NCBI GenBank assembly: GCA_015179125.1
Contig: WHVA01000499.1
Coordinates: 1 to 64,000 of the forward strand
Source of the DNA: Gautieria morchelliformis
Lineage: Eukaryota; Basidiomycota; Agaricomycetes; Gomphales; Gomphaceae
Direction: 5' to 3'
DNA: 64,000 bases
In this document: positions 1-64,000 of the stretch, piece after piece
Layout of the letters: each line of letters opens with the position of its first letter
How positions within the stretch are numbered: position 1 is the first letter of the stretch
Program-made: the position numbers and the translations under genes
Notes under the pieces: model-generated
What the model saw: the letters and a program-made list of their open reading frames with translations, nothing else
The model's database searches: none
Told to the model about the DNA's origin: nothing

Positions 1-1614
1 CACTCTACGGCCTCAAGCAATCTGGAAGAGAATGGTATAAACGTCTGAGTGGTGAATTCCACAAGTTAGGATTCACTACGTCAGCCACAGATGGGGCTGT
101 ATTTTATAGACGTGGCGGAAAGGGGCATGTGATCATTGCAACAGCTGTGGACGACCTTACCATCACAGCTGAGAATCAATCAGTCCTGGACGAAGTCAAA
201 CGAGATCTTGCTCAGGTCTTCAGTATGAAAGATCTAGGCGAGATTCATTGGCTATTGAATCTCAAAATCGAAAGAGACTGGCAGAAGAAGACCATTGCAA
301 TTTCACAACCTGCATACATCGAGAAGATCATCAAAAAATTTAATCTCGAAGATGCAAAGACTTATGCTACGCCTCTTGATCCAGCCGTAAAATTATCTAA
401 AGACCAATGTCCTTCTACAGAGAGAGGCAAGAAAGCCATGTCGAAGTTTCCATACAGGCAAGCTATAGGATCACTGATGTGGGCGGCTGTAGCCACTCGA
501 CCTGACATTGCATTTGCGGTGTCATTACTCTCGCAATTCCTTGAAAATCCAGGTGGCACACACTGGAATGCAGTCAAACGTGTCTTCAAATATTTGAAAG
601 GCACGAAGCATTACAAGCTCACACTTGGAAGAAATCAAGACGGCTTGATGGGGTATTCAGATGCGGATTGGGGTTCACAGAGTCATAGGCGTTCGTATTC
701 GGCATACTTATTTCAGATTGATGGAGGCACTGTTTCATGGAGTTGCCAGAAACAGTCGATAGTAGCCCTCTCATCAACTGAAGCCGAATTCGTCGCCCTG
801 ACCCATGCGGGCAAAGAGGCTCTTTGGATGCGCCATTTTATTTCTGAAATATTCCAACCACTGAACAGACCCATCCAAGTTTATTCAGACAATCAATCAG
901 CCATTGCCATCACGTATGGCACCCAACAACACACGAGAACCAAGCATTTCGACATCCGATTATATTTCCTTCGAGATATAATCAAAAATCAACAAGCCAA
1001 GCTCGTTTATTTGCCAACCGAACAAATGTTGGCAGATATCCTCACTAAAGGACTTCCTAGTCCTAGAGTGAAGATTCTCAACGAGCAAATCGGAATATAT
1101 TAAGCTTGAGGGGGCGTGTTGGGTGCATTTATGCTCCTGCACCAAAATCAAGCATAATATATCCAATTTGTTGTGAGGCCTTCCAATTTCTTCTCACATT
1201 GTTCTTGTATTATGCATCCATTTCTCTGGTTATTTTCGAAATTTTCCACTCATTCCTTATCTCTCTATTTCATCTTGTTATTCCTACTTTCACAAGCGGC
1301 TGCACCCAGCGGAGTCTGAAATGACTTCGACGCGCGAGCTCTTGGGCGCTAAAGGGCCGGGTAGTAGTACATGCGCAGTGGAACACATTTCCCCCTCTCT
1401 CAGTGACCACTAAATTCACTGAGAGAGGCAAGTAAATTAGTCTAGTAGTCTTTGCATTTATTGACCTAGAAATCCTCTGTAGTGAATTGATTTCTAGGTA
1501 GTGTATAATATATTTACAGTGACCACTAAATTCACTGAGAGAGTGAATTGATTTCTAGTCTATTCTTTTGAATAACAAGTCCATACCTACTGCCTATAAT
1601 TCCTGTCCTCTACA
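1..1614 (+). mobile_element. Ty1/Copia retrotransposon, 3' part (RT end, RNase H, 3' LTR)
   Basis: The element enters from the left edge. Its frame is open from base 3 to the stop at 1101-1103. The protein shows the end of a Copia reverse transcriptase, with the VDDL catalytic motif about 45 residues in. It then shows an RNase H domain with YSDADWG, SSTEAEFVAL, YSDNQSA and RTKHFDI motifs in the usual order. A purine-rich tract (about 1108-1115) leads directly into the LTR at 1117. The 5' part lies outside the window. What is visible looks whole. The family copies itself through an RNA intermediate; nothing here suggests a host function. Confidence 0.93.
1117..1614 (+). repeat. Copia LTR, family 1 (3' LTR)
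   Basis: The 498-bp LTR starts TGTTGGGTGC and ends CCTCTACA. It is the reference copy for a family seen again at 7092, 8316, 11860, 27977 and 35094. Its second half holds inverted repeats: CTCTCTCAGTGA pairs with TCACTGAGAGAG near 1413-1424 and a related pair recurs near 1520-1545. CTAGAAATC and GATTTCTAG form another pair. Confidence 0.9.
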
Positions 1615-2290
1615 CTCCTTTTATATCGTATTGTACAGGCGCTTAAATAAGCGGTAGGACCTTCTATCTATTAATGGAATGGGGGAATGAGTCACGAAGA
1701 AGCTTTCAGAATGCGTGGGAAGGTTCTGTCTGACTCATAATGACTCACAGTGACTTGAAATGACTCCTACTGGTGACTCCACTAGGCTTTCCACCAATCA
1801 GGGCTTGATTTGTCAGGAATGAGTTATTAATTGGACTCATGTGATTCATGACAGCTTGGGTGAGTCATGTGCATGTGACTCACCAAGGTGTGCATGAGTC
1901 AGTTGAGTCATTGAAGCTGTACAAGCAAATGACTAGGCTTTTCGAGCTCAGAGGCTGAGTCTGAAGGAGCCACCTGACCGGAGTTGTGGGTGAACGCGGG
2001 TGCACAAGCCGCGAGTGACGCGATTGTCCGGTCGGAGTTTGAAATTGGAAGTCCGAAACAGAGTTGTGGGGACATGTGTATGCACAACTCTGCTGCACAG
2101 AAATAAGTGAGTTTGAGTGAAGACAGCCTTGGAAAAATAAGTAAAATTCATAGATAATTAGAGGGAGGTTTGAATAGGCCTTATGAGGATAGTAGACATT
2201 TTTATGATGGCGATAATTGGTTGTTGTAAAGGCCTTTGACGCAGACTACAAATTTACAGTAAAGAGACATTTGAAGGCTGGTTGAACAGC
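1615..2290. other. Non-coding stretch with a TGACTCA cluster
   Basis: No gene is seen. Between 1681 and 1920 there are about seven exact TGACTCA/TGAGTCA heptamers, the bZIP (Gcn4/AP-1 type) consensus, plus several near misses. The same habit appears at 26692-27110, so this is probably the remains of a related LTR or promoter. Ends could not be set. Confidence 0.45.
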
Positions 2291-2973
2291 TGTTACGACC
2301 GTTCATTTCCGACTTCCGACCCTCAGTTCCGCCACTCCTTCCGCCCCTCCAATAGTTCCGCACAACGTTCCGCCCCTCCGACATTTCCGACATTCCGCCC
2401 CTTGTACATTTCCCTTGTTCTTTCGACTCTATTACTCGGACCCACCGGACCCACCTCGCCATCCATCAAAACCATATATCCGGTCACCCTTGTAGTTCGT
2501 TGTCAGATATGTTTTCCCGACCCCTTGTTCTTTGCCATTTGTTCTACCTTACCCTGAACCCCCCTTGTAGTCCCATTGTTCCCAATTAGTTAGTTCCCAC
2601 ACATTGTACTCGACTTCCGCTTCCTCCGGAATTTGCTTAGTACAACACCATTACTTGTTGCTCTGCGCTTTGTATAAAAACCCCCTCATGTATGTCTGTT
2701 ATTCTGCAATCAGATAATCACCTTCGATACTTGATTTCCTTCGCTCCATCTCCTGTTCTTAGCACAGCGAGTCTAGCAAGATCTCAGTCTCTCCGTCTTC
2801 CGCTTTCCGCCTCAGTTCCGACTCAAGTTCCGACCAAACCTCTGGTCCAGTACTTTCCGACTTCCGGCTCATTTCCGAAATACCTAGGACGATAGTTCAT
2901 TGGGGGCGCAACCTATAAGTTGAAGCCGCTGTCCTTTCCAGTTCCGACTTAGTGGAAATCTCGATACGTAACA
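2291..2973 (+). repeat. Solo LTR, Gypsy-like, TSD ACAGC
   Basis: The 683-bp LTR starts TGTTACGACC and ends CGTAACA, giving a 7-bp perfect inverted end. ACAGC at 2286-2290 and 2974-2978 is the target duplication. The interior is rich in TTCCGA/TTCCGC hexamers and has a TATA-like TGTATAAAAA at 2671-2680, which sets the + orientation. No internal region remains, so this is a recombined solo LTR. The phrase GCTGGTTGAACAGC also recurs 25 bp downstream of the element. Confidence 0.9.
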
Positions 2974-2978
2974 ACAGC

Positions 2979-3942
2979 TTGATCCAAGACTATATAGTAT
3001 GCTGGTTGAACAGCAGTTCCCATACAGGCAGGAAGGACAGGACACGGGCACATTAAAAGTAAAGAGATCTCACCTGAACCCATGGGCATCACTCGTAAGT
3101 TAGTCATTAGAAAGTCCAGGGCCATATCACCTTCAGTGTGAATGGTGACACACTGTCCAGCCAGCGTGAGGTGAGACTTGAGGCCCGCGTCTGGCGCACA
3201 CTGTGAATGAGGCCACACTGGCCAGCCAGCATGAGGTGATACTTGAGGCTTGTGGTGTCCTGTGCCAGATGACTATTCACTAGATGGGTTACCAGGAGAT
3301 TAAGGAGGTCATACCAAGTGAGGAGTCACAAATGTATGTCAATGCGAGGACCAAGTGTCAGTAGGGCACATCCAGCACCAACCAGTGAGTGAAGGCACAG
3401 GCAATGGAGACAGCACACAAGGAAGGGGTCACTTAGCCAGCAAGGGGAAAGGGGAGGGAGGTCCGTGTCTGAGAATGGGAGAGTGAAGGGCCTAGTAAAG
3501 GGGCAGATGACCTGAAAAGGGATAAGGGGTGCGAGGCAGGGATGAGAACAGCATGCTTACCTGTGTAACCACCATAGTCTGTGAAGGCAAGGGTGATCCA
3601 GAGGACACATTGAGAAAGTCATAAGAAAACATTGGAGGAGAGGAATGGAGATGGAAGTCCGGAGAGTTTGATTGAGAAGACACGACATGCTGGCAGCTCC
3701 TGCCAATGCTCACAGGTCCACCCAATGCTCACTGCTCCAGGTAGCAGACAACAGGGGGTAAATGATTACCTGGAAATCGAAAGGAAGATGGAGGTTCAGG
3801 AGAAAGTGGCAGTAGGGGTGGGAAGGACGGTTTGACGGTTCAGGGGAGGGCCGGGTAAAAGGGTTGGATGACATGGAAAAGGGATGGGCCCAAACATCAG
3901 GCACAGGCCACAGCCACCCATGAAGGCAAAGGGTGCCACAGA
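2979..3942. other. Unassigned stretch with a short direct duplication
   Basis: No convincing gene is seen; open frames here are short. A CCAGCCAGC-GAGGTGA segment of about 35 bp occurs twice (near 3158 and 3220), spaced about 63 bp. The region abuts a Gypsy RT scrap and may be decayed Gypsy sequence. Confidence 0.4.
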
Positions 3943-4420
3943 TCAGAGGGAGGTTTGGGTAAGGAGACAGTGAATGTCATCAAGATACACAATGACACAT
4001 ACATCAAGCAAATCTCCAAAGACATTATTCATGAATCGCTGAAAAACCGTGGGACCAATAGTTAAGCCAAACAGCATGACTAGCCATTCAAAAGAGCCAT
4101 ACCAGGTCTGGAAAGCTGTTTTCCACTTGTCACCTTCGGCGACTCGGACAAGGTGGAATGCATGCTGAAGGTTCATTTTGGTATAAATCTGAGCCTTTCA
4201 GGGTGCATCCAACAAGTCGGTAATCAATGGGAGTGGATAGCGGTCCTTCTTCATAATCTTATTTAGCACTTGGAAGTCCACGCAGAGCTGAAGTTCGCCG
4301 CTCTTCTTTTTGACAAAGAGGATCGGGGCTCTGTGGGAGGACCAAGTGGGCCGAATGTACCCCAGATTCAAGTGCTCATCAATGAACACTCAGAGTGTGG
4401 CAAGCTCCAAGGTAGAGAGT
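3943..4420 (-). mobile_element. Ty3/Gypsy reverse transcriptase fragment
   Basis: Two adjoining minus-strand frames (4198-4389 and 3943-4176) encode consecutive parts of a Gypsy reverse transcriptase. The fingers segment includes GYIRP, FVKKK and LCVDF. It is followed by YLDD within IVYLDDI. The same family occurs on the plus strand at 31190-34990. It is an old, broken fragment without LTRs. Confidence 0.85.
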
Positions 4421-5749
4421 GAATATAACAGAGGTTGAGGTGGGCCTTCTTTGGCTGCCTTTAGCTGCCTTTGCCACGGTTTTCCGCATTGCCAGGGCTG
4501 CACTCATTGGTGAGAACCTGTGTCACTTGTGTCTGTTCGGGACCCTTTGCACTTTGTCCAACCCTTTTGATGCATTGGCCTTGCTCCCCCCATCTTACCA
4601 CACACCCATTCCTTGGTCAAATGTCACATCAGCTGATGCGTTCATACTGTTCTTCTCCTGCATAACTGGTGAAAGTTTTCATGTGTTTGTGTGTATTTGC
4701 CATGTTTTAATGTCAGCTGACGCTCTGAGACAAATGTTATTCTTCGTGTCATTGGCTATGAGCATAACCACTCTGTTGTATTTCCTGTGCTTTCCTGTTG
4801 TGGGATGCAGTGAGACATGTCAATGTTCACATATTTTTTGGGTATCTTTTGCTGTGTTTTATTCTCCTGGGATGCTGTTTGACAATTCTTCATAAAAGTT
4901 CGCTTTCTTTGGGTGCCTTTTGCTGCTTCAACCATGAATGCAGTCAGCCCACAAAGGATCAGGCCAGCAGTCCTTCCGCAGCTAACCCTGACAGCCCCCA
5001 ACACAATCAATGATGCTTGGGGGACTTATCAAAGGTGCTGTTGTTACACTAGCAGAGGTGGCTGTCAGGAATTATTACATTCATGGTGATGGCGGGATGG
5101 GGCTGGTATGCGGGATTCAATGGATGAGCAGAAGTTGCTGGTGGTACGTGCTTTGGAGGGGGCAGTGCTGACTAGGCAGACAGTCACAGTGCATATGGCA
5201 GCACAATTAGCCCAAGAGACAGACTCTCTGTCAAACGGGAAGTTTCAAATGAACACTCAGCAGACCTTGACTGTGGTGGACAGGGAGAACTTGCCTGTTG
5301 ACACACTGTCATTGAAAGGAGGCTGGTTGGACTGGGGGAGTTGTTGAGTCCAGCTCAACAGTCCAAGCAGTGAAGAAAGGTACCTATGTCAGCGAAATGA
5401 TATACATGTCAATGTCTTCACCTTTCTTTTTTCTGTCACAGGCTGTCAGTAAGTGTCATACCTTATCTGTTGCATTCTCTCTTATTCCTAAGCACCATCT
5501 GGTGTGATGGAACATTTATGCTGTTTACGCATAGGTCAGTACTGTGGACCATCATATCTAGTGTGTTCCTTGACAACACCTGTCTGTAACACACAGGACC
5601 CTAAATTCACAGCAGCTGTGGATGACATAGGCAATGGCCACCGTGCATTGTGTCCTTGAACATGATTCAACATATAATGACTATGACTGATGCAGTGAAT
5701 TTTGTTTTTCCTTGTGATGTTCTGTGAGATGTCTCCCGATGCTTAGATG
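4421..5749. other. Unassigned stretch
   Basis: There is no recognisable gene. A 158-codon frame at 4419-4895 (+) has no domain I know. Part of this stretch may be the 3' tail of the minus-strand LINE that begins just to the right, but no poly-A or repeat boundary was found. Confidence 0.35.
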
Positions 5750-6820
5750 ACATTTGGGAAAGAAGCTGACCACTGTCAATACCCTGCATGTGGAATTACT
5801 ATATTCATGAAGAGAGTGTCCTCCTTCCCCATATTACCTTCTCCTTGCCCTCCACCAGCTACTCTCTGTTTCACAGGCAATTTTCTTTGTGTCCGGCATA
5901 TCCACAACATTTATCAGCTATCAAGTAAGCTGGAACCGGTAGGTTTAGACCTAACCATCCCTGTATTCAGGCATGGAAAACTTTACACAGCTTTACATCC
6001 AGTGTACCTAAAATACTGGCCTGCGCTTCGCTCCAGCCAGGCTTGTACCAGGTATTGTGCCAACATTACCTTCTTGTGCCTGGTGGTCTGTATGGCCGCT
6101 TGGCTGTCCATCACAATTACATATCTTTACCTCTCTCTACATTCCGTAATTTTGCAGCCATCACCACTTCCACTAGCTCTGCTTCAAAAACTGTATGCTC
6201 CTGCTCAGTTCCCATGTGCAATCTTACAACTTTCTCCTCCTTTCCATTCCTGTAAAGCACCGCAGCTGCACCCACCCCTCCCTCTATTCAAGACCTGTCT
6301 GTGTATACCATCACGTCCGCTGCTTGTGTCTGTATTTCATCAATAGCCTGCTTTGTGTGGGGGGGGACACGTATCTGAAATGTGGGCGCCCACTTGGGGC
6401 CAAAGTACACTGTTTGTATCTTCTCCATCTCTGCTGGTTGTATCTCAAGTGTGTGCATTATTTCGTGTAGAGGCTACTTGTGACTCCACATGTATCGCTT
6501 TGCTGCGCTGCAGACCTTCAGCTCCAGCAGGAGGTGCTGTGGCAGGCACACTAACCATATTGCAGACAATGGATGATCTTGGCGACCAGCAGTGGGAACG
6601 GGTGTAAGTTGGCATGGGTGTCCAATACCTCGCTCGCTGTTGTGTTCATTGCTCCTGTGATGGAGAATGCTGCCTGCCACTGGACCCATACAAGCTTGTT
6701 TATATTCCCTTTCATTCCTTTGCTACACTTTGTTCCTGGGATTAGGGAGATATCAGTGGGATACAACATCATTGGAACGGCTACCGCTAAATAATATCTC
6801 CTCATGTACTTAGCTGTTGT
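5750..6820 (-). mobile_element. LINE ORF2 block 4: C-terminal region and RNase H (Tad-like)
   Basis: This is the last block of a LINE whose earlier blocks lie at 11812-11859, 13389-13768 and 29398-31190. The upper part (6551-6820) encodes the post-RT region, including MRRYYLAVAVPMML and AAFSITGAMNTTASEVLD. About 6309-5850 encodes a LINE-type RNase H with VYTDRS, GGVGAAAVLYR, HTVFEAEL and MDSQAAI; the copy has stop codons and frame changes. RNase H after RT is typical of Tad1-type fungal LINEs. The 3' end was not located. GCTGTTGT at 6813-6820 is the target of the hAT that follows. Confidence 0.85.
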
Positions 6821-7091
6821 CAGGGCTGTCCACAAGTCCAGGTTCCTGCAGGTGACTCGCAGTTCAACCTGCGATTTTCACCTGCAGATCCAACTCCCAC
6901 AAGTCCTTGTGATGCGGCACCTAAAAACCTGCCAAGTCTAGGTTTGGCCTTTGGAATTCCACAGGTGACTCACAGACCTGCAAGCCTTAAATGCCAAGAA
7001 TTCATGTCATATGTCATTTACATGACATTCAACTACTATTACCTCCTTCTGCACAACAGCCTTCTTGACATGCTTACTCTTATCATGCAGC

Positions 7092-7580
7092 TGTTAGCAA
7101 CTAGGGGCTATGGCAGGGAAGGTTTGGTAGAGTTCTTAGAAAGCTAGAATCAAATGTACTCTCTCAGTGAATTTATTGTCACTGATGTATTAATACAATA
7201 CCTAGAATCAAATGTACTACATGATTTTCAGTCAACATGTTATGAAAATACAAAGAATACTACTCGCCTCTCTCAGTGAATTTATTGTCACTGAGAGAGG
7301 AGTACAATCCTGTCTCAGAAGGCATATACGTGCACCCGGCCCTTTAGCGCCCAAGGGCTCGCGCGTCGAAGTCATTTCAAACTCCGCTGGGTGCAGCCGC
7401 CTGTGAAAATAGAAATAACAGAATGAAATGGAGAGATAGGGAGTGACTAGAAAATTTCGAAAATAAGCAGAGAAATGGATGCATGGTACAAGAACAATGT
7501 GAGAAACAATTGGAAACACCACACAATAAATTGAACATATTATGCTTGATTTTGGTGCAGGAGCATAAATGCACCCAACA
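7092..7580 (-). repeat. Solo Copia LTR (family 1), TSD GCAGC
   Basis: The 489-bp LTR in reverse orientation starts (minus strand) TGTTGGGTGC at 7580 and ends TTGCTAACA at 7092. GCAGC at 7087-7091 and 7581-7585 is an exact TSD. It lies in the 3' part of the hAT transposase. It shares the CTCTCTCAGTGA hairpin and belongs to a subgroup ending GCTAACA, like the copy at 27977. Confidence 0.92.
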
Positions 7581-8315
7581 GCAGCAACTCTACAACACAC
7601 TCCTCAGGAACAAGTCCATTGTAAGACAGCCATGTGGTGAGTACAGTTCCAGCACGTGTCAACTCTTCCTTCAGATAGTGATGCATCCGTGATACAGTCA
7701 GTCAGCCCGGACTGAATGCATGTTCGACATCTGTGCATGTTACTAGAGGAGCATGGTCAAAATAGGATGTAAGGATGTGTGAAATAGCTCACCCGGAATA
7801 GATAAGAAGTCTAGGGCCATCTGTGCGAGACAGCTCCCATTCTGGATAATCCATGACCAGTGGTTGACGGGATCAGTGACACTGGCCATTGGAGGGGCAG
7901 CAAGATACTCTTCAAGCTCATCAGCACTGTGATTGATTCCCAAGCTCCGAACGGAGTCAAAGTATTATGATGGCTGGGTCTAATTTCAGGCTGGTATTAC
8001 ATAGAAACCATGAATATGTACCGTCGTACTGGGTGCTGACAGCACTGCAGGAGCCAGCTTGTAGTGATCATGCCATTCACTCCGAAGAAGTTCAAGTGCC
8101 GTGGAGATCCACTCCTCTGGCCATTTGGCATGTTGGAAATACATCATTCTGAACCGGGGATTGAGCACTACAACAGGTTGAAGACATGGAGACAAAAGCG
8201 AAAGGAACTGACTCATTGCAATTCGGAACAATATGGACTCATCTGTTAAGCCATAATACTTATTGAGCACTCACCGGCCATGGGCAGCAGCAAGACGAAC
8301 AGCTGCATTAATTTC

Positions 8316-8743
8316 TGTAGAGGACAGGAATTATAGGCAGTAGGTTCGGACTTGGTGCTCAAAAGAATGGACTAGAAATTAATTCACTCTCTCAGTGAAT
8401 TTAGTTGTCACTGAGAGAGGAGGGAAATGTGTCTCATGCGCATGTACTACTAGCCGGCGCTTTAGCGCCCGTGATGCCACGGTGTGCCATGATAAGCGCC
8501 CATACAACATAGCACGGTAGTGAACAGCCGCAGCTCAAAAAGGAAACTTGTCCACAACCACCCACAAAGGGTCGGTTGGACAGAACATGAAAAGAAGTAG
8601 GAATACAGCTTCGAAAAATCAAAGAAAAATTTGACAAATCATGGAATGAATGTCAGCAGATTTTCAGGTCAAAATCAAAAGAAATCCGAATGGTGGAATC
8701 TATTTGGCTTGATTTTGGTGCAGGAGCATAAATGCACCCAACA
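8316..8743 (-). repeat. Solo Copia LTR (family 1), near-TSD ATTTC/AGTTC
   Basis: The 428-bp LTR has upper end TGCACCCAACA and lower end TGTAGAGGACAGG. Flanks ATTTC (8311-8315) and AGTTC (8744-8748) differ at one base. It interrupts the hAT transposase. Its middle differs from the other family members and resembles the remnant at 13204-13388. Confidence 0.85.
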
Positions 8744-10519
8744 AGTTCCTCATTTGTCACAAACCGATCAAGGGCCTCACTGAGGCTATCCATGTATGGA
8801 ATCACACTATGTAACAAAGGGACTCTGTCCTGCTGAAATATGTCAGTGGCTTTCCAGAAATGCTTTGATATGTCAGTGATCAGTATGATAACAAGATCAA
8901 GTCACCTACATCAAGAAGGGGGAATACTTGTTCAAATATCATCCAGTCCGAGTCATCTATCTGATAGCGCCCCAGTCGAACACCCTTTGTTTTGTTGTGC
9001 CAGGGGAGGTCACAAAGGTTTGTGAGTGTGGGCTGCAGATATATCGCACGCTCAATTGTTGCAGTGACTGAATTCCAGCATGTTTCAATGGCGCGAATTA
9101 CCATTTGATATGCTATTGGTGGGTCCTGTGATTCACAGAGACTTTGGAGGTCCTGACACAATGTTGGACTGTGGAATATTCATTTAGTCAAACCCTTGAG
9201 CTAAAATGGCCTCAGTGAGAGGCCGGGAACCCTAGCTAAGTAATGAGAACTCTACCTTGGCCAGGCAAAGCTGTCCGGCACGAACGTCATCTTCTGCGCT
9301 CGCAGCAGCCTCAGAATCCTCATTAGCAGCAGCATTGATGACTTCGTTGTCATGAGACTCACAGTCCGGATCTATATCCTCAGCTGCACTGAGGTCATAT
9401 TCATCTTCCCCTTCGAAGATGCCATCGAGGAGCGTATTCAGCTCCTCATTGGATATTTCCCCATTGACCTTCTTCACTGCAAAAGGTGACAAAACAGCCT
9501 GGCCATTTTAAGCAGGTGAACATTGCATAAGAATGAGAGGGCTACCTTGACCATCAAAGACACCATGAATGGTAACCCCGAGGAAAGAAAACACATTGGG
9601 GGACATCCACCCATCCACCCCAACGTGAAGCTTACCCAGGTGACCCTACCCAATATATGTGCACATCAGAAAGGTCCTGCACAAGACCACGACCACTTAC
9701 CTGAAGCATAGCCTTCACATGGGCCATGGACATCGCATGGATATCTATCACATCATGCGAGACCGTCTGTTGGCTCGGTATGGTGACATGTGCATCCAGC
9801 ATCTCCCAGGTTGCATGCAATTCCTGGTTATCCACAATGGCGTATGGGCAATGATGATGCACACACCAAGTAGCTATCAAGTAGCAGAACCTAGCCACAT
9901 CGTAGGTGGACCCGTGTGAGAACGCAGCCATTGCTGTGGACTCAGGGCAGTCAGGAGGTTGACACACCAATATGTGCTGCTTGAGGTTCGACGTTCCATC
10001 ATCCACGCAATCATGCATGCAGGTTTTCGAGGGGAATCTGCAGAGTAACATGTATGTGAATCCATCATCAATATCAGTTCAAATGAAACCATACCTTTTT
10101 CAGTGAAAAACATAGGCAACCCGGCCGGCTCCAGTGGTTGGAATATCAGGGGGAATCAAGAAATGGTTGTAATAGCTGGAAGTCCAGCTTTTGACCTGTG
10201 CAGCTGCAGACAATAAAAGAAGGGCTCTATCGAGAGACAGACGAAGAAGGAGCATACCTCGAATCGTCAAGTCATTGGTGTCAGCCCACCTTACCACGAA
10301 GGCGGTATCTTTTGCCGCCCTGGTCCTTCCACCAATGGGCAGGGATTTGGCTGGATGACTGGGCAGCAAGGACCACTCTATGATAGCAACCGTCGTGAAC
10401 TTGGCACCCAAAGAGGAAGCATGCAAGCTGGGATTGGCTGACTCTGTGCGTTTTTGTTTAGCAGAAGTTGGCATTGAAGCGGGACACTTGGGCAAGGGCC
10501 TTGTTGAGCATTGGACTCT

Positions 10520-11010
10520 TTAACAGAGACCTGAAACACACAAAAAAAAAAACAAAAAAAGACGCACAAGTAGAGAAGTTGCTCATCTCATGTATCTACG
10601 AGCAGTGATGTACCAGCTTGACCTCCTTGACTACTAGACAGTTAAATAAAGACCTGAAACAAGAAAGAAAAAAAAGCACTGGTAGAGAAGATGGTCAGCT
10701 CAGATATCTGCGAGCAATGTTGTACCAGCGTGACCTCCTTGACTACTAGACATTTGAATGAAGACCTGAAATACAAAAAAAAAAGAATGTGCACTGGTAG
10801 AGAAGACAGTCATCTCAGGTATCTGCAAGTATGCCGGTTCCTCCACAATGGATTACAGGGTTGACTTTCTTGACTACTAGACAGTTGAATAGAGACCTGA
10901 AACACAGGAAAAAAAAAAACATGAACTGGTAGAGAACTCGCAGATCTCAGGTGATCTGTGAATATGCCTGTTCCTCCACACTGATGTGGCAGCGTTGCTG
11001 CCCAATGATT
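10520..11010 (-). repeat. Four tandem units of about 120 bp upstream of the hAT transposase
   Basis: Units begin (minus strand) with a T-run ending in TTTCAG, followed by GTCT and GTCTAGTAGTCAAG, and close with TTCTCTACCAGTGC. They repeat about four times just upstream of the predicted transposase start. Each unit looks like a 3' splice site followed by a short exon and a GT, so the array may be a duplicated intron-exon unit in the 5' leader. Confidence 0.7.
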
Positions 11011-11066
11011 GACCTATGTAGGGCCATCAGTTGTGCAGACTTGTGAGTCTGAACAGACGCTGACTG

Positions 11067-11535
11067 TGTCAGGGGACACCCTGTTTTCCACTTCCAGTTC
11101 CGACACCACACCCAGTTCCGACTCCGCTTCCGGTTCCGATTCCATCTCCGCCTCTGCTTTCGGAAATGATTCCGCTTCTGGGAGAACTTCCACCAGTTCT
11201 GTTCGCCTCGCCAGTTCCACTCCAATTTCTGACTTCCACTCTCGGAACAGTGTCAGAAATCAAGCGACTCACGTAATAGGTGGCATCAAGGGTCGATCAA
11301 GGGTCAGGGAGATGCAGGGTTGATGGCGGGTGCCAAGTGTTGTCCCTGGCTGCGCAGCGTAGTATAATACGGGCTCGCTGACATTGGGGGTCCTTAGACT
11401 TTTCTCTTTGGATTTCCCCTTGTCAGGTGAGAATCCCCTCTCTTGTATACTCTGCTCCTTTATACATACTTTGGATTTCCCCTTGTCAGTTGTGTGGTAG
11501 TGTGATCTCCACAACCAGCCAGGGTTGCCCTTACA
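11067..11535 (+). repeat. Solo LTR of the chromovirus family, TSD GACTG
   Basis: The 469-bp LTR starts TGTCAGGGGACACC and ends GCCCTTACA. GACTG at 11062-11066 and 11536-11540 is an exact TSD. It is the same LTR family as the chromovirus 3' LTR at 23242-23665 and the solo copy at 54035-54497. It is rich in TTCCGA/TTCCGC hexamers. It is inserted in the hAT near its 11811 end. Confidence 0.93.
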
Positions 11536-11811
11536 GACTGTTCGTATGATCTGCACCCAGCCAGGGACATGGGCAGTATCTTTCCATGGAGCAGGGTGGT
11601 CTGCGTGGGAGGAGACACATCCTGCACTCGCATGGGGTGACTCAGCTCAGAATAATCTGGCGAGTCACCGTGAGTCACCCGCATGTTTAACCTGTGGGTC
11701 CGAGTCAACCTGCAGAAAAAATCAGGTCAAGTCCAGGTTCCACTTCTGGAAGCTGGCAAACATGTGAGTCCAAGTCCAGGTAACCTGCAGGTTGACTCGT
11801 GGACAGCCCTG

Positions 11812-11859
11812 GCTGTTGTTCCCTTCACTGGTTTTGCCAGCCTTCTGTGCTGCACAATA
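11812..11859 (-). mobile_element. LINE ORF2 block 3b (48 bp between two insertions)
   Basis: This short stretch continues the LINE frame from 13389 into 6820. Read on the minus strand with the insertions removed, it encodes VQHRRLAKPVKGTTAKYM, joining the RT end to the C-terminal region without a frame change. It carries the second copies of both flanking TSDs (CAATA and GCTGTTGT). Confidence 0.88.
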
Positions 11860-13388
11860 TGTAGAGGACAGGAATTATAGGGAGTAGGACTGGACTTGTT
11901 GCTCAAAAGAATAGACTAGAAATCAATTCACTCTCTCAGTGAATTTAGTTGTCACTGTGATTATATTATACACTACCTAGAAATCAATTCACTACAAGAT
12001 TTCTGGGTCAACAAATCGAAGGAAAATAACAATAATTTACTTGCCTCTCTCGCACCATTCACCATAGCCATGCCATCAAAGCACGATCGACGTCTTTGGA
12101 CCAGCTTGGTGGTTCATCACTGGTCATATCACCTCCTCCGCTCAACCCTCTTTTGATGTTGTTCCTATGATCGGATTGTCACGACTCGTGTATTTCGTGC
12201 ACCTAGGTATCCCCGTTTCCCCTTTCACCACACCTCCTCTGCTTTCCCTCGGCTTCACGCCTCACTTCGACCACTCCTCCCCTATGTCCTCTCCATTCGC
12301 CCTTTGTCACATTCGCCGAATGGCTATTCGCTGCTCGCATCATTCGCCAGCAGGCACGCCATCAAACACAATCGACATCCCCTATCCAGTATGATGGCTT
12401 ATCACTGGTCCCATGAGCTTCTCGATCCAACCCCTTTGGGTGTTCATATGGCCAGGATGCGTTTGTGGGACGTCCCGTCCGTAGGTCGTGTGGGATCAAC
12501 CCAGTAGACGAAGAGTCCATGCAGGGTAGCATGTATGCAGGTCCCAAGACATGGTTTCGTACATAAGTGCATTCGCCACCTTTATTCTCCGTAGTTTCAT
12601 GTTCGCACTCCTCCCTCACTCTATTGTATGTTTATTCCATCTATTTCATATCATGACTGCACACCCCTATCCAACCCTAACTCACGATGGCCTCTTTCCT
12701 TTTCGCTGATACCTTACGAGCATTTGATATCAGTAGTTTACATTCACATGTATATTCCTCAGTTCAATTATCATATGTCCATCTTATGCAAACTTGACCT
12801 CGCTGTGATCATCATCTTGAGCCTTCTCCTGTAGATTTCTATCTTCGACCAGAAGAGGACTTAGGCATCACTGGTGAGTTCTCATACTTCATCTTCATTA
12901 CCTTAGCCTTTGAACTATTCTCTGTGCTGTCGGTGAAGGGCTCCGAAGGAGCACCTTCGCCGGTGAAGGGATTGTCGCTACTTAGACAACCCTTCCGTGA
13001 CACCTTGTACGTTACATCGTCAAGTGCCACAGGCTATTTCGCTATGACTGTAGATAGGGCGAGCTCCATTCGGGCAGCCCTCTTATCTTGTGAACATTTG
13101 TTGGTTCACCTATTCACCAAACAGCATACTTATTCGCACAAGTTATTCGGGCATTCGCTGTGTTCACTAATACATGATATTAACGCCTAAAAACCAATCT
13201 TGACACGGCGGTGAAAAGAAGGAAAAACAAATCGAAATAGAAGTACAAATCTTTGATAGAAAATTTCGGAAAAAATTCTGAAAAATAAAGTGATCATAGT
13301 AAAACAATCTGAAAAGAAATTGGAAAAAATACGAATGGTGGAATTTATTTGGCTTGATTTTGGTGCAGGGGCATAAATGCACCCAACA
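11860..13388 (-). repeat. Copia LTR (family 1) split by another LTR, TSD CAATA
   Basis: The lower end is TGTAGAGGACAGG at 11860. The upper end is TGCACCCAACA, ending at 13388. CAATA at 11855-11859 and 13389-13393 is an exact TSD. The Copia sequence occupies 11860-12047 and 13204-13388; between them lies an LTR of a different family, with some Copia sequence missing at the junction. The outer insertion is in LINE ORF2. Confidence 0.9.
12048..13203 (-). repeat. LTR of the TGTCAAG family, nested in a Copia LTR
   Basis: The minus-strand start is TGTCAAGATTGGTTTTTAGG at 13203. It matches the complete copy at 37532-38769, but its far end is cut near 12048 and no TSD is visible. It contains many TTCGCC/GGCGAA words. 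No coding region of its parent element was seen in the window. Confidence 0.8.
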
Positions 13389-13768
13389 CAATATACATGT
13401 CTCCTTTTTTGAGAGTGTAGTTGGCATGATCCTTAAACCGTAGTTCCTGGTCAATGATGACCCCCAGGAATTTATGCATTATTGTGGGCTTGATGATGCG
13501 CTGTGGTATCTTCATAGTAGGCCTGGTCATTGGTCTTTTTTTCCTCATCCTATGGGGCTCCCACTCCCGCCTTCTTGTGAGTCCCATGAGTCGGAATTTT
13601 TCCACTGTGAAGCTGCACTGGTACTGCTTGGCCCAACTGCTGGCTCTGCCAAGCCTATTCATGAGATCCATCAGTGTGGTGTCATCAACAAAACTGACAC
13701 AGTCCTCCCCATTTGCCCTCCTGACTATGTTGATCAGATGAGTGTTATAGAATTGATGCACTATGGCA
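13389..13768 (-). mobile_element. LINE ORF2 block 3a: RT catalytic FVDD region
   Basis: The minus-strand frame encodes the RT segment with the active-site FVDDTTL, then KFRLMGLTRRR, KFLGVIIDQELRFKDH and KKGDMYIV. This is the region after RT motif B in Tad-like LINEs. It is joined in frame to 29398 (through the hAT) and to 11859 (through the Copia LTR). CTATGGCA at 13761-13768 is the hAT target. Confidence 0.92.
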
Positions 13769-14358
13769 CAGGGCTGTCCATGAGTCCAGGTTCCTATGGG
13801 TGACTCACAGTTCAACCTGCGATTTTAACCTGTGGATCCAACTCCCACAAGTCCAGGTGACCTGGCACTTAAAAACCTGGCAAGTCCAGGTTTGGCTTTT
13901 GGCCTCAATTCTCTGAAATGCACATGTCCACGACCTGCCAAAATTGCAAACTGCTCATGACGCAACACTCACGACGCGCCATTCCGAGTCTTGATCTTCC
14001 GCCGGCTCTCAATTCCTGTGTTTATAGTGATGACCGTCTACAATTTATTCTTTGGCGGTGAGGGTTCAGATGGAGGCTTGTGGGAAGATAGTCTGGGAGC
14101 AGTGGTATACGCATGGCAAGTGTCGGTGATCGTTTAGGTGGTTGTACGGTGATCATCAACGCTATATTCAGCCCCGGTGTCTCAACCTCCTTCTGTGCAG
14201 CCCACGGGTTTCCGGTCTCCACCGGACTTGATGGTGGTCTGATCATTGAACGCTTCAAGACACGTGACTTGGCATAGACCCATTCTGTTAACTATACTTG
14301 TCTATGGAATACACCTCTTTGAGGAGAACAGGGCCGCACCAACGCTGGTGCATGAGTC

Positions 14359-15664
14359 TCAGGCCGTTATGCCCTCACGCTGTAACTCATCCACAAGTGG
14401 AACAGTTACGTTTTCTCGGCGAAGGGAAGCATCCTGATTTGGGGCGTGGACTTTGGGGAAGAGAGGCACTAGCCTTGATTTTCTTATCTGGGGGCCTTTG
14501 CTCCCGAAATAGCGTCCACTCTCGAAATTCCAACAGTCGTTACATCGAGGCCAATTTGCTAGACCGTATAAATACTGCTGAACCTGTCGATCCATCTCAG
14601 GTCCCCAGGATGGTACGCGTTTCAGGCCATCCAGGAATTTTGTCTCGGTTTCGGCATGGCGGTTGGCGACCCATGCCATGGCACCATTTGTATCTATATT
14701 GTATTCATGCATGGCAACAGTGATGATATTATGGCGGTCATCTCCGGTTGCCTGTTCTTTGTTGTACGAAGCAATGTCCTAGATCGCACGGACTCAGTAG
14801 TGAGACAGCTGGACGAAACCAGAACTCACATTACCCAAAATAATCAAGTCAGCAATATAAATGGACAATTCGACGATAACGGGGTGATAAAAGACCTCGT
14901 CGGGTAGGTCAAGATCCAATTCCATTGGCACGTAGGATGGTCTGGCTCCAATATTTTCTCGGCGGTTTTGGAAATAGGAATCGATTGTGCGGATCGTATT
15001 GGTGTCACGATCAATGGCTTGTTGAATGACAGATTCCAGATATGCGGTGAAGCTTTCGACCATGTGCCTCTGAGAGGTAGGACTGGCCGTCTTGATAGCT
15101 AGCTTCCAGAACCTGCATATATCTGTGGGTATAGATAGTTTATTGGCAAGTAAATGGTACTCGCTGTTGGGCCACTACACCGAGGACAATCTCTCCTTCA
15201 GGGCGAGATTTATGGGGGTTATTCAATGCATCGATAACAATTTCCGCCATCCCACGAACGACAGAGGCAGGCTCCACGTCCGTGTATTCGTCAATGACGA
15301 AGAATAAATTCATCAAGTCGCAGCCTGTCCGGAGGTGTTCTGAATGTTGAGATCGAGAATCATTAGCTTGTACGATCAACAGTTCGCGTGGTATTACCTT
15401 TAGAGACCCACGGATAGGCGAGGGCCGCAAGTCGAGCTATTCATAATGGTATCAATGATATCTTATGAACACAGAATGCAGCGGCCTACCGAAGTCACAT
15501 TTATCAAACGCTCGCTGAGACCGCGGACTAAAAGCGTTAAAACTCTGAAACCAGGCATTGCTTTGAGCCTTGACTTCTTCATAATTAGGATTAATAGCTC
15601 TTGGCCAAGGCCAATTCGCCATAGTATCGGGAAGATAAAGCATCTGTACTTGACTATCCTGCAT
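14359..15664 (-). CDS. Sesquiterpene synthase (protoilludene synthase-like)
   Basis: Five exons are read by eye: 15664-15490, 15436-15398, 15339-15165, 15112-14830 and 14778-14359. They total 1092 nt, 363 residues plus stop, with no internal stop. The product is a class I terpene cyclase that ionises farnesyl diphosphate with bound magnesium. The metal motif DEYTD lies near residues 88-92, the NSE motif NDIASYNKE at about 224-232 and the RY pair at about 313-314. [14 protein letters not shown] near the start and [15 protein letters not shown] before RY fit the basidiomycete clade that includes delta-6-protoilludene synthases. Product identity is inference. Introns are GT-AG except the third, which needs a GC donor (GCGAGT). 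The ATG chosen is the first in frame. The gene lies inside the hAT at 13769-29397, 0.6 kb from its left end. Retained introns argue against retroposition. Confidence 0.9.
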
Positions 15665-17326
15665 ATTCAAGTTTGGATTGAAGGGGCCTTCTGGAGATGT
15701 GAGGAGGCCGTAAATGTGACGGAGATAGTATGGGGAGAGGAACCATTATATATTTAGTATTCCATATACTGGGACCGCATGGCTGAAATCGGGGTAAAGT
15801 CGGTAGCAGCCTGAGGGTTCTGAGCGTGAGGCTTTGAGGAACCATCACTGATATGATCAAGGCCGTTGGTATACCACTCTGAATAATCGACTTATCTAGA
15901 TTTAGAGTTGAGCTCAGTCGGGGTAAACGACATGACTGCGGTGCCAGCGATCTCATCAGTCGCTGGCGCAATATTACTTCCGCGTTGCTTGCCATCAGAC
16001 TGGGTACCGTGGACTTGCAGGATAAGCACCATCTTTAGGGAGCATCGTTAGAGAACGCGCAAATACGAAGCTTGTCGATTACATAATCACTGAGGAGTGT
16101 GTATTGTGTAATATAGGGTGCCTTTACGGATTATGTTTCTTAGTAATCATATTTTGTGAGCGCATGATAATCCGTCTTCTTACGTTGCCTCTGGGTGGTT
16201 CAGTGCAGCTCAATTTTATTCTCTTTATTTTCACTAATGTACACCTGGAGTTGGGGGATGGCGCACCAGTGACGCTACAGGATCACAGTAACGATGGTGA
16301 GAAATTCAATTACATTGGAGGATTTGAACATTTCTCCTAGCATTGGTGACGCTCATGCGACCCAGAGAATGCAAGCAATGTACTTGTAAGTAACACGTAA
16401 TCGAAGAAGTACTAAACACTGGAGTTGGGGAACTAAGAATACTTATGCGTTGTAAGTACCTTCAGGTAATCAATGATTTTCAGGGCTGCAGGATTTCAAG
16501 GCAAACCATTTATATTTTGGAGGCGTTAACGCGTTATAATAGTGGCACGACAGCTGTAGCCAACTGCAGGCTCAGGACTCGGGATGGGCTCAGTTCGAAC
16601 GGTTCTTCAATTCACCTGCGCGCTCCCAACATTTCAACATGTGAAACAGCCCCTGAGTAATCAGTGTTTGGCTGAAATGGCACTTCGGGGCGCATTGTAC
16701 TCAATGCGATGTCCTCAGGTAATTATAGACGGTTCCCCAGGTGGATCATCACACCCTGCATGGCCGCATATATCCACAGCACCTGCCATCAATCAAACAA
16801 ATACTCTGGATATCACAGCATCGGCTTGGCACACACTCAAACTCTTCCGTACCAATTTGGTGGTTCAGCAAAGCGTCTAGAGAGGAATCAGATTCCCGAG
16901 AGTACTGTTTTTGTGAAAGATATCAGGAAAATACATCAGGAAACACCAACCTAGCAGCCAGTCCGAAAATACTGTAAGTAGCCAGCCAGCCGTACGACCA
17001 GTCATACAGTGAGAGTGTGAGACGCTTAAAACCGACCACTCGGTCATAGGCGCCACGCGGATTGTATCTCGTCCTTGGATATTTAATTTAGTCACTCCTG
17101 AAGTGGTGGAATCTACTGTGATGTTATCTAGAAGTGTATTTAATTACTTTTTCAAGATTCCAATGTTTACCCAGGGACCCCACCCAAAATTTGGACTTTG
17201 AGCGGAGATGTCGGGGCTTGGTGTTAGCCGAGTTGGCCAATCCTTGCCGGTCGCCGGCGGTCACGGAGTGACGCTGCCATGTTGCTTCTGCAGCACATAA
17301 CAATTGTGTAAAATACATACCATCTA
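15665..17326. other. Flank of the terpene synthase, no assigned gene
   Basis: No domain is recognised. A minus-strand frame (15654-15995) directly upstream of the synthase may be 5' leader or an unrelated reading frame. Plus-strand frames at 16104-16977 overlap each other and show no family features. This stretch, with about 300 bp downstream of the synthase, would be the non-repetitive part of any captured host segment. Confidence 0.4.
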
Positions 17327-17329
17327 TAT

Positions 17330-17903
17330 CACCGGAGACATGGCAAAATTGCCTGACTTTGAAAATCCACTGGAAATTCTGAGGATATTCCACATTTCTT
17401 CAAAATTTCCCTATTCAGGAAATTGGATGAAAATTTATTGTTTTGTCAGAGTTTTTTGGCATCAGGAAATCCTTCAAAATTTGTACGCTTATCACCTCAA
17501 AACCTTGAAGAAACCCTAAGGAAACATTGAATTTCCTCCTCTATGAAACTAAATATTTAATCAAGTTTTCTCAGTTTAGAAATTCTATGAAAACATTGGT
17601 TTCCTGAATATTTGACAGAGGAACTCTGTAGAAATCAGTGTTTCTACAGAATTTCCTAACTGGGGAACTTCATTAAATAGTTAGTTTCATAGAAGAGGGA
17701 ATTCAATGTTTCCTGAACATTTCTTGAAGATTTTTAGGTGATAATTTTACAATTTTTGAAGGATTTCTTGAAGCCAAAAAACTCTGACAAAACAATAAAT
17801 TTTCATCCAATTTCCTGAATTGGGAAATTTTAAGGAAATGTGGAATATCCTTAGAATTTCTAGTGGATTTTCCAAGACTGTAAACTTTACTATGTCTCCA
17901 GTG
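17330..17903. mobile_element. CACTA-like foldback element 1, TSD TAT
   Basis: The 574-bp element is nearly one long inverted repeat. The left arm starts CACCGGAGACAT and the right arm ends ATGTCTCCAGTG. TAT flanks it at 17327-17329 and 17904-17906. CACT/CACC ends plus a 3-bp TSD suit the CACTA (EnSpm/CMC) superfamily. It has no coding capacity. Two relatives lie at 55467 and 57356. Confidence 0.85.
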
Positions 17904-17910
17904 TATGAAG

Positions 17911-19180
17911 TGTTAGGATTATGTGCAGTAGCTATGTAGTGATAACTACACAGGAGTGAGCATCGGTATGTGATGATGTACAGAAACTGGTGCGCATCTC
18001 AGTGAATGGGTAATTCACTGAGGAGCCACTAACTACAAGTCCAGTTGATATATCAGCTCGGTCAACTATGACCAAGACAAGTATGAAGATATGAGTCCGG
18101 GTCGCGGGTTGCCAGCCCTGGCCCTGCATTCCATGCTTATCCATACTACCTCCAACACTCCCCCTTAAGCATAACGCAGTCCCACCATGGCATTCAGGTG
18201 TGAGACCTTATGGTGCGGAAGAGCTTTTGTGAACATGTCGGCAGCCATATCGTCCATCAGGATGTAGTCGACATGTAAGAGTCCCTCCCGCGTGGCATGG
18301 CATATGAAATGATAGTGTATGTCAATGTGCTTCGTCCACTGGTGGTATTCGTCATTCTTCGTGATGGAGATGGCTGAAATGTTTTCTAGGTGGATAGTAA
18401 TGGGTTTCTCTAGCGGGCATGCATTGTCGGTCAAAAAGGCACATATCCACAGTGCCTCCTTTGCTGCATGAGTTGCGGCAATACACTCAGCCTCAGTTGT
18501 AGATAGTGCAACAATCGGTTGCTTCTTAGAGCTCCAGGAGAGTATGGTGAATACGTACCTGGAGATGGACAGGCGGTGCTCTTGGGACACCCAGTCCGCA
18601 TCTGAGAAGGCCTCCAGGCCGCTCTGTGAACTGCCAATGAGGAGCCACATGTTCATGTGCCCTTCAGGTAGCGGAAGACATGTTTCACCGCCTCCCAGTG
18701 CGGTCTTCCTGGGTTCGGCATAAATTGTGCCAGCATCGACACAGCAAATGATATGTCTGGATGCATGCCCAAGGCCACGTACATGAGTGACCCGATGGCC
18801 TCTCTATATGGTACATTGCACATGTCGTTGTACTGGCAAGGTGTGGAGGGGGACTGGGACAAGGATAATCGGTGGTGGGGATCAAGCCGGGTGCCAAGCG
18901 GGTTTGTGTCCTGTAGATTGAATCTCTCGAGTATCTTTTGTACGTATGCACGCTGTGAGAATGAAATCGTGCGTAGTGTCACCTCTATCCCCAGCAACCA
19001 GTGTAAATCCCCTATGACCGTTATCTTAAGGACAGTGCGCAGCTTGTCCTTGAACTGCTGGATCACCTCCTTCGAATTGCCAGCCATGGTCAGGTCGTCG
19101 ACATCTACTGCGACGATGAGGACATCCTGGCCAGCCTACCTATGGAATACCGCATGCTCGACTTCGCAACACGTGAATCC
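17911..19180 (-). mobile_element. Copia element A, 3' part (RT end, RNase H, LTR)
   Basis: The minus-strand LTR at 17911-18157 (247 bp, starts TGTTGGAGG, ends CCTAACA) is preceded by a purine tract. RNase H lies at 18165-18656 (FSDADW, ALSTTEAECIA, WTKHIDI). The end of RT with VDVDDLTMAG lies at 18653-19180. The 5' half is missing; the element meets Copia element B near 19181. It is an old fragment with few visible breaks. Confidence 0.9.
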
Positions 19181-19885
19181 TGTCAAAAATATATACGTCG
19201 CCCCTACAGCACCTCCCCATCCTGACCCACACTTCACACACATGCCTACACCAACCACCCGATCCCCACCATCCCACACTCGCCTCCTCAGTTCCACACA
19301 CGCCCATAAAGCCCACATACACATCATCCTGGAGAGCCATGGATCGGCAGTCGATACATCAAACCACGGGTACGTCCCCGAACCTGAGTACACCTGACCT
19401 GTGGAGTAGCATGATGGCTAGCCCACCGGCCACTCATATTTCTCTTCTTTTTTTTTTTTCTTTCTTCCATATCACTCATTTCTGATGTCCACACCATATC
19501 CCACGCCTCCCATTAGATAGACAGAGTATATACACATTCTGCAGTAACTGGCACACAGAACCCCGTAGCCTAGTCCCCACACCCACACCTTCACACGCCG
19601 ATTAGGCCTATCCATTCTAGCTCACTCCACACAATAGTTAAAAACTGCCATTTGTACAGTACATTCTCCAGTCAATTGAACTCACCCTCTCACAAGAACT
19701 TGTTTGCTTTGACCAATCTACCGGGGTATTCTCCATCAGTCTTATACACTCTCCAGAGAAATCTTATAGACCTATATCCTTCGAACAAACTCTCGATTCA
19801 GCTTCACTTGGAAGCTTGAATCATATACCTATCACAACTCAAACTTAGATATCTTCTCAGATTAAAACACTCACTGACCTCCGCC

Positions 19886-20910
19886 ATGGCTCAAGCAACG
19901 GCATCGGCTCACATAACTCCAAAACACGACATCCACAAATTCCGAGATATAAAACTGAAGTTGGGGAAGGGCAACTGGATGTCCTGGAAGAGGGAATTAT
20001 TAGCAATGGCCAGGGACAGAGGACTATACAAGATCATCACCGGTACAGACCCTTACCCTACCGCCACTAACCAGCAGATCACCATCAATGGCGCCACCTT
20101 AACACAACATCAAGACGAATGGGATGACAAAAATAACGTCACTTTCAGCCAGATACTACTCTGCATATCGCCGGAGCTCCAAACGGCAATCGACATGACC
20201 GAAAAGTGCGAAGAAGCATGGAAGGGTCTGACAAGAAAGTTCAAATCCACCGACCCGAGCACAATCAGCATAGTCAGGCCCAGATACAGGAATTACCACA
20301 TGACTGAGGGACAATCGGTTTTGGAATACATCACTGTGATGAAGGAATACAGAAATCAGTTGTCAAAAATGGGTGAAAACATAGCTGACTCTACTCACGC
20401 CGCTACTATCCTCAGAAACGTGCCAGAATCCTGGAGGTCTATAGCGCAAACCATAGGCATGATAGAAACAGACCCAGATGAAATCAAAGAGAGGTTGGAA
20501 GCTCACGAAGCAGACCTCGGAGCCATTGAAGTATCCACGCAGGCCGCCATGGCATTCATTGCACAGTCCAGGCTGCCGAGACACCTCAACAACCCTGTCC
20601 CAAGAAAGATCAGCAACAATGCACCCACCTATGAAAACAGACCCTCACAACAACCAAGCTACGGAGGGGCAAGCTTTTATTGCAACAACTGCGGGAAGCC
20701 CAACCACTCGGCAGCTAGATGCTATGCACCAGGCGGCGGACTCACACCCCAGGGATCATGGAGAAAAGGGGAGAACACTCACGGAGGAATAACCAGCAAG
20801 AGGGAACAAGACGGGCAGGGCAGGCTGGCCCCACCCCCACAGCATCAGCAACTGGGAAATGCCAACTCGGCCAGACTCGCAAACATACCGAGAAACGATA
20901 TCATTATGAT
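19886..20910 (+). CDS. Copia gag (nucleocapsid precursor) of element B
   Basis: The frame opens at an ATG just after the LTR leader and is open for about 340 residues up to the inserted LTR. The UBN2-like gag core has KLGKGNWMSWKREL, LCISPELQTAIDM and AWKGLTRKFKS. It is followed by one zinc knuckle, CNNCGKPNHSAARC, near residue 265. It is the packaging protein of a virus-like particle in this family. A diverged relative is at 35590-36063. Confidence 0.88.
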
Positions 20911-21980
20911 TGTTGTGATACACGCAATTATTCTATTCAAAGTCATCTATATATATACAAAGAAAATAATAAAAGAAAAAGAGAGAATAATCAACTAAAA
21001 GGGTAGGAACAACACTCACGACAGACATTGACATATACAGACAACAGACACATGACATCACGAACAGCTATCTTATCTATAGATCAGATAAGATACAGGA
21101 ACAAGAGCATCAACCACATGCCGCCGATCAGAGATAGCACACCTATCGACTGATGGCATCAGCCATGACGTTGACAGGTGCCAGGCCACAGGCACCAAGG
21201 AGGTGCGGGCACCAAATGCCGCAGAGGAGCACAGACTGTGCAGGAGCACCGGATGTCATGGAATGACTACAGAATGTAATTCCAAGTACGTGTGTTCAAT
21301 CAGCTGCCCCATAGAAGAGGCACAGAGACAGCGGCCCCATCACCAAGACTAGCATTTATGCTACACAGGAGGGATTTGATTTCTATTTTCTATTGAGCTC
21401 CATGACACGACCAGCTGACTACTATCTTGACACCATGTAGACAGGGGCTTTGTATAGTAGGTACAAGACTCCATTCCAAAGCTTAACACCCCTGACACTA
21501 TCCCCATCACTCCCATGGCTTTATGACTATAAGTAGTCACCCCTCTAGTTATACATAGTTTTTCCACCCATTAACTCACTATCTCGAACACTAGTAGTTA
21601 CCACTAGTATAGTATAAGTAGCTACCACGAATTTATGAATCAAACCATCCAGAATCAACTGTTTCACCCCCTGAAGTCACTGTAGTCTTGTTTGATAGCT
21701 ACAGAACTTAAATCTTGATAGTTTACTCCAATTCTTCGTTGAGAGTCTACTATTATTGTTTACTCTAGACTACCTCAAAAGCGAAGCCTTTTGATATAGT
21801 TATCCTCTAGATCAAGACGATTCTCTCGTCGACACGGTCACGTGACCTTCATCCATCAGTGCCGGACGCGCCTTGGAAGGCTTAGTCAACACACAGGAAA
21901 AGGCCAGATATAGCGGTCCCAACCACTGAGCAATAGAAACCCTTTGTCAAAGGTATTGATCAAAAATTTTCATCATAAAC
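20911..21980 (+). repeat. Solo LTR, TGTTGTGATAC family (copy A), TSD ATGAT
   Basis: The 1070-bp LTR is inserted in Copia element B. ATGAT at 20906-20910 and 21981-21985 is an exact TSD. It starts TGTTGTGATACACG and ends ATCATAAAC. Related copies are at 36066-36913 and 41369-42426, with a tail fragment at 26232-26346. No coding region belonging to this family was identified. Confidence 0.85.
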
Positions 21981-23241
21981 ATGATGGAGCATATTGAAGA
22001 GAAAACTAGTAACATTGTCCTATCCACAGACACGTGAGCATTATCGGCCATAGGGGATGACATACATATGTGGCTCATAGACTCGGGGGCATCCAGTCAC
22101 CTGTGTGGGAATGTTGAGCTATTCGAGGAGCTACACCCAACGGCCACCATATCAATCGAGATGTCCAGCGGCGACACATTCAACGCCGATCAGAAAGGCA
22201 CAATCCAGATTACAATCCAAAGTGACGCACATATGAGAATCCCACCACTCGCCCTCACTCTCACAGATGGCATCTTGGTGAATGCAAACCTCCTATCTGT
22301 AGGGCGAGTAACCTCAGCTAATGTTGACATAATCTTCAGCAAAACAGATACTTCCCTTCTGATGGACGGTGAAGCAATATCCAGGGGAATGAAAGTCAAC
22401 AACCTCTTCACCTACATGGCTCAGCCATCGATGAAAACAGGAAACGAAACGGCAGCCTACTCAAATGAACCCAACAAGCTCAACCTATGGCACCACAGAA
22501 TAGCACACACCGCCATATCAACAATCAAGATGATCCAAAAGAACAGACCGGTGTAGGGATCCCGGAGGTTAACACAAGCCAGACGCCAAGTCCATGCGCT
22601 AACTGTCCGTTCGGGAAACAGACTCGATCCCTTTTCAAATGCGTTCAGGAACTCCCGAAGAGCACAGGGGAGTTAATATCCTTGGCCATATGCAGTCTGT
22701 TTGAAACATCACTAGGGGGCTACAGATACTTCATCACCTGGATCGATCACACAACAATATACGTCAACATCGACTTCTGAAGAACAAAGAATGCGGTACC
22801 ATCACAAATTCCTTCAAGAACTACATCACATGGCTAAAGAAACAGAGAGGAGAGGACATAAAGAGGATCAGAACAGATAATGGAGGGGAATACATGGGAA
22901 GGGAATTCACCGGTCTGTGCAAAGAACTCAGTATTATCCATGAAACTACTATGCCTCATCCCCTGACCACAACGGTGTAGCAGAGCGATGTAACAGGACA
23001 CCGCAGGAAGGCATGTTGACACTACAAAATGACACAGGATTAACGAGCCGCTTCTGGGTGTCAAGCACACACACCGTAAATTTCGTCAAGAACCGACTGC
23101 TCCACCACAGACTCAATAGATCCCCATACGAAGCACTCTGGGGCACAAGACCCAGACTCGACTGGCTGCGCATATATGGGTCAAAGTGCTGGCTATGATA
23201 CCCAAAGCTATCAGGAGGAAGGGAGAGTTCAAATCAGTCGA

Positions 23242-23665
23242 TGTACGCAACCCTGGCTGGTTGTGGAGATCACACTACCACACAACTGACAAGGGGAAAT
23301 CCAAAGAGAAAAGTCTAAGGACCCCCAATGTCAGCGAGCCCGTATTATACTACGCTGCACAGCCAGGGACAACACCTGGCACCCGCCATCAACCCTGCAT
23401 CCTCCTGACCTCCCTGACCCTTGATCGACCCTTTATGCCACCTATTATGTGAGTCGCTTGATTTCCGACACTGTTCCGAGAGCGGAAGTTGGAAATTGGA
23501 GTGGAACTGGCAAAGCGAACAGAACTGGTGGAAGTTCTCCCAGAAGTGGAATCCTTTCTGAAAGTGGAGGTGGAGATGGAATCGGAACCGGAAGCGGAGT
23601 CGGAAATGGAGTCGGAACTGGGTGTGGTGTCAGAACTGGAAATGGAAAACAGGGTGCCCCTGACA
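23242..23665 (-). repeat. Chromovirus 3' LTR
   Basis: The 424-bp LTR starts (minus strand) TGTCAGGGGCACCC at 23665 and ends at 23242. It matches the solo LTRs at 11067-11535 and 54035-54497 closely. The GGAA/TTCC hexamer array occupies about 23480-23650. Confidence 0.88.
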
Positions 23666-23769
23666 TCACCCTCCCTCTAGCATGCTGCATCCTCGAAGCA
23701 CGGGATATGAGGGATTGAAATGCCAGTGAGCGGATTCGGTGAGGGGCACCAGGGTGTGTCCTATAGAAC

Positions 23770-23970
23770 TTGCAGAGTTTGTCTGGAGCAGAGACATCTT
23801 GCTCCGGGACCCATGAATTTTCCTCATACCCATACCCTTCCCATTTCACGAGGAATTGGAGTCGTCCTCGCACAAACCGGCTGTCCAGGATCCATTCCAC
23901 CACATAGTGCTCTTCTCCATCTACGATTTCCGGTGGAGGTGGCAGACGAGCCTTACGACCTGGAATTGGG
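23770..23970 (-). CDS. Chromodomain of the chromovirus integrase
   Basis: Within the frame 23445-24332, residues read HYVVEWILDSR, then FLVKWEGYGYEENSWVPEQD. This is a canonical chromodomain with its aromatic positions (Y, W and W) in place. It follows an integrase C-terminal region with YQVGDKVYL and LPSQKLAHCYLGPF. Confidence 0.9.
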
Positions 23971-26231
23971 TCCTCAAGCGTAGGGAGTAACTTCACCACG
24001 TTGAAGACAGGGTGGAGGCGGGACATGGACATTGGGAGTCGGAGGCAGTATGCATTCCATCCAACCCTCCGCATCACTGTGAAGGGCCCAAGGTAGCAGT
24101 GGGCAAGCTTCTGCGAAGGAAGTGTGGTGCGGATATCACTTGCATCTAGATACACCTTGTCTCCAACTTGGTACTCTGGGGCAGGAACCTGACGTTGGTT
24201 GCAGTACCTTGCCATGTCATCCTTGGCCTTCACAAGGGCTGACTTGGCTTCTGAAAGGGTGGAGTCCATGCAGTCTCGGAACTCATTGACTGTCTCGAGT
24301 CGGGACTCTGCCTGGCGTGGCTCGAAGCCCATCCGCGGGTGTCATCCAGAGTCAAGGATGAAGGGAGTCTGTTGTGTGGTGGAGTGTACATGGTTGTTGT
24401 ATTGGAATTCCGCCAGTGGAAGTAACTCATCCCGGTCATCCTGCCTCTCATTGACAAAGAGGCAGAGATATTGCTCCAACTCCTGATTGACCCGTTCCGT
24501 CTGTCCGTCACCCTGTGGATGGTACGCTGTGGTGGTAGCCAGCTTTATGCCGAGCAGGCGGTAGAGCTCCCGAGTCAGTTCCACGACAAACTGCGGACCT
24601 CGGTCGGAAACGACTTGCTTCGGGAGCCCATGCAACTTCCAGACATGCGCAAGGAACAGGCGGGCCGCTCTGAGGCCTGTGATCGTCGTGTGCGTTGGAA
24701 TGAAGTGGGACACCTTGCTTACCGAGTCCACGACGTTCATGATTGCGTCGTAGCCATGGGACTCTGGGAGTTCAACGATGAAGTCAACACTGATGGTGTC
24801 CCAGCGGGATTCTGGAATCGGGAGTGGAACTAGTTCTCCGACGGGCGGATGTCATTCTGCTTTGGTTCGGAGACAAAGGTCACATGTCGTCATGTACTGT
24901 CCAATGTAGCGGGACATCTGAGGCGACCAGTAGTTCCGAGCCACTAACTCCAGTGTCTTCCACCTGCCAACATGCCCAGCGACCCGTGTGTCATGGTGCT
25001 GGGACACAATGCGGCAGCGGAGATCCGCCCCACATGGAACATAGCCCTTGCCTCTGAGGTGGAGCAGCCCATCACATTCCGACCATTCCACTGCCCACAC
25101 AGACCATGAGTGCCCTTTCCGAAGTTCCTCCACCGCCTTCACCACCGACTCCTGCTTCTCTCCATTCCGGTACTGCCTCCAGATGTCCCGGAGCATTTCC
25201 GCTTCCGCCCCAACTGCAGTGACTCCTTCGAGGGCGCGGATTGCAAAGAGACCTGGGCGGAGCAATGTCATATCCGCGTTGTCTCCGCTTCCGCTTCCAT
25301 GATCCGCACGGCGGGATAGGGCATCGGGCTTGCCCATGGTGCGGCCGGGGTGGTGGTGGAGCATGAAGTCGAACCGGGACAGGTGTAGGGACCACCGTGC
25401 TTGTTGTCGGTTCAACTTCTTAGACGTGCAGAAGTACTCGAGGTTCTTGTGGTCTGTCCAGATCTCAAACAGGCATAGAGGCCCCTCAAGGAAGTGTCGC
25501 CACTCCTCCAGCACTCACATGATTGCCAGCATCTCCTTGTCGTGGATCTCATAGTTCCGCTCGACCGGACTAAGGCTTTTAGAGAAGAAGGCAATCGGAT
25601 GTCACCCCTCACCATCTTCCGATGACTGTTGTGACAAGACCGCTCCGGTAGCTGTGTCGGTAGAATCCGCCTTGACTCGGTAACGGTGAGACTGGGGCAG
25701 AAGTGATCAGCTCCTTGAGTTTGTCAAAGGAGGCTTGTTCAGGCTCTCCCCACCACCATCCAACCTCCTTCTTGGTGAGGTCGAAGAGGGCATGGGTGTG
25801 GCAGGAGAAGTCCTTGATGAACCGCCAGTAGAAATTGACAAACCCAATGAAGGACTACACCTCCTTCTTGTTCCGTGGCACATGCCAATCCGATACACCG
25901 GAAACTTTGACCGTGTCCATTTCCACCTTTCCTTCTGACACAATCACCCCAAGGTACTCTATCCACGTCCGCTCAAATTCGCACTTTTCTGGCTTGAGAC
26001 ACAGGTTGTACTCCCAGAGCTGTTCCAGCACTCTCTGCACAACCTCCCAATGTTCTGACATAGTTTTTGTGAAGATGAGGATGTCATCGAGGTAGACACA
26101 GACAACCCCTTCTGCTATCATGTCACGGAAGATGTCATTCATCATCGTCTGGAATGTGGCAGGACTGTTGGTGAGGCCAAAGAACATGACCTGTGGCTCA
26201 AAGAGTCCTTGGTTGGTGTGTAATGCGGCCT

Positions 26232-26346
26232 TACACGCCTCGGAAGGCTTAGTCAACACACAGGAAAAGGACAGATATAGCGGTCCCAACTGCTGAGCAA
26301 TAGACACCCTTTGTCAAAGGCATTGATCTAACATTTTAATCATAAA
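26232..26346 (+). repeat. Tail fragment of the TGTTGTGATAC-family LTR
   Basis: This 115-bp stretch matches the last part of the LTR at 20911-21980 (GGCTTAGTCAACACACAGG through AATCATAAAA). It abuts the cut edge of the chromovirus. Confidence 0.8.
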
Positions 26347-26691
26347 AATGTGAAAGACAGATGCATATTTTTTCACTTACTAGTAGTAACAAAGACATGT
26401 AACCACCTGTCTATTCTGGGTAAAGAGCTGGCTCCAGCATCCCCTGGGAAGCGCCCAAAAGCCATGGCTTTGGGGCCTGGCTCCAGCTCTCTGGATTCAG
26501 GGAGGGGCCCTCAAAGCCAGCCCCATAACGGCTTGGGCCCCTCCCAGCTCGGTCTTTTAGCGGCCCAGCTTGGACTAGGCTGGGGCTTTAGCCAGGACTT
26601 GGAAACACTAGTTGTGCTGTCCCATGACTCCACTCCTAAGTGGAATTAGGGTCAGAACTCACTGCCAAGTTGAAGTATTATTGGTCCAAAG
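26347..26691. other. GC-rich spacer with AGCCC/GGGCT words
   Basis: No gene is seen. 26407-26600 is rich in GGGCT, AGCCC and GGCCC words, like subterminal sequence of some non-autonomous transposons, but no paired ends were found. Confidence 0.35.
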
Positions 26692-27445
26692 TGTTGTGAC
26701 TCAGGAAATGACTCCTGCATGCCTCAGAGCCTGATTTGGCCCATGACTCATGCTTGGACTCTGGCGTATCATTGGTTGAGGGGCCTCTTACCCAATGAAA
26801 GGCTGTGTTGAGCTAATCCTGTTTGAGAATAAGGGTGTATCTTATTCTTAGATGTGACTCATGCCTGACTCACTACCCCCTTTCTACATGACTCAGTGCA
26901 TGACTCACTCCCTGATCATGGGCTGTGATTCGTCGACATGAGTTCTGACTCATTACCCTTTTTCACTCTGACTCACTACCCCATTTCTTCATGACTCAGT
27001 GCATGACTCACCCCCTAATTGTGAACTGCAATTGGCCAACACATGCTCTGACTCACTACCCTTTTTCTCAATGACTCACTACCCTATTTCTTCATGACTC
27101 ATTCTAGTCTATTAATAGATAGTTGATACAATATAAAAGGAGGCCTTACTGCCAACCTTTCATCAGCCAATACATCATCATCTACTATCCTCGTACCTTG
27201 TGTGACTTGCCAAGCTTACTAAGCTGCTAACCCCAGCTAGGTTATTACACTTACTTAGTGTATTAATTCTCAGTTAAGTAGTTGCTTTTCTACTTAGCCA
27301 CCCAGACTAACACTCTAGGTGAAATTCTGCAGAGTGAGTCTGACAATTGATTTCCTTGTCAATTAGCTCTCCAAGACCTGAGATGAACTGATCAGTGACT
27401 TTCCTGTTCAGTGACTTTCACAAATCACTTCTTAAACCCTAGTCG
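26692..27445 (+). promoter_or_regulatory. Putative LTR/promoter with 13 TGACTCA sites and a TATA box
   Basis: From TGTTGTGACTCAGG at 26692 to about 27110 there are 13 exact TGACTCA heptamers, the bZIP (Gcn4/AP-1 type) consensus. A TATA-like ATATAAAAGG follows at 27130-27139. Parts form a roughly 120-bp duplication (CATGACTCAGTGCATGACTCA occurs near 26890 and 26995). The layout resembles a U3 promoter, but no matching 3' end or TSD was found, so calling it an LTR is inference. Confidence 0.55.
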
Positions 27446-27976
27446 CTTGTTTATTGCAGTGCATTGATGTTAATTGGGTCAGTCCACTTACAAACTCTCC
27501 TGTGAAGCCATTCCTAGCTTTTTGGAATACTTGGACCCCAATGGTCATCCTCAAACTTACAGACTAATAGTTTGTTATTCATTATGCCAGTTGTGTCTAA
27601 TATTCTTGCAGTTTTGTATACGACAGTTTCTGATAGCCCAAAGGGTTAGCTCTGACACCAAAGTCTTGAAGGGTTCCAAAACAGTATTCTGGGGACAGTC
27701 ATGTGACCACTCTGAATGTCACCACCACACCCATGTGCCAGCTACCACCATGGCATGTGACATCGCTGCCTACCCACACACCACCACCTCCACCACCACC
27801 ACCAATGCACCTCGCACGGGTAGCAGCCACCACCGCACTCACCTGCGCATGAGGGCGTGCGTGGGCAGGGGACGAGAAGGGGGACAGGGACGGGGACTGA
27901 AGGCAGTGTGGCGAGGTGTGTGGGTGCACCATGTGCAGGCATGGTAGCCACCACGGCATGCACCCACGCACGAGGG
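27446..27976. other. Low-complexity CCACCA/GGTGTGTG stretch
   Basis: No gene is supported; the 157-codon frame here is driven by CCA repeats. The last 110 bp (GCGAGGTGTGTG, GTAGCCACCAC) is similar to 28889-29020 on the other side of the Copia LTR. It is probably a tandem duplication that predates that insertion. Confidence 0.5.
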
Positions 27977-28888
27977 TGTTGGGTGCATATATGCTCCTGC
28001 ACCAAAATCAAGCATAATATATTTGATTCATTGTGTGGTGTTCCAATTCTTTCTCACATTGTTATTGTACCATGCATACATTTCACTGATTATCTTCGAA
28101 ATTTTCTGATCACTCCTTATCTTTCTATTTCATTTTGTTTTCTTTATTTTCACAGCCTGCTCCATCCAGCGGAGATTTAAATGGCTTCAACACGCGAGCT
28201 CATGGGCGCTAAAGAGCCGGGTGTGTTATGAAGTGAGGATCATCCGGCATTTTTCCTGTTATTTCTACCATTTTTCCTAGCCTTCTAGGTAGTATTCTTC
28301 TGCTTGTTACGCTTGTGTCACCTGTCACCATTGCTAACACCGGTGATTGCCATTCCGGTGTTCCACAACGTTCTACCGGTTTCCACCCCTACGACCGTCA
28401 TATACAAGTACTAGATCATTAGTTACAAACAATCCAATGGTTTTAGCCCATCGCTCCCATGAGGAGTCCAGTTGTTGAGCTCTGAGTTAACAGTGTCCTC
28501 ATTGCTAGTGTTTCGGTTTGTTCTCGTTGTCCTGTGCCATGAGATAGGCTATCCTTCCCTTACTCGTGTTCGCATTAGCTTGTGTTCTCTTATTCCGGCT
28601 TTGTTCGTCACAGCGATGCCAATCCTTCTCATATACCAATTACAGGGTGGAGGTATATGCATTCTGAGACAGCATAATGCTCCTCTCTCAGTGACAACAA
28701 ATTCACTGAGAGAGGCGAGTAGTATTCTTTATTTCTTTTATAATATGTGACCCAAAATCATTTAGTGAATTTGATTCTAGGTATTGTATTAATATAACAG
28801 TGATAATAAATTCACTGAGAGATGAATTTGATTCTAGCTTTCTAAAAAGTCCACAGAACCTTCCCTGGCATAACCCAAGTTGCTAACA
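27977..28888 (+). repeat. Solo Copia LTR (family 1) with nested LTR, TSD GAGGG
   Basis: It starts TGTTGGGTGCATATATG and ends TTGCTAACA. GAGGG at 27972-27976 and 28889-28893 is an exact TSD. It is about 486 bp once the nested Gypsy-like LTR (28224-28644) and its duplication are removed. It carries the CTCTCTCAGTGA hairpin near 28682. Confidence 0.92.
28224..28644 (+). repeat. Solo LTR, Gypsy-like, TSD GGGTG
   Basis: The 421-bp LTR starts TGTTATGAAGTGAGG and ends CCAATTACA. GGGTG at 28219-28223 and 28645-28649 is an exact TSD. It is inserted into a Copia LTR that is itself inside the second hAT inside a LINE, so four layers are visible here. Confidence 0.92.
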
Positions 28889-29397
28889 GAGGGAACCCCT
28901 GGACAGGGGGTGAGAATGGGGATGGGGTCAGGGATGGAACAGTGAGTGGCGAGGTGTGTGAGTGCAGGGTGGCAGCCACCACCACATGTGCCTGCACACA
29001 AGGGTGCATATCTTTTCTTTGTATTGGTCTTTCATGTATCTTTCTGTAATCAATATTGTTGACATGATGTCTGCAACATGCCATAAACTGTGATCTTTGG
29101 TTTGGTTTTTTAAAATGAAAAAATGTCGCCTGTGTCTTTCCATGGAGGAGGTGTGTCTCCGTGGGAGGATATGTGCGCATGGCCAATGTCATGCACTCGC
29201 ATGGGGACATGAGAAGACTGAGGTGAGTCAGCTTGGGATAATCCAGCAAGTCACCTTGAGTCACCTGCAGGTTTAACCTGCGAGTCTGAGTCAACCTGCA
29301 GGAAAACTCAGGTCGAGTCCGGGTTCTGCTTCTGGAAGCTGGCAAACCTGCGAGTCCAAGTCCAGGTATTCTGCAGTTTAACTCAGGGACAGCCCTT
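28889..29397 (-). repeat. Right arm of the second hAT
   Basis: The last 260 bp aligns with 11560-11811 of the first hAT (TCTTTCCATGGAG, GCACTCGCATGGGG, CTGGAAGCTGGCAAAC). It ends with the inverted terminal repeat. The first 130 bp is the GGTGTGTG-type repeat also seen before 27977. Confidence 0.85.
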
Positions 29398-31190
29398 CTA
29401 TGGCAGAGATGGGGCATCCTTGGTCCATCCTCTTGCCAACCACCTTTGCTGGTGTGCTGTAATCATCGAAGTTAACAATGGTCTTCCTACCCTCTTCTCT
29501 CCTGCAGAGCCATCTGGTATATTCTTTAGGTATTCCCCTGTGCCACATGTTATGTATGAGTAAGTATAACAGTATGCTAGGGAAGGCTTCCTTTATGTCT
29601 GGAAAAGCGGGTCTAGTACCTTCCCCTTTCTCTATGCGTCCTTCATTGTCCTGATGGTGTAGTGCTTTGCATCTGTTGTCATGTGTCCCAGTCTACAGCC
29701 AAAATGGTTTTCTGGCAATAGTTGGTGTCTCTCCATCATTTTGACTATGTCTTCTGCAATGCACACTGACAGGACTTTTCCTATTGTATATGGCAAGGCA
29801 ATGGGTTGGTAGGAGCCTGGTGTTGTATAGTCACTTTTCTCTGGCTTATGGAGTACTCTGGTAACTGAGTCTCTCCATTCAGCGGGGTACGTGTCTGGCT
29901 TGAATGTGACTTGATACAGCAGGCCTATATATGGTAAGAGTGTGTCAATGCACTGCTTTATCATGACATTTGGGATACTGTTCGCCCCCAAGGGCCTTGA
30001 AAGGATTGAGCTTTTCCACTGCTCTCCTAACTTGGTCATCTGTGATTGGCACATACTCAAAGGCCAGCTCAGGGTACTGGTAGTCAGTCAGGATGGCATT
30101 GCTATCCACTCTTGACTATGGGAAGAACATGTCAAATACCATGTCAGCCTTCTTCTCATTGGTGTCTGCTACCCATCAGGTGCCATTGCTCTGCTTGGTT
30201 GTCAATGTTAGGATGTGGGCTCTTCCACCATCTGTAGCATCCGCTGAGGCATACCTGTGGGCTGTCCATACAGTCTTCTAGTCCACCTCCTCCAGAAAAG
30301 CCTCTCAATGCTCCTGTTTTGCTTTTTCTATCGCGCTCGCATATCGGTTCCTTGCTACCTTGTATTTCTCGTGTGCTGCGTCTGTGGGCTCATTGCGTTT
30401 GGCATATGCTTTCCTTCCTAGTCCTCTGGTTTCTGCTCTAATTTTGGTCAGCTCCTTTGACCACCATCTTTTCATGTAAAGAGATGGCTTAGTCTTAGGT
30501 ATGAGACTTCCGACTGTCTCTGCAATGGCCGCTGTGAGAACCTCTAGGTGCTGGCTGAACTGCATGGCACCTACCGGTACAGGCTCACTGATTCCCTCCT
30601 TCAGGTGAGTGTCCAGCTCCTTGTTGAACTCTGCCCAGTCAACCTGTCTAAAATTGTACTTCAGAGCATATGTGGCTGCCACAGGGGAGATGTCAATGAT
30701 AGTGTCCACCAGGAAATGGTCGCTCTTCGCCAGTTGGTCTTCTGGTACCATGCAGCACCTGACAAGCAATTCTACCATTTCTGTGGATAAGAACACGTTG
30801 CCAGACCGTGTGTGGTTACCTGTGGCCATAGCTCTTAGTGTGGGGATAGCCTTTTGCAGCACCATCTGCATGTCACACTCCACCAGAGCATTGAGCAAGA
30901 GGTGCACCTCATCCAGGTTGCTGCAGGTGAATAGGTGTGAGTTCCGAATTTCATCCCACACTGGGTGGTTCCGATTGAAGTCCCCCAACCAGATGCTTCC
31001 ACAGACATCTTCTTCCTGCACCTGTTGATCTTTGGCTCTGCTCTGGAGGTATTTCTGTAAATGCCTTATGCCATCAGAGTGCATGCAGTCCCAGTGTATG
31101 TTGAACAGAAGAACAACACTGCTGTCTGTCTTTATTTCCATCGCCGTGATGTCCGGTGACCCCACATTCACCGCCGCCCATGTAAGTGTT
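29398..31190 (-). mobile_element. LINE ORF2 blocks 1-2: endonuclease and RT (Tad-like)
   Basis: 31240-30305 encodes the C-terminal half of an apurinic-type endonuclease (SIWLGDFNRNHPVWDE, then SDHFLVDTIID) followed by a linker. 30060-29632 encodes RT with TFKPDTYPAEWRDS, VTRVLHKPEKSDYTTPGSYQPI and HFGCRLGHMTTDA. By 29398 it reaches RMDQGCPISAI, RT motif B. The frame then continues at 13768. The endonuclease N-terminus is missing because Gypsy sequence replaces it near 31190. There are at least two frame disruptions inside this block. Confidence 0.9.
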
Positions 31191-31410
31191 TGTTGATGAG
31201 CACTTGAACATGGGTTACATTCGGCCCACTCAGCCTTCACATGGAGCCCATATCCCCTTTTTCAAATAAAGAGCGGTGAACCTTGGCTCTGCATCGATTT
31301 CACAGCACTCAATAAGATTATGAAGAAAGACCGCTATCCACTCCTGTTAATTACCGACTTGTTTGATGCCCCCCAAAAGGCTCAGATATACACCAAAATT
31401 GACCTTCATC

Positions 31411-32136
31411 TGAAAAGAGTAAGAGTATCTGAGTTTCGTATCAAAAGATAATATGATTCAAACTTCTATGTGAAGTTGCATTGAGTGTGCGGTCGTTCCG
31501 AGGTGAGTGGATCACGCAAAGTGTATGAGCAGTGAGGCAGATATAACGCAGAAGAATGGGCTTCAAGGTGAGTAACTATGTGTGAAAACAATGAGTTTGA
31601 TTGACTAACGGATTCGAGATACAGCGCAGCTTTTATCTATCATGTAGGATGTACTACGATGTAAGAGGAATGGGAGGGGGGATAAGCATGTGTATGTGGC
31701 TCAGGGGTCCGTGCACCAGAAGCTGCGGTGAGTACGTATTACCTGGATTTGGAAGGAATGTGGTTCTAACTAGGGGAATCTGATGTGTGGTGATTGAGAA
31801 TGTAAAATATGTGTGATTAAGATGTATCAGAATCAGAATGTGTTTGTTCGAAGGAAGGTATAGGATGGAAGGGGTAAAGGGGGAATCTCATACATGATGG
31901 ACTAGTCATTGAACTACTCCGTGGATGGACACATCTCGGGCTAAGGGTTCAGGGGTGGATGCTCTGATCACTGGGTCGGCTATGTATTCACGGGTCAACG
32001 GGATGTTGTGGTATATTGTGTGGATGTGTGTGTGCTCGAGGGGAGAGGCTGATGTTCGGTGGTACGTGTGAATTGTGACATAGGAAGGGTTAGGCAGGAG
32101 AAGTGTGAATATATGTGTTGGAATGGAATTGTGACA
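31411..32136. repeat. Solo LTR, TSD TCATC
   Basis: The 726-bp insertion starts TGAAAAGAGTAAG and ends GGAATTGTGACA. TCATC at 31406-31410 and 32137-32141 is an exact TSD. It splits the Gypsy RT between neighbouring codons. TG...CA ends and a 5-bp TSD support an LTR, but no other copy is in the window and the orientation is unknown. Confidence 0.75.
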
Positions 32137-33139
32137 TCATCATGCATTCCACCTTGTCCAAGTCGCTGAAGGCAACGAGTGGAAAACAGCTTTCCAAACC
32201 CAGTACAGCTCTTTTGAATGGCTAGTCATGCCATTCAGCTTAACCAACCATCCTGCGGTTTTTCAATGTTTCATGAATGACATCTTCAGACATGCACTTG
32301 ATGTATGCATTGTTGTGTACCTTGATGATATCCTCATCTACTCCGATGACCCAGTCAAACACAGGGAGCACATCCATGAAGTGTTGCAGCGTCTTCAGAA
32401 ACACAGTCTATATACCAAACCTGACAAATGTGAATGGCAATGTGATTCAGTGGAATTCCTTGGTTATAGGCTCTCAACCAATGGTTTTACCATGTCTGAA
32501 GACAAAGTCCAAACCATCTGCAATTGGCCTGAGCCTTGGAAGGTAAAAGACATACCGTCTTTCTTTGGACTGGATTTGCCAATTTCTACCGCTGCTTCAC
32601 TTTCAACTGTTCCAACATCACTGTGCCCCTTACTTGGCTTACTCGTAAAGGCACCCCATGGGCATTTCCTGAAGAATGCCAAAAGCCCTTCAATTATCTC
32701 AAGGAGGGTTTCACTTCAGCTCAAATTCTGTCACACTGGATTCATGACCAGCCAATGGTCATGGAAACTGACACTTTGGATTATGCCCTTGGTGCAATCC
32801 TGTCTTTGTTCAATGATGAAGGCATACTGCAGCCTATTGCTTTCCACTCTAGGACTTTTTCCAGTGCCGAACTCAGATACAATGTCCATGATAAAGAGCT
32901 ACTGGCAAATTTCCAAGCATTTCAACATTGCAGGCACTATCTGGAGGGCTCTGGCTCCCCTATTGACATTGTCACCAACCATCAAAACTTGGAGTATTTT
33001 TCAACCACTAAGTCGTTAACCCAGTGACAAGCCCACCTTAAAGAGGGAAGTAATGACTACGGTGCAGTGAATCTGCAGAACTTCCAACTGATTTTCATTA
33101 ATCAACAACTGTCAGAATGGAATGGTTCCCATGCTTCAA

Positions 33140-34620
33140 CCATGATCTGCCAGAGCAGATAACAGTGAAACTACTCCCTCTGTACCTGCAAACACCATCC
33201 ATACTACTCTCAGCACCCTATATCAACTAATCCATAGCATAGCTCTCCCTAAAACAAGGGCCACAAAGACCTGCATTATCCCTATGGACAAATTACATAG
33301 CGCTTGTGATCTAACCTCCTCTGCACGGGAAACAATTGAGATGTCCTACTTCAGCTGGCATGTTTCAAACATCTGCCAAAAGCTGGAGGCAATTTCAGCA
33401 CACATAGGCCTTACGGCATCCCCTAACAAGCCCTCTTATGTGTCTGTCCTAGCCAGTCCACCACTCTCCTCAGCAATACCAGAAGGCACACTCATCCCTT
33501 GTCATATACCTAACTGATCATCACACATCCAACAACTGCATCCAACAACATGTTGCATACCGAGGGTGTCTTCACTTGACCTAACAGTTCATATGGCATC
33601 CCCCGGAAGGCTTCAATTGCCACCAGTTAGGTCACTTTGCACAGTCACTCAAGAATTCCCCAAAGTATGGAATATGTGCTGGTTTAAACTCTACACATGA
33701 CTCCAAGTGCCCAAACCAGAGCACGTACCAAGAGGCGGTCTGCCCACATGTGATGCTGAAATGTGTGCTGTGCAGGGGCCCTCATGCGGCGACCAACTAC
33801 AAGCTATGCATTACCTGCAAATCTATGATTGAACAGCATGGCCATAACACATGACAGAGGATGGAATGTACCACATACAATGATATAACCGAACTGTTGT
33901 GAAAACAAAATCATATCCATTCCTATTCTACATTTCATTCAATATAATTCTGACAAAAGCATTTACATCATCCTATACCCCCTGCATCCCATGATCACAC
34001 ACGGCCACCCACTCGAACCCACAGATCCTCGATAATTTTCACACGAATCTATATATACATCTGGGAATTATCCATGCGCTGGACAAGACACGGACGCATA
34101 TGTGGCCGGGAGAGAACACTCAAACCCGAGTGGCGCTGATCCAAGGAGTAGTACATTGGCTAGCCCAATGCACTCTGACATTTCTTTCTTCTAAACTTCA
34201 CATTCCATATCACCACATTTATTTTCTGATATCAATCCCCTCCATGTGCTCATTCGACTGATACATCAGTAGCCAGATCAGTAGTTGGTACATTATCTTC
34301 CGGATCACAAATCATATGTTTACTCATATGCGATCCGGAACACTCTGGTAGTTAAATAGCTCAGATGTACACAGAGAATAACCAGTCAATTAGAACTCAC
34401 TTCTCTTAAAGTTACTTGATAATTCGTAGGCACATATATTTGCGTAGAAATCACTCAAGAGTGTACACACCTCATATACACTCGATCTCTCTATCCTTGA
34501 CCCCACACTCGATTCGACTTCAATTTGAAGTCTGAATCATATTCACATTTTATTGTACTATTGATATCTCTTAGTCTTTCACACGAACAGTTGCACAAGA
34601 GGCGCAACAAAACTAACACC
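33140..34620 (+). mobile_element. LINE ORF1 fragment with zinc knuckles
   Basis: Plus-strand frames encode a Tad-type LINE ORF1. A helical N-terminal part lies at 33200-33517. Zinc-knuckle-like segments at 33615-33840 include CHQLGHFAQ, YGICAG...HDSKCP and CVLCRGPHAATNYKLC. It has several frame changes. A Copia LTR at 33895-34583 interrupts it. Its orientation is opposite to the ORF2 blocks, so it is a separate insertion. The borders with Gypsy sequence are approximate. Confidence 0.72.
33895..34583 (+). repeat. Solo Copia LTR (family 2), TSD CGAAC
   Basis: The 689-bp LTR starts TGTTGTGAAAAC and ends GTCTTTCACA. CGAAC at 33890-33894 and 34584-34588 is an exact TSD. It is the family of the Copia element B 5' LTR (19181) and of 43062-43704. 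Confidence 0.88.
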
Positions 34621-35093
34621 CTTGCTTACACAGCCATGGACACGCCCAGGGCTTCACCCATGGTGCACAAGCGGAGATAGAGAACTAAAGGCTAGATGGA
34701 ACACATTCTTAGCCAATCTGGCACCTTACCCCATAGCCTGCCAGCATCTCAGTGATACTTCCAACCTGAGTTGGATGCAAACTGATGATGGCTTTTTACA
34801 CCATGACGGTGGCATGTACATTCCCAAAGCCAATGATCCCCAGCTCCAAGTACTCCGGTATAAACACAACCATGTACTCTCTGGACATTTTGGACAAAAC
34901 AAGACATTAAGGCTTGTTTGGCACCCAGAAACTAAATTCAGGCACTACCCAAATTTCAGAAACTTGGACTGTTTGGGGACATATTTTTAGAACATTTTCT
35001 GGAATTCAAATCCAGAAACTCTGCATGTGACAGGATCATTGAGGTTCAAAGTCATGAGTCACTGCAGGCACTGCACTTGTTTCTGTAGTGGAC

Positions 35094-35581
35094 AGGAATT
35101 ATAGGCAGTAGGTATGGACTTATTGCTCAAAAGAATAGACTAGAAATTAATTCACTCTCTCAGTGAATTTAGTTGTCACTATAAATATATTATACACTAC
35201 CTAGAAATTAATTCACTACAGAGGATTTCTAGGTCAATAAATCGAAAGAACACTAGACTAATTTACTTGCCTCTCTCAGTGAATTTAGTTGTCACTGAGA
35301 GAGGGGGAAATCTGTCTCACTGTGCATGTACTAGTACCCGGCCCTTTAGCGCCCAAGAGCTCGCGCGTCGAAGTCATTTCAGACTCCGCTGGGTGCAGCC
35401 GCCTGTGAAAATAGAAATAACAAAATAAAATGGAGAGGTAGGGAGTGACTGGAAATTTTCGAAAATAATCAGAGAAATGGATGCATGGTACAAGAACAAT
35501 GTGAGAAGAAATTGAAAAACCATACAACAAATTGAATATATTATGCTTGATTTTGGTGCAGGAGCATAAATGCACCCAACA
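35094..35581 (-). repeat. Solo Copia LTR (family 1), near-TSD GTTTC/GATTC
   Basis: The 488-bp LTR has minus-strand start TGTTGGGTGC at 35581 and end CCACTACA at 35094. Flanks GTTTC and GATTC differ at one base. It lies against a minus-strand Copia gag fragment. Confidence 0.87.
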
Positions 35582-35589
35582 GATTCCAT

Positions 35590-36063
35590 GCCACCCCCAT
35601 GTTAAATCCAACTGAGAATTCACCAAGGAATGCCAAACCTGCCAATGCTAGCACCAAAGCCAAGTGCACTGCAGCAGCAGAAGAAACCCTGATGGCTGTT
35701 CTACTCACCCCAGTTGCTGCCAGGAACATGGCCAGTTGATTCAAACTTCTTTGTGAGAATTTTCCATGCATCCTTAGCTTGATCATTTTCATCAATGGCT
35801 GTCTGTGACTCAGGTGAAATGTGAAGCAAGACCTGATTATAGGCAGTGTCATTTTGATCAGTCCACTCAGTGATTGATTGCTCAAGTGGCATGGTTCATA
35901 TATGTGGTATTCTGGATGTCATAATGATATTTGCACTTGTCAGTGAAGGGATGAGATCGATTCTGAGAATAGTAGGATGCAGACCTCTGTCTCAGGCCAT
36001 GACCAAAGTTCTCTCTTCCAAGCAGTCCAATCATCACATCCAAGTTTGGGCTTGATATCCCTT
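35590..36063 (-). mobile_element. Copia gag fragment (minus strand)
   Basis: Minus-strand frames encode a UBN2-like gag related to that at 19886. KPKLGCDDWTAWKREL lies near 36040, then LLHISPESQTAID and AWKILTKKFESTG (35700-35895). It is broken. It is bounded by an LTR on each side. Confidence 0.8.
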
Positions 36064-36065
36064 AA

Positions 36066-36913
36066 CTCAACGAAGATTTAGGGAAAAATATCAAGAACTA
36101 AGCTCTGTAGCTATCAAACAGGTATACATTTACTTCAGGGGGTGAAACAATATTTTCTGGATGATTTGTTCATACATTTGTGGTAGCTATTTATACTATG
36201 ATAGTAATGACTAACAGTGTTCAGGATACTGAGTGTATGGGTCGAAAAACTATGTGTAAATAAAGGGGTGACTGTTTGCAGCCATAAAGCCATAAAAAGA
36301 GATGGGGATATTCACAGGGGTGATAGACTTTGGACTAGAGTCTTGTATCTACCATACAACGCTCCTGTCTACATGGTGTTAAGATACTAGTCAGTTGGAT
36401 GTGTCATGGAGTACAATAGAAAAAAGAAAGCTATGTTTCTCTTGTGCAACATATACACTGCCCTTGGCGACGGAATTCTCCTCTCTGTGCCTCTTCTATG
36501 GGGCAGCGATCGAGAATATGTATTGAAAATGACATTCTGTCATCATTCGGTAACATCCGATGCTCCTGCACAGTTTATGGATCTCTGCGGTGTTCAGTGC
36601 CCGCACTTCCTTGGTGCCTGTGGCCTGGCGCCTGTCAATGTCATGGCTGATATCATTTGCCGATAGATGCGCTCTCTCTGATCAGCCAAGCATGGCGGAT
36701 GCCGATATTCAGTTGCGATCAACTGGTACCTGTATTTTATCTAACCAATAGATAATATAGCTCTGTTCATGATGTCATCTGGCGGTTGCCCGCGCTGGTA
36801 TCTATAATGTCCTGAGTGTCGTCTTTATTCTTGGATAAATTCTCATTTGTTCTTGTTAGTTTTTATGTATATATAGAGATGGTTTAAAAAGTATAGCTAC
36901 GTATATCACAACA
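36066..36913 (-). repeat. TGTTGTGATAC-family LTR (copy C), truncated
   Basis: The minus-strand start is TGTTGTGATATACG at 36913. It follows the family to about CTTCGTTGAG, where it is cut and joins Copia gag. It is more diverged than copies A and B. Confidence 0.78.
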
Positions 36914-37531
36914 GTTCTTGGGGCGCCTGGATATGATAAGGTAAGCTGGTGGCTATCATCAGGTGCTCGATCAATGAGGCACAACTGAAGCTGAAGCAAA
37001 TAGTTGGCTCAGTGATGTGGAGAAAGTGGCACAGACATAGTTGTCATGACTCATGTATTTCTTGTATCCAGTACCCCCATTTTCCCTTTCATCACTCCAC
37101 CTCTATGTTCGCTCCGTTCACCCTTTGCTGAATTCGCCGAACAACCATTCACTACTCACATCATTCACCAGTAGGCATGCCATCACACACGATTGACATC
37201 CTTTACCTGGCATGATAGTTCATCACTGGCTCCATCACCTTCCCGACCCAACCCCCTTTTGGTGTTCCTATGGCCGGAATGCATTCGCAGGATGTCCTAT
37301 CTGTAGATCGTGTTGGATCAACCCAGCACACCAAGAGTCCGTGCAGGGTAACATGTATGCAGGTCTCAAGGCATGTTTTCTTACATAGATACCTTTGTCC
37401 TCTCTCCTCTCATTGTTTCATGTTTTGCACTCCTCCTTTCCTTCATTGTATATGTGTTTCATGTATTTGTATCCTGACTGTGCACCCCTATCCAACCCTG
37501 ACTCACGACGGCCTCTTTCCTAATAGCTGAT

Positions 37532-38769
37532 TGTCAAGGTTGGTTTTTAGGCATTAATATCGTGTATTAGCGAACACAGCGAATGCCCGAATAACTTGTG
37601 CGAATAAGTATGCCATTCGGCGAATGGGTGAACCAACAAATGTTCACAAGATAAGAGGGCTGCCTGAACGGAACTCGCCCTATCTACAGTCGTAGCGAAA
37701 TAGCCCATGGCACTTGACGATGTAACGTGCAAGGTGTCACGGAAGGGCTGTCTAAATAGCGACAATCCCTTCACCGACAGCACAGAAAATAGTTCAAAGG
37801 CTAAGGTAATGAAGATGAAGTATGAGAACTCACCAGTGATGCCTAAGTCTTCTTCTGGTCGAAGATAGAAATCTACAGGAGAAGGCTCAAGACAATGATC
37901 ACAGCGAGGTCAAGTTTTCACAAGATGGACGTATGATAATTGAACTGGGGAATATACATGTGAATGTAAACTACTTATATTGAATGCTCATGAAGTATCA
38001 GCGAATAGGAAAGAGGCCGTTGTGAGTCAGGGTTTGATAGGGGTGCGCAGTCATGATACAAAATAGATGAAATAAACATACAATAGAGTGAGGGAGGAGT
38101 GCAAACATGAAACAACGGAGAATAAAGGTGGCGAAGGCACTTCTGTATGAAACCATGTCTTGGGACCTGCATACATGCTACCCTGCAGGGACTCTTCGTC
38201 TACTGGGTTGATCCCACACGACCTATGGATGGGACATCCCGCAAACACATCCTGGCCATATGAACACCCAAAGGGGTTGAATTGAGAAGCTGATGGGACC
38301 AGTGACAAGCCATCATACCGGGTTGGGGACGTCGATTGTGTTTGATGGCGTGCCTGCTGGCGAATGATGCGAGCAGTGAATAGTTGTTCAGCGAATGGGA
38401 CGAACGGTGAATGGAGAGGACATAGGGGAGGAGTGGTCGAAGTGAGGGGTGAAGCTGGGCGAACACGGGGAAGGAGTGGCGAAAGGGGAAATTGGGATAA
38501 CTAAGTGCAGGAAATACATGAGTCGTGACAATCTGATCATAGGAACAACATTGAAAGAGGGTTGAGCGGAGGAGATGATAGGACCAGTGATGAACCACCA
38601 AGTCGGTCCAAAGATGTTGATCGTGCTTTGATGGCCTGGCTATGGTGAATGGCGTGAACAGCAAAGATCGGTTGCCGAACATGACAAGGGCGATCGGACT
38701 GAACACGGAGGTGGAGTGGGGAATGGGAGGACAGAGTATGTGAGTATGGGAAATAAACACATCATGACA
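37532..38769 (+). repeat. Solo LTR, TGTCAAG family, TSD CTGAT
   Basis: The 1238-bp LTR starts TGTCAAGGTTGG and ends CATCATGACA. CTGAT at 37527-37531 and 38770-38774 is an exact TSD. It is inserted in opposite orientation into an older member of its own family. It contains clustered CGAATGG/TTCGCC words. Confidence 0.92.
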
Positions 38770-38839
38770 CTGATATCATATGAGCATTTGGTATAAGTGG
38801 TCTACATTTGCATGTATATTCTGCAGTTCAATTATCATA

Positions 38840-39486
38840 GGAGGATGTTCAGATTGACAACAATGTACATTCTTCTAGGATATATTAGATATCTTTGAAA
38901 ATATCCACCCTAACCAAATTCATAGTCCATTATTTTGAGCAACTTGTATATTGCAGATATCCTAAATTTCTTTGAATATTCTGATATTTTACAAATATGG
39001 TTGTATGTGCTAAAGCATGGTGTGTATTCAAATAACAGAGCCATTTCAGATAGGATTTGGATGACTATATATTAAAAGTATATATGAAGCTTGTTACATG
39101 TATGATGATAGAATGTAGAGGCAAGTATGGACCATATGAGTACATGTTAGAAGTATATATGAAACATGTTAGATGTACAATCACAGAATATAGAAGCAAG
39201 TATGGACAATACCTGTACTATATTATTATAAATGGTTGAGAGATCTGATTAGAAGGTATGTTTAAAATTATATGCATGTATAGCACAAAGATATGTAACT
39301 ATTAATATTTAGACAATGGGGTATACACCCTTTCCTGGGGGAGCTGCAGACTATGAGAAAGGACTTTAGGGCTATGATTAAGCATGCCTTACAGGTGCTG
39401 GCAACTGTCTCAATTGTGATATATTTTATGTAATATAGATTAGCTAAGCTATATTTACATATATATGACATTTATAAACATCCACC
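38840..39486. mobile_element. 647-bp TIR element, TSD ATA
   Basis: The left end is GGAGGATGTT and the right end is AACATCCACC, imperfect inverted repeats. ATA lies at 38837-38839 and 39487-39489. The host LTR reads through cleanly when it is removed. The interior is AT-rich, with two copies of a roughly 78-bp unit (GTATATATGAA...GCAAGTATGGAC) at about 39075-39222. There is no coding capacity. A 3-bp TSD would allow PIF/Harbinger or CACTA; the family is not known to me. Confidence 0.78.
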
Positions 39487-39820
39487 ATACATCTATCTTG
39501 TGCAAAACTTGACCACACTGTGACTATCATCTTGAGCCCTCTATGATATACAACTACTACCTTAGACCAGGGGAGTACTTGAGCGCCACTGGTGAGTTTC
39601 CATACTTCACCTTTACTACTTTGGCCTTCATACCATTGTCGGTGCTGTTGGCGAAGGCTCTGAAGGAGCCTTCGCTGTTGAAAGGATTGTTACTACTAGA
39701 CAACCTTTCCGTGAGACCTTTTACATTACATCGTCAAGTATCACGGGCGATTTCACTACGACTGTAGATAGGGTGAGCGCTGTTTGGGTAGCCCTCTTAT
39801 CTTCTGAACCTTTATTGGCT

Positions 39821-40450
39821 TCTCTGGCTAGAGTAACATACAGTAAAATCTCTTTATGTATAGAAAAAATAGGAAACAGATTTTTATTCACTGGTTCTGG
39901 GTGGAAGAGTTTCTGAGTGCATTTGGACCAGGGTAGGGGTGATTATAAATCAAGAGACAATAAAATGATGGCGATATTTATACAGGGAAATTAAAACGAT
40001 GGGGATTACATGAACATACATAATCCTCATTTCAACATGTAATAGCTTCACATCAATGCAATACGACTCTGGATCACAGGGTTGATACCTCAATCACAAT
40101 TGATTGCCCGTCTGTGTAATCAGCCTTCTCACCAGCTCTTTGAATCCATTGATGTATTAGTCGACTGTACACTTGCCCTGATGGTGCTGGCACAATTCCA
40201 GTTGCTTCATTGCATCAGTGGCCTCATGTAGGGGGTAGAACTGTTGGCCAAATGCCTTCATGAAATCCTCCCAGATCACATAGAGTGCTGTGCCATGCTT
40301 TGCTTCATGGCTGAACACATAAGTGGTGAACATCGCAGCCCTCCCAGGCTTCATGAAGGACATTACCCACCTGATCTGCAACTGTTCATCTGCAAAGTTG
40401 CTTGCACATAACCCCAGGTAAAGGCTGTATGACTGGATTATTGTTGCCGG
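39821..40450 (-). mobile_element. Gypsy gag fragment 1
   Basis: The minus-strand frame 40157-40381 encodes IRWVMSFMKPGRAA, YVIWEDF, FYPLHEATDAMKQLEL and HHQGKCTVD, a retrotransposon gag core. Similarity continues to about 40040 (INGFKELVRR). It is the same family as 42432-42960. It is broken. Confidence 0.82.
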
Positions 40451-40960
40451 ACTGACTGTTGACTGTACTGGTGCCTAGTGAAAGCACGTTGACTGCGCCT
40501 ACCGAAAGCACACTGAATCTGAGCCTAATGAAAGCTCTGCCCACCTACCAAAAGTGTACCCACCCCATTTTGTCCACCATGCCCAACCTGAACTTCGAAA
40601 AACTCAACGAAACTAACTACAATGACTGGCGCTACGTAATGGCTGCCCTACTGGTCAAGAAGGACCTGTGGGACATTGCTGATGGCACTGAGACACAATC
40701 CACTGGCTCCCCAAACTCAAAAGCTGTCCGTGCATTTACGAAAAAGCAACAGCTTGCTCGCATGAAGATTATCCTGAACATTGACAAATAACAGCTTCTG
40801 CACACATGCTACAATGACCCAAAGGAGATTTGGGTGAGCCTGGAGAAGGTCCACCCAGCCTGTGGATTTGCCACATGCCTTCCACTCCACTGCGATTTTC
40901 TTTACATGTGCAAGTGTGATGATGGAGGAAAGCACTGAAGAAAAGCTCGGGAGAGGGGCG
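40451..40960 (+). mobile_element. Copia gag fragment (plus strand)
   Basis: The frame 40459-40791 encodes LNFEKLNETNYNDWRYVM, then ALLVKKDLWDIADG, the classic Copia gag N-terminus (DUF4219/UBN2 type). It is short and broken, with no LTR attached. Confidence 0.82.
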
Positions 40961-41363
40961 GACACCGTCAGGACACTGTTGGGAGGGCACAAAACCATGG
41001 GGTATTTATTCAGATATATATACCTGACACCAGCCGGTTTAAAGAACAGTACGGGGATACCTTACTTCCAGCGGAAGAGAAGAGTGGTTGAAGGGAATGA
41101 GCAAGGGATAGGAAGGGACATGAAGAGCGTGAGAACGCACACACCTCACCGACACAGGCACGGACATGCTCAGGGCTCTGCCCAATGAGCACAAGCGGAG
41201 ATAGAGGTCTAAAGGCGAGAAGGGACACGTGGGAAGGAATATGTATTAACATCTCTGGATTATTATTGTTTCCTCCTGACATCTTACACTAGAACACTGC
41301 TTAAATCTTATCACTATCCCACTATTATCAACTCGACCTCATTCTCTTAATCCAATTTATATT
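40961..41363. other. Unassigned stretch with a Gypsy-like scrap
   Basis: No gene is seen. 41140-41215 (CGGACATGCTCAGGGC, GAGCACAAGCGGAGATAGA) resembles 34630-34690 in the Gypsy fragment. Just before 41364 there is weak similarity to the Gypsy gag that continues at 42432. Confidence 0.4.
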
Positions 41364-41368
41364 AAACT

Positions 41369-42426
41369 TTTTATGATTAAAATATTAGATAGTGCTTTTA
41401 GCAAACAATTTCTATTGCTTAGCGGTTGGGACCGCTATGTCTGTCCCTCTCCTGTGTGCTGACTAAGCCCTCCGAGGCGCGTCCGGCACTGATGGATGGA
41501 GATCACATGACCATGTCGATGAGAGAATGGTGTCGATCTAAGGATAACTAAGTCAAAAGGCTTCACTTTTGGGGTAGTCTTGAGTAAACAGTAATAGTGA
41601 ACTCTCAACGAAGAATTGGAGCAAACTATCAATATCTAAGTCTGTAGCTATCAAACAAGATTACAGTGACTTCAAGGGGTAAAACAGTTGATTCTGGATG
41701 ATTGATTCATACATTCGTAGTAGCTACTTATACTATACTAGTGGTAACTACTAGTGTTCGAGATAGTGAGTCTATGGGTTGAAAAACTACTTGTAACTAG
41801 AGGGGTGACTAATTATAGTCATAAAGTCATGAGAGTGGTGGGGATAGTATTAGGGTTGTTTAAGCTTTGGAATAGAGTCTTGTACCTATTATACAAAGCC
41901 CCTGTCTACATGGTGTCAAGATAGTAGTCAGCTGGTTGTGTCATGGAGCTCAATAGAAAATAGAAATTAAATCTCTCCTGCCTAGCATAAATGCTAGGCT
42001 TGGTGATGGGCCGCTGTCTCTGTGCCTCTTCTGTGGGGAAGCTGATTGAGCACACATATTAGGAATGACATTCTGAAGTCACTCCACGATCTCCGGTGCT
42101 CCTGCACAGTCTATACTCTTCTGCGGCGTGTGGTGCCCGCACCTCCTCGGTGCCTGTGGCCTGGCACCTGTCGACGTCATGGCCGATGCCATCAGTCGAT
42201 ACGTGCGCTGTCTCTGATCGACCACATGTGGTCGACGCCCGTATCCCTGTATCATATCTAATCTGTAGATAAGATAGCCGTTTGTGATGTCATGTATCTG
42301 TCATTTGTGTCGATGTCTGTCGTAAGTGTCATTCCTATTCCTTTTAGTTGTTTTTCGTTCTTTCTTTTATTAGCTTCTTTGTGTACATAGATGACTTAAA
42401 ATAAAATATTTGCGTCTACCATAACA
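41369..42426 (-). repeat. Solo LTR, TGTTGTGATAC family (copy B), TSD AAACT
   Basis: The 1058-bp LTR has minus-strand start TGTTATGGTAGACG at 42426. AAACT at 41364-41368 and 42427-42431 is an exact TSD. It is inserted in a Gypsy gag on the same strand. Confidence 0.87.
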
Positions 42427-42431
42427 AAACT

Positions 42432-42960
42432 GAACACTTGCCCTGATGGTACTGGCCCAATTCCAGTTGATTCATTGCAACAGTGGCCTCATGTAGAGGG
42501 TAGAACTGTTGGTGAAATGCAATGAAATCCTTCCAGGTCACATAGAGTGCTGTGCCATGCTTTGCTTCATGGGTGAGCACATGAGTGGTGAAGGTTGCAG
42601 CCCTCCCAGTCTTTATGAAGGACATTTACCACATGATCTGCCACTGGTCATCTGCAAAGTCACTTGCACACACCACCAGGTAAAGGTTGCATGACTGGAT
42701 GAAGTTGCAACAGTTTACACGATTGCCATTGTACTCTGAGGGTTTCACTGACTCAGTTGTTCACTTTGAGACAGTGAAAACATGACTGGGGAGCCCAGCC
42801 ATCAGCCCTATGGTAGTAGCCTGCAGGGTGTTCAACCTCATCTCCAGATCTCATTTCTCCTGCCTCTCTCTCGTCAGCTCTTGCTCTATTACCGCCAAGC
42901 AGTACAAAACTTCAGCAGCAGATGGCAAGTCCATGGTAAGCAGTAGAGGGTGTTATGGTA
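42432..42960 (-). mobile_element. Gypsy gag fragment 2
   Basis: Minus-strand sequence encodes an N-terminal part (PSEYNGNR, FIQSCNLYL) and the gag core (MSFIKTGRAATFTTHV, YVTWKDF, FYPLHEATVAMNQLEL). The LTR at 41369-42426 interrupts it at the GKCSV motif. It is broken. Confidence 0.82.
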
Positions 42961-43061
42961 TGAGAAAGGCTTCCTAAAATCACAGCTTTCAAATGGTGTT
43001 CAATTTGAAATCAGGTGATTTTGCAACCAGTGCTCTAGAGAGAGCTTTCTACAATGAGGGC

Positions 43062-43704
43062 TGTTACACAAAATATCTATCTCATTATTCCATTACCTAA
43101 ACACCTCTGTCATCTCATGCCATGCACACTCACTCGAGTCACCATAACCGATCGTTCTAACACCCACACTTATGCCTACATACACCTACATGATCCCAGA
43201 CATTCCTATGCCGATCACTGCATGTACAACCCATGGAACCAGCCCTGACCCAAAGCAGAAACCCAAGCCCGAGGGAATCTGATCCATGGAGTGGCACACC
43301 CATGGGATCATCATGTACAGACTTTTCTTCCCCCCTTCCCCTTCCACATGTCCACATTCCATGATCGGTTCTGTTTCTGATTCCCAATACATATGAACCA
43401 CTCGCTATTCGATAGATCGTCCCCCGAATCTCACTTACACATCCCTTTGCGCTGATAGCCTCTTCTTCTATCATAGCTCGTGCCACACACAGTTAAATAG
43501 CTGTCTTGTATGTAGTGAATCCCTAGTCAATTAGAACTCATTCATCTTGGAAAGTTATCGAACATCTTACTGCATATATTATGCAATCGCTGCTCGAGAT
43601 ACACATACACAGTACAGTGTATACTCGACCTCTCTATTATCTACTCGAAGTCTGAATTATACTGCTACCTAAACTCACTGTCAAAAAACTCTTAATCTCT
43701 CACA
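43062..43704 (+). repeat. Solo Copia LTR (family 2), near-TSD AGGGC/AGGAC
   Basis: The 643-bp LTR starts TGTTACACAAAATATC and ends AATCTCTCACA. Flanks AGGGC (43057-43061) and AGGAC (43705-43709) differ at one base. It is a diverged relative of 33895-34583. Confidence 0.82.
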
Positions 43705-44114
43705 AGGACAACCTAAGCAGACACTTTACACTCAAGCAGAGAACTGGCAAGGGGGATCCAAAGTAAGATAGAGAAGTATATACACTACACAACACAGACA
43801 TACCTGGTGAAGGGAGATAAAAGAAACCTCTAAGGAACTCCTTCGCCAGCTAGCTATGACTATAAGCTGTGGGCATGCTAGCCTGATAAACCAATGCCTA
43901 AGTTACATAAGCAATCCCACTGGTGATAACAGGGACCAGACAGATAGGAAAGGAATGATGTTGGAAGTGGCCCAAACAGGGAAGGAAATAAACAGAATAC
44001 AAGACAGAAGTATGCTGAAGGCTAGGAGAGGCTTGGGGGCCACAATTGCACATCCCACTGCAATAAGGTGCACACAGTGATACTGCACAAGCTGCAAAAA
44101 TGCACAATCCTCCA
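43705..44114. other. Unassigned stretch
   Basis: No gene or repeat boundary is recognised between the Copia LTR and the TIR element at 44117. Confidence 0.35.
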
Positions 44115-44836
44115 TAAGATAGAAGTCATCTTAAACTGGCACCCGTTACGTAAGCTGAGCACAGTCCAACGGCGAGCTCAATAACACTCGAAGGCAAACA
44201 CTTTTTGCCAAATGGCTTCCTAGAGCCTCTTTGGGACATGTCTACCTACAATCCTTAGGAGAGACTTAGGATATATCTATATGTATTGAGGAGATATATA
44301 GCATCCAAAATGTGACATAGGAAAAATATCAAATTATTTTTCCAATGTCCTAGAATGATTTCCTGCAATTTTGGTTTTTCGACAGATGGAATTTGGCGGT
44401 CACATGATAGGTCACGTGACCTATTTGTCATCCTTTCGAACCTTTGGACGATGCACGAAAAAAGCTTCAAACCGCTCTGGGGCCCTTGCTACACATTTCT
44501 ACTGCTTAAATCAGGGTTTAGGTAGGTACAACCTTACACTAGGTGAGTTCCACTGCAGGCCACTTACTTAGTCATCACTTTGACCGCCCGGCGGTTGTGC
44601 TTGACCCCGTTCACACATTAGGGCCTACCACAGTAGCGGTTTTGATGGGGATTTGGAGCGGATTTGGACAAGGATTTGAAACATTTATAAAGCTCCGACA
44701 AAGCCCCGAAAACCGGTTTTAACTGTGATAAGCTAGTTTTGAACTCACGTTTTGATATGATTTCGATGGGGCTTTTGTTGCTCCTGCCGTCACCGGCCAG
44801 AGCGGCTCTAGCTTCTTGTTCTCTGCTGCCAACGCC

Positions 44837-46277
44837 ATGACAAAGACTGATAGGATGGAGCTCAACGATGCCCTCCTTCAGTGTCTTATGTTGGAGCTCC
44901 TTCTTGAGGAAGATGCTGAGCTAGATGTCTACCTTGAAGACACTACTGATTCTGAGACTGGTGCAAGTTCAGATGAAAACATGGAATTGCGGTTAGAGTC
45001 AGATGAGGTTCTCGAGATGATGGCCGACCTCCACTCCAGACGATACCTTCACTCCCGGGTTAAAGTCAACAAGCTGAGGTCGCTCCTTATGACCACCCTC
45101 TCCGACTACAGATATAGCCGGCCCGAGATATTTCGACAATACTTGCGGGTTTGGCCTCAGACGTTCGATGCCATCGTTGAAAGGATACAAGGTGACACCG
45201 TATTCCATAACAACTCTCACAACGCCCAGCTCCCCATTGCATATCAGCTTGCCGTAGCATTTTATCGCTTTGGCCACTTTGGGAATGCAGTGAGTATGCA
45301 GGAGGTCGCTCTGTGGGCCGGTTGGGGTTTTGGGACTGTCGACCGAAGCACACGCCGTGTAATCAAGGCTCTATGCCGCCCTGAATTCCGCCGTGTAGCT
45401 GTAAAGTGGACAACCGATGAAGAGAGGGAGAGAGCAAAGCAGTGGGTTGAGGAAGCTTCAGGCCCCGAGTGGCGTGACGGCTGGTTGATGGTTGATGGTA
45501 CGCTAGTGCCCTTATTCCAGCGACCAGGGTTCTACGGAAATACATGGTACGATAGGAAGAGCAATTACTCAATTAACGTGCAGGCAAGTTCTCTCATAAA
45601 TAAATAGGTGTATAGCTAACTGCTACTCTATCTCATCTCTACCCCTGACCTCCGCATCATTGACTATGGTGTTGGATTACCAGGAAGTCAGCACGATGCT
45701 CGTGCCTGGAACGAGACTCGCTTACCGAAGGAGCATGCTACATTATTGCGGGAAGGTGAGTGGATATGGGCAGACTCTGTGTATCCATTGCAGAAGTGGC
45801 TATGCACGCCGTACAAGAAGTAAGCTACCAGCTCAATCTCTAAGCTGTACCTTACAAGTGCTCTTTAGACCTGAGAAGGATACCCCAGAGAATGCACGGT
45901 TCAATTACTGGGTTTCTCGAGTACGTGTGAAGTCTGAGCACTGTGTTGGATTCATCAAAGGGCGGTTCGGCTCCCTGCGAGGCCTTCGTGTACAAATAAA
46001 CCAGGTTCACCTATTGGGTATCGCCACATTTTGGATTACTGCATGTATCGCAGTTCATACGTATGCTATGTCACATGAGGCAGGCACAGACATCACAAGC
46101 GATGATTTCTTTCGTGAGGGACTACGAATTATAGAGGAGGAGAGTGTTATAGGGATGGGTGGAGAAGCGGCTCTGGCAGAGGTACAGGAGGCAACTCGGG
46201 AGGTAGCTCTGTTGGAAGGAAAAGTTAAACGAGAGGACCTTAAGAACACTCTGTTAGCAAGACTAGATTATGAATAG
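44837..46277 (+). CDS. PIF/Harbinger transposase (DDE_Tnp_4 type)
   Basis: Exons are 44837-45583, 45632-45819 and 45869-46277, 447 residues if spliced so. The N-terminal half is acidic, then helical (FYRFGHFGNAVSMQEVALWAG). Catalytic residues are likely D220 (LMVDGTLVP), D271 (LPGSQHDARAW) and E335 (VKSEHCVGFIKGRF). The ATG at 44837 is the first in frame. Intron 2 is normal (GTAAGC...TTTAG). Intron 1 would start GCAAGT and its expected acceptor reads AT at 45630-45631 rather than AG. The gene is therefore probably damaged, or uses a boundary I cannot see. The enzyme would cut at the element's terminal repeats together with the partner protein encoded opposite. Confidence 0.85.
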
Positions 46278-47903
46278 ACATACCATACTCCTGACATACC
46301 TCCAGGGACGTCCGCGTGCCAATATTCCCCGGTAAAAGTCTCCGGCATGTCTGACGTTCCGTGGTTAGCCATGCTTTGTCCATCCCGGGAGCTCGACGCT
46401 GACAGGGGAACTCGGCTACTAGACCTGATAGTTCCATATCGTGCTGACATCTCTAACTCATAGCGCTCCCGCTGCATAGTTAATGCATGTGCACGGTCTA
46501 GATCCTCCTTGTGGGCTTGGTGTTCAAGTTTTAACTTCTCCTTCTCAAAGTCAGCTAGTACCTGTATTCTCACCCGCTCCTCCCTGGACCGGTTTAGCTG
46601 TCCTGCAAGTCGCTCTGTAGTGGCTCGCTGTGCCTCCTGCATTTCTGACAGACCATCAAGCAGACCCTTGCGACGGGTTGCCGTTGTGGAATTCAATGCC
46701 ACCCGTGTGACAGTCTCGGGCTTCATGTTAGCCTTCTGCATAGATACAGTCACCTGTTTGCTTCTGCTTGAGGAGCCGCTTTGTTCATTGTAGGTATCGT
46801 TGGGATCCTCAGAGGGAAGGTCGGCATCAAAGGAAAAGGGTGAGTACCGTGTGTTATCTTCGCTTGTTTCAATACTGGGTTCGCCATCGTTGTCTATTAC
46901 CTTCATTATTGGTTAGTTATCTCAATAACCACAATTCACACTGTGACATACCAAAAGAGAGCTCTCTGCCGGGCTCTTCACTACCTCTGATGCAGACACA
47001 CAGTCAAGGATGTCTAAATTGAGCTGTGAGGTGGAATGCGCAACGGCATCCCGAATAACCAAGGGACTAGTGCCCATAAGCCGCTGCATTCGCCGAAACC
47101 AAGGGAACCGGATCTTGATTTCCCCTGCAGGCAGTAAGAACGCAATCAGATATAGGTAAAGTTAGACGCACCCCACAAGTTGTCGATAGCACTACCTACT
47201 ATGATTTCCTTTTCCGTATCTTCGGTCTCTACCAGACCAGCACCAGTCTCACCAAGCAGTGTCTTTTCAGACATATAAGACTTCTTGATCCTAAATCAAG
47301 ATATTAGTTTACAACAGCTACCTGAACAGAAGAACTTACACATTGACATGGTTTTTAACTACATTCCCCATCTGTAACAATGACGCATCTTTCCAGCGGC
47401 CTGAGTGATGAGGGATAAGGACTCGTAATGCAAGGGAGCGATGATGATCAGCAACAGTCTTCGCACTGCTCTTGTTCTTGCTCTCGGCGCCCTTGTCCAT
47501 ACTGAACGCTGCTCGCATGACTGGGTCATCTTCAAGGACTGTTAGGAGCATGTCTGTGAGATCATGCTCCTTATCCCAGCTGGTGGCAACGTTAGTAACA
47601 GCGCTTCATTACAGAAGATCGCACTCACGGCACTGGGGGGATCGAGGCTTCATCTCCCCTGAGTTTCTTGCCCTCCGCCTTATGTCCCAGCTTAACAAGG
47701 GCAGGTTTTGCTTCAGGTTCTTCGATATCGTCATTGGTCATAGCAGCGGCCATCGCACTGGGCTTACGAGGCCTTTTGTTCACGGAGGAGTCAGCTTTTT
47801 TTACCTTAGCTGCATGGAGCAGAGCTTCCAGCTGTGGAACAGAAAGGGTGTCTATTGTAGCTGTTGTGACAGGTTCAGCACGTTTGTGCTTCCTGGGACT
47901 CAT
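46268..47903 (-). CDS. Harbinger second gene (SANT/Myb-like partner protein)
   Basis: The ATG chosen is at 47903 (MSPRKHKRAEP). Exon 1 ends at 47629 with a GTGAGT donor. The next exon holds a SANT/Myb-like stretch (SWDKEHDLTDMLLTVLEDDPVMRAAF and HHSGRWKDASLLQMGNVVKNHVN, about 47340-47590). Later exons run through 47122-46960 and a final open frame 46906-46268 with a charged coiled-coil region (LNRSREERVRIQVLADFEKEK). In this family the partner binds DNA and helps the transposase enter the nucleus. Exon borders past the second are approximate. No clear inactivating change was found. Confidence 0.72.
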
Positions 47904-48528
47904 ATCTCGGAAGGCGATGCAATGATGTGGCAGCTCAGAAAGTGTAGCAGATGGCGACAGCCTTTGGAGCTCCGCTAGGTGTGCCGGCCGAAATCCAAAT
48001 CCAAAACGATGCGACTTTACCAAATCGCCTCCAGAGGCACTTTGGGAATTTGGGTCGGTTTCGGGCACGAAACGCCTTCTCAAATCCCCATCAAAACCGC
48101 TACTGTGATAGGCCCTATTCAGGCCTCAGGGGTTGCGGCTGTCTAGATGATGTCCCCTTGGTACAGATTCAGAGGTGTGTGAGAATTGTTTCCTATCAGC
48201 AGATTCTAACTCCTCAACAGGTATGCTAATAGGTTGGCCCGATTTATAGATGCCTACAAAAAAGGGTTGAAGGGGGCACAAGCTGTCTGGGCAAACCGTA
48301 GATACCATGCCCACCGTACTTTACCTCCAAACATTATGTCTGAGTTGGACAAGGAATTCATGTAATATGATTCAATGTCACTAATTATATTATAGAACAT
48401 GTCATTGCACCAAGGTGCCTTCTGAAAGGGGGAAAAAAAAAAAAATCCCAAAGGCGAGGATTTGGCGCATCACGTGATATAAGCGACCGCTTACGTAAAG
48501 GTGCCAGTTTAAGATCACTTCTATCTTA

Positions 48529-48774
48529 CTGCCAATTGTGATAATGCACATGGCAATAATGAATGCCACAATAATGCATACAGCAATAAAGCAGTGTGTG
48601 ATCTGGGTTCCCCTGACAGGAATGATGGAACAGGAAGGGCTATCATGCATGGTCTGCACAGAAGACATTCTGGTTTATGACTCATCATTTCTGAGCCCAA
48701 AGTTGCCTGTGGTTATACTGCACAGCCAGACTGCCAGTCCTTTAAGAGAGCTTTTCCTGTTGTGAGGGCAACTC
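48529..48774. other. Short unassigned spacer
   Basis: The spacer lies between two DNA transposons. No gene is seen. Confidence 0.4.
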
Positions 48775-48782
48775 CCTGTGAC

Positions 48783-50114
48783 TAGGGCTTGGTGCCATAC
48801 TGTATATGGTAACAGCCATATGTCATAGGGCCAACTTACGGTTGCCTCTGTACCGTATCCATACCGTATACTGGATCACCAAACTGCTCAATGGTATGGG
48901 TACAGCCGTGTGATGGCCATATTATGGGTGTATGGGCTTTATGAGATGTGTGTGACACTTAGAATGTATTACAGCCATGGTAAATATCTAGGTATATGTC
49001 CATTCTTCATCCAGCTTCACCCATGGCAACTTGAGGGCTTGTTTGACCATCATAATCATACGGATAGTCTGTGCAAGTTCAGACCCACGCGCCGCAAGGA
49101 TATTGTATGCCATCCACCAGGGCAGATCCACTCCACTGCGACAGCAGGCGTGGAGAATATGAGTCAAAGAGCGGGTACAGTAAATAAATAAATAAAACCG
49201 CCTACCAGGTATTGTCATGATATTGTGTGCGAGTTTGCTTCGATCAGCCAGGGGGGTACCTGTCTTATACCTTGTGGTGAAATTAAATTTTGTCGCTGAC
49301 CCCAAACTACCACTCGGTGTGTGGGATGGTAGCATTTGCTTTCTGAATCATGGACTCTGAGGTGTCAGTGCTGATGACAAGGCCAAAGGATGTTAGTTCA
49401 GCTGTGCCTGACCTTCATGGAAGTGTGTATGAGCACATAGTGGGGTCATATATGATTCGTATACAGTTCACATGGACTTTTCAACCCTCCATATAGAGTA
49501 AGATAATCGCTGGACTGAGAGTATTTACCTGTGCCCCACTCAAGGTCTACAGAAAGCTCCCACTGGGAATGTTTGCTTCGCCGATGATATGCGTACACAA
49601 ATTTGTACACACACCATGCACCATCCCCACACATGGCACCAGAGCATCGGCGCCCATGCGGAGGAGATCAATGACCACAAGGAGTGTGTCCGGGCGGCAC
49701 CTGCAGAGGGATTCAAGGGGCAGAGGGAAGTTAGTCAGGCTGGGGAGTGCAAATGCAAGCACAGAGAGCGTGCAGCGGCGAGTGTGTGGGTGCCAGGGCC
49801 AGGAGGCATGAAGAGGAACAGCAGGAGGTGCATGCAGTAGATGGCAAAGCATATGGTTGGAAGTATTGGGTAGCATGAACTTGGTGTACAGGTACTTATG
49901 TAGTATTAGGCAAGGTTTGAAGCATAGTTACCTTACACAACTGCATCACCCATACACTGCATACATACGGCCGTATTCATACAGCGTCATATGGGGGTCA
50001 TTCCCACCATCACCATCATATGGTCAGATATGCTCCAGTGAGCGATGGTACAGGTATGGCACCATAATATGGGTACCATAAGTATGGTTAGTATGGGTAC
50101 GGTGCCAATCCCTA
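48783..50114. mobile_element. Non-autonomous hAT-like element, TSD CCTGTGAC
   Basis: The 1332-bp element starts TAGGGCTTGGTGCCATAC and ends with the inverse GTACGGTGCCAATCCCTA. CCTGTGAC at 48775-48782 and 50115-50122 is an exact 8-bp TSD. Both ends are rich in CCATAC/ATATGG words, the subterminal repeats expected for transposase binding. Minus-strand frames inside (48988-49335, 49547-49876) show no family signature. It lies 320 bp beyond the stop codon of the P450. Confidence 0.88.
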
Positions 50115-50434
50115 CCTGTGACAGCAGAATTTCATGCAATCCGACAGACAAGGATCCAAAATGAATATGAGACTAAATAAATAACATGGGTCTTATCAGG
50201 AGTTGCCTACAGGGATGTGTCTTATGTGAACCTTAAATAATTCCTTTTTCCTGATGTTGAAGCATATGCAGTAAGCCCTCCTAATTTGCTCTTTAGGCCA
50301 TTTACAAAATACCTGCGGGAAATCTGAGGTTATTATTGTGTGAGACCATTGTGCTCCCTTAACGAATCACATTTCAGAGCATGCATGGATATAAATTTAG
50401 CACCTAAGCTTTGGGCAAGGCATTACATACTCAT

Positions 50435-52759
50435 CTAAAATGTTGCTACTGTACTTGCAAGCACTGAAGCCACATCTGAATATCTCGGTGTCAGCTTGCA
50501 CCTGAACGATGCTGGTGCACTGCAAAAATAAAATAGTCATCAAATATCTGACGTTCTACTATTAGAAATGAGTGACTCACACGACCACACCAGCGTCAAC
50601 GACGTCTGTAAGCGACGGGGTAATCTCATTACCTTGAGAATCGCATGCCTTCCCTATGTTGAATGCCCACAGAAGATTAGCAAAGTCAATGAATAGAGAC
50701 TGGCTGGCAAAAGCGACCCCAACACATGTGCTGTAACAGTCGGCCATGTAGGGCATGTGTCAGCTCGACAACGGGAAAGCCATGACGAAGTACTAACCGC
50801 CTTCCGAAACCAAAGGAACTGTGACCCAGGGAATGCATATCCGGGGGGGAGATGTCAGTGGTTTCAGTTTCGTCAAGGAAACGCTCAGGTCGAAATTCCT
50901 CCGCATCAGGGTAAATGGAGGGGTCTCTGTAAGAAAAATACAGTCAGTGCAGGAGACCAACTGCTTATGGACCTATGGCCTTGGTGCACCTATTAATGGC
51001 CCTGAAGGACGATTAATCAACGCTATGGACAATATACAACTTGTCGCCATACCAAATGTTCGAAATAACAGTTGTGCCTAGTTCCCAAAGTTACTCATAA
51101 ACCAAATTTCCCAGGAAGTGAATCGGCTTACCTTTTGGAATAAAATAGCCTTCGTACCAATCGTCCTACATTCGGTTGCATTGTTAGTAGTAACAGCTTC
51201 CTGAATGGATAATACAGACCTGGGCCGCTCGCCTTGGGATACCTACCCAGCTGAATGAAGTCTCTGATTGTAGCATAAAATCAACAGGAACTTACCCATT
51301 GGACCTGCCGGCCGCCATCTCAACAGCTCTTTCACTAGTGCTCGTATATATGGCAAGTGCGGCCTGTCGGCGAAAGTTGGAACCCGATCACGACCAACAA
51401 TTTTATCGATTTGGGCTTGAGCCTTTTGCATGACCTGAGGATAATGAATCATTGCGATCAGAAAACTTGCAACCGATGCCGTAGTAGTCTCTGCTCCTGC
51501 TGAGCTGAGTAATGGCCGATGATCAGCAAAAGCACTTGAGAATGCACGAGACGTACTCACAACATAATGCCAGCTAGCCAAGCGGCCTCTTTCAAGGAAA
51601 GTTGATGCCTAGCACGGCTCTCAACTAAAGAGGATACAAAGGAATTCCTCGCTACCCCGTCCACCTGTAGTAGTCGATAATATGGCCAGGAAGTTTTCGG
51701 AATGATGGCTTACCATCTTGCTGGAAACGTCGCTGTAAAAATCTTCGAACATCTTAGATTCCCGTTCATGCCATTCGAGGGCATCTCGCTTCCATTTCGC
51801 CGTCCAAGCGGGCAAGTAATTCATAAGTGGAAAGAGGTCTACCATACTCGTCCCAGGAATACAAGCGTTCGCGAGACGGGCAGTGTGTGCATGAATGCGT
51901 TTGACCAGTGAGGCATGTTCCTCGGTTATACGAGGCCAGCCATATGTGGCAGTTAGTATGTTTGACGAGGTTGATCTAAGGGAAGTTAAGGTAAAGGACG
52001 TTATTTCGTGGAAACCAATACGGCTTTACCTTTTGAGGATTTCCTCCCATGCTTCAGGGTCCTGCAATAGCTCGGAAACAAGACGAACAGCCTCCTGTTG
52101 TTGGAGGGATTGAAATTTCTCCGAGGCATGTGGACCAAATGTGTCATGCGACGCTCGTCGCATCCGACGGAATCTTCTAACCGGTTAGTTCAGCATATTT
52201 GAGGCCTTATATTGACCTACAGCTCTCCATACGGTATGAACGAAAGCATAATACCATTGCAGAGTAGTTCTCCGGCCATAATAAAGCGAGGCCGGTGGCT
52301 GTATAACGTGCTTCGCCGGTCTACCGAGTCATGCTAGAGGTGAGTTTACTCAGGCTTGTGCAGACATTAATAATAATAACCTAGTAATTCGTAACTCGAT
52401 TTGTGGTCATTCAAGACAACGACAGGGCATCCAGCTGCCATGAATGAAATGACTGGCCCTGTTGAGATCAGCGTCTGGTCTGCAAGCCAAACAGACTCGG
52501 AATGCATCCACGTACCGTACTTCTTGCCTAATTCAGCAAAGCGTATCCAAGGCAATTCCGTGGGCATTTCGAACGTGTTTCCCACGATTGGGAGGCCAGC
52601 GGGCCCAGGAGGCATTCTCAGGCGTAGAAAGTACATTCGTATTGAAGTGGCCACAATCCATGTCAGAACCAGGAGCAGTACCAGGATGCAAGGGCTTCCG
52701 AGAGCGAAGGAATGAAATGGCGCCATTACTGGGTGCAAAAAACTGTAGATTCGACACAT
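50435..52759 (-). CDS. Cytochrome P450 monooxygenase, 14 exons, apparently complete
   Basis: Exons read by eye: 52759-52516, 52458-52381, 52320-52221, 52176-52030, 51975-51714, 51664-51561, 51504-51296, 51242-51220, 51165-51132, 51077-51053, 51001-50990, 50926-50798, 50730-50581 and 50519-50435. They total 1602 nt, 533 residues plus stop, in one frame with GT-AG introns. An N-terminal membrane anchor and proline hinge (MPPGPAGLPIVGN) point to the endoplasmic reticulum. The I-helix reads SAGAETTTA, the K-helix ELLR, then DDWYEGYFIPKG, FRPERF and the haem loop FGFGRRTCVG with its cysteine ligand. It resembles microsomal basidiomycete P450s of secondary metabolism; the substrate is unknown. Exon 11 has only 12 nt and exon 8 only 23 nt. 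Apparent stops in raw frames fall in introns. A second P450 start lies 0.9 kb away, divergent. Confidence 0.92.
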
Positions 52760-53625
52760 GCTTTGACGGTCTTTATGTATAACAAATCCTTGTATTGTGT
52801 GGTGGGAAACTTGGTAGAAACACCATATTTCACAAATCTTTACCTGTTAGGTAGACAACACAGTGTATCCTGGTGTGAACATTCCGGAAAAAAAATAAAG
52901 TTCTCCGAAATGATTTCTGAGCTAAACGACATATATGGAACGAAAAGTGTTATGTATTTCAGAGGCGATGTCCGGCGAGGGGATGTCATTTGGCTGCCAT
53001 ATCTCACGTTTCGCCGTGTATTCCCAATTTTGGAAATTCGTCCTGTTAAATTTGGGCGCTACTACCAGATTTTCGGTGTTTTCCTGATCTGACGAGGGAA
53101 ATTTGACGGTAGACCAGGTGATTACGCCACCTCAACCGTCGGATATCAATGCGCAGAGGTCTCACGGTGATAGGGAGATATTAATCAGGAGGTCCCTAGA
53201 ATTCTGGGCAATACAATGTTATGTACAAAGTTTAAAGGTTGACTATGACAGGTGGGCACTGGGCACTGCCAGCCTAAGGCCTGAGGCGTCGGGTGACTCC
53301 CAAACTCCGGTCTCACCTGAGGTGCCACGAAGTGCGACGCAAGATTAATGTGCCTGAACCGAAAACATCGCCAACTAGCTGAGCGCGCGGTTTCCGATCT
53401 CACTCCACATGCGTGATTGAAGTGAGGTGTTTAAATCTCATGGCCATAAGTCCCAAAACGGGACCATGGCAGTTATGTTAAGTTATACTGGATAAGGTAT
53501 TCTCTTACCGTCATACTACACGGGGAAGATACTCATAAAATATCCAGGAATAGGCAATTCGATTCCAATGTATAGGTGCGCATGAAAGTGTTCAATAGGT
53601 ATCTCCTCCTTCTTCCTTCAACGAT
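52760..53625. promoter_or_regulatory. Shared intergenic region of two divergent P450 genes
   Basis: The 866 bp between the two start codons shows no transposon boundary or gene, which is unusual in this window. It should contain the promoter of the complete P450. No clear TATA box or repeated operator was recognised. Confidence 0.5.
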
Positions 53626-53790
53626 ATGAGTTGGATAACGACCGGAATGTGGAGTGTCTACGCTCTTGTCCCTCTAGTCATTAGTTTCATCCTCGCAATT
53701 CGCTCGAGAAACAAGAGCTTACCTCCAGGCCCCAAGCCTCTTTTACTTCTAGGTAACTTTTTTGATGTTCCAAGCGATGCTCCCCATCAG
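53626..53790 (+). pseudogene. Second cytochrome P450, first-exon remnant
   Basis: The frame starts with an ATG and encodes a signal anchor (VYALVPLVISFILAI), a basic stop-transfer and the proline-rich hinge LPPGPKPLLLLGNFFDVP, the usual first exon of a microsomal P450. After DVPSDAPHQ the frame enters unrelated sequence and stops at 53871. No I-helix, ExxR or haem loop follows. The rest was lost or displaced, and a chromovirus LTR is inserted 245 bp further on. It differs in sequence from the neighbouring P450. Confidence 0.82.
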
Positions 53791-54034
53791 GAAAAACCCG
53801 AAAGGCTGGTAGCAGCGCCCACCAGCACGTCGCGTACTGTAGCCCACGTAGTTTGGGGCATGGCTACATAAGTCCACATAGTGCTCCGTGCTCAATGCTT
53901 CCTATTAATCATATGTTACATACATATCTGCTCGCTATCTACTATAGACATCTGTTCTCTACCATCTGCTATAGTGCAAGCTTCCTCTCGTGCACATATA
54001 TACGCACCAATACATGGGGCAGCTACACAGGGAC
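53791..54034. other. Unassigned stretch replacing the P450 body
   Basis: The sequence after the P450 first exon contains TGTAGCCCACGTAGTTTGGG (53839), which looks like an LTR start, but no matching end was found. Confidence 0.35.
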
Positions 54035-54497
54035 TGTAAGGGCAACCCTAGCTGGTTGTGGAGATCACACTACCACACAACTGACAAGGGGAAATCCAAA
54101 GTATGTATAAATGAACAGAGTATACAAGAGAGGGGATTCTCACCTGACAAGGGGAAATCCAAAGAGAAAAGTCTAAGGACCCCCAATGTCAGCGAGCCTG
54201 TATTATACTACGCTGCGCAGCCAGGGACAACACTTGGCACCCGCCATCAACCCTGCATCTCCCTGACCCTTGATCGACCCTTGATGCCACCTATTACGCG
54301 AGTCGCTTGATTTCCGACACTGTTCCGAGAGCGGAAGTCGGAAATTGGAGTGGAACTGGAAAAGCGAACAGAACTGGTGGAAGTTCTCCCAGAAGCAGAA
54401 TCATTTCTGAAAGCAGAGTCAGAGATGGAATCGGAACCCGAAGCGGAGTTGGAAATGGAGTCGGAACTGGAAATGGAAAACAGGGTATCCCCTGACA
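54035..54497 (-). repeat. Solo chromovirus-family LTR, TSD GGGAC
   Basis: The 463-bp LTR in reverse orientation has lower end TGTAAGGGCAACCC and upper end GTATCCCCTGACA. GGGAC at 54030-54034 and 54498-54502 is an exact TSD. It is very similar to 11067-11535. It lies downstream of the broken second P450. Confidence 0.93.
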
Positions 54498-54502
54498 GGG
54501 AC

Positions 54503-55463
54503 TACGGAACGGTGGTTCATGGAAGACAGTCGGTACCAGTGTTGTTCATTAGCTATGATTATTATTCTCTATGACAAAATCACCGTACACCATGGCCAAA
54601 ACATAATTATACTGGAGTAACTAAGCTGTGAGTTCAAAAAGAAAGTGTGGTCTGTTTTCAGAAGAACAGTTTGTTTGTAGAGTTCACAGAATAATCGGCC
54701 ATGCATGTTTTGAATAATATGCACTGGTATGCAGCTCAAGCATGTTTTTTCGAGTCCTTTCAATCTCCGATGTTCAAACCGAAGGCATGTGACCCATGGA
54801 GCAAACATCCCCGACTCTCTCTGAAGGAGAGGGAGGGTTGCACGAGCGTGAATAACCGTGATCATGGTTATGTGGGGGAGTAAAACTTATCCCCACTCTC
54901 GAAATGTTTCCCTGGGCTGCCCCGCTTTTTCTTTGTCATCGCGTCCCCACCCCTTCCCATCCTTCGTTTGCACAGTGGGATCTCTACCCGTCCCTTTTTG
55001 GATGGGTGTTTCTTTCGCCCCATTTCTGACGTCCTTTCTTTTTCGGCGCTGTCTTCACCCTGGGCTTTCTTTCCGTGCCCTGACCCTTCCCTTATCTACC
55101 TGTCTGTTCTATGAGCCCCCTCTGTCAACTCCATCTGTATTCGCCGTCCTTTATGGCATATTGGGTGATTCCCATCCCAACCAACAGGGAATGCAGGAAA
55201 CAGACTGAGGGTCATGCAAAACAAAAGGGATACAGTACTCATACATAAGACCTCTCCCCACGCACAACCTCCTCATATTCATAAAGTGTTTCTTTCCTCC
55301 ACTCTAGTTATTTGTCTACTCTCCCATTCCCCCACCCTTCAAGTTGTACTCCTTGTATTTTACTGTCTTACAGTGGTCCAGCTTCAATTTCATGGACAGA
55401 AAGAACTTTACTGATTTAGTTTTTTAAGCTCTGATGCATTTAAAGTTGGAGAGAGTCAGGGAC
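54503..55463. other. Unassigned stretch
   Basis: No gene or repeat boundary is recognised. Frames at 54858-55208 are C- and T-rich without a domain. Confidence 0.35.
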
Positions 55464-55466
55464 TGG

Positions 55467-55866
55467 CACTGCATGCATATAAAAGTTTTCTGGTCTGAGA
55501 AACTGTTGAAAAAACTGTAAAAATTTTCCCAATATTTTTAGTGTTTTTTATGTTAAGAAAACTATAATAAAATTTGTGTTTTTATTAGAATTTGTTGAGC
55601 AAGAAAATTGTAAAAAAATTCAAAGTTTTTTTCAGGGTTTTTTATGGGTTTCTTTGTGTTTTCACAAAGAAACTTATAAAAAGACATTAAAAAACCCCGC
55701 AAAAAAACTTTAAACTTTTTTACAATTTTCTTGCTCAATAAATTCTAACAAAAACACAAAATTTTGTTAAAGTTTTTTTGAATTAAAAACACTAAAAAAA
55801 TTTAGAATTTATTTACAATTTTTTGAACAGTTTTTCAGACCATAAAATCTTTATATGCCTCCAGTG
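55467..55866. mobile_element. CACTA-like foldback element 2, TSD TGG
   Basis: The 400-bp element is an almost complete palindrome, with arms meeting near 55665 at TTTGTGTTTTCACAAAG. Its ends are CACTGCATGCATAT and ATATGCCTCCAGTG. TGG lies at 55464-55466 and 55867-55869. It has the same interior as element 3 at 57356. It is non-coding. Confidence 0.88.
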
Positions 55867-55869
55867 TGG

Positions 55870-56359
55870 GGCGGTGGCGGCGGCTGCTACAATATGCAAC
55901 CAAATAGCACAACTGGCAATGTTCGCACTACCACCACCACCTCTCGTTGATCTTTGAGTTGAGATGCATGCAACTTCATCTCTGGAGCTTTCCTCTTGCT
56001 AAAATCTAACTCCTTTTCATGTTTTGTCTTTTTTGCCTTTTGCCTTTTTGTCATTCTTTTAACCCTCAGTTATGCATGGCTTTTTCGCATCTCTTTGTTT
56101 GAGCTTGTCAGAACTTGACAAGTTTCAAACTTAGAATAATGTTTACATTACGAATGCTCAATGCTCTGTGGATGCCTGGCTGTCACTCTCATGGCACGTC
56201 AAATGCTCCATGAGATTGCAAATTGTCCTGGGTGGTGGCCTCGGTCATTGGCCGATGTAGATATTGTAAGGAGTTGTTGAGTCCAGGAGACTTTGCTCAT
56301 ACTGGGGTATGTACTGGGGATGGCTATACTGACGATACCTGAGCTGGCTCAAGACCTGC
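55870..56359. other. Unassigned stretch
   Basis: No gene is recognised. A short GGCGGTGGCGGCGG run follows the foldback element. Confidence 0.35.
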
Positions 56360-56364
56360 CGCAC

Positions 56365-56814
56365 TGTTATGACCCATTCCCGAATCCAGACCGAAGCTTA
56401 GCTTCTGCTCTCGTTCGGGAACCTCGGATTATTCTCGGCTTCCTTCGGGTGTCCCTTCGCACTTCCCATCACCCCTGACTCCCTTTCCTAGTTAGTTCCC
56501 TGTTTGCCTGACCCTTGTTTCCCCTGACCGTTGATCCGATCATGTTCTCTTTGCGACCCTGCATGCTACTTTACTATATAGACCTCCAGTCCATGTACAG
56601 TAGCTCCTCAGTTCAGATATCGAATTAGCTTATCATACTTGAGACCCTCTGCTTGACATCGAATCCCGCATCTTGGCTTATAGCCGAGGCCGCTCCCGAA
56701 ATCAGGGCGGAACATAGAGTGGGCGCAACCCAAGAGGTTGAAGCCAAGCTCTCTGACCCGAGACCCGAGTTTGGCCTGGTATAGCCAAACTGCAGTACGA
56801 ACACAACCTTAACA
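56365..56814 (+). repeat. Solo LTR, Gypsy-like, TSD CGCAC
   Basis: The 450-bp LTR starts TGTTATGACCC and ends AACCTTAACA. CGCAC at 56360-56364 and 56815-56819 is an exact TSD. It resembles 2291-2973 in its start and in a GGGCGCAACC...GTTGAAGCC segment near its end, so it is probably the same lineage. Confidence 0.92.
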
Positions 56815-56819
56815 CGCAC

Positions 56820-57352
56820 ATACAATGAAGGATGGGCTGGTGTGTTCTTTCACCCCATGTCAATCTCCCTCATTGTCTTACTTGCTACATTTCCTGCAGG
56901 GTGCATGCTGGATTCTAGAACCCACCCATGAATCCTCAAATGCCAACATTGCAAATTTTGCTTGCATTGCTCAGGTCCTCCAGGTGACATGGGGTTGGCG
57001 TGGGGTTGGATCGTTGAATTGTGCGGCTGTTGGTTGACCATTCAGACCATTCCTCATCTGACAACTCCATAATTATTGTATTATGTCAATGTCAATGAAT
57101 GCATAGCTACTTCTTTTCCTTTATGTGTGTCTACTCTGGTCTGAATTTTCTGCAATGCCGATCTACACAACTCTACTGGCCAGCATGAGTGGACTACAGA
57201 CACTTACACAGTCAGAGGTGGGTGCTACTGGGCACTACGAAGCACTACATAGGCACTAGGTCAACTACGAAGGGCTACGTGATAGGTGGGGTTGCTACAG
57301 TGCTAAAAGTCCCACATACGCTACATAAAGCTAAGCAATGCCCCTTTTTTCC
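56820..57352. other. Unassigned stretch with a possible hAT end
   Basis: No gene is seen. CAGAGGTGGGTGCTACTGGG at 57214 followed by CACTACGAAG repeats looks like one end of a hAT element, but no inverse end or TSD was found. Confidence 0.35.
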
Positions 57353-57959
57353 TGACACTGGAGGCATATAAAGATTTTCTGGTCTGAAAAACTGTTCAAA
57401 AAACTGTTAAGATATTCCAATTTTTTTTTAGTGTTTTTAATGTAAAAAAACTTTAACAATATAGGATTGGTGCTGGAACACCGTACTGTAAAATACAAGG
57501 CAATCTGGGCAGGGAGAACGGGAGGGTAGACGAAACAAACACAGTGATGGTGAAAAGAACACTTGAGACAATACAATGACTTCTTCTTACTTATATCATC
57601 GAGAGACAAACAGGGGCAGGAGAGACATGCATTACTAATACAGTCGATTCTGCTCTGTGGGATGCCCTAAGGCTGTCAACGCACAAGCTGGTGCCTAGCC
57701 AACCGCAGACGGTTCATGAAGGCAAGAGAGAAGGGAGCGCAGGCTGGCAGGTCCCTCTACGGTTAGATGCGTGAAAATCATAAATTTAAACCACAACTAA
57801 CCGACGAGGTTGAGACGCTGTGCAGTAGGCTCAAAAACGTCGCGGTGTCTCCGCGGAGAGCGCCGTGACTATAGGATTGGTGCCGGAACACCGTAACAGT
57901 GCTATAAGAGTAGGGTGTGTGAGGTTAGTGTGGTGAAAGAAGAAAGAAGGGAGGATGAG

Positions 57960-58931
57960 CGCGCCAGCTGCGATGTGGATGGCATCAAGCCTCACGAAGG
58001 CCTTGAATATTCTGGAGAGCGGGCCTCCCCCAGATAAGGGCTTGGAGCAAGAAGGGATTCTTGCGGATGTAAGCCTGGAAGGCGTTTGAGGACCAACGAC
58101 CGGTGGCTTGAATTCTGTCATTGGGAACTCCAGCTAATGCAAGTGCAGTAGCTCCTCCTGAGCAGATGGATTGGCCGCTTATATGGGGAGGGAAGTGGCG
58201 ATGGAAATGATGTAAGAACCACTTGCATGTGGGGATGGATCCGTCAGAGCATAGCCACAGTTCGGGGTTTCCTGGGAAGAGCGTGTCGCGAGAAGAAAGG
58301 TAGCGAAGGAAGGGGGGAATGTGTCAATGGCGGTGTTGGTCTTTTGAACGATGATGTGATTCCCCTCGAATATCTGGTCCGTTTTGGTGCAAGGGAGGGT
58401 ATAAGAGTAGTGGTCGTCGTTCCAGGTAACAGAGTGATGGAGGGGAACTGACTGATGCGACTGCAATTTCTTGCTGTCAGGCCAGATGAGGTCGCCAAGG
58501 CGGTTGAGTGTGGCGAAGCCAGAGGTGACCTGTGCTAAGAAAAGGCGGACATCATGGAGGTCAGAGGGTCCATATGTTTGAACAAGGAGCTGCACGTGTG
58601 CGGGTTCCAGGGGGCTTTTGCCTTTGACTACCGAGCGACGGATGTGTTTGCAGCCGTGCAAGGTTCTAGAGACGAGAGGAGAAGTATGGGTTCTGCAGAC
58701 ATTGGGAAAGTAAATTTCAAGTTGGTTCTGAATTCCTGACAGGTAAGAGATAACGGAAGAGGGTTTGATGTGATAGGACATATAAACGGCGTAAAAGCTA
58801 AGGGTTTCTTCAGTTGGATCAGTGTCAAAGCTGTGGTTTTTGAAAAAGAAAGATAGGAATGCAAGGCAGAGGAGTATGTCGAGGAAGTGGAGGTGGCTAG
58901 AGCGTGAGCGAGGACGTAAGCGCACATGCAA
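57960..58931 (-). CDS. Tyrosine recombinase of the Ngaro-like element
   Basis: An N-terminal core-binding part contains PSSVISYLSGIQNQLE. The catalytic part has FATLNRLGDLIWPDSKKL (first catalytic arginine region). Near the end come SICSGGATALALAGVPNDRI and GRWSSNAFQAYIRKNP, the box around the second arginine and the nucleophile tyrosine. The frames are decayed. The enzyme would join a circular DNA copy into the genome. Confidence 0.82.
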
Positions 58932-58992
58932 ATCAGTTTTTCACGCGACCAGACATCGCGTTGAGGTTGCCTGGTGTGTGATTCGTCGAAGT

Positions 58993-59661
58993 TCATCGGT
59001 GCAACGCCTTGTCCAGTGTGGGAGGAGGCGTGTAGGGGAGGAATCCCATGGAAGGGTGGGTCCGTTGAAAGTAAGCAAACAGATGGCGAGAAAGGGCGTC
59101 GGCGATAGTGTTGCATTCGCTGGGAATGTGATAAACGCGGAGATCGATATTGTGTCGGATGAGGAGATCCACAACGAATTGGAGGAGGACATTGTACTCC
59201 TCATGAGCTTTCATTGTGTTGAAGATCTCAACGGTGTTCAGATTGTCGGAATAGATGGCGAAGCGATGAATAGCAGGATGAAGGGTGGAAGAATAGTGGA
59301 TTGCACAGCAGAGGGCATAGGTCTCAAAGAAGAAAATAGAGTTGGAGGCGAGGATTGTGGGAAGGGGAAACGAGAAGCCTGTGTTGAGGTGCGGTGCCCA
59401 AATTCCTAAAGTGATAGATGATGCATCAGTGAAAAGAACGAGGTCAGTGTCTCTGGCATTCCAGGCGATGGCGTCGAGCAAGAAGATACTGCTGCCGGCT
59501 GTGAAGTGGTGAGCAAGCCAGGACAGGTCTTTGACCACCCGCTGGTTGATCCACAAGAGCTGGTGCGGTTGATCTTTGCCGGCCATCTTTCCATACAAAG
59601 AGGCTAGACCGGGGTGAAGGCAAGGCTGAACATTGAGGCCCCAATTGATCCAACCTGCCAT
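58993..59661 (-). CDS. RNase H of the Ngaro-like element
   Basis: The open frame carries VLFTDASSITLGIWAP, FFFETYALCCAIHYSS and FAIYSDNLNTVEIFN, then NTIADALSRHLF. These are the D, E, D, D positions of RNase H in DIRS-like elements. It follows RT directly. Confidence 0.85.
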   Translation of the reverse strand: MAGWINWGLNVQPCLHPGLASLYGKMAGKDQPHQLLWINQRVVKDLSWLAHHFTAGSSIFLLDAIAWNARDTDLVLFTDASSITLGIWAPHLNTGFSFPLPTILASNSIFFFETYALCCAIHYSSTLHPAIHRFAIYSDNLNTVEIFNTMKAHEEYNVLLQFVVDLLIRHNIDLRVYHIPSECNTIADALSRHLFAYFQRTHPSMGFLPYTPPPTLDKALHR

Positions 59662-60701
59662 CCGCTGAAAATCTCACAAAGAACGACGGTGCTCACCATG
59701 AATGAACGCGCATGAACAGCTTCTAATAAGCTTTGTTTGCTCTCAGTGTCCATAGAGATTGTCATGGCTGAGACATCAACTTGGTAGCCAATGATTCTGA
59801 GTACAGCGCCGAACTCCTGCTTGCGACATTCGTGGGGAATTCTGAGTGTGTCCCAGAGGAGAAGGAGGCGTGCTTGTTTCTCTGGGAAGAAGCACGTGTA
59901 TGGTGGGTAGAAGAGAGTGCGGTGAGCAAACTCCCGAGAGAAATTGTCGTCAACATAGGCTACGAGGTCTGACAAATGGAAGATGTGTTGGCCGATCCAT
60001 AGTACGAGTGCCATGAATGTGCAGAATAGGCGACACCCTGCCTGCCCACGGAAGAAGTTGCATCTATCTACGTAGCATTGGCCATCGATGGTCACAATCT
60101 GCCATAGCTGCCAATGAAAATGCATGGGGAGAAGGTGGTAGGCACATGTAACATCAGCTTTCCAAAGGATGAAAGGTAATTGTTTGTACCGCTTTCGGGC
60201 ATGACGTAGGATTTTGCCTAAGTTCCGCATGCCGTCTAGCTTGACAGTACCCTCATGCTTTGGAATCATCAAGTTACAGGAGTATTTGCCCGCACTGTGA
60301 TCATTAATCAAACGTAGTTTGTTTGAGTGCGGTTTTGGGATAACACCTAAGGGCATGCTATACATTCCAGGCAGCAGTGTTGTACCGAAGGAGTGTGAGT
60401 ACTGACCAAGTCTTATTTCTTCGTCGCGCTGATCTCTGAGGAACTGCCTGTGAGCGGGGTCAGATATGGGTCTGTGTGAGTTGTCCCAAGTTTCGGGGTA
60501 GCCAGGGTTGCAGGTGTCCACCCACGGCCAGAACCCTTCTCTGAAACCTTTGCATACTGAATTGATGAGGGCTTGGTTCAGGTGAGAGTGAAGCAAGTGC
60601 TGAAAACAGTCGACATTGATCAGGGTGACAGTTTTGAACAGATCAGGATAGTTGTGAATGGTAGTGGCAATTGTAGGATTTTTCATCTCAGCTTCCAGCA
60701 C
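59604..60701 (-). CDS. Reverse transcriptase of the Ngaro-like element
   Basis: The 365-residue open frame has YSMPLGVIPKPHSNKLRLIN, then FILWKADVTCAYHLLPMH, then FCTFMALVLW and the catalytic LVAYVDDNF (YVDD). This is the DIRS-like RT group, known from fungi. It overlaps the next frame by a short stretch. Confidence 0.88.
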   Translation of the reverse strand: MLEAEMKNPTIATTIHNYPDLFKTVTLINVDCFQHLLHSHLNQALINSVCKGFREGFWPWVDTCNPGYPETWDNSHRPISDPAHRQFLRDQRDEEIRLGQYSHSFGTTLLPGMYSMPLGVIPKPHSNKLRLINDHSAGKYSCNLMIPKHEGTVKLDGMRNLGKILRHARKRYKQLPFILWKADVTCAYHLLPMHFHWQLWQIVTIDGQCYVDRCNFFRGQAGCRLFCTFMALVLWIGQHIFHLSDLVAYVDDNFSREFAHRTLFYPPYTCFFPEKQARLLLLWDTLRIPHECRKQEFGAVLRIIGYQVDVSAMTISMDTESKQSLLEAVHARSFMVSTVVLCEIFSGWQVGSIGASMFSLAFTPV

Positions 60702-60815
60702 ATTTGGAACCGGAGGAGCTGTTTCTGAAGCTTGAGCAGAAGGAGATTCACCGATTTCGTGGTTTTCCCAGAGGAAATCTGCGCGAATCGGGGGCGCTTC
60801 AAAGGGAGAAAGCTT

Positions 60816-62300
60816 TCAGTGGGTGCCCACCATTTTCATGCACTTGGCTTCAGTGTGGCTGAGTTGATGACAGGAGGCACACACGTGCTGGTATCTGGAG
60901 TTCTTGGATGAGTTGGGGCACTTACTAAGGTTGAAGCGTCTGCACAGTTCGGATACTTTGGTAGGGAGTCTTCTGGAGGGGTTAGCCCTGAAGGAATCCG
61001 GTTCGTGGTTGACGGTGAGACCAACACCGATTGAGGCGATGTGCATGGTGCAAAGGTCCTTGATGTTAGTAATCGGGACGATGACACCGCCGAGGCAGAG
61101 CCGGCACGCACTTAGCCGAAGGTTCGAGATCGCTCTCGACCCCGGGTTGCTGGTGCACCGGCATCGCATCGGCACAGCAGCTCGAAGGGATTGGTAATAT
61201 AATGGACACCATATTTTGTATATAAAGGAACGATCTACTTGAGATCAAGAGAGAATATCAGACTATTATATCTCCTTCGTTCCATACTTGAAACGTCCGA
61301 GATCGGAGAGGAGAATATCTTGTCAACAGGAAGCTCTTTCACGGACGGATTTATCGTAGGCAATGATCCTGTTGTGGTACAAAGGGTTGATTTCTCCGAA
61401 TAACTCGGTGATGTGTTCGGCGTATGCTTGCAGCTCGCCTCGCCTGTGTGGAAGGACGAAGGCGATTGCTGCGGATGCTTTGCCCCAAGTGGGTGTCCAG
61501 TCTCCAAGGGTCTGGACCTCGCAGACTGGGATGCTGGATTCCACTTGGAGTTTGAGTCCCATGACGTGTTCAACATGCTTGGCGTCTTGCCCGAGGGTGA
61601 CCATGTTGGTGAGAATTTTGTTGAGGTCTACTGCCCATCCTCGGATGATGCTGTCGCATTCGCTGGCTTGAAGTTCCGGATGTCGCGTGGAGGTGATGAT
61701 TGATGTCTTGACGGCCTGGCGATCTTCTGCAAACAGTCAGAGCAGTACTTGCATCTCTCGGAGGCTGGGTGTGAGCTGAGTAGGCGATGTGACTTCATCG
61801 ATTTCCCATGGTAATTTTGAGGTGTCAAGGCGTTTGCTTTGTCCATCTTCGCTTTCGCTCGAGTCATCTCTTCTTTTCCACTTCCGCTCTCTGCTTCGTC
61901 GATGCTTCCTTTTCTTGGTTCGACTGATTTCTTGCATGTCTTCCTGAATTTCTCTGGTGTCTGAACTATCTTCATCTGGGTCTTCTCGCTCTCTCCTGAT
62001 GCTTTCGAGTACAGCTGGCCTGGAATTGGAGTCGAGAGTTGAAAGGTTCTGTTCATTGGAATCGAGGATTTTGAAGTAGGCACGGATGGTATTTGTGCGT
62101 TGTTCGCCGATGCATTCTTTCGACTGTCCAATGAGGCGGGTGATTTCAACAATGGCTGAACCTTTGTCGGTGGACACATTCCTGTATCTACTAAGCTCTT
62201 TGGTGCATTTTCGCGCAAGTTCAGGTTCAAAGACGTGAGCATGGGCTGATATGCCAGAAGTAGATGATTGTGCGTGATATCCATTTTCTATGTTTTCAGT
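60816..62300 (-). CDS. Gag-like region of the Ngaro-like element
   Basis: Minus-strand frames 61628-62477, 61235-61604 and 60816-61175 cover a gag-like region. A charged Ser/Arg/Lys-rich part (KKRKHRRSRERKWKRRDD) is followed by a zinc-finger-like end (CASCHQLSHTEAKCM) near 60840-60900. It is in the position expected for gag in Ngaro elements. It is broken. Confidence 0.65.
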
Positions 62301-62379
62301 CATCGAGAGGTGGTTTTTGGCGATAGGTGAGTTTAATAGATGAACCAAACACAGTGGTGGTGAAAAGAACACTTGAGAC

Positions 62380-62976
62380 TGTTGTGGAATCCAAGATGCG
62401 CCGGCTGCCTTGCCCTGACATGAGTGCACGCATGTACCCCGCCCGACTTCCCATACCTCCCAAACCCCTACTGACACTTACCCCATGACCCGGCTCTATC
62501 CTCCCACTCCACATCCATGCACTCCACCTGATCTGTAGTATATACATGTACATTTAGGTACAACAAAGTCACAAGACTCGACTCCACCCCGGGCATATCC
62601 CCGGAGATCCATCCCCGCATTTTCCTGTCGCCCGATCATTTGTATGTACCCCTTCGTGCCCCACACCGAGTTGCATATCTACTAGTTAGTGATGCTCAGG
62701 ACAGTATAAAGTGGCTACACCTGTATGTTGAAGAATCAGACAGTTATTCCTGTCCATTTCCACGTGATCCCCAGTCTGAAGCTCCTTGTAGTGTTCACTG
62801 CCGCTCTTGCTTAAGTGGCACAGCCTACCGAGGCATTTGTACACTACTCCTACGTAGTGTATCCCCATCGAGTCCCACCCCAGAACATTTACCTTATCCA
62901 CAGGGATATCCGAGAACAGCATCAAGATCTATTTCTCTTGTCCCCAGACCAACCCGCTGAAGACCTCTTATCTACA
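62380..62976. repeat. Solo LTR in the Ngaro-like element, TSD GAGAC
   Basis: The 597-bp LTR starts TGTTGTGGAATCC and ends CTTATCTACA. GAGAC at 62375-62379 and 62977-62981 is an exact TSD. It splits the A1 repeat; A2 at 57527 reads through without it. The family is probably Copia-like from its ends, with no other copy here. Confidence 0.9.
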
Positions 62977-63528
62977 GAGACAATACAATGACTTCTTCTT
63001 ACTTATATCATCGAGAGAGAAACAGGGGCAGGAGAGACACACATTACTAATACAGTTGATTCTGCTCTGCGGGCTACCCTGAGGCTGTCAACGCACGAGC
63101 TGGTGCCTAGCCAACCGCGGACGGTTCACGAAGGCAAGAGAGAAGGGAGCGCAGGCTGGCAGGTCCCTCTACGGTTAGATGCGTGAAAATCATAGATTTA
63201 AACCACAATTAATATAAAAAAACTTTAACCAAATTTTATGTTTTTGTTAGAATTTGTTGAGCAAGAAAATTGTAAAAAAGTGTAAAGTTTTTTGCAGGGT
63301 TTTTTATGTCTTTTTATAAGTTTCTTGGTGAAAACACAAAGAAACCCATAAAAAACCCTGCAAAAAGCTTTGAATTTTTTTACAATTTTCTTGCTCAATA
63401 AATTCTAATAAAAACACAAAATTTTGTTATAGTTTTTTTTTACATAAAAAACACTAAAAATATTTGGAAAATTCTTTACAGTTTTTTCAACAGTTTTTCA
63501 GACAAAAAAACTTTTACCTGCAGTGTGA

Positions 63529-63839
63529 TGGGCCTGGAAGGTTTACGTGGGATGGGAAAGAAGTATGGTGAGTGCTCAACTAATTCCCGGTTTCTTTCAT
63601 CTCATACATGCAAACTCCCGGGAGACATTGTTTACTTCAGCGTTATGCAGAAGTCGGTCAGTGTCATTAACTCTGCCGCTGTCGCACATGCGCTCTTGGA
63701 CAGGAGGACTCGCAGTGCAATATATTCTTGCCGGCTGCATGTCCCCATGGCTGGCGATGTGTACGTGCAACCCAGACCTCTGACCCTATAGTAGTCAAGT
63801 CATTGTGATATCTAGGATTGGCTGGAAGGGCATTACCCC
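63529..63839. other. Unassigned stretch
   Basis: There is no recognised gene between the foldback element and the TIR element. Confidence 0.35.
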
Positions 63840-63841
63840 TA

Positions 63842-64000
63842 AGATAGAAGTCATCTTAAACTGGCACCCCTTACATAAGCTGAGCACAGTCCAACGGCGA
63901 GCTCAATAACACTCGAAGGCAAACACTTTTTGCCAAATGGCTTCCTAGAGTCTCTTTGGGACATGTCTACCTACAATCCTTAGGAGAGACTTAGGATATA
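63842..64000 (+). mobile_element. TIR element (AGATAGAAGT ends), left end of a second copy
   Basis: It starts AGATAGAAGTCATCTTAAAC after TA (63840-63841) and matches 44117-44275 with about four differences in 158 bp. It runs off the right edge of the window. Confidence 0.88.

Follow-up and report, generated by a model that had tools for sequence, protein, structure and literature searches.

The scattering and multiplication of terpene synthase genes in fungi are mostly attributed to duplication. Can a transposon also do the moving? A contig of the basidiomycete Gautieria morchelliformis raises this question. Within the window (the whole stretch of 64,000 nucleotides analysed), a sesquiterpene synthase gene lies between the ends of a hAT element, here called hAT-A, and hAT-A in turn interrupts a LINE (Table 1). 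If the gene travelled with the element, synthase genes could spread directly by a cut-and-paste transposon that takes along the whole gene and its upstream sequence, a route open to testing, and the cargo of gene-capturing fungal hATs, so far intron-less or selfish, would come to include a metabolic gene that is intact.

Table 1. Features of the hAT-A locus (positions in the window)
Feature	Position	Strand	Remarks
Sister element hAT-B	6821-11811		4,991 bp; perfect 11-bp TIRs, exact 8-bp TSD GCTGTTGT
TSD GCTGTTGT of hAT-B	6813-6820 and 11812-11819		
LINE reverse-transcriptase segment, downstream of insertion	13390-13768	-	Edge 13390 read by eye beside LTR end
TSD CTATGGCA, left copy	13761-13768		
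hAT-A, element enclosing the synthase	13769-29397		15,629 bp; TIR and TSD
hAT-A left terminal region common to hAT-B	13769-13902		86.6% identity over 134 bp
Sesquiterpene synthase gene (predicted)	14359-15664	-	Five exons, four introns, 363 aa
Synthase exons (predicted)	15664-15490, 15436-15398, 15339-15165, 15112-14830, 14778-14359	-	
Nested palindromic, MITE-like element	17330-17903		238-nt arms, 87% complementary
Nested Copia remnant	17911-19135	-	LTR-like stretch about 17911-18157 (edges by eye) and RVT_2 fragment
Nested Copia remnant	19820-22777	+	gag, Pol_BBD, weak gag_pre-integrs
Nested truncated Gypsy chromovirus	23247-26313	-	RT, RNase H, integrase, chromodomain; one LTR-like stretch
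Nested solo Copia LTR	27977-28888	+	5-bp TSD GAGGG; itself interrupted at about 28223-28645
hAT-A right terminal region common to hAT-B	29132-29397		84.3% identity over 178 bp; another block of 38 bp lies more internally
TSD CTATGGCA, right copy	29398-29405		
LINE segment, upstream of insertion	29406-31261	-	Single ORFs match RVT_1 and Exo_endo_phos_2 below threshold

The initial annotation had placed hAT ends at 13769 and 29397, flanked by an exact 8-bp target-site duplication (TSD), and this is borne out: the two copies of CTATGGCA match at 8/8 positions, and an 8-bp TSD is the length expected of the hAT superfamily. The terminal 11 bp, CAGGGCTGTCC on the left and AAGGGCTGTCC on the right (reverse complement), are identical at 10 of 11 positions. 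The ends are confirmed by the sister element hAT-B, which the initial annotation overlooked. This member of the same family sits on the left of hAT-A, 1,957 bp away and in the same orientation; its short terminal inverted repeats (TIRs) match at 11/11 positions, and the termini of the two elements are 84-87% identical, the left-end similarity fading between 13903 and about 13950. (hAT-B also hosts nested solo LTRs.) Pairing the flanks of hAT-A with those of hAT-B gives 0/8 matches in both cross-pairings; exact 8-bp agreement is found in two of the four possible pairings, against a chance of 4^-8 per pairing. With at most one mismatch, the 11-bp end motif occurs five times in the window versus a shuffle mean of 2.56, and 14 of 100 shuffles reach five. 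By itself the motif is without significance; the weight rests on the TSDs and the common termini. Full matches occur only at the four outer ends of hAT-A and hAT-B, and the fifth, with one mismatch, lies outside hAT-A at 37743. A single hAT-type element runs from 13769 to 29397.

The interrupted LINE records the insertion. Joining 13768 to 29406 yields one 236-residue open frame through the junction on the minus strand. RVT_1 is matched by residues 29-157 of this rejoined frame (E 1.9e-8; 34.7 bits, cut-off 29.6), a stretch that crosses the junction, near residue 96; taken singly, the pieces on either side (29408-29692 and 13348-13767) give no match. hAT-A jumped into the LINE, generating the 8-bp duplication. 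The further proposal that LINE ORF2 is in frame on either side thus stands for the reverse-transcriptase frame across the junction, but the frame is broken further upstream, where the main open pieces (31261-30308, 30087-29635 and 29692-29408) fall in two frames. The same evidence bears on the assembly. The region is repeat-rich, and unrelated contigs might have been joined between the two hAT-A ends; yet a misjoin would not be expected to leave an exact 8-bp duplication together with an RT domain completed solely by rejoining the ends, and the window contains no N. Such an artefact is very improbable.

What does the element enclose? The predicted synthase exons, of 175, 39, 175, 283 and 420 nt, total 1,092 nt and encode 363 residues with no internal stop, and the product matches Terpene_syn_C_2 at 114.4 bits (cut-off 23.7). 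It contains DEYTD at residue 88, NDIASYNKE at 224, and RY at 313, which we take to be the aspartate-rich motif, the NSE motif, and the RY pair of fungal class-I sesquiterpene synthases. The nearest solved chain is 8h72, a delta-6-protoilludene synthase, with 161 of 333 aligned residues identical (48%). Among the columns invariant in four solved relatives, 43 of 49 are kept (43/46, 43/57, 43/52, and 43/55 when each relative is left out in turn). Introns 1, 2, and 4 are GT-AG, whereas intron 3 is GC-AG with its donor at 15164; retaining intron 3 brings a stop seven codons past the split codon. The gene had been described as complete. Five exons, a frame without stops, and the catalytic motifs agree with that description, but completeness depends on GC-AG splicing at intron 3, since the donor there is GC. 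Judged from its sequence, the gene is a complete-looking class-I sesquiterpene synthase. A neutral decay model, in which transition and indel rates were assumed, puts the probability that frame and splice sites all survive intact at 0.22, 0.048, and 0.0006 for 1%, 2%, and 5% divergence, respectively. The intact frame would therefore weakly favour recency or constraint; weakly, because the model scores every splice-site change as damage, whereas the real gene uses a GC donor.

Did the gene come inside hAT-A, or did it enter later? The initial annotation left both routes open, and named other boundaries, with a TSD of their own around the synthase block, as a refutation. TIR/TSD boundaries of this kind were looked for, and none is better than those in shuffled sequence. 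A scan for TIRs (at least 9/12) with TSDs of 5-10 bp bracketing the synthase, its right side extending to 29380, recovered both real hATs as positive controls and found four candidates, each with three mismatches, versus one to seven per shuffle in ten control shuffles; it leaves out elements with TSDs shorter than 5 bp. A first, stricter scan (right side to 17480) gave zero candidates in the real sequence and in each of six shuffles, and had no power.

Other vehicles fared no better. Helitrons are without TIRs and TSDs; one hairpin with a CTRRT-like site to the left of the gene, at 14239 on the plus strand, was found by a search that had no shuffle control, and, read as a 3' end, it would belong to an element pointing away from the synthase. 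A retrogene origin is ruled out by the four introns. The longest direct repeat in 13769-17345 that could represent an LTR pair around the gene is 26 nt at 73% identity (among the 20 largest of 24 families). A piece of exon 5 (139 of the 363 residues) has no relatives in IMG/VR or GTDB contigs, and the hAT-end pattern has no match in IMG/VR, collections that are without fungi by design. Upstream of the synthase, two coding-looking peptides and neighbouring ORFs have no Pfam match that would mark a second host gene.

The boundary scans leave out entry mediated by recombination. hAT-A might have entered the LINE without the synthase, the block being added later by ectopic recombination, gene conversion, or repeat-mediated rearrangement in a retroelement-rich interior. 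The interior does show breakage and loss: the truncated Copia at 17.9-19.1 kb and the Gypsy ending near 26.3 kb have no partner LTR seen in hAT-A, and for the former no second LTR was found in the window. No full LTR pair usable for dating was seen inside hAT-A. The second Copia remnant is split by a repeat (20910-21979) with copies at 36066-36913 and 41370-42427. Against later entry, no recognisable element edge or repeat lies between the left hAT end and 17329, a stretch that includes the synthase. Compared with the rest of the window, hAT-B included, 13903-17329 has no second copy, with one 22-bp match only (E 0.053). Moreover, hAT-internal sequence would normally be expected beyond such an insert, and none is recognisable, although decay might have hidden it. 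When 134 hAT-B ORFs of at least 25 residues were compared with hAT-A by tblastn (E<=0.01), 46 of 51 rows fell within termini or LTR stretches, four straddled the edges of such stretches, and one was a weak match (24 residues, E 0.002) in the Gypsy remnant. Later entry is unlikely.

The search for transposase has the same limit. Translated in six frames, 13903-18160 and 26228-29397 show no Pfam hAT domain at E<=0.1, nor was a hAT transposase found among the eight longer ORFs scanned in 18161-26227, but sensitivity is low: the candidate decayed transposase of hAT-B itself, on the minus strand, matches Dimer_Tnp_hAT at only E 0.0059 (16.8 bits, below the cut-off of 21.4), and at E 0.084 in a read-through frame. 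A transposase in hAT-A that had decayed would therefore readily escape a scan of this kind.

These results suggest, short of demonstration, carriage by hAT-A as the most economical reading: boundaries other than those of hAT-A do not beat chance, no element edge is recognisable between the left end and the far side of the gene, and non-autonomous hATs typically have their interiors replaced. On balance, hAT-A is probably a non-autonomous hAT-type element that captured the synthase and carried it into the LINE. Its interior would have been exchanged for host DNA that included the whole intron-bearing gene, with about 0.4 kb downstream and up to 1.7 kb upstream. A transposase acting in trans would then have moved the package, and the retroelements and the MITE-like element may have inserted later or come as filler. 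If captured, the gene came from genomic DNA rather than mRNA, because the four introns are kept. By analogy with plant hATs, it would likely have been captured either when a gap left by excision was wrongly repaired or when two neighbouring copies were mobilised together by their outer ends. Several observations count against carriage: there is one cargo-bearing copy in the window; 15.6 kb is large for a hAT, although roughly 5.7 kb is left without the recognisable retroelements; and the truncated retroelements inside mean that the interior has been rearranged, perhaps after the insertion.

The second route deserves separate mention; it is a form of carriage and overlaps the reading just given. 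Two neighbouring hAT copies would have flanked the synthase and the nested retroelements, and their outer ends would have moved everything as a unit. A large, mixed interior fits this macrotransposon, as does the local clustering implied by the nearby, co-oriented hAT-B. The mechanism has been put forward for Pack-TYPE elements of maize and rice, 12 of 15 local hAT pairs in maize having the same orientation (PMC8903248), and a maize Ds-Ac example moved as much as 100 kb, mostly nested retrotransposons (PMC3260210). However, no internal hAT ends were recognised, and away from the termini (about 134 bp left and 265 bp right) hAT-A matches hAT-B in DNA only at LTR insertions or at chance level. 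The macrotransposon is a tentative option, on the unlikely side. A bolder version of carriage, in which a fungal hAT served as vehicle for a complete, expressed, intron-bearing synthase with its own promoter, copied or relocated by transposition, is quite unlikely; there, hAT-A and hAT-B might form a larger mobile unit.

How new would such carriage be? The initial annotation held that hAT capture of a secondary-metabolism gene would be notable in fungi. That claim of novelty is weakened by host genes captured by fungal hATs that are already on record (PMC3538342, PMC6710886, PMC12730594); in the part of the literature surveyed, no report was found of a hAT or other DNA transposon with a terpene synthase as cargo. 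Among the closest fungal parallels are the histone H3-carrying hATs of Pyrenophora tritici-repentis and Pseudocercospora fijiensis, attributed to transduplication (PMC3538342, PMC6710886). Like hAT-A, they hold a host-derived gene between TIRs, with an 8-bp TSD in P. fijiensis. Whereas hAT-A is seen as one copy in the window, with no transposase detected in the parts scanned, they are multicopy and carry a hAT transposase or domain, and the P. fijiensis H3 copies are intron-less, whereas the synthase keeps its four introns without a stop. The hAT7 elements of rust fungi also combine a fungal hAT with a non-transposase enzyme gene, TET/JBP, though their TSD is 7 bp (PMC12730594). The suggested role of that gene is to aid the transposon in evading silencing (PMC12730594); a terpene synthase offers no such evident benefit.

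Plants offer structural parallels too. Like hAT-A, maize Ds, Ds-like, and compound Ds elements have a TSD and short common termini around an interior of foreign origin, with genic DNA that includes introns and with retroelements as filler, but they carry gene fragments, or transcripts without a known function, rather than a complete-looking enzyme gene (PMC3260210). Pack-hATs and other Pack-TYPE elements, surveyed in plants, are likewise non-autonomous carriers of host coding DNA, with same-family copies clustered and mostly co-oriented (PMC8903248); their hallmark, host gene sequence between transposon TIRs, is present in the fungal hAT-A as the Terpene_syn_C_2 coding region. Finally, the gene-capturing Helitrons of Pleurotus ostreatus resemble hAT-A as basidiomycete transposons with extra genes, although these are rolling-circle elements (PMC4289320).

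The ends that the initial annotation assigned to hAT-A, the hAT-type element enclosing the synthase gene, are real: they are identical at 10 of 11 inverted positions, and an exact TSD (CTATGGCA, 8/8) flanks both. (The window, 46.6% GC and repeat-rich, contains zero N; its introns and gene families suggest a fungal origin.) In silico removal of hAT-A and one TSD copy leaves a single 236-aa open frame over the junction, minus strand, that matches RVT_1 at residues 29-157 (E 1.9e-8; 34.7 bits, cut-off 29.6). The junction lies near residue 96, inside the match; neither flanking piece alone matches any family, and the reverse-transcriptase domain is whole in the empty site only. Calling the target a LINE is based on this match and on an upstream hit to Exo_endo_phos_2 that stays below threshold (E 0.00021). 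The claimed resumption of the LINE frame across the hAT holds at the rejoined junction; farther upstream the LINE is fragmented, with pieces in two frames. Because the empty site is silent on when the synthase entered, it leaves the odds of carriage unaffected.

Features in and around the synthase-bearing element
Feature	Position	Strand	Details
hAT-A	13769-29397		encloses synthase
hAT-B	6821-11811		sister element
Synthase	15664 to 14359	minus	363 residues, without stop
Synthase intron 3	15,164-15,113	minus	GC-AG
Coding-looking peptides	~15,670-16,050	minus	directly upstream of synthase start
Pieces flanking the junction	29408-29692; 13348-13767
TGACTCA/TGAGTCA cluster	26,697-27,101		13 copies; in hAT-A, adjoins Gypsy remnant
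TGACTCA/TGAGTCA cluster	1,688-1,904		7 copies; far outside hAT-A
Cytochrome P450 fragments (PF00067)	about 50,800-51,500	minus	two frames; ~21 kb outside hAT-A
DDE_Tnp_4 transposase	about 45,490-46,060	plus	split across two frames

In the sister element hAT-B the 11-bp TIRs match perfectly and a separate TSD (GCTGTTGT) is exact, so the family ends are defined independently of the synthase-bearing copy. Left and right flanks agree solely when both belong to one element; the two cross-pairings score 0/8. The 11-bp end motif alone, one mismatch allowed, is not rarer than chance (5 in the window; shuffle mean 2.56; at least 5 in 14 of 100 shuffles), and a minus-strand hAT-B ORF scores 16.8 bits against the hAT dimerisation domain, below the 21.4-bit cut-off. 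Placement among hATs therefore relies chiefly on the TSD length of 8 bp and the form of the TIRs; the domain hit adds weak support. The elements have in common 134 bp on the left (86.6% identity) and, on the right, 178 bp (84.3%) and a 38-bp block; their remaining strong similarities are LTRs from two retroelement families present in both. The Copia LTR TSDs differ: GAGGG in hAT-A, GCAGC in hAT-B. (The hAT-B LTRs, Copia and Gypsy, are solo, each with a 5-bp TSD; that of the Gypsy LTR is GACTG.) Protein-level comparison of hAT-B ORFs with hAT-A gave 51 rows, one of them a weak row elsewhere (24 aa, E 0.002, Gypsy remnant).

At the synthase, a single frame matches Terpene_syn_C_2 (114.4 bits). 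Among solved relatives, delta-6-protoilludene synthase 8h72 comes closest (E 1.1e-111; 161 of 333 aligned residues identical). Among columns invariant in four solved relatives the synthase keeps 43/49, departing at residues 111, 140, 147, 190, 254, and 308; leave-one-out values for those relatives are 43/46, 43/57, 43/52, and 43/55, so the gene shows no more apparent decay than these enzymes do. The description "complete" carries one reservation: the GC donor of intron 3 could be a variant that is tolerated, or else the point where damage has begun, and retention of that intron would stop the frame seven codons past the split codon. A simple neutral-decay model gives joint survival of 22% at 1% divergence, 4.8% at 2%, and 0.06% at 5%. 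This hints at recent arrival or constraint, but the argument is weak because the model uses assumed rates, and the GC donor counts against it. One upstream peptide is in frame with the synthase ATG; the peptides have no Pfam match, and are possibly a remnant of a neighbouring gene carried along.

Did the synthase ride in? Mapped inside hAT-A are a MITE-like palindrome, two Copia remnants, a truncated Gypsy chromovirus, and a solo Copia LTR. Without about 17319-26350 and 27977-28888, ~5.7 kb remains, near the 5.0 kb of hAT-B. From the left end to 17329 no repeats or element edges were found. TIR+TSD pairs bracketing the synthase number four, all weak, against 1-7 per shuffle (10 shuffles), in a scan that recovered both real hATs. 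These two results give no positive sign of separate entry. The synthase may instead have entered by recombination, to which such scans are blind, and the truncated retroelements indicate a rearranged interior. One cargo-bearing copy is known. Of the two histories originally raised, arrival inside hAT-A is somewhat favoured over later insertion. No hAT-A transposase emerged from six-frame scans of 13903-18160 and 26228-29397, eight ORFs between them, or comparison with hAT-B ORFs, all of low sensitivity if it is decayed.

As a proposal for this locus, the transposase of an autonomous relative would act on the common ends, and genomic DNA would be captured in gap repair; alternatively, two neighbouring copies could be mobilised jointly. 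Joint mobilisation has been proposed for plant Pack-TYPE elements, and of 15 maize hAT pairs lying close together, 12 share an orientation (PMC8903248); hAT-B and hAT-A likewise are co-oriented, 1,957 bp apart. In maize, one macrotransposon moved up to 100 kb, chiefly nested retrotransposons, and the filler of a compound Ds comprises retroelement and transcribed sequence (PMC3260210).

Gene capture by a fungal hAT has published precedents. Histone H3 is carried by hATs of Pyrenophora tritici-repentis (PMC3538342), rust hAT7 elements bear TET/JBP dioxygenases (PMC12730594), and H3 copies in a Pseudocercospora hAT are intron-less and inactivated by RIP (PMC6710886), whereas the hAT-A cargo is intron-bearing and stop-free. 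Among other transposons, Pleurotus Helitrons bear genes (PMC4289320). A non-exhaustive literature search, PMC7232245 included, found no terpene synthase within a hAT or other DNA transposon. hAT-A stands out by combining a complete metabolic gene, free of stops and with its introns kept, with the lack of a detected transposase.

Elsewhere in the window, nothing points to a link between the P450 fragments and the synthase. The DDE_Tnp_4 transposase is presumably Harbinger-like.
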